Source: Gammaproteobacteria bacterium | GTDB lineage: Bacteria; Pseudomonadota; Gammaproteobacteria; Xanthomonadales; SZUA-5 | Direction: 5' to 3' | Assembly: GCA_030430155.1 (NCBI GenBank) | Contig: JAUIFV010000019.1 | Coordinates: 1 to 41,822 of the forward strand | Length of the DNA: 41,822 bases | Shown here: piece by piece, positions 1-41,822 of the stretch | How positions within the stretch are numbered: position 1 is the stretch's first letter | Layout: every line of letters starts with the position of its first letter | Made by a program: the position numbers and the translations under genes | The notes under the pieces: model-generated | What the model was told of the DNA's origin: nothing | The model's input: only the letters and a program-made list of their open reading frames with translations | Database searches by the model: none

Positions 1-2
1 CG

Positions 3-2330
3 ATAACCCGCGATGTTTCCGAGCATGTGGCAACCGAGAGTGCACTGGCACGGAGCCAACAGCGTTTGGACTATGTACTGGAGGAGGCGCAGGTAGGCCA
101 ATGGTGTCTGGATCTGCGTACTCGGGTGGCCACTCGGTCGGCCCATCATGATCGCTGTTTTGGCTATCCGGAGCAGCTTGCGGAGTGGAACTACGACGTC
201 TTTCTCAGCCATGTCCATCCGCTGGATAGGAGCCAGGTGCAGCGCAACGTTGACGCCGTCTGCGCCGGCGGCCAACGCCAGCTCGATCACGAGTTTCGCG
301 TGATTTGGCCAGATGGAAGCGAGCACTGGTTGTGGTCGCGCGGCACGGTGGAGCGTGATGCCAACGGAGAGCCGGAAATGCTCTCCGGCATCTGCGTTGA
401 TATCACCGACCGCAAGCATGCAGAAGCGGCGGCCGAGCTGAACTACGAGCGCTGGAAGCTGGCAAACCGGGACAGCAAGGATGGCCTTTGGGATTGGGAT
501 ATCCGCGCCAGGGAAGTCACCTATTCGGACTTTTGGGCGAGGATGCTGGGTTTTGAACCCGGCGAACTGACCAGCGCAGAAGAGGAATGGAGCGGTCGCG
601 TCCACGCCGACGACGTCGATCACAGTCAGCGCAGTTTGCGTAATGCACTGAAGGGAAAGACCGCGAGCCATACTGTATGCCAACGGCTACGCTGCCGCGA
701 CGGCAGCTGGAAATGGGTGCTCAGTCGCGGCGTGGTTATCGCCCGCGACAGCGCCGGCTACGCTACCCGCATGGTCGGCAGCAACGTCGACATCGACCAG
801 GTTCAGCGCGAGGCCGAGCGTGTCGATCATCTCCGCGAGCGCCTGGAATTGGCGGTGATGGGTTCCGGCTTCGGTGTCTGGGAGCTGGATCTGGCCAGCA
901 ACGAGCTGATCTGGGATCAGCGCATGCACGAGGTCTACGGGTATACCGAAGCGAGCTTTGACGGCAATCCCGAGACTTGGCGAGCCTGCTTGTACGCGCA
1001 AGATCTGGAGATCGTGGACCAACGCTTGCAGGCCTTACTCGATGGCCAGCGGGTCGAATTGTTCGAATTTCGAATCCGCCGAGCGAACGACGGCTGCGAA
1101 CGGCGTATCGAGGCCAATGGCTATCTGCAGCGTGATGCCATGGGTCAGCCGCAGCGGCTGGTGGGAATGAATCGTGATGTCACCGAGCGCTGGCAGATGG
1201 ATCAGCGCCTGCGTCTGCTCGGCTCCAGTCTGGCCAACCTGCAGGAGATGGTGCTGATCGCCGAGGCCGCTCGACCCGACAAGGAGGCGCGGTTCGTCTA
1301 CGCCAACCCGGTCTTTTACTCCCGCACGGGCTATCAGCGGGCGGACCTGGAACAGCTGTCGCCCTTCGCACTGTGCGATCGCGACGAGAACGAATCCGCT
1401 TTGAGCCTGCTCAAACAGGCTCGGCAGCAGGAAACCGCCGCGCGCTGCGACTTGATTGCAAAGACGCGCTCAGGAGACCACTTCTGGGTGGATCTGCAGC
1501 TGGTTCCGATCGGCGAGAGGGACCAGGCGGCCACGCATTGGGTACTGATCGGTCTGGAGATCACCGCGCGCAAGAGCGCCGAAGCACAGATGCGCCTGCT
1601 CAATGCCTCGCTGGAGCGTCGGGTGAAGGAGCGCACCGCCGCCCTGGACATCATCGTCGACGAGTTGCGTACCTTTACCTACTCGGTGTCCCACGATCTG
1701 CACTCGCCACTGCGGGCGATCCTGGGCTGGACCGAAGCGCTGAGTGAGGACTGCAGTCACCTGCTCGACGACACCGGCCGCGCCCACTTGACGCGAATCC
1801 GCCAGGGCGCAAACGAAATGGGCGACTTGATCGATGGCCTGATGCGGCTATCGCGGATCTCCCAGGCCGATCTGGACTGCACTCGCTTCGATCTGGCCCC
1901 TGTGAGCCAGAAGATCTTCGATGGACTGTGCCAGCTGTACACTCATCGGCAGGTTGAACTGCAGCTGCAGTCGCCGATGTGGGTGGAGGCGGACGCCTCG
2001 CTGTTGTACCTGTGCATGACCAATCTGATCGAGAACGCATGGAAGTACACGCAATCGCGCGACCCAGGCCTGATCAGGATCCGCTGTCGTCGCAGCGCGC
2101 GACGCACCGTTGTGGAAGTGACCGACAACGGAATCGGCTTCTCGATGAAGCATGCATCCGACCTTTGGCAGCCGTTCAAACGGATCAATCCCGGCGACGG
2201 CCTGGCGGGTTCGGGAATCGGCCTGGCGGTGGTGGATCGGATCATGCGTCGGCACGGCGGCAGCGTGGAGGCCAGCGCCGAGCCCGGCCAGGGCGCTCGC
2301 TTCCGACTGATCTTTCCACGCCAGCCCTAG
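3..2330 (+). CDS. Soluble multi-PAS sensor histidine kinase (5' end outside window)
   Basis: The reading frame is open to the first base. The codons before the GTG at 27 read ITRDVSEH, a typical end of a PAS/PAC domain, so the gene starts upstream of the window and GTG 27 is not its start. Counting from base 27, four PAS/PAC units follow (roughly 10-135, 145-265, 270-395, 405-525), three of them closing with DITDRK/DVTERW/EITARK-type linkers. A short coiled coil then leads to a HisKA domain with the H-box SVSHDLHSPLRA (His near 555). The HATPase has N box NLIENAWKY, G1 DNGIGF and G2 GSGIGLAVV. No membrane segment is visible, so it is probably a cytosolic sensor that autophosphorylates on the H-box histidine. 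It is followed after 19 bp by a second PAS kinase, so the two are probably one operon. The signal sensed cannot be told from the sequence. Confidence 0.93.
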   Translation: MTRDVSEHVATESALARSQQRLDYVLEEAQVGQWCLDLRTRVATRSAHHDRCFGYPEQLAEWNYDVFLSHVHPLDRSQVQRNVDAVCAGGQRQLDHEFRVIWPDGSEHWLWSRGTVERDANGEPEMLSGICVDITDRKHAEAAAELNYERWKLANRDSKDGLWDWDIRAREVTYSDFWARMLGFEPGELTSAEEEWSGRVHADDVDHSQRSLRNALKGKTASHTVCQRLRCRDGSWKWVLSRGVVIARDSAGYATRMVGSNVDIDQVQREAERVDHLRERLELAVMGSGFGVWELDLASNELIWDQRMHEVYGYTEASFDGNPETWRACLYAQDLEIVDQRLQALLDGQRVELFEFRIRRANDGCERRIEANGYLQRDAMGQPQRLVGMNRDVTERWQMDQRLRLLGSSLANLQEMVLIAEAARPDKEARFVYANPVFYSRTGYQRADLEQLSPFALCDRDENESALSLLKQARQQETAARCDLIAKTRSGDHFWVDLQLVPIGERDQAATHWVLIGLEITARKSAEAQMRLLNASLERRVKERTAALDIIVDELRTFTYSVSHDLHSPLRAILGWTEALSEDCSHLLDDTGRAHLTRIRQGANEMGDLIDGLMRLSRISQADLDCTRFDLAPVSQKIFDGLCQLYTHRQVELQLQSPMWVEADASLLYLCMTNLIENAWKYTQSRDPGLIRIRCRRSARRTVVEVTDNGIGFSMKHASDLWQPFKRINPGDGLAGSGIGLAVVDRIMRRHGGSVEASAEPGQGARFRLIFPRQP

Positions 2331-2349
2331 CGCGGATCGGGGCGTCTAG

Positions 2350-4722
2350 ATGAGATCCAGAACGCTGCGCCTGTTGTTGATCGAAGACAACGAGTCTGAC
2401 GCGGCGCTGCTCGAACGGCACTTGCTACGCGCCGACCTGAAGCTGCATTGCCGGCGCGTCGACAGTCTGGGCGCGCTGGAACAGGCGCTCGCGGCGCAAT
2501 CCTGGGACATGGTGCTGTCGGACTACAACCTGTCGGGATTCGACGCATTGGACGCTCTGCGCACGGTCCGCAAATCCAATGAAGATCTCCCCTTCATCGT
2601 CGTCTCAGGCATTGTCGGAGAGGAGGCGGCGGTCGAGTTGATGCGTTCCGGAGCGCAGGACTACGTCTCCAAGGATCGACTCTCCCGGCTGATTCCGGCA
2701 ATGGAGCGTGAACTCAAAGAGGCCGCCGCGCACCGTCGCCAACGCCGCCTGAGCGCGCGCATCGCCGAGCACGATGAGCGACTGAAGCGGGCGCTGAGCG
2801 CGACCGGCGACGGCGTCTGGGAGCGTAATTTGCGCACGCGGAGCATCGTGCTCTCGGAGCAGTGGAAGACCATGCTCGGCTACGCGCCCAATGAGCTTGA
2901 CGGTGATCTTGGTGCGTGGCTGGAGCTGATCCATCCGGATGACCGCAAGACGGTGGATTCGGATCTCGCCGATCACCGCGCCGCGCGAACCTCGTCCTAC
3001 CGCAGCGAGTACCGGCTACGCTGCAAGGACGGCAGCTGGAAATGGGTCCTGGACCGCGGCGTGGTCATCGCACGGGATGCCCAGGGCGCGGCGCTACGCG
3101 AGATCGGCACCAGTACCGACATCTCCAGGTCCAAGCAGACCGAGGTGCAACTGCGCCAGAGTCACGACGTGCTGCGCAAGTTGGCCAGCCAAGTACCCGG
3201 CATGCTGTACCAGTTTCAGCTGCATCCGGATGGCCGTCGCTCCCTGCCCTTCGTCAGTGAGGCGGTGCACGAGCTGTACGAGCTCACCCCGGAACAGATC
3301 CGGGTGGACGCGACCGCGATTTTCGCCCTGGTGCATCCGGACGATTTGCCTTCATTGAACGCATCCATCGAGCGCTCCGCCGCCACGATGACTCGCTGGA
3401 AGCACGAACACCGCGTGGTGGTGCCCTCCAAAGGCATACGTTGGATGTCCGGAGAGTCGCAGCCGGAACGCCTGCCTGATGGCAGCATCCTGTGGCACGG
3501 TTTCATCCACGACGTCACCGCGCGCAAGAACGCCGACGAGGAACTGCGCTTGCTGCAGGCCTGCGTCAATCAGCTGCATGACACCATCATCATCACCGAT
3601 GCTGAGCCTCTAGGCGATCCTGGCCCGCGCATTGTCTACGTCAACAGCGCCTTCGAGCGGCAGACCGGCTATAGCGCCGCGGAGGCGATTGGCAAGACGC
3701 CGCGCATATTGCAAGGCCCCGGAACCGACGGCAAGACGCTGCGCAGGATAGGCGCGGCGCTGCGGCGTTGGGAGAACACCCGCGCTGAAGTCCTCAACTA
3801 CACCAAGGATGGTGGGCTATTCTGGGCCGAGCTGGACATTGCTCCAGTGGCCGATGACACCGGCTGGTACACCAACTGGATCTCGGTGCAGCGCGACGTG
3901 ACTGAGCGCAAGCGAGCCGACCAGGAGCGCGAGCAGCTGATCGAGCAGTTGGAAACCCGACACGCCGAGCTCAACGCCTACAACCACTGGGTGGCGCACG
4001 ATCTGCGCAACCCGGTCATCGCCATTCACGGCATCGCCGATCTGGCCGAACTGGCGCTGGAGGCGGGTGACTCCAAACGAGCGCTGAAATACATCCAACG
4101 TATTGAAGCGGTTGCCGAGCAGGCGGACAAGCTGATCAAGAGCCTGATGGCCGTGGCCAAACTCGGTCGTTCCGGGTTGAGCTACACCGAGATCTCGGTG
4201 GCCGAGGTGGTGCAGTCGGTGCTTAACGACCTCAGCTACATCGCCAAGGCCAGCCATGCGGAGTTTGAACTGGATCTGCCAGCAGAGCTCCGACTGATCA
4301 GCGATTCGGCTCTGCTGACGGTGATCCTGCGCAATCTGATCAGCAATGCGATCAAGCACCGCCACCCGAACCGGCACCCGGTGGTCAGGATCAGCGCAAG
4401 CCTGACGCGTGATCCCGACGGAATCACCCTAAGCGTTGCCGACAATGGTGTGGGCATCGACCAACATCATCACAGCCGCGTGTTTGGGCTATTCGAGCGC
4501 ATCAATGACGACACCGAAGGTGTCGGCCTGGGTTTGGCGATGGTCGATCGCGCCGCGCGCCTGCTCTATGGACGGACCCACCTGGATCATTCGCAAGTCG
4601 ATGTGGGCAGCCGTTTTTCAGTTTGGCTCCCGCTGGACAAGCCCGCAACCCACGTCCAGGCAAGTGCACAATCGAACGACCCCGAAGAAGGCGATGTCTG
4701 GTCGATCCAGGACCATCGTTAA
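2350..4722 (+). CDS. Hybrid kinase: receiver-PAS-PAS-PAS(LOV-like)-HisKA-HATPase
   Basis: The 790-aa soluble protein begins with a receiver domain (about 5-125, phospho-acceptor Asp in LSDYNL near 57, Lys in VSKD). Three PAS domains follow (about 140-265, 275-395, 400-525). The third resembles LOV photosensors (GKTPRILQGPGTD, then NYTKDG..FW), but the adduct-forming cysteine position of the NCRFLQ motif is Pro, so classical LOV photochemistry is not expected. The kinase core carries HisKA with H-box VAHDLRNPV (His near 550) and an HATPase with N box NLISNAIKH, G1 DNGVGI and G2 GVGLGLAMV. With the receiver at the N terminus, the protein can take a phosphoryl group from another kinase, plausibly the upstream one, and then signal itself. 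The start ATG 2350 lies 19 bp after the previous stop. The stop (4720-4722) touches the conserved promoter block of the next unit. Confidence 0.93.
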   Translation: MRSRTLRLLLIEDNESDAALLERHLLRADLKLHCRRVDSLGALEQALAAQSWDMVLSDYNLSGFDALDALRTVRKSNEDLPFIVVSGIVGEEAAVELMRSGAQDYVSKDRLSRLIPAMERELKEAAAHRRQRRLSARIAEHDERLKRALSATGDGVWERNLRTRSIVLSEQWKTMLGYAPNELDGDLGAWLELIHPDDRKTVDSDLADHRAARTSSYRSEYRLRCKDGSWKWVLDRGVVIARDAQGAALREIGTSTDISRSKQTEVQLRQSHDVLRKLASQVPGMLYQFQLHPDGRRSLPFVSEAVHELYELTPEQIRVDATAIFALVHPDDLPSLNASIERSAATMTRWKHEHRVVVPSKGIRWMSGESQPERLPDGSILWHGFIHDVTARKNADEELRLLQACVNQLHDTIIITDAEPLGDPGPRIVYVNSAFERQTGYSAAEAIGKTPRILQGPGTDGKTLRRIGAALRRWENTRAEVLNYTKDGGLFWAELDIAPVADDTGWYTNWISVQRDVTERKRADQEREQLIEQLETRHAELNAYNHWVAHDLRNPVIAIHGIADLAELALEAGDSKRALKYIQRIEAVAEQADKLIKSLMAVAKLGRSGLSYTEISVAEVVQSVLNDLSYIAKASHAEFELDLPAELRLISDSALLTVILRNLISNAIKHRHPNRHPVVRISASLTRDPDGITLSVADNGVGIDQHHHSRVFGLFERINDDTEGVGLGLAMVDRAARLLYGRTHLDHSQVDVGSRFSVWLPLDKPATHVQASAQSNDPEEGDVWSIQDHR

Positions 4723-4777
4723 TCCGTTACAAACGAAATTTAATAATTCGCTATACATTTTCACTTGTAGTAGTAGA
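4722..4777 (+). promoter_or_regulatory. Shared promoter block, copy 1 (ATCCGTTACAAAC...TGTAGTAG)
   Basis: This AT-rich block begins with ATCCGTTACAAAC and ends with TGTAGTAG. It aligns without gaps over about 56 bp with the block at 7599-7654, with the first 13 bases identical. A possible -35 TTACAA (4727-4732) and -10 TATACA (4752-4757) are 19 bp apart. The block lies about 160-220 bp upstream of the Roadblock-like gene at 4940. That it is a promoter is inferred from its composition, position and conservation. Confidence 0.55.
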
Positions 4778-4939
4778 ATTCACACACGTCAAGGCGGTGC
4801 AGCGACGGCGACGCCGCGGAGACGGAGCACAGTATCGGGCGATGGTTGTTTTCACGCCGTGCTGCGACCGCCGGCTGGCGCCGGGGATCCAAGGGCACAC
4901 GCCCTCAACGGTAGATTCGTTCACAAGGAGCACCAAGAC

Positions 4940-5296
4940 ATGGCCAAGATTTCCCTGGAACCGCTGCGCAGTATGGATGGCTACATGGCCTCGGCGCTGG
5001 TTGATGCCGACAGCGGCATGATGCTCGCCGGCGATGGCACGGCGGTCAATCTCGAGGTCGCCGCAGCCGGCAACACCGAAGTGGTGCGCGCCAAACGCAA
5101 GGTCGCCAATGCGCTCAAGCTCAACGATACGATCGAAGACATCCTGATCAATCTCACCAAGCAGTACCACATCATCCGCCCGCTGGAGACCAATCAGAAG
5201 CTGTTCCTGTACGTGGTCCTGGATCGCGCCAAAGCCAACCTGGCGATGTCCCGACACGACATCCGCAGCTTCGAAAAGAGCATCGATTTCTCCTAG
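4940..5296 (+). CDS. Small Roadblock/LC7-like protein
   Basis: The ATG at 4940 is chosen because AAGGAG sits 9 bases upstream (4925-4930). The same frame is open upstream but overlaps the kinase gene in another frame. The 118-aa product (SLEPLRSMDGYMASALVDA..., then AAAGNTEVVRAKRKVANAL and IEDILINLTKQYHIIRPL) has the size and layout of a single Roadblock/LC7-type domain: a GyvaSaLvD strand, a helix, and a YHiIRPL...lFlYvvLDR strand pair. No signal peptide or membrane segment is seen. Roadblock proteins typically dimerise and regulate or scaffold Ras-like GTPases, and one such GTPase is encoded about 3.8 kb downstream. Acting with that GTPase is inferred from the shared promoter block. The Roadblock assignment is from pattern and length and is less sure than that of the gene at 9273. 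Confidence 0.65.
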   Translation: MAKISLEPLRSMDGYMASALVDADSGMMLAGDGTAVNLEVAAAGNTEVVRAKRKVANALKLNDTIEDILINLTKQYHIIRPLETNQKLFLYVVLDRAKANLAMSRHDIRSFEKSIDFS

Positions 5297-5297
5297 C

Positions 5298-5333
5298 GGC
5301 TGGCCGACTCGCTTGCGTCGCGCAAGGCCAGCC
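5298..5333 (+). terminator. GGCTGGCC/GGCCAGCC stem-loop after the Roadblock-like gene
   Basis: A perfect 8-bp inverted repeat (GGCTGGCC at 5298-5305, GGCCAGCC at 5326-5333) begins two bases after the stop codon. There is no T-run, so it is either a weak terminator or an mRNA 3' end stabiliser. The rest of the 242-bp gap up to 5538 shows no gene. A GAAAGGAGAG ribosome binding site precedes 5539. Confidence 0.3.
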
Positions 5334-5538
5334 ACAGCTCAATTTCGGCTATGGCGACGCGTATACGTCCACCCGGCCCTTCGGCGATCCCGCAGGGTCG
5401 GTGCTAACCTCCTACACACAGTAGCGATGATCGCTGCAAACATCCCTTGTATGGCTCGGTCGCGCTGTCCCCAGCCCGACACGGGCGATCAATGACCGAC
5501 AACGCCTGAACGCCTGGTCGAAAGGAGAGCGCTAGCTG

Positions 5539-6468
5539 ATGCACGAGTTGCGCACCCAGTTCGCCCAAACCGGACTGGCCTTCTCCCCCAAGTTGGTGCC
5601 GATGCTGGAGGAGCACTGCAGCCATCAGACCGAACGCCGTGGCTGCGGTTACACCCAGGCGACCCGCTTCCTGGCCGAGTTCATCAATCGCCCAAGGCTG
5701 GCCGAAACCGCCACCGATCTCGCCCTGCTCGATGACTGGGCGTCGATGATCGACGAGATCGAACACCTGTCCAGACGGCTGCTGGCACATGGATGGATGC
5801 ACGGGTGGAGACGGATCGCCGATGCACCTGCCGAAGCAACGCGCGGTCTGGAGTCCGATGCGCTGTTGCTGCTGATCGGACTGCACCACAAGCTCCAGCA
5901 GCTGGACCAGTTCGAGTTCAGTTTTGAGGCTCGACTGCTGTTCTCGATGATCGTCGATATCCTTTGCGGCTCGCGAATGCGGCTGCCAGAGCTGTCGCCT
6001 ATGGCCGATAAACCGGAGATTGGCAGCTGCTCACAGGCCGAGGAGTTCTTCCTGGAGATCGCCCATGGCAAGATTCGCCGCGGCGGCAGCGTCAACCTGA
6101 TCGTTGATAATCAGAATCAACCGCTGCTGCTGGAGAAGATGAACCTGGGTGAGTCGCATTCGGCGCTGCTGCTGGCTCCTGCGGTGGTCAATCAAGTGGC
6201 CATTCCGGCGGGTGGATTGTTCGCGCTACGCCATGCGCCGTCGGCCGCCGTGGCGCCCCCGACCGGTGTTGGCCTGCGATTGACTATCGACGACATCGAG
6301 GCCGCTCGTTTCCTGCGCCTGACCACCTTGGCGGTGGCACCAAACATCCGTCGCCGGGCATTCTCGGCGCAGATCGATGCCCAGGTGCGATCCAATATGG
6401 TTTCTCCGTTAACCACCACCCTGGATGACCTCCGCGCATCGGCGCAACGGATAGCTCAGAGTGGCTGA
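5539..6468 (+). CDS. Unknown 309-aa protein coupled to the deacetylase-like gene
   Basis: I do not recognise this family. The 309-aa protein has no signal peptide or membrane span. The N-terminal half (1-150) is helical, with many Leu and paired acidic/basic residues (e.g. LALLDDWASMIDEIEHLSRR). The C-terminal half (from about 160) looks more beta/alpha, with short hydrophobic strands (SVNLIVDNQ, SALLLAPAVV, VGLRLTID) and a final helix. The start ATG has a strong AAAGGAG upstream. Its last 8 bases overlap the GTG start of the histone-deacetylase-like gene, which implies translational coupling and a shared function. It could be a partner or substrate adaptor of that enzyme or a signalling adaptor of the island. 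No function is assigned. Confidence 0.8.
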   Translation: MHELRTQFAQTGLAFSPKLVPMLEEHCSHQTERRGCGYTQATRFLAEFINRPRLAETATDLALLDDWASMIDEIEHLSRRLLAHGWMHGWRRIADAPAEATRGLESDALLLLIGLHHKLQQLDQFEFSFEARLLFSMIVDILCGSRMRLPELSPMADKPEIGSCSQAEEFFLEIAHGKIRRGGSVNLIVDNQNQPLLLEKMNLGESHSALLLAPAVVNQVAIPAGGLFALRHAPSAAVAPPTGVGLRLTIDDIEAARFLRLTTLAVAPNIRRRAFSAQIDAQVRSNMVSPLTTTLDDLRASAQRIAQSG

Positions 6469-7348
6469 AGTGTCACCGATGACCACCTATTTCGCGCCGA
6501 GCTACGCGCCGGTCGAAACCGAGCGCTTTGCACGTTTGGGTGTGGCGGCCGAGCACATGCGCCGGCTCGACCTGGTCAAGCTGGTTGCGCCGCCTGCGCT
6601 GGATACCGGCTTGCTCTCCGGCCTGCATAGTCCAACCTATCTGCGCGATTTCGCCTCGGGCACTGAGCCGTTGGCCTCCAGCCTTGGCATTCGCTGGTCG
6701 ATCCCGGTGCGAGATGCCTGCTACGCCATGCTGGCGGGGCAGTTGGCGGCAGTCGACCACGCCCTGCGCCATCGCGTCTGCCTGAATCTGGCCTGTGGTT
6801 TTCATCATGCGGTTGCTGAACGCGGCTCGGCCTACTGCGCGTTGAACGGACTGGCCCTGATCGCTCATGTGCGTCCCGAACTGCGCGTGTTCGTGATCGA
6901 TTGCGATGAGCACGGCGGCAACGGCACCGAGAGCTTCACCCAGACGCTGCCCAATCTGTATCAGGCCTCCATCTTCGGCACCCGGTTCGGCTGTCTTGGA
7001 GGAGAGCGCTCATGGGCATACCACGTTCAAGGGGCTCAGGCTTTTCAGCAATACATGAGTGCGCTGGATGAGGTGCGTGCGCGGGTAGCGGCCCTCAAAC
7101 CGGATCTGATTCTTTATCAGGCCGGTGTGGACTGCCATCAGGATGACCCCAAGAGCCGCGCCAGGATCAGCGCCGCGCAGATGTACGAGCGCGATCTGCA
7201 CGTGTTCAACACAGCGATGGAACTGGGCATCCCGCTGGTTTTCGTGGTTGCCGGCGGCTATCAGGCCCCGGAAATACTGGCCGAACTCAACGCAAGCACG
7301 GTGCGTGCCGCGTTGGCTGTCTATGCCAACGCCTGTTCGTCGGCCTAG
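6461..7348 (+). CDS. Histone deacetylase-family zinc hydrolase
   Basis: The product (295 aa from GTG 6461; ATG 6479 is an alternative start) belongs to the arginase/deacetylase fold family that covers HDACs, acetoin-utilisation proteins and acetylpolyamine amidohydrolases. The His dyad is in GFHHA (about 113-117). The first zinc ligands are in VIDCDEHGGNGTE (about 144-156), where the usual HHG reads HGG but the Asp and His of DxH are kept. The third zinc Asp is in GVDCHQDDP (about 222), and the catalytic Tyr is in VAGGYQ. The active site therefore looks intact. The expected reaction is zinc-dependent amide (deacetylase) hydrolysis, with the substrate unknown. It is embedded in a signalling island and overlaps the unknown gene at 5539, so a role in reversible acetylation of an island protein is possible but not shown. 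Its stop TAG abuts a dispersed repeat. Confidence 0.88.
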   Translation: MAEVSPMTTYFAPSYAPVETERFARLGVAAEHMRRLDLVKLVAPPALDTGLLSGLHSPTYLRDFASGTEPLASSLGIRWSIPVRDACYAMLAGQLAAVDHALRHRVCLNLACGFHHAVAERGSAYCALNGLALIAHVRPELRVFVIDCDEHGGNGTESFTQTLPNLYQASIFGTRFGCLGGERSWAYHVQGAQAFQQYMSALDEVRARVAALKPDLILYQAGVDCHQDDPKSRARISAAQMYERDLHVFNTAMELGIPLVFVVAGGYQAPEILAELNASTVRAALAVYANACSSA

Positions 7349-7430
7349 CCCGAATTATTCATGAACCTTCTACTGCGGCTTCCGCAGACGCGCCGAGGCG
7401 CGGCTTGCTCCATCCGATCGACTTGACGTA
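7346..7430. repeat. Dispersed TAGCCCG-ATTATTCATGAAC repeat, partial copy
   Basis: From the stop codon of the deacetylase-like gene the sequence matches, over about 80 bp and with substitutions, the reverse complement of the right half of the element at 24763-24943. Both share TAGCCCGAATTATTCATG, then CCTTCTACTGCGGCTTCCGC, then GGCGCGGCTT(G/A)CTCCAT. The remainder of the gap to 7598 shows no gene. A divergent relative may lie near 29096-29130. Confidence 0.6.
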
Positions 7431-7598
7431 CTTAGCGGGCTGGCTGCGGCATTGCGCCTACGGGAGCGGTCGCGCCAGGAGAATGGGGGGTCCGAACACG
7501 ACTGCAGAGTGTCCGCACCGCTGCACGGGCGTACGCCCGATTGGCCCCCATATGATCGCAAGAATTGGCCCGTGTCGCGCCCATCTTGATGACCCACG

Positions 7599-7654
7599 AT
7601 CCGTTACAAACTCATTTTAATGATTTGATACATCTATTCATTTCCTGTAGTAGA
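7599..7654 (+). promoter_or_regulatory. Shared promoter block, copy 2
   Basis: This block aligns without gaps with 4722-4777. ATCCGTTACAAAC is identical, TTTAAT and a TGTAGTAG end are kept, and roughly seven in ten positions match overall. A possible -35 TTACAA (7604-7609) and -10 GATACA (7627-7632) are 17 bp apart. The block ends 9 bp before the ATG at 7663, so a start point there would leave a very short leader. It probably drives the 7663-9701 trio. Confidence 0.6.
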
Positions 7655-7662
7655 CTGCCGCA

Positions 7663-8703
7663 ATGGACAAACACTCCTACTCAGTGACGACGGTGGGTCT
7701 GAACGCCCACGACGAAACCATCGTCAGATCCGTGCTCAATCTGATTGAGGGAAGCACGCGAGACAAATGGGAGTACACGGAGAGTTTTCAGGCCGATCTG
7801 GTGTTGTGTGACCCGGAGGCTGCCCTGACCCGTATCGCCATCAAGCAGTTCCAGGAGACCGGCCGACCCGTCTGCGTGGCTGTGCTGAAGTCCGGCCAGA
7901 CCCGCAGCACCCTGACCCACTTCATCCACTTCCCGGTGCGTGCCAGCGAAATCATCGGCGTGCTGGACAACGCGGCGGACGAGATCGAACACCCGCTGGG
8001 TAAGGTTGACTCCAGCTTCGAGGAATCCCCGCAGATTCATGGTGAACTGCCGGTTCCGGACGAACTACAGGACAAGCGGACCATCTCCGATCTATTGATG
8101 GCCTTCGCGCGTCGGCGACGGGACGAAAAGGCCGCCTGGCAGATCAATCTGGACGGCAAGTGCATCTATGTCTTCGAACCGGAAAGGACCTTTGCCTCGT
8201 CCATCGAGCTGAACGCGCAGCGCCTGAACGATCTGGCATCAGCTACCAAAGCGCCAGCGCTGCGCCGGGTGGGCGGCATTGTGGCCAAAGGCTTGCGCAA
8301 GGAATTGGCACCACGCCCGATCGATGAGTTGCTTTGGAACCTGGGACTGAATCAGGAACAGCGTGCGTTGTTGCCGGCTCTGGCCAACGCCAAACAGATT
8401 CGTTTGCAGCGGTGGCCCGACTTCGGCCGACTGGGCGCACGCAAGTCGCATTTTGCTTTCGCCGCGCTGCTCACTCGCACACCGCAAGCGCTCGAGGCTA
8501 TTCCGGCTCTGACCGGCCAACCCCAATCCGAGGTCTACGCCTTTCTCAACGCCTGCGCATTGTGCAACCTGCTTGAATACACCACTGAGCACGATACCGG
8601 CGGAACCGACAGCGGCCACATGATCAAAGTCCAGCCCAGCCGATGGTCTGGCTTGGTGCGAATCATGCGTTCGGCGTTGGGTATGGAAACCCGGGCGGCG
8701 TAG
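7663..8703 (+). CDS. Pseudo-receiver/helical adaptor upstream of the GTPase
   Basis: The 346-aa protein has an N-terminal third (about 5-115) that looks like a degenerate response-regulator receiver: alternating strands and helices, a DLVLCDPE strand end in the place of the phospho-Asp strand, and FPV where receivers have KPF, so the key Lys is missing. The middle (about 135-225) contains TISDLLMAFARRRRDEKAAWQ and a compact beta segment. The C-terminal part (about 225-345) is helical and winged-helix-like, with PIDELLWNLGL and FLNACALCNLLEY. No signal peptide is present. Its stop TAG directly abuts the ATG of the GTPase gene. In actinobacterial conservons a small helical protein (DUF742) accompanies the Roadblock and GTPase proteins. 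This gene has a comparable place, but no family membership is claimed. Confidence 0.8.
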   Translation: MDKHSYSVTTVGLNAHDETIVRSVLNLIEGSTRDKWEYTESFQADLVLCDPEAALTRIAIKQFQETGRPVCVAVLKSGQTRSTLTHFIHFPVRASEIIGVLDNAADEIEHPLGKVDSSFEESPQIHGELPVPDELQDKRTISDLLMAFARRRRDEKAAWQINLDGKCIYVFEPERTFASSIELNAQRLNDLASATKAPALRRVGGIVAKGLRKELAPRPIDELLWNLGLNQEQRALLPALANAKQIRLQRWPDFGRLGARKSHFAFAALLTRTPQALEAIPALTGQPQSEVYAFLNACALCNLLEYTTEHDTGGTDSGHMIKVQPSRWSGLVRIMRSALGMETRAA

Positions 8704-9276
8704 ATGGCTGTCGAGCACAAGCTCATCTTTGCCGGCACCATGGGTGCCGGAAAGACCACCGCCATCGCCGCCATCAGCGAGATCGCTCCGGTCTCAACCG
8801 AAGTTCAGAATACCGACACTCAAACTCACGCCAAGGCAACCACGACGGCTGCGCTGGATTATGGCGAAGTGACCCTGGCCAATGGCGACAAGCTGCGACT
8901 GTACGGAACGCCGGGACAGGAGCGCTTCGATTTCATGTGGAAGATCCTCGGTGCGGGCGCCTTGGGCGTGGTGATACTGATCGACAACAGCCGAACCGAC
9001 CCCTTGGATGACCTGCGCCGCTATCTAGCATCCTTCGCCGATGTGGTGCGCGGCTACCGGGCGGTCGTTGGCATCGGCCATACCGAAACCCACCCACAGC
9101 CGGACCTGAATCAGTTTCACCTACTCGCCGATTCAATGAACCTGCAGGTACCGATGTTTTCGGTCGATGTGCGCCGCCGAGACGACGTCCTGCTGCTGTT
9201 GGACGTGCTCTTCCATCAAATCGAACAGGATGTGCAGATGGCTGACAGAGCGAACGATCTGGAGACGGCTCAATGA
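8704..9276 (+). CDS. Ras-like small GTPase (MglA/COG2229-type)
   Basis: The 190-aa soluble GTPase has a P-loop GTMGAGKTT (residues 11-19). Thr residues in KATTTAALDYGEV suit switch I. The G3 motif is GTPGQERF in switch II, where the Asp of DTPGQ is Gly, as is common in the COG2229 group. The usual NKxD specificity motif is not evident and is replaced near GIGHTET. It starts directly after the stop of the 7663 gene and overlaps the Roadblock gene by 4 bp (ATGA), so the three are co-translated. Proteins of this type cycle between GTP and GDP states, with Roadblock partners as regulators, as in MglA/MglB polarity control and the Streptomyces conservons. It probably acts as the switch of the island. 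Residues 170-190 form an acidic tail. Confidence 0.9.
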   Translation: MAVEHKLIFAGTMGAGKTTAIAAISEIAPVSTEVQNTDTQTHAKATTTAALDYGEVTLANGDKLRLYGTPGQERFDFMWKILGAGALGVVILIDNSRTDPLDDLRRYLASFADVVRGYRAVVGIGHTETHPQPDLNQFHLLADSMNLQVPMFSVDVRRRDDVLLLLDVLFHQIEQDVQMADRANDLETAQ

Positions 9277-9701
9277 GCTATGCGGCAGACCCTTTTGGCA
9301 ATACCGAACGGCTGATGTGCCTGAAGCAGCTGGCGCAGCTGATCGAGGCCACTCCGGAGATTCGCGGCGCCTTGGTTTCGACCATTGATGGATTTGAAGT
9401 TGCCGCGCAGCTACCGGCGGAAATAGGAGCCAGCAAACTGTCGGCCATGGCCAGTTCACAGCTGGCTTTGGCTGAGGCCCTGTGTGCTGAAACTCGAGTC
9501 AACAGTTGCCGCAACATCGTCGTCGAAGCAGATGGCGGAAACATTCTGGTGATGGACATCCCCAACCGCCGTCTGCGGCTGCTGCTCACCGTGGTCAGTT
9601 CCACCGACACCACGCTGGGCAAACTGCTGTGGAATATTCGCGAGTGTGCCGACGCCATTGGCGAAAAGCTCAATCTCAGCGTGCGTAGCGCCCTGGCTTG
9701 A
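9273..9701 (+). CDS. Roadblock/LC7 protein, GTPase partner
   Basis: The 142-aa product matches the Roadblock/LC7 (MglB-like) fold. Helix CLKQLAQLIEATPEIRGALVSTIDGFEVAAQLP leads into the first strands, with the characteristic vsTiDGFevA pattern. A long helix SKLSAMASSQLALAEALC and the strand pair RNIVVEADGGNILVMDI / LRLLLTVVSS follow. The ATG overlaps the GTPase stop (ATGA, 4 bp). Roadblock dimers bind small GTPases as GAP-like or scaffold proteins, and gene fusion-like spacing supports a direct pair here. Together with the smaller protein at 4940, the island encodes two Roadblock-type proteins. The stop codon lies in the first of two GGCTTGATCAAC copies (9695-9706 and 9710-9721), and the next gene is convergent 30 bp away. 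Confidence 0.88.
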   Translation: MSYAADPFGNTERLMCLKQLAQLIEATPEIRGALVSTIDGFEVAAQLPAEIGASKLSAMASSQLALAEALCAETRVNSCRNIVVEADGGNILVMDIPNRRLRLLLTVVSSTDTTLGKLLWNIRECADAIGEKLNLSVRSALA

Positions 9702-9731
9702 TCAACTCGGGCTTGATCAACGTGTGCCGGA

Positions 9732-10181
9732 TCATTGCGGCCTGAACAGCTCGGAGCGCGGCTCTATCCAACGCTGGTAGAGGTTCAGCACCAGCAGCTT
9801 CAGCGGTTTGAATCCCAGCGGCTTGACCAGGTAGTCACGCGCACCCAAAGCCAGCGCCTGATCCCGTTCCGCACTGGAATCGGACGAAGTGAAGACCACG
9901 AAGGGCACTTTGGCGGTTAGCCCGAACTCGTGCGCTTTGGCGAGCACGTCCATTCCATGCATACGCGGCAAGCGTAAATCCAGCAGAACCATGGATAGAT
10001 GGTGTTCGAACTTCTCCAGTGCGGCCATCTGGATCGCGTGCAGCGCGTCCGAACCGTTCTCTGCGCACGCCACCGGCACTTCGATCGGAAGCGAGGCTAT
10101 GGCCAGCTCCAGCAGTTCCATTTGATTGGGATCGTCCTCCACAGCAAGGATAGAGGCGGCGATCCTGGGTCTAGACTGCAT
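9732..10181 (-). CDS. Single-domain response regulator (CheY-like)
   Basis: The 149-aa product consists of one receiver domain. The acidic pair is in ILAVEDDPNQ, the phospho-acceptor Asp in MVLLDLRLP, Ser/Thr in FTSSD, and the conserved Lys in LVKPLG. There is no output domain, only a short tail ending in RSELFRPQ. ATG 10181 is preferred over TTG 10202 because GGGAG lies 8 bases upstream of it. It is the last gene of the minus-strand run, 14 bp after the 1026-aa kinase, and is probably phosphorylated by that kinase. It would pass the signal by protein contact rather than DNA binding. It converges with the Roadblock gene. Confidence 0.92.
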   Translation of the reverse strand: MQSRPRIAASILAVEDDPNQMELLELAIASLPIEVPVACAENGSDALHAIQMAALEKFEHHLSMVLLDLRLPRMHGMDVLAKAHEFGLTAKVPFVVFTSSDSSAERDQALALGARDYLVKPLGFKPLKLLVLNLYQRWIEPRSELFRPQ

Positions 10182-10195
10182 GGATCCAGCTCCCG

Positions 10196-13100
10196 TTAGC
10201 AAAGACGTTCTTGAACCAGTGTATCCGCGTTGGAACGAACCGCGTCTGCACGCGGCAGCGAAATCGAAATTGTCGTGCCCTGATCCAGGCCGTCTGAGCT
10301 CGCCCAGACTTTGCCACCGTGCATCGCCACCACACGCCGCGCCAGCGCCAGTCCGACGCCAGATCCCTCCATTGCAGGGTCGATGCGTTCGAACAGCTCG
10401 AAGACCTGCTCTAGAAGCGGCGGGTCAATGCCTATGCCGTGATCGGTGATGATCAGCGTGACCTCCGTTGCCGATTCCGTTCCGCTGATCACCACCGGGG
10501 CACTGCCGGGCGGTGAAAACTTCAGCGCGTTGCCAATCACGTTGACCAACACCGACTGCATCCGCAGCACATCGCAATCGAATTCCAGTTCCGGAGAGGC
10601 CAACTCGACCCGAACCCCGGAATGCTCGGCCAAACCGGCAAGCAACTCCAGGGTTGGCTGCACCAACTCCAGAATGGGCAGTCGGCGGATCACCAACTCG
10701 GCGCGCTCCAGACGCGACAACTCCAGCATCTGCGCGAGCAGCTGCCACATTCGATCGGTGACGCCGATGCTGCGCTCGATGCGCTCGCGCACCCGACTCA
10801 GCAATCCCTGCTCCGCCAACTCGTCGGCCAGATCCAGCTGACCACGCAAACCCAATACGGCACCCTTCAGGTCATGCGACAAAGCGAAATTGACGCTTTC
10901 CAACTCGGTGATCTGGTGTTCAAGGCGCAGTATCAGTCGGCGTTGCTCCTCGCCCTGTCGATGCCGCGAGGAGATGTCGACGACAACACCCTCCCACAGG
11001 GTAGATCCCCCTTCATGAGGCCGCGGACGAGCACACAATTGCAGGTGCCGGAACGCTTCTCGGCGATCGCTGGTCAACCCGAACTCACATTCCAGGGGCA
11101 CCATCCGGCGCGCGGACTCCCGCATCCGACTCTCAAAACTCATCGCATCCGCCGCCGACATCAGATGCAGCAAGGGTGTCAGGCTCAAGGCGATATCGCG
11201 CCGACTGATTTCGGTGAGGCGCTCGAAGCCGGCCGAGACATAGCCCATGCAGGCCTCCCCGTTGGAGCGCTGCAGCAGCTGGAAGATGAACCCGTTGGGC
11301 AGATTGTTGGCGATGCGCTGCAGCAGTTGTACGCGCTCGCGCAGACCGCGCTCAGCGTGGACCCGCTCGCTGGTTTCGATCAACAGGCCGTCCACGCTCG
11401 CGCCGTGGTCGACGTCGGCACCGCGCGCGAAGATGGAATAGTGGCGCTGCGTAGCGCCGTCGCTCAGCGTGAACTCGTACTCCACCAGATCAAGTCCACG
11501 GGCGGCCTGGCGCAGGCGCTGATCAATCGCCACGGCAGTTTCGCTATCCAGTCCAGGAAACAGCAGCTCGGAAGCGCTGCTCCCGCTGCTGCGCAGATGC
11601 GGGCAAAGCTGCCGCAATCGGTCATTTGCAAAGACCAGACCAACTCGTCCCTGTGCATCAAAACGCAATTGAAAGCCGCCGCCGGTCGGCAGCAAGTCCG
11701 CCAATGCCAGCAGATGGCGGTGGTGCTGGTCATGAGCCAACCGCGCGCCGCGCTGCGGCTGAAGGTCCAAGGTCACCGCATGGACCAACTGGCGCCCGTC
11801 GGGGTTCTGCACCAGCACCCCCCGCATCAGACTCCAGCGCAGCGCCTTGCGCTCGTCGTAGCGCGCAAACTCCAGCTCGAATCCGGACCCTCGACCTTGC
11901 GCCTGGGTGATCGCGGCGTGCACACGCTGCGCCTCTTCCGCTGGCATGGCCAGCCGCTTGCCACCGACCAAGGCCAATTGCTCGAAGGGAAAACCATGCA
12001 GCTGCTCGAAGCCATCCCCGTGCAGTTGATGGCCTATGAGTCGGTCACCGCGCAACTCACAGGACCAGGCGTAGCCCTGTGGCGGAGACTGCGGTTTGGT
12101 ATCGGGTGGATAGTCAGACGCCGATGCGGCGTCAATGATCGTACCGTGCTGCAGCGCGGATGCCGTATCGGCCCGGCCGGACTGCTCGCCCACGGTCGCC
12201 GCCGCATGCGCTGCGGTCGGTGCAGGACCCACATCCGCGCCGGCAACAGGGCTTGGCGCCAGAGCCGCATCGGTGGCGGTTGCATGCTCGAGGCTACGGG
12301 TAAGCACCAGCAGCCGATCCAGCTCACCGTCTTCGCGACGAATCGGTCGGACGGTCAGCTCGCTGTGACAGAGACGCTCATCGCTGCCCACGCGCAAGCG
12401 CATGACCGCCCTGGTGGTCGCGCCGCGCAGGGCCGCGGCGAGCAATCCGGCGAAGACCGAACGGTCGTCGGGGTAGATCGCGTCGACCAGTTGCGGCACG
12501 GATGCCAATGCCTGCTCGGCGCCCAGCAGCAGCCTGCCCGCTTGGTTGACCTGCAGCGTTGCGCCATCCAGATCGTGCACAGTCACCGCTTCGGCCATCA
12601 GATCCATGCTGCGGTGAAACACCGGATGTCGAATCAGCTCGCTGGCGCCGAGCACGTCCACTGCCGGCCGGTCAAAACTGAGCTCGACGATGCTGCTATT
12701 GGCCAGACCGCAGATCCTGAATTTGCCCAGCTTGGGTATCTGTACCTGCAGTGCAGACGGCACTCCGCGCTGTTGAAAACAGTTGACCATGAACGTATGC
12801 AGGCTGCGCGCAGCCGACGGAAGCAGCTCGACCAGCAGGGGTTTGGCCTTCAGCAACAGCCCCCCGGGACGGTTGAGCAGGGAAAGCGACGCACCGATGA
12901 CCTGCCCCTGGCGGTTGCAGGTCAGCGCTTGTGGCAATTCCGCCGTTGCTCCCTGCAAGAGCACGTCCAGCCGAGGGTGCACACGCAGCAGCGATAGCTT
13001 GTCGTCCAGAACAAGACTAGTTTGCTCGCCGTGCCCTTCCGATTCGGTCTTGTACAGGATCGCAACCTGATGCCAGCTGCGCTCGATCTGGTCCAGCGCC

Positions 13101-13276
13101 TTGCCCTGAAAGCTTGCTTCGCTGACCCCCATCTGCTCGCACAGGCCGCTGCTGATGGCGTGGATGCGCTTTTCACCATCAACCACGATGAGCGCGTCTT
13201 CGGTCTCGATGCGACTCACCCGCTGTACCCTGCCGGTTCGCGGCGAGCCACCGTGTGTTCCCAGGCCCTCGTTCAT
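10196..13276 (-). CDS. Large soluble multi-PAS histidine kinase
   Basis: The 1026-aa protein has no membrane span. An N-terminal PAS-like domain (about 20-85, EDALIVVDGEKRIHAISSGL) is followed by a non-PAS stretch to about 200. Further PAS domains lie at about 215-310, 400-510, 520-640 and 650-770, separated by an Ala/Pro-rich linker (about 325-395). The kinase core has H-box NFALSHDLKGAV (His near 800), N box NVIGNALKF, G1 DHGIGI and G2 GSGVGLALA. ATG 13276 overlaps by 4 bp (ATGA) the stop of a 38-aa ORF. The adjacent single-domain receiver is its likely partner. A long open frame on the opposite strand (10622-12997) is an antisense shadow of this gene. The many PAS domains suggest integration of several cytosolic cues, with ligands unknown. 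Confidence 0.92.
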   Translation of the reverse strand: MNEGLGTHGGSPRTGRVQRVSRIETEDALIVVDGEKRIHAISSGLCEQMGVSEASFQGKALDQIERSWHQVAILYKTESEGHGEQTSLVLDDKLSLLRVHPRLDVLLQGATAELPQALTCNRQGQVIGASLSLLNRPGGLLLKAKPLLVELLPSAARSLHTFMVNCFQQRGVPSALQVQIPKLGKFRICGLANSSIVELSFDRPAVDVLGASELIRHPVFHRSMDLMAEAVTVHDLDGATLQVNQAGRLLLGAEQALASVPQLVDAIYPDDRSVFAGLLAAALRGATTRAVMRLRVGSDERLCHSELTVRPIRREDGELDRLLVLTRSLEHATATDAALAPSPVAGADVGPAPTAAHAAATVGEQSGRADTASALQHGTIIDAASASDYPPDTKPQSPPQGYAWSCELRGDRLIGHQLHGDGFEQLHGFPFEQLALVGGKRLAMPAEEAQRVHAAITQAQGRGSGFELEFARYDERKALRWSLMRGVLVQNPDGRQLVHAVTLDLQPQRGARLAHDQHHRHLLALADLLPTGGGFQLRFDAQGRVGLVFANDRLRQLCPHLRSSGSSASELLFPGLDSETAVAIDQRLRQAARGLDLVEYEFTLSDGATQRHYSIFARGADVDHGASVDGLLIETSERVHAERGLRERVQLLQRIANNLPNGFIFQLLQRSNGEACMGYVSAGFERLTEISRRDIALSLTPLLHLMSAADAMSFESRMRESARRMVPLECEFGLTSDRREAFRHLQLCARPRPHEGGSTLWEGVVVDISSRHRQGEEQRRLILRLEHQITELESVNFALSHDLKGAVLGLRGQLDLADELAEQGLLSRVRERIERSIGVTDRMWQLLAQMLELSRLERAELVIRRLPILELVQPTLELLAGLAEHSGVRVELASPELEFDCDVLRMQSVLVNVIGNALKFSPPGSAPVVISGTESATEVTLIITDHGIGIDPPLLEQVFELFERIDPAMEGSGVGLALARRVVAMHGGKVWASSDGLDQGTTISISLPRADAVRSNADTLVQERLC

Positions 13277-13389
13277 CCCGACAGACGCGTCTGCATCGAA
13301 GCTGGCGCCGAGCTTGGGTCAGATACTTCGCCCATCGAGCGCAGCTCCCACAGTATCGGGTGATGCGCAGTAGCGGCGATTCGTTTCAT
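13273..13389 (-). CDS. Possible 38-aa ORF coupled to the kinase
   Basis: In the 150-bp gap upstream of the large kinase, an ATG at 13389 is preceded by CCGGAGCG at suitable spacing. It opens a 38-codon frame (MKRIAATAHHPILWELRSMG...) whose TGA overlaps the kinase ATG as ATGA. The neighbouring coiled-coil and GGDEF-EAL genes are coupled in the same way, so this may be a real small gene or a leader that couples translation. No family is recognised. Confidence 0.4.
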   Translation of the reverse strand: MKRIAATAHHPILWELRSMGEVSDPSSAPASMQTRLSG

Positions 13390-13426
13390 CGGCGCTCCGG
13401 TGACGAGGCAGTACGCATCGGCGCAC

Positions 13427-13885
13427 TCAGCCAACCGGCCCCGAATCGCCCGCGTCGCTGCTGGCCCCTACGCCACCACGTCGACAGCATCGGTGATCGG
13501 TCGTTGATCGTTTTCCCCGGCTCCCGGTTGCCGCTGCGGAGACCCGGAATTCAGACTCGGTCGGCTGGGCTTTCCAGGTGCTGGCCAGAGCCTCACGCGC
13601 CTGTTCCAGTTCGGCCTGCAGATCCATGCGGTGATCGCGCTCATTGCTGAGTATGGATTCCAGGGCAAGCAGCTTCTGCGCCCGCCGGTCGGCGATGCCG
13701 CGCAGGCGCTCGAGCTCGGCCCGAGTGTCGGCAAGCATCGACTGGGCGCGAGAGACTTCAGTTTGCAAAGAGGCCAGGCGCGCAGCACCGAGCAAATCGT
13801 CCAGCGCCGTGCCGTCCATCCAGTTGCTGCTGGTCGAGGTCTTCGCCGCACATTCTGGGATCTGATGGCGGTCAGCCTCAGCCAT
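13427..13885 (-). CDS. Small coiled-coil protein in the GGDEF-EAL operon
   Basis: The 152-aa protein starts at ATG 13885, which overlaps the end of the GGDEF-EAL gene by 8 bp and so implies translational coupling. Residues about 28-108 form a heptad-rich coiled coil (LQTEVSRAQSMLADTRAELE, RRAQKLLALESIL, MDLQAELEQAREALAS). The N terminus is polar, and the C terminus is low-complexity, basic then Gly/Ser-rich (GKRSTTDHRCCRRGG...). No enzymatic motif, signal peptide or membrane span is seen. Coiled-coil proteins of this kind are often scaffolds or dimerisation partners. Here it may hold together the GGDEF-EAL protein and the downstream kinase. That is inference from gene order only. Confidence 0.8.
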   Translation of the reverse strand: MAEADRHQIPECAAKTSTSSNWMDGTALDDLLGAARLASLQTEVSRAQSMLADTRAELERLRGIADRRAQKLLALESILSNERDHRMDLQAELEQAREALASTWKAQPTESEFRVSAAATGSRGKRSTTDHRCCRRGGVGASSDAGDSGPVG

Positions 13886-15647
13886 GGCTGCGCTTCTCCA
13901 CGCACGAGCGATCCAGCCATGCCGGCAAATCAGCCGGCGGCATTGGCTTGGCGAACAGATAGCCTTGAAGATTCTGGCATCCCAGCCGAACCAATGTGGC
14001 TCTTTGGCGCTCGCTCTCAATGCCCTCGGCGGTGGTCGAGATGCCCAGCGCATTGGCCAGCGACAGGATCGAGCGCACCAACGCCAGGCTGCGCGGATCG
14101 CGCAGGGAGCGATGTACGAAGTACTTGTCGATCTTCAGCCCGCAAATGGGCAGATCGTAGACGTGTCGCAACGATGAGTAGCCGGTTCCAAAGTCATCCA
14201 GAACCAGCGGTGTGCCGCTATGCGCCAGATTTCGCAGCACGCCTTTGACGTGTTCGGAATCTGAGAGCAGTGCGGTTTCGGTGATTTCCACACGCAATGC
14301 CTGCGGTTCCAGACCGTACTGCTCTCGCGCGGCATCCAGCATCTCCACGATCGCTTCGTTGCGCAGAGTGACGGCCGAGAGGTTGATGTTGACCGGCATT
14401 CCGCGCAGCCGGGGATCGGCCTGGCGCAAATAGGCCAGCCAGCGGGCCGCTTCTTCAATCACCAAGCGGTCCAGCTCGGGAGCCAGGCCCAATTCTTCAG
14501 ACACCGGGATGAACTGAGACGGCTGGCAGGCACCGAGAAATGTGTCCGGCCAGCGCACCAGCGCTTCCATCGTTACCAGGGTTCCGGTTCGGCCATCGAC
14601 GATGGGCTGAATGTGGATCTCCAGCTCACTGTCGCGCAGCGCTCTTTGCAGCGCGCTGAACACCACCAATCGCGACCGGGTCTCTGCCTGCAGCTGCGGT
14701 TCGAACAGGGTGATTCGGTTGCGCCCGTCGCCCTTAGCCCTGAACAGTGCAGAATCAGCATTGTTGAGCACCTCATCGGCGCTGGTGGCCGGATCGGAGA
14801 CTCGCACTACGCCCACGCTAGCGGTGAAGTAGACTCGCCGCTCCTGCAGATCATAGGGGCCGGTCATCACGCTCAGGATCTGATCCAGGCGCTTGCGCAG
14901 CTGCTGCTCCACACCGCTGTCGGCCACCAGCAGCGCGAACTCGTCCTCGCCCATTCTTGCGGCGAACTCGTCGGGGTCCAACTGCTGGCGTAAGCGCTCT
15001 GCCATCTCCGCCAGCAGCTGATCGCCGACCTGATGCCCGTGGGTGTCGTTGACCAGCCGAAACCGGTCCAGATCGATGCGCGCCACGGCATAGGCCCCTG
15101 CGCCCTCGTCAGCCGCCTCGCTGCGTAGCCGGAGCCGCTGCACAAAGGCCGCTCGATTGGGCAATCCGGTCAGCTCATCAACGAATGCCAGACGACCGAG
15201 CTGCTGTTCGCCGCGTACCTGTTGCGTGCAGTCGTGCGCACAGAGCAGGCGCATGCCTGACCCGTCGCCCTGCCAGTTGCCGACACTGGCCAGACATGCG
15301 CTCCAACCGCCGGCGCGGCGCCGCAACCTGAGCAGGGCCGGCTCCGGTTCATCAGCACACGCCGATGCGGATGAAGACAGCAACTGATTGGCAGCGTTGC
15401 CCAAACTGCTCAGGCCGGCGCCCTGCAGCTCGCCGGGGGCATAGCCCAACATGCGATGGAAGGCGCTGTTGGCGGCCACGATGCGGTTGTCGGCATCGGC
15501 CAGTAGCGCGGCGATCGGCAAACTGTCGACCAGCCTTACAGCGGACTCTGGAGATTTGGAAGCACGCAGCTCGAGCTTGCTCTCGGCTGCAGCCTCATCA
15601 ACCGCGGCGCGTACCGAAACGACACTCTCTGGCGGCCCAAGGTGCAT
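13878..15647 (-). CDS. PAS-GGDEF-EAL protein, probable c-di-GMP phosphodiesterase
   Basis: The start ATG 15647 is supported by AGGGA upstream (TTG 15689 is an alternative), giving 589 aa. A PAS domain (about 40-110) precedes a GGDEF domain whose signature reads GEDEF (near 232), so cyclase activity is doubtful, although DLDRFRLVNDTHGHQVGD is kept. The EAL domain retains its catalytic set: EALVRW (about 361), NINLS, EITET, DDFGTGYSS, KIDKYF, AEGIE and QGYLF. It should hydrolyse c-di-GMP, with the degenerate GGDEF perhaps acting as a GTP-sensing module as in some dual-domain enzymes. No transmembrane helix is seen. It is the first gene of a minus-strand operon (coiled-coil, kinase, receiver). 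A copy of the island's promoter motif lies 54-73 bp upstream. Confidence 0.93.
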   Translation of the reverse strand: MHLGPPESVVSVRAAVDEAAAESKLELRASKSPESAVRLVDSLPIAALLADADNRIVAANSAFHRMLGYAPGELQGAGLSSLGNAANQLLSSSASACADEPEPALLRLRRRAGGWSACLASVGNWQGDGSGMRLLCAHDCTQQVRGEQQLGRLAFVDELTGLPNRAAFVQRLRLRSEAADEGAGAYAVARIDLDRFRLVNDTHGHQVGDQLLAEMAERLRQQLDPDEFAARMGEDEFALLVADSGVEQQLRKRLDQILSVMTGPYDLQERRVYFTASVGVVRVSDPATSADEVLNNADSALFRAKGDGRNRITLFEPQLQAETRSRLVVFSALQRALRDSELEIHIQPIVDGRTGTLVTMEALVRWPDTFLGACQPSQFIPVSEELGLAPELDRLVIEEAARWLAYLRQADPRLRGMPVNINLSAVTLRNEAIVEMLDAAREQYGLEPQALRVEITETALLSDSEHVKGVLRNLAHSGTPLVLDDFGTGYSSLRHVYDLPICGLKIDKYFVHRSLRDPRSLALVRSILSLANALGISTTAEGIESERQRATLVRLGCQNLQGYLFAKPMPPADLPAWLDRSCVEKRSHG

Positions 15648-15700
15648 GTGTTCCCTGCCTGTGCAAAGGCGTTGACTTGGCGGCCCCAAGGTTCAATATA

Positions 15701-15720
15701 TTTTAATAGGTGTTAGTAAA
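15701..15720 (-). promoter_or_regulatory. Shared promoter motif, probable copy 3
   Basis: On the minus strand the sequence reads TTTACTAACACCTATTAAAA. It resembles the core of the two other blocks (TTACAAAC, C, T, TTAA). Over the first 18 aligned positions 13 match copy 2. The motif lies 54-73 bp upstream of ATG 15647, much the same place as copy 2 relative to its gene, in an otherwise gene-free AT-rich gap (15648-15760). Confidence 0.4.
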
Positions 15721-15760
15721 TATATCCAGTTATGATCGCGTCGCGCTTCGACTGCGCAAC

Positions 15761-16387
15761 TTACGCCCGGGGGCAGCGCAGGCCGACGGTGCACCGATCC
15801 GCGCTGTGCGAGACTTGCAACTCGCCGCCCAACATCGTCGCCAGTCGCTCGGCCGCGATCAGTCCAACGCCGCGGCTGAAATCACGCGCTTCGACATCAC
15901 GTCGATCGTTGGCGATCACCGAATCCCGATCGCCAACGCTGTCTGCATGGGAAACACTTACAGACCAATGGGTGGCGTCGACAGCGCCCGCGATGGTCAT
16001 TGGGGGCTGTCCGCGCCCGAGTGCATTGGCTGCCAGCGCCCGCACCATACCTTGGATGAACTCTGGCCATGCCCGCAGTTGTATATCCACCGAGGGTTGG
16101 ATTTGGAATCCCTCCGGCGACGGCAGCTCGGCGACAACCTGCTCAACGATTCCCCGCAAGCCAACCGTCTCCTGCTCCCGCTTTGGCAGATCGCGCACCA
16201 GATCGACGTGAGTACGCAAACTCAAGTCAATCTGCGCCAGTTCCCCCAGCGCGTCGTCCCTTTCGGCCTCGGGCAGATCAAACAGGCTCAACCGAAGGTG
16301 TAATCGAGACAGGTGGCCGCGCACATCGTGCGCCAGATTACGTAGCAATTCGCCCGAGACCAGGCCGGTCGGAAAAGCACGGTTCAT
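15761..16387 (-). CDS. Small degenerate histidine kinase
   Basis: The 208-aa protein starts at ATG 16387, overlapping the OmpR-type regulator stop by 4 bp (ATGA), so the pair is translationally coupled. A HisKA-like helix has the H-box LLRNLAHDVRGHLSRL (about 16-31). The ATPase half is eroded: the N box is reduced to LAANALGRG, the D-x-G-x-G of G1 is not recognisable (VSHADSVGDRD), and G2 remains as SRGVGLIAAERLATMLGG. It has no sensor domain and no membrane span. It may be an HPt-like phosphotransfer protein or a kinase dependent on a partner rather than a self-sufficient kinase. Cross-phosphorylation by one of the large PAS kinases of the island would fit but is not shown. Confidence 0.8.
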   Translation of the reverse strand: MNRAFPTGLVSGELLRNLAHDVRGHLSRLHLRLSLFDLPEAERDDALGELAQIDLSLRTHVDLVRDLPKREQETVGLRGIVEQVVAELPSPEGFQIQPSVDIQLRAWPEFIQGMVRALAANALGRGQPPMTIAGAVDATHWSVSVSHADSVGDRDSVIANDRRDVEARDFSRGVGLIAAERLATMLGGELQVSHSADRCTVGLRCPRA

Positions 16388-17142
16388 GGCGTGAAGATGT
16401 ATCCGGTACCCCACACGGTTTTGATGAAGGTCGGCGCCTTGGGGTCGCTCTCGATCAGCTTGCGCAGTTTGACGATGGTGACGTCCACGCCTCTTTCGGA
16501 GGCTCCCGAATCCCCGCCAGCACTGAGCAAGTTGAGGATCTCGGCACGACTGAGTGCCTGTCCCGGCTTGCGGCACAGCACCGCAAGGAGATCGTATTCG
16601 GCATTGGTCAGCGGCACCAACTCGCCATCCCGGGTCAGTTCGCGGCGGCTGAAGTCCAGACTGAATTGACCGAAGCGCGTGCCGTCGGTAGCGGGCGCTG
16701 AGGGTGCACCCGCACCGACCCTGCTGCGCCGGTATAGGGAGCGGATTCGGGCGACCAGCTCCCGCGGCACAAAGGGTTTGGTGATGTAGTCATCTGCGCC
16801 CAGCTCCAGCCCCAGTATGCGATCCAGATCATCGGAGCGTCCGGAGACGACGATGATGGGTAAATCAGGCCTGGAGACGCGCAGGCGCAGGCACACGCTT
16901 AGCCCGTCCTCGCCGGGCAAACCAACGTCCAGCAGCAGCAGGTCGACTGGCTGTGTATCGAGGAGCTTTTCCAGAACCACGGCATCCCCGGCCCAGATGA
17001 CCTCGATGCCATGCTTGCGACAAAACTCTGTTGCCAAGTCAACCAAGGCACGATCATCGTCGACAAACACGACCCTGATGAGCGCCTGCTCGGTCCCCGC
17101 CGGGGGCTGATTCGATGTGGGATTGAGTGGCTCGCTGATCAT
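16384..17142 (-). CDS. OmpR/PhoB-family response regulator
   Basis: The 252-aa product starts at ATG 17142, preceded by AAGGTG. The receiver has acidic residues in VVFVDDD, the phospho-acceptor in LLLLDVGLPGEDG, Ser in VVSGRS and Lys in YITKPF. The C-terminal winged helix is of the OmpR type (LTNAEYDLLAVLCRKPGQALSR, then RGVDVTIVKLRKLIE and TVWGTGYIF). It is coupled to the small degenerate kinase and divergent from the GvpA-like gene across a 273-bp intergenic region. It is the only evident phospho-regulated DNA-binding protein of the 1-18.5 kb island, so it is the natural candidate to bind the shared promoter motif and the divergent region. That is inference. Confidence 0.93.
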   Translation of the reverse strand: MISEPLNPTSNQPPAGTEQALIRVVFVDDDRALVDLATEFCRKHGIEVIWAGDAVVLEKLLDTQPVDLLLLDVGLPGEDGLSVCLRLRVSRPDLPIIVVSGRSDDLDRILGLELGADDYITKPFVPRELVARIRSLYRRSRVGAGAPSAPATDGTRFGQFSLDFSRRELTRDGELVPLTNAEYDLLAVLCRKPGQALSRAEILNLLSAGGDSGASERGVDVTIVKLRKLIESDPKAPTFIKTVWGTGYIFTP

Positions 17143-17415
17143 GGGCACCTTCGGGCTCTGGTCGGGTGAGGTGGCACTAGCGGCTCGATCTTGCTGGCAT
17201 CGCAAAAGCGCCGCACTGACATCGTAGGGACGATGGGCATTTCAGCTTTAGCCCCCTTGGTCTTTGTGCCCAACGCCTCCTGGCTTCAAGTTTCCCACGT
17301 TTTGGCCTCGTCAAGCGGTGAAAACTGAGCATATATGTCCCAATTGTGTAATTATGTTGCTCATTATGAGGGAATGTGATAACTCGGTCGACCTTGAAAT
17401 CTTCAGGCAACGCTG
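17143..17415. promoter_or_regulatory. Divergent intergenic region between OmpR regulator and GvpA-like gene
   Basis: This region is AT-rich compared with its flanks around 17325-17375. It contains two direct ATTATG copies 12 bp apart (17351-17356, 17363-17368) and CATATATG at about 17330. Direct repeats with one helical turn of spacing are typical for OmpR-family regulators, so autoregulation and control of the gvp-like pair are possible. No convincing -10/-35 pair was assigned. Confidence 0.35.
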
Positions 17416-17604
17416 ATGAGGCTGAAGGAGCTGGTCACCTACTCGCTGGACCATGGCGTCGTTATCGATGCCCTTGCCCAGGTATCTCTGGAGCACGTGG
17501 AACTGCTCCAGGCGGAGTCGCAGGCAACCACCACCACGCCGGAGCAGTTCCTCAAGTACGCCGAATGCATCTTGCTGACCAGGACACCGGTCGAACTCGG
17601 CTGA
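17416..17604 (+). CDS. GvpA/GvpJ-like gas vesicle protein homologue (62 aa)
   Basis: The 62-aa protein aligns through nearly its whole length with the GvpA family. ELVTYSLDHGVVIDALAQVSL corresponds in GvpA to [21 protein letters not shown], and ELL..E and FLKYAE..LLT match the end of the GvpA core. The helix-strand-strand-helix order is therefore kept. Several features needed for a rigid gas-excluding wall are altered: the Trp and Arg of IDAWVR are replaced (IDALAQ), and the second hydrophobic strand (ARIVIASV in GvpA) becomes polar SQATTTTPEQ. A structural gas vesicle wall is unlikely; a repurposed assembly or signalling role is more plausible. It is followed by a GvpF/L homologue on the same strand, and no other gvp gene is in view. 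GvpA, GvpJ, GvpM and GvpS share this fold, so the exact subfamily is open. Confidence 0.75.
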   Translation: MRLKELVTYSLDHGVVIDALAQVSLEHVELLQAESQATTTTPEQFLKYAECILLTRTPVELG

Positions 17605-17771
17605 AGTGAACTTGCATAGATGAGCTGGGTGTCTACGATGGAGCATTTCCAGTGGCTGCGGGCGCGGAGTAGTGATCGCTCCGCCAAAGCGGCGACGAAG
17701 AGAGACCCGTTCGGAGAAACTGGCTCGGAACGTTGCTCGAGTTACCTCCGCGCAACCGCGCCGCCCATCCC

Positions 17772-18503
17772 ATGGCCCTGATCCTTTACGGCATCTCACG
17801 CCTGGGCCGAGCCCTGCCCGAGAACGCCCAGGGACTGTACGGGCAGCCTGCGCGATGGTTTCCCGTAGCTGGCCTGCAGGTACTGGTCAGTGAGTGTGCG
17901 GCGCAGTCGGTGTTGCCAGGTCAAGCCAATTTGGCTGACTTCCAGGCGCTGATTCAGCGGGTCAGTGCTGAGAGTGACATCCTGCCGATGTCTTTTGGCA
18001 TGGTCGCCAGCGACGAGAGTGTGATGTTGGCAGAGGTTGAACCACTGCTGGGCCGACTTCACGAACGGCTGAGTTCGATAGCCAATCGGGTGGAGTTCTC
18101 AGTACGCCTGATCTGGACTGGAGAAAATCTATATGCGCACTTCACCGAGCAAAGCGATGAACTGAGGCTGCTTTGCGAGCAGTATGCCGGCCGTGGGCGC
18201 AAGGCCACCGAATCGGAGCGGCTGCACCTGGGTCAGACGCTGCAGCGCTTGATGTATGGTCAACGCAGTCGAGCACACCGGCAGGTCGTCGATGCATTGC
18301 GAGCCGCCATCATCGACTATCAGGCTTTGGACATCGAAGACGACCGTTGCTGGGCCAAGCTCGCCCTACTGGTGCAGCGCGATCAGATCCCACTACTCCA
18401 TCGTCTGGCAGCAGGGTACTCGGAGGCCTGCGGTGCTGAGCTCAAACTGCAATTCAGCGCGCCCTATCCGCCCTACGGTTTCCTGCGCTTGAGCCTGGAT
18501 TGA
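17772..18503 (+). CDS. GvpF/GvpL-family gas vesicle protein
   Basis: The product (243 aa from ATG 17772, where the family homology begins with MALILYGISRL; an in-frame TTG lies at 17733) shows the hallmarks of GvpF/L. These are ILPMSFGMVASDESV, NRVEFSVRLIW, a central helical segment ending in the LVQRDQ strand, and the C-terminal FSAPYPPYGFLRL (GPWPPYxF in the family). GvpF/L proteins are accessory factors that bind GvpA monomers during gas vesicle assembly. Here the protein follows the GvpA-like gene by 167 bp, making a two-gene orphan set. No strong Shine-Dalgarno is visible before ATG 17772. The next gene (SLC13 permease) is convergent. Confidence 0.88.
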   Translation: MALILYGISRLGRALPENAQGLYGQPARWFPVAGLQVLVSECAAQSVLPGQANLADFQALIQRVSAESDILPMSFGMVASDESVMLAEVEPLLGRLHERLSSIANRVEFSVRLIWTGENLYAHFTEQSDELRLLCEQYAGRGRKATESERLHLGQTLQRLMYGQRSRAHRQVVDALRAAIIDYQALDIEDDRCWAKLALLVQRDQIPLLHRLAAGYSEACGAELKLQFSAPYPPYGFLRLSLD

Positions 18504-18562
18504 GTCGCGCCTGCCCGGATACAGATAGCGAGTCCGCTACAAGCGTTCATGAGCGATGCGGG

Positions 18563-20329
18563 CTACAGCGGCCAAATCAACGGCACCACGATCGTCGCCA
18601 TGATCCAGAGCATGAAATTCAGCGGCAATCCCACCTGCAGGAAATCGCGGAAGCGGTAGCCGCCGGTGTTGTAGACCATGGTATTGGTCTGGTACCCGAG
18701 CGGCGTGGAGAAGGCGGTGGAGGCGGCAAACATCACCGCCAGCAAGAAGGGCAGCGGGTCGGCGTCCATGGTCCGCGCGCTGGTGATCGCGATCGGCGCC
18801 ATCAGCACCGCCGCGGCATTGTTGGACATCAGCTCGGTCAGCACTGCGGTGAGCAAATAGACGGCGCTCAAGGTGGCCACCGCGCCCAGCGGCGAGACCA
18901 CGCCAATGACGTTGTCGGAGACCCAGCGGGCCAAGCCGGTGTCCTGCATCGCGGTGCCCAGCGGGATCATGCAGGCCAGCAGCAGGATCACCCGCCACTC
19001 CACCGCCTGATAGGCCTCGTCGACGGTCAGACAGCGGGCAAACAGCATCGCCATCACTCCGAGCAGGGCGGTGACGATGATCGGCAGCACCTTGAAGGCG
19101 GCCAGGCCGACCACCAGCGCCATGATGATCAACGCCATTCGCGCGCGCTTGGGCGTACGCATGCGCTCACCGCGCTCAAGCATGATCAGATCGGGGCTGC
19201 GGCGCAGCTGCGGCAGATCCTCTTCGCGCGCCAGCAGCAGCAGTGAGTCGCCGAAGGTCAAGGTGACGTCCTTGAGCTTGTCGCGCAACACCTGCCCGCG
19301 GCGCTGGATGGCCAACACCAGGGTGTTGTAGTGGCGGTAGAAGTCCAACGAGGCCAGGGTTTCGCCGGCAAAGCGCGAGCTGGGCGCGACCAGTGCTTCA
19401 ACCAGCACGATGTTGTCGCCGACCAGTTCCTCGTCGCTTAGGGAGAACTCCGGCGCGATGATCAGCTTGTAGCGGTCGCGGAAGCTCATCAGCCCATCGA
19501 CCTTGCCCTTGACCAGCAACACGTCGTCGGCGCGCACGGTGACATCCAGCGGCGAGAACAGCTTGCCCTTCTCGCGGATCACCTCCAGCACGGTGATGCC
19601 GTTTTCGTTCTCCCATTCCTGCACGCGGATGCGCCGGCCGACCAGCGGGCTGGCGGCGTCGACCCGCAGCTCGCCGATGTAATCGCCCAGGCTGTAGGTC
19701 TCGGTCAGTTCAGCGGCACGTGCAGCCGGCAGCAGCCAAGGGCTGACCAGGAGCAGATAGAGCCCGCCGACAGCAAACACGATCAGCCCATAGGGAGTTG
19801 GCGCAAAAACCCCCATCTGACCGACGCCAGCGGTGACCGCAATGGAGGCGACCAGCAGGTTGGTCGAGGTCCCCAGCAGGGTGCAAACGCCGCCCAACTG
19901 ACTGGCGTAGGAGAGCGGGATCAACAGCTTGGAGGGCGATAGCTTGTTGCTGCTGGCCGCAGCCATCACCAGCGGAATGAACACCGCGACGATGGCGGTG
20001 TTGTTGACGATGGCGCTGGACAAGCCGCCGGCCAACACCACCATGATCAGCAGTTTGGCCGGAGACGTACCGTAGGTGACCAGCCATCGCGCCAGGGTGC
20101 TCAGCGCACCGCTGCGCTGCAGCCCGGCCGAAAGTACGAACATCGCCGCGACGGTGATCACCGCCTCGTTGGCGAAACCCTTGAAGCCCTGCTCTACGCT
20201 CAGCACGCCGCCGACCAGCAGCGCCAGCAGCGACGCCATCGCTACACCTTCAACCGGGAACTTCTCGCTGATAAAGGCGATGACCGCGGCGATAACAACG
20301 GCCAGTACCAGATAGGCCTCAAAACCCAT
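18563..20329 (-). CDS. SLC13/DASS-family permease with two RCK_C (TrkA-C) domains
   Basis: The 588-aa membrane protein has N-terminal membrane helices (about 1-190), a cytosolic insert with two TrkA-C-like domains (about 210-290 and 300-380, e.g. YIGELRVDAASPLVGRRIRVQEW), and a second membrane half (about 395-588). The DASS-type helical hairpin signatures SSAIVNNTAIVAVFIP and ELMSNNAAAVLMAPI are clear. Such proteins move anions (sulfate, dicarboxylates or similar) by Na+ symport, with the TrkA-C domains perhaps binding a regulator. The substrate cannot be assigned. It lies downstream of sufT on the same strand, separated by an inverted heptamer-repeat element. Confidence 0.92.
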   Translation of the reverse strand: MGFEAYLVLAVVIAAVIAFISEKFPVEGVAMASLLALLVGGVLSVEQGFKGFANEAVITVAAMFVLSAGLQRSGALSTLARWLVTYGTSPAKLLIMVVLAGGLSSAIVNNTAIVAVFIPLVMAAASSNKLSPSKLLIPLSYASQLGGVCTLLGTSTNLLVASIAVTAGVGQMGVFAPTPYGLIVFAVGGLYLLLVSPWLLPAARAAELTETYSLGDYIGELRVDAASPLVGRRIRVQEWENENGITVLEVIREKGKLFSPLDVTVRADDVLLVKGKVDGLMSFRDRYKLIIAPEFSLSDEELVGDNIVLVEALVAPSSRFAGETLASLDFYRHYNTLVLAIQRRGQVLRDKLKDVTLTFGDSLLLLAREEDLPQLRRSPDLIMLERGERMRTPKRARMALIIMALVVGLAAFKVLPIIVTALLGVMAMLFARCLTVDEAYQAVEWRVILLLACMIPLGTAMQDTGLARWVSDNVIGVVSPLGAVATLSAVYLLTAVLTELMSNNAAAVLMAPIAITSARTMDADPLPFLLAVMFAASTAFSTPLGYQTNTMVYNTGGYRFRDFLQVGLPLNFMLWIMATIVVPLIWPL

Positions 20330-20399
20330 GCGCGCAGTGGCCGGAGGGAAAGCGGGGGGTCATTCTAGCTTAGAGCGGGGCGAAGAGGGCCCGAGCAGC

Positions 20400-20556
20400 A
20401 GGGCACAGGGCCCAGGGCCCAGGGCCCAGAGGAGACGCGCTCCGACGAGGTCTCCCGGCTCCTGACCTTCGGCGCACCATGGCGTTCGAGGGCGCGGAAT
20501 TACTGCGTGCTGGCGCAGACTGGGCCCTGGGCCCTGGGCCCTATGCCCTCAGCCCT
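20400..20556. repeat. Inverted heptamer-array element between sufT and the SLC13 gene
   Basis: The left arm (about 20400-20430) is built of GGGCCCA units, and the right arm (20521-20556) is their reverse complement (TGGGCCC units, then TATGCCC and TCAGCCC). About 30 bp pair with one mismatch, enclosing a loop of about 90 bases. The right arm ends four bases from the TAG stop of sufT. The element could fold into a very stable hairpin in mRNA read from either strand. Confidence 0.85.
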
Positions 20557-20560
20557 GCTC

Positions 20561-21115
20561 CTAATACATCATCCCCGTCTCCAGCCGTGCCGCCTCGGTC
20601 ATCATGGTCGAGTTCCACGGTGGGTCGAAGACCAGCTCGACGTCGGCTTCGTTGATGGTGGGGATGGCTTCGATTTTTTCGCGCACGTCGCTGACCAGGA
20701 TCTCGCCCATCCCGCAGCCGGGCGCGGTCAGGGTCATCTTGACCGCGACTTCGCGGCCACTGCCGCTATCGGGGGAAATGACGCACTCGTAGATCAGACC
20801 CAGGTCGACGATGTTGACCGGAATTTCCGGGTCGAAGCAGGTGCGCATCTGCTGCCAGACCAGATCTTCCACGTCAGCATCGGTGGCGCCATCAGGAAGT
20901 TTCGGCGGCTCGGGGATTTCCTTGCCCAGCGCTTCGGCATCGCTACCGGCAATCCGGAACAGATTGCCGTCCAGGTAAACGGTGAAGCTGCCGCCCAGCG
21001 ACTGGGTGATATAACCGATGGACCCGGCCGGCAGTTTGACCTCCTCACCTCCTGGCACCATCACCGCATGGCAGTCGCGCTTGAGAGAGAAGGGTTCGCT
21101 GGTCGAGCTGTACAT
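20561..21115 (-). CDS. sufT: SufT-type Fe-S cluster assembly factor
   Basis: The 184-aa protein starts at ATG 21115; an upstream start would add 11 unrelated residues. The first 70 residues contain the SufT-specific leader (SLKRDCHAVMVPGGEEVKLPAGS). The C-terminal DUF59/MIP18-like domain has DPEIPVNIVDLGLIYE and the reactive Cys motif LTAPGCGMGEIL. It ends FDPPWNSTMMTEAARLETGM as in the family. SufT helps Fe-S cluster assembly or delivery under high demand in the cytosol. No other suf gene is in the window, so here it is detached from a suf operon. Its stop TAG runs into a heptamer array. Confidence 0.95.
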   Translation of the reverse strand: MYSSTSEPFSLKRDCHAVMVPGGEEVKLPAGSIGYITQSLGGSFTVYLDGNLFRIAGSDAEALGKEIPEPPKLPDGATDADVEDLVWQQMRTCFDPEIPVNIVDLGLIYECVISPDSGSGREVAVKMTLTAPGCGMGEILVSDVREKIEAIPTINEADVELVFDPPWNSTMMTEAARLETGMMY

Positions 21116-21251
21116 GGATGGTTTCCGAGCGACTGGGGCAGGCGACAAAGTGGCGCCCGTGACTTGCTTGATGGGGGCGCGACGATACCATGCAAGGGTA
21201 TAGGGAGTTTATGCACTGTCAGCGGTGTCCGACCACACACCCTCCAGGCCA

Positions 21252-24200
21252 ATGCGAACGCTGATGGCTCAGCGCTGGATCGCGATGGCGATGGGGCTGC
21301 TGGTATTGACCTGCAGCCTGCCGCTGCTCGCCCTCGATCCGCAGCGCGCACCCACCGAGTACGTGGTTGATCACTGGGGATTCCCGGCCGGCCTGCCGCA
21401 GGTCTCGGTGACCTCGATTGCGCTGGATGGCAACGGCTTTTTGTGGATGAGTACCCAGGGCGGACTGGCCCGCTTCGATGGGCTGAACTTCCGTGGCTAC
21501 GGCGAACAGCAGATCCGCGGCTACCGCCCGGCCATCGGTGATCGGGTCTGGCGGGACAATAGCGATCGGCTGTGGCTGGGAAGCTCTCAAGGCGCCGCGA
21601 TCCTAGACGGTGACCGGCTGGTTGCAGTGGAGGGGCTGGGCGCCGAAGTGGGTCACGTGCATGCCTTCGCCGTGGCGCCCGGCGGCAGCGTGCTGCTGGG
21701 CACCGATCATGGCGTCTACGCCTATGCCAAGGGCCGCGCTTCGCGTTTGGGCCTGGCGGACAGCCGGGTCTATGCATTGCACAGCGACGGCAGCCGGGTC
21801 TATGCGGGCAGCGATGGTGCGGTCTATCTGATCGACGCCGGCATGGCCAGTTTGGTCGAGTCCGCCGACGACTTGAGTTCGCTGCGCTTTCGCCAGATCG
21901 CCTCACGCGCTGGCCGGATCTATCTGGGCAGCTCGCGCGGACTGTTCGAAATCAGCGACGGCGAGCTGCGCCGCCCGGATTGGGCCGAGCAGATCAGCGA
22001 TCAGGCCATTGAGGCGCTGTACGGCGATAGTGATGGCAACCTTTGGATCGGATTGATCGATGGTCTGATGCGGCACAGCGCGCAGCGTCCGCTGGAGTGG
22101 GTTTTCAGCGAGCGTGACAACGTCCGGCCGTGGGTGGCGAGCATCTTCGAAGATCCTCGCGGTGACCTCTGGGTGGGCAGCTATACCACCGGGCTGTCGC
22201 GCTGGTGGAACGGCTGGGCGACCACCATCGGACCGGAGCGCGGACTGGCCGACCCGTTCGTCTGGAGCGTCGCGCGCGGACCGGATGACCGGGTTCTGGT
22301 CGGTAGTGCGACCGGCCTCTGGCAGGTCAACGAGCAGGGTAGCGTGGAGGCCGTGGTGTCGACGCAGACCCTGCGCAACAGCGCGGTCTACAACCTCTTC
22401 GTCAGCAGCGCCGAGCAGATCTGGATCGGCACCCGAGCCGGTATGGCGCGCCTGCATGAGGGCAAACTGGACGAGCCGTCGCTGTGGGCACCGCTGGCGA
22501 CTCGGCAAATCAACGCAGTGCTGGAAACCGCTCAGGAGCATTACTGGATCGGTACTAGCGATGGCCTCTATTTGCAGAGCAATGGCGTGCTCAAACGCTA
22601 CGGCCCGGCGGAGGGGCTGGAGGTGGCCGCAGTGCGCAGCCTGGCGATCTTTGAAGACCAGCTCTATGTCGGCTCCGAGCGCGGTCTGTACATCGGCACC
22701 GAGGGCCAGTTTCGTGCCGCCAACAGCGGCAACCGACTCGATCAGGCCATGATCACCAGCATGGTGCCGTTGAGCAACGGCAAGCTGGCCATCGGCACCT
22801 ACCGCGACGGCATCCACGTGCGCAGCGCCACCGGCTATAGCGAATTGACCACCAGGGAGGGATTGCCTTGGAATTCGGTAGGCAATCTGCAGGTCGACAG
22901 CGAGCACCTGTGGGTGAGCGGTCCCAACGGCGTATTCAGATCCACCATCCGGGACATTGAGGCCTATGTGCTGGACGGTGGCCAGATTCGCACCGAGCCG
23001 GTGCTCAATGAGGGCCGCAACGCCCGCGGTGGGCAGCGCCTGCGCTGCTGCAACGCCGGCGCGCTCAGTCGCGGCCTTTATGCCAACGGCTATCTGTGGT
23101 TTCCCAGCCTCAATGGGCTGGTCAGAATCAGTCCCAACGAGGTGCTGCCGCCAGAGCAGCCGGCTACGGTGTTGATCGAGCGCATCAGCGCCGATGGCGG
23201 ACAGCGCTGGAATGCTGATCAGCGGGTCGAGCTGCCGTTGGGAGTACGCGACATCAGCATCGAGTACACCGCGATCGCCTTTCGCGACCCGGAGTCGATA
23301 CGGTTTCGCTATCGCCTGGCCGGCTACGAGTCGGATTGGCAATCACCCAGCGCGCAGCGCAGCGTTCGCTACACCAATTTGCCCCCCGGCAGCTATCGCT
23401 TCGAACTGCAGGCGCAGGGCGGGGCGCATGATCTGTCCGTCACCGCTGAGGCTGTGGAGCTGGCCATTCCCGCCAACACTGGCGAGAGCACGGCATTCCG
23501 GGCCCTGCTGGCGTTGGCCGCGGCAACGCTGATCGCCGTGCTGGGCTATGTCTTCAGCCGCCGCAGTGCCGGCCGCGAACTGCAGCTGCAGCAACAAGTC
23601 GAGCAGCGCACTGCCGAGCTGCGCCGAGCCAATGATCGCCTGCGCAACGCAAATCAAGCGCTTGCCGAAGAAAGCCTCACCGACGGTCTGACCGGCCTGA
23701 AGAACCGCCGCTTCCTGGCTCGATTCCTAGCCGACTGGCGGCGCCGCAGCCTGCTCGGCGAAACCGCACAGGAGCAGTTGTGGCTATTCCTGGTCGATTT
23801 GGACCATTTCAAATCGGTCAACGACCGCTACGGCCACCTGGTCGGCGATGACATCCTCAAGCAGTTCTCGCAGCTGCTGCTGCGTCTGGCTGGGGACGGC
23901 GGCCACGCGCTGCGCTGGGGCGGCGAGGAGTTCCTGTTGCTGATGCCGGAGGCCGGATTCAGCTCGGTTGAGAAGATGGCCGAACGCATCGTCAAGGCGG
24001 TCCGTCGTGCCGACTTTCGCGCCAATGAGGTCGAGCGAGTACCGCTAAGCGTCTCCCTCGGCGTATGCCCCTATCCGGCGTTGCCGGATCGCGGCGATAT
24101 CGCCGATTGGGCGCTGGCCCTGGAGTTGGCTGACGCCGCTTTGTACTGGGTCAAGCGGCACGGTCGGAACGGCTGGAATCGGCTGATCCCATCGCCACAG

Positions 24201-24293
24201 GCGCACCACGACGAGTTCATTGCCGAATTCCGCCACGGTGCGAATCAGCTGGTGCAGCGCGGCTTGGCCAGCTGGCAGCGAGACCCCGGATGA
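21252..24293 (+). CDS. Secreted-sensor beta-propeller diguanylate cyclase (reg_prop-Y_Y_Y-TM-GGDEF)
   Basis: ATG 21252 is preferred over GTG 21225 because it puts a signal peptide at the start (QRWIAMAMGLLVLTCSLPLLAL). Up to about residue 690 lies a two-component-regulator-type beta-propeller with repeated DGNGFLWMSTQGGLARFDG-like blades (LWLGSSQGAAI, LWIGLIDGLMRH, IWIGTRAGMARL, YWIGTSDGLYL). A Y_Y_Y domain (DISIEYTAIAFRDPESIRF to YRFELQAQG) follows, then one membrane helix (TAFRALLALAAATLIAVLGYVF), a coiled coil, and a GGDEF domain (DGLTGLKNRR, DLDHFKSVNDRYGH, RWGGEEF). The active site is canonical, and no RxxD inhibitory site is seen in the usual place. It should turn an extracytoplasmic signal into c-di-GMP synthesis at the inner membrane. 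It is divergent from sufT. Confidence 0.93.
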   Translation: MRTLMAQRWIAMAMGLLVLTCSLPLLALDPQRAPTEYVVDHWGFPAGLPQVSVTSIALDGNGFLWMSTQGGLARFDGLNFRGYGEQQIRGYRPAIGDRVWRDNSDRLWLGSSQGAAILDGDRLVAVEGLGAEVGHVHAFAVAPGGSVLLGTDHGVYAYAKGRASRLGLADSRVYALHSDGSRVYAGSDGAVYLIDAGMASLVESADDLSSLRFRQIASRAGRIYLGSSRGLFEISDGELRRPDWAEQISDQAIEALYGDSDGNLWIGLIDGLMRHSAQRPLEWVFSERDNVRPWVASIFEDPRGDLWVGSYTTGLSRWWNGWATTIGPERGLADPFVWSVARGPDDRVLVGSATGLWQVNEQGSVEAVVSTQTLRNSAVYNLFVSSAEQIWIGTRAGMARLHEGKLDEPSLWAPLATRQINAVLETAQEHYWIGTSDGLYLQSNGVLKRYGPAEGLEVAAVRSLAIFEDQLYVGSERGLYIGTEGQFRAANSGNRLDQAMITSMVPLSNGKLAIGTYRDGIHVRSATGYSELTTREGLPWNSVGNLQVDSEHLWVSGPNGVFRSTIRDIEAYVLDGGQIRTEPVLNEGRNARGGQRLRCCNAGALSRGLYANGYLWFPSLNGLVRISPNEVLPPEQPATVLIERISADGGQRWNADQRVELPLGVRDISIEYTAIAFRDPESIRFRYRLAGYESDWQSPSAQRSVRYTNLPPGSYRFELQAQGGAHDLSVTAEAVELAIPANTGESTAFRALLALAAATLIAVLGYVFSRRSAGRELQLQQQVEQRTAELRRANDRLRNANQALAEESLTDGLTGLKNRRFLARFLADWRRRSLLGETAQEQLWLFLVDLDHFKSVNDRYGHLVGDDILKQFSQLLLRLAGDGGHALRWGGEEFLLLMPEAGFSSVEKMAERIVKAVRRADFRANEVERVPLSVSLGVCPYPALPDRGDIADWALALELADAALYWVKRHGRNGWNRLIPSPQAHHDEFIAEFRHGANQLVQRGLASWQRDPG

Positions 24294-24361
24294 ACTTGCA
24301 CGCCCGCCCGCTTTCGCGCGGCTGACGCAGAGAGCTCGACGTTGAGCACCTACTCCCTCGA

Positions 24362-24418
24362 CCGTCATCCCGGCCTTACCCCGTCATCCCGGGCTTGAGC
24401 CGGGATCCAGTGCCTTGG
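24362..24418. repeat. Dispersed GTCATCCCGG-type repeat
   Basis: This stretch reads CCGTCATCCCGGCCTTACCC, then CCGTCATCCCGGGCTTGAGC, then CGGGATCCAGTG. It contains the inverted pair CCCGGGCTTGAGCCGGG and two CCGTCATCCCGG units. Similar GTCATCCCGG...CCGGGATCCAG sequences are familiar dispersed repeats in many proteobacterial genomes. The rest of 24294-24491 holds no recognisable gene. Confidence 0.55.
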
Positions 24419-24491
24419 TCTTGACCAACACAAACAGACTCCAGCCGCCGGCTCCGAGTTATCGCCGTGGCGTCGAACATTCACGAACAAT

Positions 24492-24765
24492 CTAGGGACT
24501 CCCTGAACAATGCACGTGAGCCGCGTTGCGAGTCCAAATCGTTTGCTGGTAGGCGCAGTCCCGAAAGGCATAGTCATTCTATGCCCGAGGGCTGCAACGC
24601 CGCAGCAACCGATTTGGGCCGCAACCCTTCGGGACGACACCTGAGAAGCCCGCCAGCTGCGTTGGGCGTCTTGCCCAGAGCGCAGGCTATGACCTGCGAC
24701 GCCCGCCTTACTGGCGAACTTCTCAGGTGCGTCGCGGCCACGTGAATTGTTCAGGGAGTCCCTAG
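24492..24765. repeat. MITE-like element with 20-bp perfect terminal inverted repeats
   Basis: The ends are CTAGGGACTCCCTGAACAAT (24492-24511) and its exact reverse complement (24746-24765). Imperfect pairing continues inward (CACGTG, CCGCG). Inside are further palindromes: CCAAATCGTTTGCTG pairs with CAGCAACCGATTTGG with one mismatch, and GGCATAG-TCATT-CTATGCC is perfect. No transposase or plausible ORF is inside the 274 bp. It is either a non-autonomous transposable element or a structured dispersed repeat. Its right end shares CTAG with the next element. Confidence 0.75.
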
Positions 24766-24943
24766 CCCGCATTATTCATGAACGTTCGTAGCGAGGGTTT
24801 CGCAGGCGTGCTGTGGTGCGGATCGCGGACCGAAGATCGATGAAGGCGTACTTGCAGTACGTCGAGTCGATAGCATGGAGTAAGCCGCGCCACAGCGCGA
24901 TAAGCGGAAGCCGCAGTAGAAGGTTCATGAATAATTCGGGCTA
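24763..24943. repeat. Second inverted-repeat element (TAGCCCG...CGGGCTA)
   Basis: The left end is TAGCCCGCATTATTCATGAA (from 24763), and the right end is the reverse complement of TAGCCCGAATTATTCATGAA (to 24943). The right half is the full form of the repeat found truncated at 7346-7430 and 25551-25590 (CTTCTACTGCGGCTTCCGC). No coding capacity is apparent in the 181 bp. It abuts the preceding element with no spacer. The remainder up to 25031 shows no gene. Confidence 0.75.
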
Positions 24944-25031
24944 GTGTGCAACCCGTCCTTCTTCCAGGTCGAACGGCAACGTTCACCCGGATTGTGTCAC
25001 CCTTGGCCGCGTTTGCTGACGAGACGAAAGC

Positions 25032-25448
25032 TTGAACTGGATTTTGGGAATCATCGCCGTGCTGCTGGCAGGCAATGCAGTCGGCGGGCTGTGGGCGCTG
25101 CTGGCCTTGCTGCTGGGCGATCGCGGTCCCTGGCTGGCGCTGCTGGTACCGCTGCCGCTGACCTGGCTATTGGCCTTCAATCAGCATCCCGGCGGCTGGT
25201 GGCGTGCAGTCCTGGGGCTCAGTGGCTACTTGGTCGCCTTAGCGCAGGCCACCTTCCTGATCGGTGCGGCCATCGTTGCCGCCCACCTCGGCAAGGGCCT
25301 ATGGCCCTGGATCTTCGACATCGGCCCGGAAATGGCCTTCGCGGTCAGCCGCGCCCGTTTCGGTTGGTTGGAATATGTGTGCTTCGTCGGCGGGGCTGTG
25401 TTGGCGGTTTGGTTGGGGCTGGGAACTGGGCGGACGAAGCGGCGTTGA
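25032..25448 (+). CDS. Small integral membrane protein of unknown function
   Basis: The 138-aa protein starts at TTG 25032 with a weak purine-rich GACGAAAG upstream. Four hydrophobic helices are visible: NWILGIIAVLLAGNAVGGLW, LALLLGDRGPWLALLVPLPL, ALAQATFLIGAAIVAAHLG, and YVCFVGGAVLAVWLGLG. A Trp-rich loop (PLTWLLAFNQHPGGWWRAV) follows the second, and the C terminus is basic (TGRTKRR). No family is recognised. It stands alone on the + strand between repeat elements, and GGGCCCA heptamers begin 6 bp behind its stop. The hydrophobic pattern supports a real gene, but the non-ATG start and isolation leave some doubt. Confidence 0.65.
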   Translation: MNWILGIIAVLLAGNAVGGLWALLALLLGDRGPWLALLVPLPLTWLLAFNQHPGGWWRAVLGLSGYLVALAQATFLIGAAIVAAHLGKGLWPWIFDIGPEMAFAVSRARFGWLEYVCFVGGAVLAVWLGLGTGRTKRR

Positions 25449-25454
25449 TGGTTC

Positions 25455-25527
25455 AAGGGCCCAGGGCTTAGGGCCCAGGGCCCAGAAGCCAAAACCCGCA
25501 CGGCCTACTCTTCTGGGCCCTGGGGAG
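25455..25527. repeat. Inverted GGGCCCA heptamer element
   Basis: The left part has GGGCCCAGGGCTTAGGGCCC followed by AGGGCCCAGAAG, and the right part has CTTCTGGGCCCTGGGG. AGGGCCCAGAAG and CTTCTGGGCCCT pair perfectly around a loop of about 20 bases. It lies just behind the stop of the membrane protein gene. Confidence 0.75.
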
Positions 25528-25550
25528 CAAGCCTCGCCACCGTGCGCCTG

Positions 25551-25590
25551 CGGAAGCCGCAGTAGAAGGTTCATGGATAACGCTGGCTAG
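25551..25590. repeat. Dispersed repeat copy abutting the kinase stop codon
   Basis: CGGAAGCCGCAGTAGAAGGT then TCATGGATAACGCTGGCTAG is the same unit as the right end of 24763-24943, in the same orientation, with a few substitutions. Its last CTA is the TAG stop of the minus-strand kinase ending at 25587. The copy at 7346 likewise includes the TAG stop of its upstream gene. Confidence 0.65.
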
Positions 25591-26903
25591 GCCGGCGGCG
25601 CGAAATCGAGCATCGCGCGCGCGCCGCCGCCGTCTCTGGGCTCCATCGAGGCGCGCCAACCGTACAGATCGCATAGCCGGGAGACGATGGCCAAACCCAG
25701 ACCGGCGCCTGAGCCGGTGGCGCCGACGCCGCGGTAGTTGCGTTCGAACAGCTTGTCGGCTTCGTGTTTGGAGATGCCCGGCCCAGTGTCTTCCACCAGC
25801 ACCCGGTCGGCCTCCAGGCGCACCCGCACCACCCCCTCACTGGTGTATTTGATCGCGTTGCCGAGCAAATTGCCCACCGCCACCGCGATCACCGACTGCG
25901 GTGCGTCGACCTGAACTTCGGCCTCCTTGACCAGTTCCAGGGTCAGCGGTTTGCGCCCAAGCTGGGAGCGATGGGTCTCCAATAGCTGATCAAGCACAAC
26001 GCCGACTTCAGTGGTTTCGCCTTCGGAGGGCGCTTGGCGTTCGCCGCGAGACAGATGCAGCAGCGCCGTGGTCAGCTCGGTGGACTGCTTGGCGGCGCGC
26101 TCAATGCGGCGCAGCCGATCGCGAGCGCGGTCGTTCAAGTCGGGCATCGCCATCAGCAATTCAACGGTAGAAAGGATCACCGCCAGCGGCGTACGCAGCT
26201 CATGACTGACGTCGGAGTTGAACTCGCGATCGCGCGCGACCAGCCGGGTTAGACGTTCGGCGTAGTCGTCGAGCGCCGCGGCCACCTGACCGACCTCATC
26301 ATCGGCAAAGTGCCCGGCGATGGGCTCGGTCGCACCGCGACTGTCCAGATCCTTGATCCGCTGGGAAAGCTCAGACACCGGAGCCATCACTCGGGATGAC
26401 GACCACACGCCGAGCAGCCAGGCCAGCCCGGAGAACACGATCACCGTCACCACCAGCGCGATCGACAGGGCAATCCGGCCCTGCTCTTCCTGAGTCACGT
26501 CGTAACGCAGGAAGAACCAATAGTCGTCGTCCTTGAGCACCGCCAGCTTGTAGGCCGTGCGTCCTTCGCCAGGCGCGTTCTCCACCACCCGATGAACGCC
26601 GTTTTCCAGATAGCGCCATTCCAGCTGCACGTTGCCGAAATTGCGCTTGCTGATGACATAGCCGACGATCTTCGAGTAGGTCCCCAGGTCGTTGCTGGGA
26701 TCCTGCCGAAACTGCTGCGCGTAGTTGCCCAGCTCGCGACTCAAAGTGTCGTCGATCAGCCGATTTTCCAGCCAGTCGCGCAGCACCAGCACCGCCACCG
26801 CAAACAGTATCGCCAGCAGCGATCCCAGCAGCAGCGAGGAGATGATGATTCGGCTGCGTAGTCGCCTACGATGCCGCTTGGGGGTCGACGAGGCGGTAGC
26901 CAA
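25587..26903 (-). CDS. Membrane sensor histidine kinase
   Basis: This is a classical two-TM sensor kinase. TM1 is IIISSLLLGSLLAILFAVAVLVL, followed by a periplasmic domain of about 110 residues (DTLSRELGNYAQQFRQD...DDYWFFLRYDV) and TM2 IALSIALVVTVIVFSGLAWL. HAMP, HisKA with H-box SDVSHELRTPLAVIL, and an HATPase with NLLGNAIKY, EDTGPGI and GSGAGLGLAIV follow. The start is uncertain. No ATG is available near the regulator's end, so TTG 26903 (438 aa, overlapping the regulator gene by 38 bp) is the best guess. The overlap with the OmpR-type regulator shows that they are a two-component pair. The sensed signal is not evident. Its stop codon is part of a dispersed repeat. Confidence 0.9.
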   Translation of the reverse strand: MATASSTPKRHRRRLRSRIIISSLLLGSLLAILFAVAVLVLRDWLENRLIDDTLSRELGNYAQQFRQDPSNDLGTYSKIVGYVISKRNFGNVQLEWRYLENGVHRVVENAPGEGRTAYKLAVLKDDDYWFFLRYDVTQEEQGRIALSIALVVTVIVFSGLAWLLGVWSSSRVMAPVSELSQRIKDLDSRGATEPIAGHFADDEVGQVAAALDDYAERLTRLVARDREFNSDVSHELRTPLAVILSTVELLMAMPDLNDRARDRLRRIERAAKQSTELTTALLHLSRGERQAPSEGETTEVGVVLDQLLETHRSQLGRKPLTLELVKEAEVQVDAPQSVIAVAVGNLLGNAIKYTSEGVVRVRLEADRVLVEDTGPGISKHEADKLFERNYRGVGATGSGAGLGLAIVSRLCDLYGWRASMEPRDGGGARAMLDFAPPA

Positions 26904-27549
26904 TGCCGTGGCGGGTCTGCAACAGGGGAACGTCGAAAGGCTTGTCGATAGCCGAACGCAGGGTATGAATGTGCACGCGCAGGGAGTCGCTGTCGGGCAG
27001 CTCCTCACCCCAGACCCGCATCTCCAGCTCCTGACGGGTGACCACCGACGGACTGGCCTCCATCAGACATTGCAGGATCTTCAGCGCGATGGGGTTGAGC
27101 TGGATCGCCTTCTCCTGCCGGGTCACCACCAGCGTGTCCAGATTGAAGCTCAAGTCGGCGACGTGGAGGATCCGAGCCTGCTGCGGCTTGCTACGCCGCA
27201 CCAATACCTGCAGCCGGGCTTCCAACTCCTGCAGCGCGAAGGGCTTGACCATGTAGTCATCGGCACCGGTTTCGAATCCGGCGAGCTTCTGCTGCAGGCT
27301 GTCGCGCGCGGTGAGCATCAACACCGGGGTGTGCTTGCGCGCCTCCTGGCGGAGCTTGCGGCACAGCTCCAAACCGTCCATACCCGGCAGCATCAGGTCC
27401 AGCACCAGCACGTCATAGTCGTTGACCACGGCCAAGTGCAGACCGGTGACCCCATCTGCGCCGAAATCGACGACGTGGCCGCGGTCTTCCAGAAAGTCGC
27501 CGATGTTGGCGGCAATATCCGGATTGTCTTCGATGACCAATACACGCAT
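26866..27549 (-). CDS. OmpR-family response regulator paired with the membrane kinase
   Basis: The 227-aa regulator starts at ATG 27549. The receiver has MRVLVIEDNPDI, the phospho-acceptor in LVLDLMLPGMDG, Thr in LMLTARD and Lys in YMVKPFA. The winged helix contains LNPIALKILQCLMEASPSVVTRQEL, SLRVHIHTLRSAIDKPF and TRHGIGYRLVD. It overlaps the kinase gene. Upstream (27550-28059) there is no gene, but there is a strong minus-strand terminator at 27671-27725 and a perfect TTAAGAA direct repeat at 27814-27831 of the kind bound by PmrA/BasR-like regulators. Autoregulation is therefore likely. Which PhoP/PmrA/QseB subgroup it belongs to cannot be settled by eye. Confidence 0.92.
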   Translation of the reverse strand: MRVLVIEDNPDIAANIGDFLEDRGHVVDFGADGVTGLHLAVVNDYDVLVLDLMLPGMDGLELCRKLRQEARKHTPVLMLTARDSLQQKLAGFETGADDYMVKPFALQELEARLQVLVRRSKPQQARILHVADLSFNLDTLVVTRQEKAIQLNPIALKILQCLMEASPSVVTRQELEMRVWGEELPDSDSLRVHIHTLRSAIDKPFDVPLLQTRHGIGYRLVDPQAAS

Positions 27550-27670
27550 TGCTCAGGCCCACCTCGTTTGCGGCCGCGCGGCTGACGCCGGCCCGCAGAG
27601 TCTCTCATGAAGCGGCTCGGCTGCGTCCAACGGGACTCGCACTGCCGCAAAGGAACGGATCACACGGGCA

Positions 27671-27725
27671 GAAAAAAGAAAGGCCCAAGCGGGATGGCAT
27701 TGGGGGAATCCATCACGCTTGGGCC
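27671..27725 (-). terminator. Rho-independent terminator upstream of the OmpR-type regulator
   Basis: On the minus strand a 16-bp stem (GGCCCAAGCG and on, one mismatch; arms 27725-27710 and 27697-27682) with a 12-base loop is followed at once by TTTCTTTTTTC. This is a strong intrinsic terminator. It lies 122 bp upstream of the regulator start and more than 330 bp downstream of the beta-lactamase-like gene. It may end that gene's transcript or a small RNA, or attenuate the regulator's own leader. Confidence 0.75.
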
Positions 27726-27812
27726 ATAAGCGCCCTATGACTGCAAATCTGCGCGTACCAGCTTGGAGTGCCATGCAGAACCACAATTCTCGGTTAGTTT
27801 CTCCGCTGGGGA

Positions 27813-27831
27813 CTTAAGAAGGCGTTAAGAA
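27813..27831. promoter_or_regulatory. PmrA-like direct repeat (TTAAGAA x2, 11-bp spacing)
   Basis: TTAAGAA occurs at 27814-27820 and 27825-27831, a perfect direct repeat with 11-bp periodicity. CTTAAG-N5-GTTAAG is close to the YTTAAK-N5-YTTAAK consensus known for PmrA/BasR. It lies in the leader region of the OmpR-type regulator. Binding by that regulator is inferred. Confidence 0.5.
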
Positions 27832-28059
27832 TGGATTGTCTGGGTGTTAACGCGAACGCTTTGCACGGACCGCTGCGGTCATCTCCCCGCGTACGCCTGG
27901 TCGCTCATCAAAGCAAAGAGCATGCGGGCAAGATGTCCGCGCTCCGAAAAGCGGACCCTTCTTTGAGGACCGAGGGCGTCCCTCTCGCATTGCTCCTGAT
28001 CGCCTACCGAAGCCCAAATCACGCGGGTTGGATACCCGCGGTCCAACGCGCGCTGCAGG
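27832..28059. other. Gene-free stretch with small stem-loops
   Basis: Several short inverted repeats are present: GTCCGC...GCGGAC, GAGGGcgtCCCTC and GCGGGTtggatACCCGC. No open frame with coding character was seen on either strand. The stretch may hold degraded dispersed repeats or an untranslated leader. Confidence 0.4.
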
Positions 28060-29046
28060 TTACTCGCCGTCGACCGCCGGCGTCTCAACCGCCGCGGGCG
28101 CAGCCACGGGCGCGGGCGAGGTCAACGGCGCCGGATCGGCCGCTGGAGCTGCTGCCGGCGCCGCCGCAGTTTGCGCCGCGGCCGGCACCAAGGCAGTGCT
28201 TTCGCCGGCCGGCGCGGCCTGTTCGGCCACCATCACCGGCAGCTCCGGCTCAGGCCAGAAGCCCAGCTGGATCAGGCTGTTCATCACGATCTCGCGGCGT
28301 ACCGTAGCCACGTCGGCGACCGAGGTGCCGTCGACGGTCAGATAGAAATAGGCACGCGGCTTGCCGGCCTGCTCGACAAAACCCACGAACAGCCCGTATA
28401 GGTCGCCCTCAGTGCGCACGCAGGAACCGGTCTTGCCATACAGCGTGTACTCACCTTGGCTTTGCAGCCGCAGCGAATCCAGCAGCACCTGCATCTGATC
28501 TCGATTCAGTCCCACCTTGCCGTCGCGCACCTTGCGCAGGAAGTCGACCTGCTCCAGACCGGAGACCAGCAGGCTGCTGGAGCGCCAAAACCCTTCCAGA
28601 CCGCCGCTGACGTCGGCATTGCCGTAGCGAAAGCCGGTCAAGTCGGTTTTCAGCTTCGCCGCACCGCGCTTGGTGGTGATGTCGGCCAGATACCAGGGCA
28701 CCGAGTTCTCCGCGGCGCTGCGCAAATTGTGCTTCTGCGCGCGCCAGGCGCTGGGCCAGTAGTGAGTAGGCGGAATATCCGACTGAGCGCGAGTAATCTC
28801 GGTGACCGCCGGTTTGATCAAGCCCGATTTGAGCGCGATGACCGCAGCCGGGATGTAGAAGGTGGAACAGGGCGCGACACGTTCGGCCAGCCGCGGCAGA
28901 TTGACCCTGAACGACAGTGTGCTGTGGGCATCGTAGATCTCCATGTCGCCCCAGCGGCCGTTGAAGTTCTGCGCCACACCGCCGGCCAGCAGCGGCTGGG
29001 CCGCCAGTAGCGAGCCCATCAAAATCAGTTTTGCAAACACACCCAT
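28060..29046 (-). CDS. Class D beta-lactamase-fold protein with altered SxxK motif (STFY)
   Basis: The 328-aa protein has a signal peptide (MGVFAKLILMGSLLAAQPLLA) and then a class D (OXA-type) serine beta-lactamase fold. The first motif reads S61-T-F-Y64, while the family has STFK with the carboxylated catalytic lysine, so the general base is missing. Other family motifs are present: S115-V-P-W-Y (SxV), Y141-G-N143, Trp154 and K205-T-G207. The tail from about 270 is Ala/Pro-rich low complexity. Hydrolysis of beta-lactams by the normal mechanism is not expected; binding, acyl-enzyme formation or a structural role is possible. It is periplasmic or surface-exposed. The neighbouring genes do not suggest a beta-lactam regulon. 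The codon for Tyr64 (TAC) is two changes from AAG, which argues against a simple sequencing error. Confidence 0.85.
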   Translation of the reverse strand: MGVFAKLILMGSLLAAQPLLAGGVAQNFNGRWGDMEIYDAHSTLSFRVNLPRLAERVAPCSTFYIPAAVIALKSGLIKPAVTEITRAQSDIPPTHYWPSAWRAQKHNLRSAAENSVPWYLADITTKRGAAKLKTDLTGFRYGNADVSGGLEGFWRSSSLLVSGLEQVDFLRKVRDGKVGLNRDQMQVLLDSLRLQSQGEYTLYGKTGSCVRTEGDLYGLFVGFVEQAGKPRAYFYLTVDGTSVADVATVRREIVMNSLIQLGFWPEPELPVMVAEQAAPAGESTALVPAAAQTAAAPAAAPAADPAPLTSPAPVAAPAAVETPAVDGE

Positions 29047-29166
29047 GCTGTCGCCGTCTCCAGGCTTCCGTCACGCCAGACCAGTCAGTCAGCCGCGTTA
29101 TTCACGACCGCTGCTTCCGCGGCGCGTAGCGTATCGCGAAACGAGTGCGCAGAAATGAACGCCTAC

Positions 29167-29634
29167 TCAGTCGTCGCCAGCGGCCGATCCACGGAAATCG
29201 GCAGGCGCGTGAGCAAGACCGGTCAAATAGGACCGTCCCGGGACCACCACGAAGCGCTTGGCCATCGCGGTACGACCGAGCAGCATGGCAAAGCGCATAC
29301 GATGCCGCTCTACCAGGTTCAATTCGATCTGGTAGGCGCAGTCGTTGACCAACAGCTGGGTGCGGATGAAGGGTCTGAGGATGGTGTGCCCGCCGGAATC
29401 GGTGACCGGACGCTCCTCGTCCACTGGCAATTCCAATCGCACCACTGCCGAGCCGGCGCCAGCCGATTCCACTTCAAAGCGCACCCACGCGCGCCGGCGC
29501 TTTTCAAAGCGCTCCTGCCATAGCACGTGCAGGGCCGAGGAGCGCGCACCGGTATCCACCTTGGCTTTGACCGCCTTGATACCCAGCTCTGGCAGGCTCA
29601 CCCACTCGCGCCAGCCCAGTTGCAACTGCGACAT
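29167..29634 (-). CDS. RimK-associated-type zinc protease family protein (retropepsin-like)
   Basis: ATG 29634 is preferred over TTG 29649 because GGGGGAT lies 7 bases upstream; the product is 155 aa. It matches the family annotated as ATP-dependent zinc proteases (PF05618), a pepsin/retropepsin-like fold. Motifs are GWREWVSLPELGI, the catalytic-Asp motif KVDTGARSSALH (near 30), RPFIRTQL and MLLGRTAM. These small proteins often stand next to rimK, which is not seen here. The C terminus (AHAPADFRGSAAGDD) is polar. Peptidase activity is assumed from the DTGA motif only. Confidence 0.88.
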   Translation of the reverse strand: MSQLQLGWREWVSLPELGIKAVKAKVDTGARSSALHVLWQERFEKRRRAWVRFEVESAGAGSAVVRLELPVDEERPVTDSGGHTILRPFIRTQLLVNDCAYQIELNLVERHRMRFAMLLGRTAMAKRFVVVPGRSYLTGLAHAPADFRGSAAGDD

Positions 29635-29789
29635 AGACTCATCCCCCAAGGCCCGCTGAGCAGACCGCGCTATCCCACCTTAACCGAAGCAAGCGCGAAA
29701 ATCGGCGTCAGAGTCCGAGTTCTTTCCGTTCGGGCTCTGCTACGCTGCCTACGCCGGGGCGTCCGGCGCGCTTTCAATTGGGGAGAGCC

Positions 29790-30206
29790 ATGGGAATGAT
29801 GAGTGAATTCAAAGAGTTCGCAATGCGCGGCAATGTCGTCGATCTGGCCGTCGGTGTGGTTATCGGCGCCGCCTTCGGCAAGATCGTCTCCAGCCTGGTG
29901 TCGGGCATCGTCATGCCGCTGCTTGGCCTGGTCGTCGGCGGCGTCGATTTCTCCGATCAGGCGATCGTACTCAAGGCCGCTGAAGTCGCCGCCGACGGCA
30001 GCGAAACCGCACCGGCGGTGCTGCTGCAGTACGGGCTGTTCGTGCAAAGTGCGTTCGACTTCATAATCATCGCCTTCGCGATTTTCATGGTGGTCAAGGG
30101 CATCAACAGCATGAAGCGCAAAGAGGAAGCAGCGCCAGCCGCCCCGCCGGAGCCCTCCGACGAGGTCAAACTGCTCACCGAGATCCGCGACTCGTTGAAG
30201 AAGTAG
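29790..30206 (+). CDS. mscL: Large-conductance mechanosensitive channel MscL
   Basis: ATG 29790 has GGGGAG just upstream (29780-29785), giving 138 aa, the usual MscL length. The N-terminal helix [22 protein letters not shown] is followed by TM1 ([20 protein letters not shown]), a periplasmic loop, TM2 ([20 protein letters not shown]) and a cytoplasmic helix ([17 protein letters not shown]). It releases solutes from the cytoplasm under hypo-osmotic shock. It is a single-gene unit, divergent from the protease-family gene. A heptamer array lies 11 bp behind its stop, shared with the convergent aldehyde dehydrogenase. Confidence 0.98.
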
Positions 30207-30216
30207 CGGCAACCGC

Positions 30217-30247
30217 CTGGGCCCCGGGCCCTGTGCCCTGGGCCCTA
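30217..30247. repeat. GGGCCCA heptamer array between convergent mscL and ALDH genes
   Basis: The array reads CCTGGGCCCCGGGCCCTGTG then CCCTGGGCCCTA. On the minus strand the ALDH stop TAG is the first three bases of the array (TAGGGCCCAGGG), so the two elements share bases. Confidence 0.8.
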
Positions 30248-31657
30248 TCGGGTCAGAAAACCAGCCAAGAAATCGGCCAGCTTGCGATACGGCGGGTTGA
30301 GCAGGCCCATGCCGTGCCAACGCGATTGTTTGAACACCGGCTTGAGCTTGGACAGCGCGTCGAAGCCGTAGGGGCCGTGATAGTGGCCGATGCCGGAGGG
30401 CCCCACGCCGCCGAAGGGCAGGCTGCTCTGGGCGATGTGGAACAGCGTGTCGTTGATCGACACGCCGCCGGAGATGGTCGCGTTAAGCACGCGCTCGGCA
30501 CGCTGGGCGTTGTGATCGAACAGATACAGCGCCAGCGGTCGATCCTGGGCGTTGACGTGCTCAATCGCGCCTTCCAGGCTGCTGTAGCCCAGCACCGGCA
30601 GTACCGGCCCGAAGATTTCTTCGCGCATCAGCGCGCAGTCGCCCGGCGTGTCGGTGAGCAGCGTGGGTGGAAAGATCCGACTCTCGGCCGGAATCGGCTC
30701 GCCAGCCGGGTTCGCTCTGAACACCCGCGCGCCGCCCTGCTCGGCCTCGTCCACCAGCGCCTGCAAACGCTGATAGTGGCGATCGCTGACGATGCTGGTG
30801 TAGTCCGGCGACTGCAGCAGCGAGGGATAGCGGCGCTCGATCTCGGCCATCATTGCGCTGACGATGCTCTCGCGCTTGGCCTGCGGCACCAGCAGATAGT
30901 CCGGCGCGATGCAGGTCTGCCCGGCGTTCATGAATTTGCCCGCCACCAGGCGGTCCACGGCCTCGGCCACGGGAAAGTCCTCGGCAATGATGGCCGGCGA
31001 TTTGCCGCCCAACTCCAGGGTCACCGGGGTCAGGTTGCGCGCCGCCGCCTGCATCACCAGCCGACCCACCGCGGTCGAGCCGGTGAACACCAGGTGATCA
31101 AAGGGCAGCGCGGCGAAGGCCGCCGCCACTTCCGGCCCGCCCAGCACGCAGTCCACCTCGGCCGGCTTGAAGGTGCTGCCGATCAGCTCGGCGAGCAGAT
31201 CAGAGGTCTTCGGAGTCAGCTCGGACGGCTTGAGCATCACCCTATTGCCGGCCGCCAGCGCGGCGGTCATCGGCATCAGCGCCAGCTGCGCCGGGTAGTT
31301 CCACGGTGAAATCACCCCAACCACGCCCAGGGCCTGCGGTCGGATCTCGCAGCGGCCGGGTTGGAACAGCGCGTCGGCGGGCACCGGTCGCGGCCGCATC
31401 CAGCGGCGCATGTAGCGCAGATGATGATCGATGTCGCCGAGGATCATCATCACCTCGGCGATCATCGTTTCGTGGCGCGAGCGGCGCCCGAAGTCGGCCG
31501 AGATGGCCTGAGCGATAGCCTCCTTGCGGCTGCTGACGGCCTTGCGCAGCGCTTTGAGCAAGCGCACGCGCTCGGCGTAGTCGAAGGGCGCCTGCAGGTG
31601 CGCGGCGCGTTGGCGCTCCAGAGCGCTGTACATCGAGGGTTGCGGGGTGTCGGCCAT
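30245..31657 (-). CDS. Aldehyde dehydrogenase, coniferyl aldehyde dehydrogenase type
   Basis: The 470-aa protein starts at ATG 31657. ALDH hallmarks are ISPWNYPAQLALMP, the NAD-site FTGSTAVGR, the catalytic Glu in LELGGKSPAII, and the catalytic Cys in MNAGQTCIAPDYLLV. EIFGPVLPV and SLPFGGVGPSGIGHYHG follow near the end. The GQTCIAPDY form and the overall length fit the coniferyl-aldehyde-dehydrogenase-like subgroup, which oxidises aromatic or fatty aldehydes to acids with NAD(P)+. The substrate is not certain. It is divergent from the AlkB-like gene, and a heptamer array lies in the divergent gap. Confidence 0.93.
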   Translation of the reverse strand: MADTPQPSMYSALERQRAAHLQAPFDYAERVRLLKALRKAVSSRKEAIAQAISADFGRRSRHETMIAEVMMILGDIDHHLRYMRRWMRPRPVPADALFQPGRCEIRPQALGVVGVISPWNYPAQLALMPMTAALAAGNRVMLKPSELTPKTSDLLAELIGSTFKPAEVDCVLGGPEVAAAFAALPFDHLVFTGSTAVGRLVMQAAARNLTPVTLELGGKSPAIIAEDFPVAEAVDRLVAGKFMNAGQTCIAPDYLLVPQAKRESIVSAMMAEIERRYPSLLQSPDYTSIVSDRHYQRLQALVDEAEQGGARVFRANPAGEPIPAESRIFPPTLLTDTPGDCALMREEIFGPVLPVLGYSSLEGAIEHVNAQDRPLALYLFDHNAQRAERVLNATISGGVSINDTLFHIAQSSLPFGGVGPSGIGHYHGPYGFDALSKLKPVFKQSRWHGMGLLNPPYRKLADFLAGFLTR

Positions 31658-31750
31658 CGCTGCATCTCCACATGGATGCCCCGAGTATAGTCCCACGACG
31701 CCACCGAGGCCGCGGTGATTCGCTTGATGCCGTTGGCGCCACGCAGTTTC

Positions 31751-31781
31751 TGGGCCCTGTGCCCTGAGCCCTGTGCCCTCG
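31751..31781. repeat. Heptamer array in the ALDH/AlkB divergent region
   Basis: Four TGGGCCC/TGTGCCC/TGAGCCC/TGTGCCC units are in tandem. Here the array is upstream of both genes, ending 14 bp before the AlkB-like ATG, not behind a stop codon as most others are. Confidence 0.75.
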
Positions 31782-31794
31782 ACGAATCATCCCG

Positions 31795-32430
31795 ATGAAA
31801 TCCGGCCCTTTGAGCAAACGGCAATCAACCTCACCCGTGGAAGCCATTCCTTTAGACGGCGGCGAACTCCGCTACGCACCCCACTGGTGCTCCGCAGCCG
31901 ACGCCGACCGTTGGCTGGCGTCGTTGCGCGAGGAGCTCCCCTGGGCCACCCACCGGGTCCGCATCTACGGCCGCTGGCTGGATACGCCGCGATTGTCCAG
32001 CTGGCACGGCGATCCCAGCGCCGGTTACCGCTACTCCGGCCAGCGCTACCAACCGCAGCCCTGGACGCCTACCCTGAGCGCGATCCGCCAAGCCCTGCTG
32101 GACCAGCTGCAGCTGGACTTCAACGGCGTCCTCGCCAACCGCTATCGCGACGGCAACGACAGCATGGGCTGGCACGCCGACGACGAGCGCGAATTGGGCC
32201 CCGATCCAGTCATCGCCTCGCTCAGTCTGGGCGCGCAGCGGCGCTTCTGCCTCAAACATCGGGGCAACGGCCAGCGTCTGCAGTTGGATCTGAGCCACGG
32301 CAGCCTGCTGATCATGGCTGGCCAGACTCAAACCCACTGGCGCCATGCGCTGCCCAAGCAGCGCGGTGTAACCGAGGAACGAATCAATCTGACCTACCGG
32401 CAGATTGTTCAGTTGAGTGACCCGCCGTAG
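31795..32430 (+). CDS. AlkB-like 2-oxoglutarate/Fe(II) dioxygenase
   Basis: The 211-aa protein has the 2OG-Fe(II) oxygenase core. The Fe ligands HxD are in SMGWHADDE and the distal His in THWRHALPK, and the 2OG-binding Arg is in ERINLTYR. GVLANRYRDGND is the typical strand before the HxD motif. AlkB-family enzymes remove alkyl groups from DNA or RNA bases; this length and the PRLSSWHGD / YRYSGQRY substrate lid resemble the ALKBH2/3-like group. The first residues up to about 15 are poorly conserved in type, and no clear ribosome binding site precedes ATG 31795. The 3' end overlaps the convergent MFS gene by 47 bp. Confidence 0.92.
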   Translation: MKSGPLSKRQSTSPVEAIPLDGGELRYAPHWCSAADADRWLASLREELPWATHRVRIYGRWLDTPRLSSWHGDPSAGYRYSGQRYQPQPWTPTLSAIRQALLDQLQLDFNGVLANRYRDGNDSMGWHADDERELGPDPVIASLSLGAQRRFCLKHRGNGQRLQLDLSHGSLLIMAGQTQTHWRHALPKQRGVTEERINLTYRQIVQLSDPP

Positions 32431-33562
32431 CCCACAGGGCCAGGCCGGCAAGCACGGTCAGCCCCGCCGACAGTGCGCAGGCGGCCACCGAGCCGTGCTG
32501 CTCCCAGGTCCAGCCCAGCAGCCACGCACCCGGCAAGGCGGTGGCAGCGATGGCGGCGTGATACCAGCCCAGCGCGCCGCCGCGACCCTCGCGCCCGGCA
32601 CGATCGACGATCCAGGCGCGCTGAGTCGCGTCCACCGCCGCCTCGGCGATGCCGTAGAGCAGCGCCGCCAGCACAAGCGCCGGCAGGCTGCCGATGGCCA
32701 GCGCGGCGAGCATGGCCAGCTGCAGTACATAGCCGGCGGCCAGCAGCGGGATCCGCCCGTACCGATCCGAAGCGCGACCGGCCGCCGGGCTGACCAGCGT
32801 GTAAACCGTCTGGTAGAGCACGTAGGCCAGCAATACGCCCTGGATGCCGGCGCCCAGATCCAGCCCGGCCAGCAGCAGAAAGGCGAAGCTGAGCCTGGAA
32901 AAGGCAAACAGCGCTGCCGCCGCAACCGCCGCGGCGACTGGCCGCCGCAGCCGCGGCAGCGCCAACCAAGGCCCGGCGGCGCGTGGCGCAGCCAACGCCT
33001 CTTCGCGCAGCAGGGTGGTCAGCAGCAGCGCAATCAGCGCCGGCAACAGAGCTAGGGCGAACACGCTGCGAAAGGACAGGTAGCCGATCAACAGCAGCGC
33101 GGTCAAGGCACCAAGCACCGACCCGGCACCGTCCATCGCCCGCTGCCAACCGTAGCTGCGCCCGCGCTGATCCGCCGCCACGGTATCGGCGATCAAGGCA
33201 TCGCGCGGCGCCGAGCGCACGCCCTTGCCTACCCGCTCCAGCACCCGGGCGGCAAATACCGCCGGCCAGCCGCTGGCGATCACAAACAGCGCCTTGGCGG
33301 CGGTGGAGGCCGCGTAGCCGGCGACCACGAAGGGTTTGCGCCTGGCCAGCCGGTCGGAATAGCCGCCAGCCCACAGCTTGAGCAGCGCCGCCGTGCTCTG
33401 CGCCGCGCCCTCCACCAGCCCGACGATAGCCGCACCGACGCCCAGCGACTGGGTCAGGAACAGCGGCAGCAGTGGGAAGATCATCTGGCTGGACCAATCG
33501 GTGAACAGGCTGATCAAACCCACCAGCCACAGATTTCTGGGCATGTGCTGGCCGGCGATCAT
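32384..33562 (-). CDS. MFS transporter
   Basis: ATG 33562 is chosen because GGGAG lies 6-7 bases upstream; the product is 392 aa with about 12 membrane helices. Family features are the motif A-like loop GGYSDRLARRKPFVVAGY after TM2 and a repeat in the second half (AGRASDRYGRIPLLAAGY). ERVGKGVRSAPRDALIADTV resembles the group of MFS proteins found in many proteobacteria with no assigned substrate. It sits in the inner membrane. The substrate is unknown. The last 16 codons overlap the AlkB-like gene on the opposite strand. Confidence 0.93.
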   Translation of the reverse strand: MIAGQHMPRNLWLVGLISLFTDWSSQMIFPLLPLFLTQSLGVGAAIVGLVEGAAQSTAALLKLWAGGYSDRLARRKPFVVAGYAASTAAKALFVIASGWPAVFAARVLERVGKGVRSAPRDALIADTVAADQRGRSYGWQRAMDGAGSVLGALTALLLIGYLSFRSVFALALLPALIALLLTTLLREEALAAPRAAGPWLALPRLRRPVAAAVAAAALFAFSRLSFAFLLLAGLDLGAGIQGVLLAYVLYQTVYTLVSPAAGRASDRYGRIPLLAAGYVLQLAMLAALAIGSLPALVLAALLYGIAEAAVDATQRAWIVDRAGREGRGGALGWYHAAIAATALPGAWLLGWTWEQHGSVAACALSAGLTVLAGLALWATAGHSTEQSAGRSD

Positions 33563-33684
33563 GACCGCTCCCAACACAGACCACCGGCGAACATGGATAG
33601 ATTGTGAATCCGCACCTTGGGTTCCCGTCACCCCAGCAGCCTGGGTTAGCATTCGAGCTTAGCCATGCTGCCCCGTCTACGTCG

Positions 33685-34131
33685 ATGCAATCATCCTCCC
33701 TGCGCCTGATCCTCTTCGCCCTCCTGGCCGTCTGGCTTGGCGCCTGCGCCAGCGCCGAGCCGACCGTCGAGCTGAAGGGCGAACGCTTCCGCGTGGAGAT
33801 CGCCGATGACCCTGAAACCCAGGCCCGCGGGCTGATGTTTCGTACCCACATGGATCCCGATGCCGGGATGCTGTTCGTCTACAAGGACAGTCAACGGCGC
33901 ACCTTTTGGATGCGCAACTGTCGGATTCCGCTGGACATCCTGTATTTCGACGAGAACGCGGAACTGGTCGGTGAAGCCCTAGGCGTGCCGCCCTGCAATG
34001 CGGCGCAGTGTCCTCACTATGACGGCGGCGGCGCCGCCGCACGCTACGTCCTGGAGCTCAACGCTGGCGTCGCCAGGCAGCTGGGAGTGAGCCGCGGCGA
34101 TCGCCTAACCCTGCCGGCGGGCGTGGAATAG
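33685..34131 (+). CDS. DUF192 lipoprotein
   Basis: ATG 33685 gives a 148-aa protein with a lipoprotein signal: a short basic start, LRLILFALLAVW, and a LGAC lipobox. The mature part is a DUF192 domain (FRVEIADDPETQARGLMFRTHMDPDAGMLFVY, then FWMRNCRIPLDILYFDE and LELNAGVARQLGVSRGDRLTL). DUF192 proteins are small and their biochemical role is not settled. This one is expected to be anchored in the outer or inner membrane facing the periplasm. It is divergent from the MFS gene and 4 bp upstream of the next gene, so the two are an operon. Confidence 0.92.
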   Translation: MQSSSLRLILFALLAVWLGACASAEPTVELKGERFRVEIADDPETQARGLMFRTHMDPDAGMLFVYKDSQRRTFWMRNCRIPLDILYFDENAELVGEALGVPPCNAAQCPHYDGGGAAARYVLELNAGVARQLGVSRGDRLTLPAGVE

Positions 34132-34135
34132 TCTG

Positions 34136-34900
34136 TTGAGCGAGCATCAGCACCGACGCCGCAGACACAGCCGCCGCTCGCGTCGCCGCCGCCATCGGCA
34201 GTGGGCGCTGTGGGCGCTGGCGGCGATGCTGGTCGTCGGACTGCTGGCGTCACGTCAGTGGCTGGCGCAGCAGGTGGCCTTGGAGAACGCGGCCAACAGT
34301 TCTCCGGTAAGCGTGTCCGCGCCGGCACAGGGCCCGATACCGGTGGAGGTGCCGATGGTTCCCGAGCCGCCGATCAGTGACCAGCCCGAGATGCTGCCGA
34401 AGCCCGGCGCCAGCCTGTCGCAAGGCGAGGTGTGGCGTCCAGGCGATCCACTGCGCACCGAGACCCCAGCCGATTGGACCACCCCAGCGCGCTACACCGC
34501 CCCGGACCCGGCACTGATCAGCGCGCTGCACGAAGCCGGTCTGCGTCCGGAGGTGTTACGGCGCAGCGGCCATCTGCGCGTGCAGCGCACCTGGCAGGGC
34601 GGACGCAGCCAGATTGCGGTCGTGGAGAGCGCAGTCAGCCGCTTCGCCGGCCAGTCCTGGCGCGCCGTCTACGCCATCGCCCACCGCGACCCCGAGCACG
34701 ATCCTGCTCTGGCATTGCGCCTGAGCGCGGCCAATGCCGGCTCATCGGTGAGTGGGTGGAGCTGGGACCGCGGCTACTGGTTCGCCCAGGCCAGGCTCCC
34801 CGCCAACGCCCGCAATGACGCATTGGTCAGTGCAGTGGAACACGTGTTGATCAGCGCCGATGATTTGGAGAAGGAGTTGAGCGGGGCGGATGAATTCTAG
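34136..34900 (+). CDS. Membrane-anchored protein of unknown function
   Basis: The 254-aa protein starts at TTG 34136, 4 bp after the DUF192 stop. An extremely basic N terminus (HRRRRHSRRSRRRRHRQ) precedes one membrane helix (WALWALAAMLVVGLLASRQWL). A Pro-rich linker (about 55-105) and a globular domain (about 120-250; HLRVQRTWQGGRSQIAVVE, SWRAVYAIAHRDPEHD, YWFAQARLP) follow, with the C-terminal part outside the cytoplasm by the positive-inside rule. No family is recognised. The operon with a lipoprotein suggests an envelope role. A heptamer array begins directly behind the TAG stop. Confidence 0.8.
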   Translation: MSEHQHRRRRHSRRSRRRRHRQWALWALAAMLVVGLLASRQWLAQQVALENAANSSPVSVSAPAQGPIPVEVPMVPEPPISDQPEMLPKPGASLSQGEVWRPGDPLRTETPADWTTPARYTAPDPALISALHEAGLRPEVLRRSGHLRVQRTWQGGRSQIAVVESAVSRFAGQSWRAVYAIAHRDPEHDPALALRLSAANAGSSVSGWSWDRGYWFAQARLPANARNDALVSAVEHVLISADDLEKELSGADEF

Positions 34901-34974
34901 AGGGCCCAGGGCAAAGGGCTCAGGGCCCAGAGGAGCCGCTTTCCTGGGCCCTGGGCCCTGGGCCCTGGGCCCTA
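34901..34974. repeat. Inverted heptamer arrays between convergent genes
   Basis: The left arm carries AGGGCCCAGGGCAAAGGGCT then CAGGGCCCAG; the right arm has four CTGGGCCC units. The arms are complementary across a loop of about 15 bases. The left arm starts right after the TAG stop at 34898-34900, and the right arm ends in the TAG stop of valS (34972-34974). It may act as a bidirectional transcription end, although there is no T-run. Confidence 0.85.
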
Positions 34975-37881
34975 GCTTCCTGCCAGCTTATCCCGCTGCG
35001 CCTGCAGCTCGGCCTTGCGTGCACTGAAGTCGGTGACCCGCTGCCGCTCCTGGTTGATCACCGCCTCCGGCGCACCGCCGACGAACTTGGGGTTGGCGAG
35101 TTTGGCTTCGGCCTTGGCCAGGTCGGCGGCGACTTTGCCGATTTCCTTGTCCAGGCGCTTGAGCTCGGCGTCGACGTCGATCAAACCGGCCAGCGGCACC
35201 AGCAGCTTCAGCTCGCCGACCAGGGCCATCGCCGAGGCCGGCGGCTCAACGCCGTCCTCCAGCCAGGCGTGGCTTTGGATACGCGCCAGCAGGGCGAAGG
35301 CGTCGGCGTAGCGCTCGATGCGCTCTTGGTCGGCGCCGCCGCCACCGGCCAGCAGCAGATCCAGCGGCTTGCCGGGGGACAGATTCATCTCGCCGCGGAT
35401 CTTGCGAATGCCGCTCAAGCAGGCCTGCAGCCAGGCGATGTCGGCATCGGCCTGGGCATCGACCGGCGGCCGCGGCTGATCGGCGTCGGCATAGGGCTGC
35501 GGCGCCTGACCGAGGAAGTCCTCAGACACGCCGAATTGGGGTTTAAGGTGCTGCCAGATTTCCTCGGTGATGAACGGGGTGATCGGATGCAGCAGACGCA
35601 GCACCGCCTCCAGCACGTGCAGCAGCGTGTGGGTGGTGGAGGCCTTGCGCGCCGCGTCATCACCCTGCATGGCCGGCTTGGCCAACTCCAGGAACCAGTC
35701 GCAGTACTCGTCCCAGACGAAGGCATAGACCGCCTGCGCAGCCAGATCGAAGCGGTACTCGGCGATCTGCTGGTGATAGGCCTGACAGGTCTGCACCAGC
35801 CGGCCGAGGATCCAGCGTTCGGCCGCACTGCTGGCCGCCGGCAACTCGCGGCACCCACCTGGGCCCTGCGCCCTGGGCCCTGTGCCCTCCAGATTCATGG
35901 CAATGAATCTGGCCGCATTCCACAGCTTGTTGCAAAAGTTCTTGTAGCCCTCACAGCGCTGCATATCGAAGTTGATGGTGCGGCCGTGGGTGGCCAGCGC
36001 GGCGAAGGTGAAGCGCAGCGCGTCGGCGCCGACCGGGGTAATCCCGTCGGGATAGTCGCGGCGGATACGCTTCTCCACCTTCTGTTTGAGCTGCGGAATC
36101 AGCAGCGAGGCGGTGGATTTGGCCACCAGGTCGTCCAGCGCTATGCCGTCGATCAAGTCCAGCGGGTCGATGGTGTTGCCCTTGGACTTGCTCATCTTCT
36201 GGCCTTCGGCGTCGCGCACGATGGCATTGATGTAGACGGTGTCGAAGGGGATGCGATCGGCCAGCTTGGCCCGCTCGGCGCTGTAGCTGCCGTCGTCCTG
36301 GCGGCCAATGAAGTAGGTGGTCGCCATCACCATCCGCGCCACCCAGAAGAAGATGATGTCAAAGCCCGTGACCATCACCGAGGACGGCACGAAACGCTGG
36401 AAATCGGACCACTCGGCCGCACGCTGGGCGCTGTCGCCAGGCCAGCCCATGGTCGAAAACGGCCACAGCGCCGAACTGAACCAGGTGTCGAGCACGTCCG
36501 GATCGCGGCGCAATTCGCCCTGCGGCGCCGGCAAACCCTGAGCAGCGGCCCAGGCCACCGCCTCGGCTTCATCGTGACCGACAAAAATTGCGCCGCTCTC
36601 GTCGTACCAGGCGGGGATCTGATGACCCCACCACAGCTGCCGTGACACGCACCAGTCCTGGATGTTCTCCAGCCACTGTCTGTAGGTGGTGCTCCAGTTC
36701 TCCGGGACGAACTGGATGTCGCCGCCGAGCACCGCCTGCAGGGCCGGATCGGTGATCTGGGTCTTGCCGCCTGGGCGGCCGTCGGCCAGGGTCTCGCTGG
36801 TCAGGTCGACGAACCACTGGTCGGTGAGCATCGGCTCAATCACCGCCTCGGTGCGCTGGCTGATCGGGATCTTAAGCTTGTGCGGCTTGATCTCCACCAG
36901 CAGGCCCTGGGCCTCCAGATCGGCCACCACCTGCTTACGCGCCTCGAATCGATCCAAACCCTGATAGGCCTCCGGAGCGGCCTCGTTGACCTTGCCGTCC
37001 AGCGTGAAGATGGACAGCGGCGCGATGCGGTGGCGCTGGCCGACCTGGTAGTCGTTGAAGTCGTGTGCCGGGGTGATTTTCACCGCGCCGGTGCCGAACT
37101 CACGATCGACGTAGGCATCGGCGATCACCGGGATGCTGCGCCCGGTCAGCGGCAGCACCAGCTGCTTGCCAATCAGATCGGCGTAGCGCTCGTCGCTGGG
37201 ATGCACCGCCACGGCAACGTCGCCGAGCATGGTCTCCGGCCGGGTGGTCGCCACCACCACGCCCTCACCGCCGTCGGCTGCCGGGTAGCGGATCGACCAC
37301 ATGTGGCCGTTGCGCTCCTCGTTGTCCACCTCCAGATCCGACACCGCGGTCATCAGCACCGGATCCCAGTGCACCAGCCGCTTGCCGCGATAGATCAGCC
37401 CGTCGCGATACCAGTCCACAAAGACCTTGCGCACCGCCGCCGACAATCCCTCGTCCATGGTGAAGCGCTCACGCGACCAGTCGCAGGAGGCGCCGAGCCG
37501 GCGCATCTGCTGGGTGATCTGCGAACCGGACTGCTCCTTCCACTGCCAGACCCGGTCGATGAAGCCGTCACGACCCAGCTCATGGCGGTTGGTACCCGCC
37601 GCAGCCAGCTGATTTTCAACAATTTTCTGCGTTGCGATGCCGGCGTGATCGGTACCACACTGCCACAGCACGCTGCGCCCGCGCATGCGCTGGTAGCGCA
37701 CCATCAGATCCATCAGGGTCTGCTGAAAAGCGTGGCCCATGTGCAGGGTGCCGGTGACGTTGGGCGGCGGCAGCAAAATGCAGAACGGCTCGCCGTCACC
37801 GCGTGGCGCGAAGGCGCCAGATTGTTCCCACTGCGGATACCAGCGCGATTCAACGGCTTTGGGGTCGAAACTCTTGTCCAT
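34972..37881 (-). CDS. valS: Valyl-tRNA synthetase
   Basis: ATG 37881 ([20 protein letters not shown]) is the start. The longer frame to 38229 runs through a tandem repeat and gives repetitive SALSPQP, so it is not used. The 969-aa enzyme has the class I signatures HMGH (in [15 protein letters not shown]) and KMSKS, an editing domain ([19 protein letters not shown]), and the C-terminal coiled-coil arm ([22 protein letters not shown]). It charges tRNA-Val in the cytosol. Between the anticodon-binding region residues [10 protein letters not shown] and ERWILGRL there is an in-frame stretch [19 protein letters not shown] encoded in part by a GGGCCCA heptamer array. Its stop TAG is joined to another array. 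Confidence 0.98.
35859..35890. repeat. Heptamer array inside valS coding sequence
   Basis: CTGGGCCCTGCGCCCTGGGC then CCTGTGCCCTCC is four heptamer units of the same family as the intergenic arrays. It is read on the minus strand in frame as [10 protein letters not shown] within valS, at a surface-loop position between two conserved blocks. Confidence 0.8.
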
Positions 37882-37981
37882 GGCTCTCAATGCTAGGGCG
37901 ACTGCGACGGCGTTCCGCGCAGTCGAAAAAAGGGCCGGCAAGAGTGCAGCAAAGCGGGTTTGGGGGCAAATTCTTGGGTAT

Positions 37982-38054
37982 GAGGGCTGAGGGCTGAGGG
38001 CTGAGGGCTGAGGGCTGAGGGCTGAGGGCTGAGGGCTGAGGGCTGAGGGCTGAG
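37982..38054. repeat. (GAGGGCT)10 tandem array between valS and the alcohol dehydrogenase
   Basis: Ten perfect copies of GAGGGCT plus GAG lie in the divergent gap, about 100 bp upstream of the valS ATG and 72 bp upstream of the alcohol dehydrogenase ATG. Perfect identity of all copies suggests recent expansion. The rest of the gap contains a good GGAGG for the + strand gene (38116-38120). Confidence 0.95.
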
Positions 38055-38126
38055 CAATACTGCGCATGCCGACGATTTGCTTGCAATCCCCAGCGACCGG
38101 AGCGACGGTAGCGAGCGGAGGTTTCA

Positions 38127-39114
38127 ATGCGCGCGATGGTGCTGGAGCGGCCGGGTACGAAGCTGGTCGAGCAGGAGTGGGACGAGCCGCAGCCGGGTGC
38201 GGGTGAAGTGCGGCTGCGGGTGGAAGCATGCGGGGTTTGCCGCACGGATCTGCACGTGGTCGACGGCGAACTGCCCTTTGCCCACTCGCCCATTGTTCCG
38301 GGGCATGAGATCGTCGGCCGGGTGGAGGCGATAGGCCCTGGCGTGAGCGGGATCGGCGTCGGCCAGCGGCTGGGCGTGCCCTGGCTGGGCCGGACCTGCG
38401 GGTGCTGCGACTACTGCCGCGACGACCGCGAGAACCTCTGCGATGAGCCCGTATCTACCGGCTGCACGGTTAACGGCGGCTACGCTACCCAGGTCATCGC
38501 CGCCGCCGACTGGTGTTTGCCGCTGGATGGTTTGGATCTGGATCCGGTGTCGATTGCGCCGCTGCTTTGTGCCGGCTTGATCGGCTGGCGCGCGCTGCGC
38601 ATGGCGGGGGACGGCGAGCGCTTGGGCCTGTATGGCTTCGGCGCTGCCGCCAGCCTGCTCGCGCAGATCGCCGTCGCGCAAGGTCGCGAGGTCTATGCCT
38701 TTGCTCGCCCTGGCGACACGGCCGCGCAGGACTTCGCGCGCGAACTGGGCGCGGCCTGGGCCGGTGCCAGCGACCAGCGCCCGCCGGTGGCCCTGGACGC
38801 CGCCATTCTCTGTTCGCCCCGGTGGGCGCGCTGGTGCCGCTGGCGCTGGCCGCGGTGCGCAAAGGTGGCCGGTGGTCTGCGCCGGCATCCACATGAGCGA
38901 TATCCCGAGCTTCCCCTACCAGCTGCTGTGGCAGGAGCGCGAACTACGCTCGGTAGCCAACTTGACCCGCGCCGATGGCCGCGAGCTGATCGACGTGGTC
39001 AAAGGCACGCCGCTGCGCTTTCCGACGGTCACCTACCCGCTTGCTCAGGCCAATCGGGCGCTGGATGATCTGCGCGGCGGTGCCTTTCAGGGCGCGGCGG
39101 TGTTGGTGCCGTAG
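38127..39114 (+). pseudogene. Zinc-dependent alcohol dehydrogenase, broken by two frame slips
   Basis: ATG 38127 has GGAGG upstream. The N-terminal part is a clear medium-chain Zn-[12 protein letters not shown] (catalytic zinc Cys), [27 protein letters not shown] (structural zinc), then a Rossmann part. After CSP near 38815 homology moves frame. VGALVPLALAAVRKGGR is read in the second frame and VVCAGIHMSDIPSFPYQLLW to GAAVLVP, with stop TAG at 39112-39114, in the third. The first slip is at CCCCGGTGGG (38817-38826; one base missing or two extra), and the second at GGCCGGTGG (38867-38875; one G missing). Both breaks fall in the same heptamer CCGGTGG. Repairing them gives a full-length ADH of about 330 aa, so it is either a fresh pseudogene or a sequence error. 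Zn-ADHs of this type oxidise alcohols or reduce aldehydes with NAD(P). Confidence 0.85.
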
Positions 39115-39119
39115 CAGCG

Positions 39120-39192
39120 AGGGCCCAAGTATCAAGAGCGCGCGGACCCAAGCTTTTCTGGGCCCTGTGCCCTATGCCCTAGGCCCTGCCCC
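39120..39192. repeat. Inverted heptamer-like arrays between the ADH and RCC1 genes
   Basis: AGGGCCCAAG lies 5 bp behind the ADH stop, and CTGGGCCCTGTGCCCTATGC then CCTAGGCCCTGCCCC leads into the TAA stop of the RCC1 gene. Units of the two arms pair partly. It again lies between two convergent genes. Confidence 0.7.
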
Positions 39193-41822
39193 TTACTGGC
39201 TGTCGTACAGCACGCTCCCGGTCAGCCCGTCGCGCAGCTGCAGACGCAGATCACCGGCGCCACCGACGCCGCGAGTGCTGCGCGCTTCGCTGCGCAGGCG
39301 TAGCGCGGCCGCGTCGCTGGTGCAGATGGCGCTGAAGCCCAGACGTTCGCCATCGATGTAGCCGCCGACCACTGCGCCGCCCTGGAATGCCGCCGGACCG
39401 CCCTGCAATGTGGTGGTGCCGATGGAAGCCAGGAACAGCTCGGTCCCCTGTAGCGAATGCAGCACCAGGACGTGATAGCCATTGCTCACCGGGATGCTGC
39501 GCTGGACCGGATCGGGGCCCAGAGTGAGGGTCTCTTCGAGAGTGACCAGCGGCTCGCTGGCGCCCACCGGAAGGCTTTGTAGACTCACGGCAAAGCTGCC
39601 GCCATCGCCGCTCAGGCTGAGCTCGATCAGCTGTTCGGCGGCATGCGGATTGGCGATGGAAAAGCCGGCGTAGCCGGGCACACCGCCGTTCGCGGTGCTG
39701 CCATAGCCGCCAAAATTCAGGCCCCCGTGGAGTAGACCTGCGCCGCCCTCAAGCAGACTTTCCAGCCCCCAGCCGCCGGCCTCGGCGACGTTGCCGGGAT
39801 CGCTCAGGCTAAGCAGCGAAAGCAGGTAGGCGGGACAATCCCGGCTGGTGTCCAGCGCCACCGGCACGCTCGCCGCCGGCTCCACCGCGCCGGCTCGAAA
39901 CACCGGCGCGTGGGCTGAATAATCGATACTGCGCAGCGGAGCCGCCGGTCCCCAGCACCAAACGCCGTCGTCCAACCCGGCGCAGGCGAACTGCTCACCT
40001 GCGCCGACCGAGCGGACGGTTGCGGGCAGACCCTTGACCGACAGCCAGTCGCGCTCGCCCGCACTGAGCAGGCTTTCGCTGGCGTCGCAGCCGATGCCCT
40101 GCCCGGGGGTGACCAGCAGCCCCGCCGCTCGTTCGAATGCGCAGGAGCGATTGGTCAAGGCCGCGCATTGCACCTGCGCCGCGGGTCCCAGAGCGCAGAT
40201 CAATCGGCCGCCCAAGGCGAGGTCACGGTCGAATCCAGCGGGAAGCTGCAGCGTCGTGTTGACCACCGGCGTGCCGCGATTGGGCGGCGCGTAGTCGAGG
40301 CCAAAACAGCGATCGCCGGCGCAGCTGGTGAAGGCCGAGCTGCGCAGCAGTCGTGTGGCGTCGGTCGGGATGGGGTTGCCAGGAGTGATCGGGCGCGGGC
40401 CGTAGTTTTCGATACCGATCAGATCGGCTTCGCTGAGCGCCAGATTGCCCCAGCAGCGAGTCTCGCCACTTCCGCCCTGCATCGAGATCACGGCGCAGGC
40501 GTGCGCGAATCCGGCGCTGAGCTCCAGTACCTCGGCGTCAGCCAGCGGCCGACCTGCAGCGACCACCTGCTCGCTTGGACTACCACTGGCCTGACCGTAG
40601 CGATTGTCGCCCCAGCAGATCAGCCCATCGACGCCGGCGGCGCAGCTGAAGCCGTGGCCGACCGCGACCTCGCTACCGGCATGAGCGGTGCGTAGCGGCA
40701 GCGGTTGATTCGGTAAAGCGGCATCGCCGAGCTGGCCTCGGTCGTTGCCACCCCAGCACCACACGGCCTGGTCGCTGCTGGCAGCACAAACGTGGCTGGT
40801 ACCTGCCGCGACCCATCGGATGGGCGGCAGCGCCACGCGCACTGCCGCTGATCGCGCTTCGAAATCACCCTGGCCGAGTTGGCCCTGCTGGTTGGCACCC
40901 CAGCACCAGAGACTGTCATCGCTCAGCAGCGCACAGCCGAAATCCCGGCCCAGCGCCAGCTGGCTGGGCACGGCGTCGATTCCCGGCACCGGCAGCGCAT
41001 CCAGCGGCGTGTTTGGGTAGCGCGTGTCCTGCGCCGGACAGGCCAGCTGACCGTCGCGCTCAAAGCATCCCTGCAGCCAGCCCCCCGGCGCCCCCGCTGG
41101 AACGGATACGACTGTAGGCGTGGCGCCAAGCGCGGTGCCGTCAGCGGCAATACCCCAGCAGCGCTTGGTGCCGGCAGCAGAGGTGCAACTTTGGGCGAAG
41201 TCCAGACTCAATCCGCTGGCTGGACCTTCCAATCCCAACACCCGCACCGGCAGCGGCTCATTTGGGCGCTGCGTGGGTTCCACGCCCGACTGGCCGGCGT
41301 AGTTCGATCCCCAGCACCACACTTCGCCAGCAGCGTCGATCGCGCAGACGTGATTGTCGCCGGCCGCCAAGGTTGTAATCCCCATCGGCAGGTCCGCAAC
41401 CGGAGCCGCCTGGAAGCGGGACTGCTGACCACCGTCGCCCAGCTGGCCGAAGTTGTTGCGACCCCAGCACCAGACCTGGCCGGTGACCAAAGCGCAGCTG
41501 TAGGAGTCACCCAGCGCCAGCGCTTGCGCGCCCGCGGGTACGCCGGACACCTGTCGCGGGACCAGCTGCGTCCCGCCGCCCATCTGTCCGCTTTCGCCGT
41601 TGTCATTGGCGCCCCAGCACCACACGCCCGTAGCCTGTGAGATTGCGCAGCTGTGCGATTGCCCAAAGGCCAGATCAGTGAGATCAGCGGGCAGGCCGGT
41701 GACCGCGACCGGCGCGCTGCGTGGCTGCTGGTCACCCAGACCCAGCTGTCCGCGGTCGTTGCGTCCCCAGTACCACAGCCCATCGGCATTGACCACGCAG
41801 CTGCGATCGCTGACCCGCAGCA
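39193..41822 (-). CDS. RCC1-repeat beta-propeller protein (5' end outside window)
   Basis: The frame is still open at the window end. The codons before GTG 41796 read LRVSDRSCV, which continues the repeat pattern, so the N terminus lies beyond 41822. At least 876 codons are seen. The first ~480 residues contain tandem RCC1-type repeats with the signature (h)sCAi...G.vWCWGaN..GQLG (WYWGRNDRGQLG, WCWGANDNGE, WCWGRNNFGQLG, WCWGSNYAGQSG, WCWGANQQGQLG, WCWGGNDRGQLG, CWGDNRYGQ). Later repeats degenerate. The C-terminal about 250 residues form a different, Gly/Ser-rich beta domain (GGLNFGGYGSTANGG). RCC1-type propellers of this kind are often secreted or cell-surface proteins. The function is unknown. 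A heptamer array starts at its stop. Confidence 0.9.
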   Translation of the reverse strand, partial: LRVSDRSCVVNADGLWYWGRNDRGQLGLGDQQPRSAPVAVTGLPADLTDLAFGQSHSCAISQATGVWCWGANDNGESGQMGGGTQLVPRQVSGVPAGAQALALGDSYSCALVTGQVWCWGRNNFGQLGDGGQQSRFQAAPVADLPMGITTLAAGDNHVCAIDAAGEVWCWGSNYAGQSGVEPTQRPNEPLPVRVLGLEGPASGLSLDFAQSCTSAAGTKRCWGIAADGTALGATPTVVSVPAGAPGGWLQGCFERDGQLACPAQDTRYPNTPLDALPVPGIDAVPSQLALGRDFGCALLSDDSLWCWGANQQGQLGQGDFEARSAAVRVALPPIRWVAAGTSHVCAASSDQAVWCWGGNDRGQLGDAALPNQPLPLRTAHAGSEVAVGHGFSCAAGVDGLICWGDNRYGQASGSPSEQVVAAGRPLADAEVLELSAGFAHACAVISMQGGSGETRCWGNLALSEADLIGIENYGPRPITPGNPIPTDATRLLRSSAFTSCAGDRCFGLDYAPPNRGTPVVNTTLQLPAGFDRDLALGGRLICALGPAAQVQCAALTNRSCAFERAAGLLVTPGQGIGCDASESLLSAGERDWLSVKGLPATVRSVGAGEQFACAGLDDGVWCWGPAAPLRSIDYSAHAPVFRAGAVEPAASVPVALDTSRDCPAYLLSLLSLSDPGNVAEAGGWGLESLLEGGAGLLHGGLNFGGYGSTANGGVPGYAGFSIANPHAAEQLIELSLSGDGGSFAVSLQSLPVGASEPLVTLEETLTLGPDPVQRSIPVSNGYHVLVLHSLQGTELFLASIGTTTLQGGPAAFQGGAVVGGYIDGERLGFSAICTSDAAALRLRSEARSTRGVGGAGDLRLQLRDGLTGSVLYDSQ

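Follow-up and report, generated by a model that had tools for sequence, protein, structure and literature searches.

A small GTPase gene, a Roadblock gene and a gene whose 346-aa product matches no Pfam or NCBIfam family follow one another closely in a stretch of 41,822 nucleotides of gammaproteobacterial DNA (the window, meaning the whole stretch analysed). This raises the question of which class of switch they form, how it receives its signal and what it acts on. The gene of the 346-aa input/adaptor protein occupies positions 7663-8703 of the plus strand. Its TAG stop (8701-8703) abuts the ATG, at 8704, of the gene for a 190-aa small GTPase of the MglA family, Group 3 type (8704-9276, plus strand). 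The TGA stop of the GTPase gene (9274-9276) is overlapped by the ATG (9273-9275) of the gene for a 142-aa Roadblock/LC7, MglB-like protein (9273-9701, plus strand), an overlap of 4 bases. These abutting and overlapping stops and starts bear out the full coupling proposed in a sequence-only reading, which had called the set a conservon-like module, reminiscent also of MglA/MglB, with the 346-aa protein as a departure from known sets. Scans of positions 7300-9900 for promoters and terminators found none.

The description as a three-gene module holds for the coupled set but is incomplete: it overlooks a further Roadblock-like gene on the plus strand (4940-5296). This gene, here called ROB2, encodes a 118-aa protein with no Pfam match; it lies 2.4 kb upstream, with two other genes in between, and within four genes of the Roadblock gene. 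Between the two Roadblock genes (window 5539-7348) are genes for a 309-aa protein without a family and a protein with a histone-deacetylase domain, an order kept in the related locus L021 of a Lysobacterales MAG. The window is also rich in signalling genes (27-4722, 9732-15689, 21225-24293), encoding two multi-PAS histidine kinases, a single-domain response regulator, a further PAS kinase and a propeller-GGDEF protein, as well as a 603-aa protein that, by reading only, appears to be of GGDEF/EAL type. An RCC1-repeat protein of 867 aa is encoded on the minus strand at 39193-41796.

The GTPase carries the G1 motif GTMGAGKTT and the G3 motif GTPGQERF, while its G4 region lacks NKxD, the aligned stretch reading VVGIGHTET, and its G5 is VDVR; the motif alignment agrees in G1, G3 and the missing NKxD with what had been read from the letters. 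Matches to small-GTPase models are weak, the top Pfam match being ATP_bind_1 (E 2.4e-12), and the profile of the GTPase family matches Rab GTPases and the solved MglA of Myxococcus xanthus (E about 4e-8). The protein is 84% identical to the GTPase of L021 and 44% identical to that of the Snodgrassella alvi locus L070, which, together with L086 and L094, represents Snodgrassella among the relatives found. The 142-aa protein matches Robl_LC7 (E 1.6e-8).

In 2014, Wuichet and Sogaard-Andersen defined Group 3 MglA systems as sets of an unknown protein with a receiver-like N-terminus and a winged-helix C-terminus, MglA, and one or two MglB proteins (PMC4316618). The window module is a Group 3 MglA-type system and shows most features of membership. 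Its GTPase is a single-domain Ras-like protein of 190 aa (the class allows 240 aa or less), a Roadblock/LC7 gene is coupled to it, as one or two are in this class, and the neighbouring protein has a receiver-like N-terminus in the predicted model. In addition, the Lys of NKxD is missing from G4, and VDVR is a variant of the DAR expected at G5. The likeness to MglA/MglB is upheld by the coupled Ras-like GTPase and Roadblock protein, and the 346-aa protein turns out to be a typical part of Group 3 systems rather than a departure from known sets. In Snodgrassella, mglA has been assigned to Group 3, and an orphan mglB has been linked to type IV pilus-dependent motility (PMC11112851).

The name of conservon, on the other hand, does not stand, because a search of the whole genome for a DUF742 protein (CvnC, PF05331) gave no match and the coupled set contains no kinase. 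No CvnA-type sensor kinase is found among the coupled genes, and the kinases encoded nearby (27-2330, 2350-4722, 10196-13276) are multi-PAS proteins outside the set. It is very improbable that a proteobacterium acquired the module as an actinobacterial-type conservon, even if such an origin would fit the shared Roadblock and GTPase genes, the deviating G4, the proximity of histidine kinases and the match of the Roadblock profile to CvnB5 (3leq_A, E 4.4e-14). Apart from the missing parts, the receiver/winged-helix protein is no conservon component, and the 80 fetched relatives are proteobacterial according to their record titles.

The structure of the 346-aa protein was predicted with AlphaFold2 from an alignment of 42 homologues (mean pLDDT 85). 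The model comprises a pseudo-receiver domain (aa 3-116; plus strand 7669-8010, placed by structural alignment of the model and residue counts), a small alpha/beta middle domain (aa about 133-215), a winged-helix-like region (aa about 236-312; plus strand 8368-8598) and a C-terminal helix (aa 329-338). In VIA-align comparisons of the predicted model, residues 3-116 match receiver domains, with Z 12.0 to 6swb_A and an rmsd of 2.7 over 106 residues. The model therefore confirms the receiver fold that had been suspected at the N-terminus. The loss of the receiver Lys is equally plain: Phe90 occupies its place, next to a Pro91 that never varies in the family. Nor is there an acidic pair after beta-1, where residue 14 is Asn, so that among the features of a phosphorylatable receiver (acidic pair, acceptor Asp, Lys) only Asp50 on beta-3 is present. 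Of the 42 aligned homologues, 32 retain Asp50 and 33 have a Lys before Pro91.

Conservation of the gene set was followed in 80 fetched GTPase loci, which are the best 80 of 501 confirmed relatives and hence a selected rather than a random sample. Of these 80 loci, 78 contain a homologue of the 346-aa protein and 74 a Roadblock gene. The two loci lacking the homologue have their GTPase within 200 bases of a contig end, and the gene order is therefore not a matter of chance; the neighbourhood search bore out the linkage of 346-aa homologues to GTPase genes.

Two subtypes can be told apart by their additional partner, which is either ROB2 or a protein of roughly 216 aa, named f2, encoded between the GTPase and the Roadblock protein; one f2 member matches Robl_LC7 weakly. 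Over all fetched loci, the receiver Lys is retained in 64 of 65 homologues from f2-type loci versus 0 of 17 from ROB2-type loci. Some of the 17 represent the same locus fetched from each of two collections, and the f2-type loci come mainly from Methylococcaceae, so that independent events are fewer than these counts. Most f2-type relatives retain both Asp and Lys, and many ROB2-type relatives are without the Asp as well. In other words, loss of the receiver Lys tracks the presence of the ROB2 partner, an observation that goes beyond the 2014 paper. Around the GTPase, f2-type loci (L032 6104-11767 and similar) carry additional conserved genes, namely for an upstream TPR-like protein and the roughly 216-aa Roadblock-like protein, and downstream a PAS protein and a protein of the phosphonate-binding family. 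The TPR-like gene is not claimed as FimV, for which E is only 0.03.

ROB2 itself is 52-87% identical to its relatives, and its profile matches a Roadblock structure at a borderline level (E 0.26). In most other ROB2-type loci it follows the Roadblock gene, while in the window and in L021 it stands upstream. ROB2 belongs to the GTPase/Roadblock set, which again extends what the 2014 paper described.

Since Asp50 is kept, some phosphorylation of the window receiver is still conceivable, and the module might be an ordinary phosphorelay output in which a neighbouring kinase phosphorylates this residue. Kinase genes do flank the module on both sides, and the Asp and Lys pair of most f2-type relatives would suit such a role. 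With Phe at the Lys position, no acidic pair after beta-1 and the Asp lost too in many ROB2-type relatives, however, this reading has a low probability.

The C-terminal part of the 346-aa protein, when predicted alone, reaches a pLDDT of 88.5 and a pTM of 0.82. Winged-helix proteins dominate its structural matches, but the best Z of 7.4 is near the usual background, and therefore only a general winged-helix arrangement can be claimed. Kinship to SEA/GATOR1 chains, which fill the top VIA rows at Z 7.4, is not claimed, this value being typical where there is no clear relative. Because type IV pili are controlled by PATAN regulators, the middle and C-terminal regions were considered as a possible PATAN domain; among the Pfam matches of the 42 members, no such family occurs. 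In the homologue alignment W251 and P252 of the winged-helix-like region are invariant, and the protein ends in a conserved helix with the family consensus GLLxRILxxL.

For Group 3 systems, a transcriptional role with DNA binding by the winged helix was suggested in 2014 (PMC4316618). Applied here, the 346-aa protein would be a DNA-binding regulator whose transcriptional output is tuned by the GTPase/Roadblock pair, and both the resemblance of the C-terminal region to winged-helix regulators and the mean net charge of +2.5 in the winged-helix region are in keeping with that proposal. The predicted recognition helix is nevertheless poor in basic residues, with no Lys or Arg in 22 of the 42 members and a mean of 0.5 per 13 residues, and the top structural matches, at the modest Z given above, include winged helices of protein complexes without known DNA binding. 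The invariant WP motif and the conserved C-terminal helix look like a protein contact. A transcriptional output through DNA binding appears rather unlikely.

Further evidence on the input comes from paralogous loci. The same genome contains a second Group 3-like locus, L117 (G000 contig 155, 20000-29000), whose genes at 1774-5141 encode a lone 124-aa ORF resembling the receiver part (as judged by eye), a Roadblock protein, a ROB2 paralogue, a counterpart of the 346-aa protein divided between two frames at about 3813-3828, a GTPase, and a protein with BLUF, a blue-light sensor. As this counterpart lies in a single frame in the relative L119, the split may mark a pseudogene or an assembly error. 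BLUF genes adjoin paralogous GTPase genes or lie near them in five genomes (G000, G001, G006, G032 and G351). In L121 (5380-6243), a single protein joins BLUF directly to the winged-helix part, without a receiver, and in L137 (1483-2261) a BLUF gene and a stand-alone 114-aa winged-helix gene are adjacent and overlap; GTPase and Roadblock genes follow in both loci. The winged-helix region is the part common to the BLUF-fused and stand-alone versions, and in a search of seven sequences with the C-terminal profile L121 and L137 matched with E 3e-8 and 1e-9, while a 305-aa protein from L120 gave no match (E 0.12). When 30 BLUF loci were inspected together with flanks of 1.5 kb, 27 showed no linkage to a GTPase; linkage therefore marks a subset of them. 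Among the titles listed in a literature search there was no study of a BLUF-MglA link, although one may exist.

As BLUF replaces the receiver in some paralogous loci, the N-terminus of the adaptor family looks like an exchangeable input module. Under this proposal, which we rate as a serious possibility somewhat short of even, one subtype would take its input through a receiver that has both Asp and Lys, the ROB2 subtype, to which the window module belongs, through a pseudo-receiver no longer capable of phosphorylation, and a third through a BLUF domain fused or adjacent to the winged helix. If it is true, Ras-like GTPases of the Group 3 class are directly light-controlled in some Lysobacterales.

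For the window itself, the account considered slightly more probable than not is that of a Group 3 MglA-type switch with the 346-aa protein as input/adaptor, the Roadblock protein and ROB2 as regulators, and type IV pili or polarity as the output. The N-terminal receiver-fold domain would sense or dock an upstream partner without phosphorylation, and the winged-helix-like part with the C-terminal helix would contact the GTPase/Roadblock pair rather than DNA. The GTPase would be the switch, presumably cycling with GTP, and the Roadblock protein, together with ROB2, would control that state of its bound nucleotide in the manner of MglB with MglA, possibly through GAP activity. The signal would in this way pass from the input domain to the winged-helix adaptor and on to the GTPase with its Roadblock regulators.

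Judging from MglA biology and a modest co-occurrence with PilB, the most likely output would be surface behaviour that depends on type IV pili, or cell polarity. PilB scores over the cut-off in 38 of 42 GTPase-positive Gammaproteobacteria versus 125 of 190 (Fisher p 0.0013, ignoring phylogeny). This link to pili is indirect, as PilB is widespread in the class, and the neighbourhood of the module showed no pilus gene. In the organism's own genome two PilT-family genes score over the cut-off, whereas the PilB-like ATPases all fall below the family cut-off, one of them beginning at a contig end.

The module is real, conserved and of a class known since 2014, a class whose signal input and output the survey of that year left unexplained. 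Beyond that survey, the present analysis adds the BLUF genes beside GTPases in paralogous loci to the membership of ROB2 and the Lys loss that tracks it. Receiver degeneration alongside ROB2 and the exchange of receiver for BLUF point to the winged-helix part and the C-terminal helix as the likely minimal coupling unit. This evidence of input exchange makes the control of such switches testable, and the BLUF loci offer a candidate test system in which a bacterial small GTPase might be switched by light.

Among known systems, the Synechocystis PixD-PixE pair and the PATAN response regulators, in which a BLUF photoreceptor and a receiver-containing protein control type IV pilus motility (PMC7690835), are comparable solely to the BLUF-linked paralogues and not to the window locus. 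The 346-aa family differs from them in having no PATAN match in Pfam, and the review account of PixD-PixE describes no small GTPase (PMC7690835). The Group 1 system of M. xanthus, MglA/MglB with RomR and FrzS, likewise combines a small GTPase, a Roadblock regulator and a receiver or pseudo-receiver partner, whereas in the window G4 differs and the receiver partner is encoded in the same operon and bears a winged-helix-like part. Actinobacterial conservons (Cvn, Group 2 MglA) also combine a Roadblock protein with a small GTPase whose G4 deviates, and their operons likewise include a signalling partner; unlike them, the coupled set here is free of kinases, the genome is free of DUF742 proteins, and the adaptor is built of receiver and winged-helix-like parts. 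From the Group 3 description the window departs in its G5, which is DVR and not DAR, and in a second Roadblock-like gene displaced upstream by 2.4 kb, and from most fetched relatives in a receiver without Lys. In its protein with a receiver-like N-terminus and a possible winged helix, MglA-family GTPase, Roadblock protein and G4 without Lys, it nonetheless resembles Group 3, a class found in beta- and gamma-proteobacteria.
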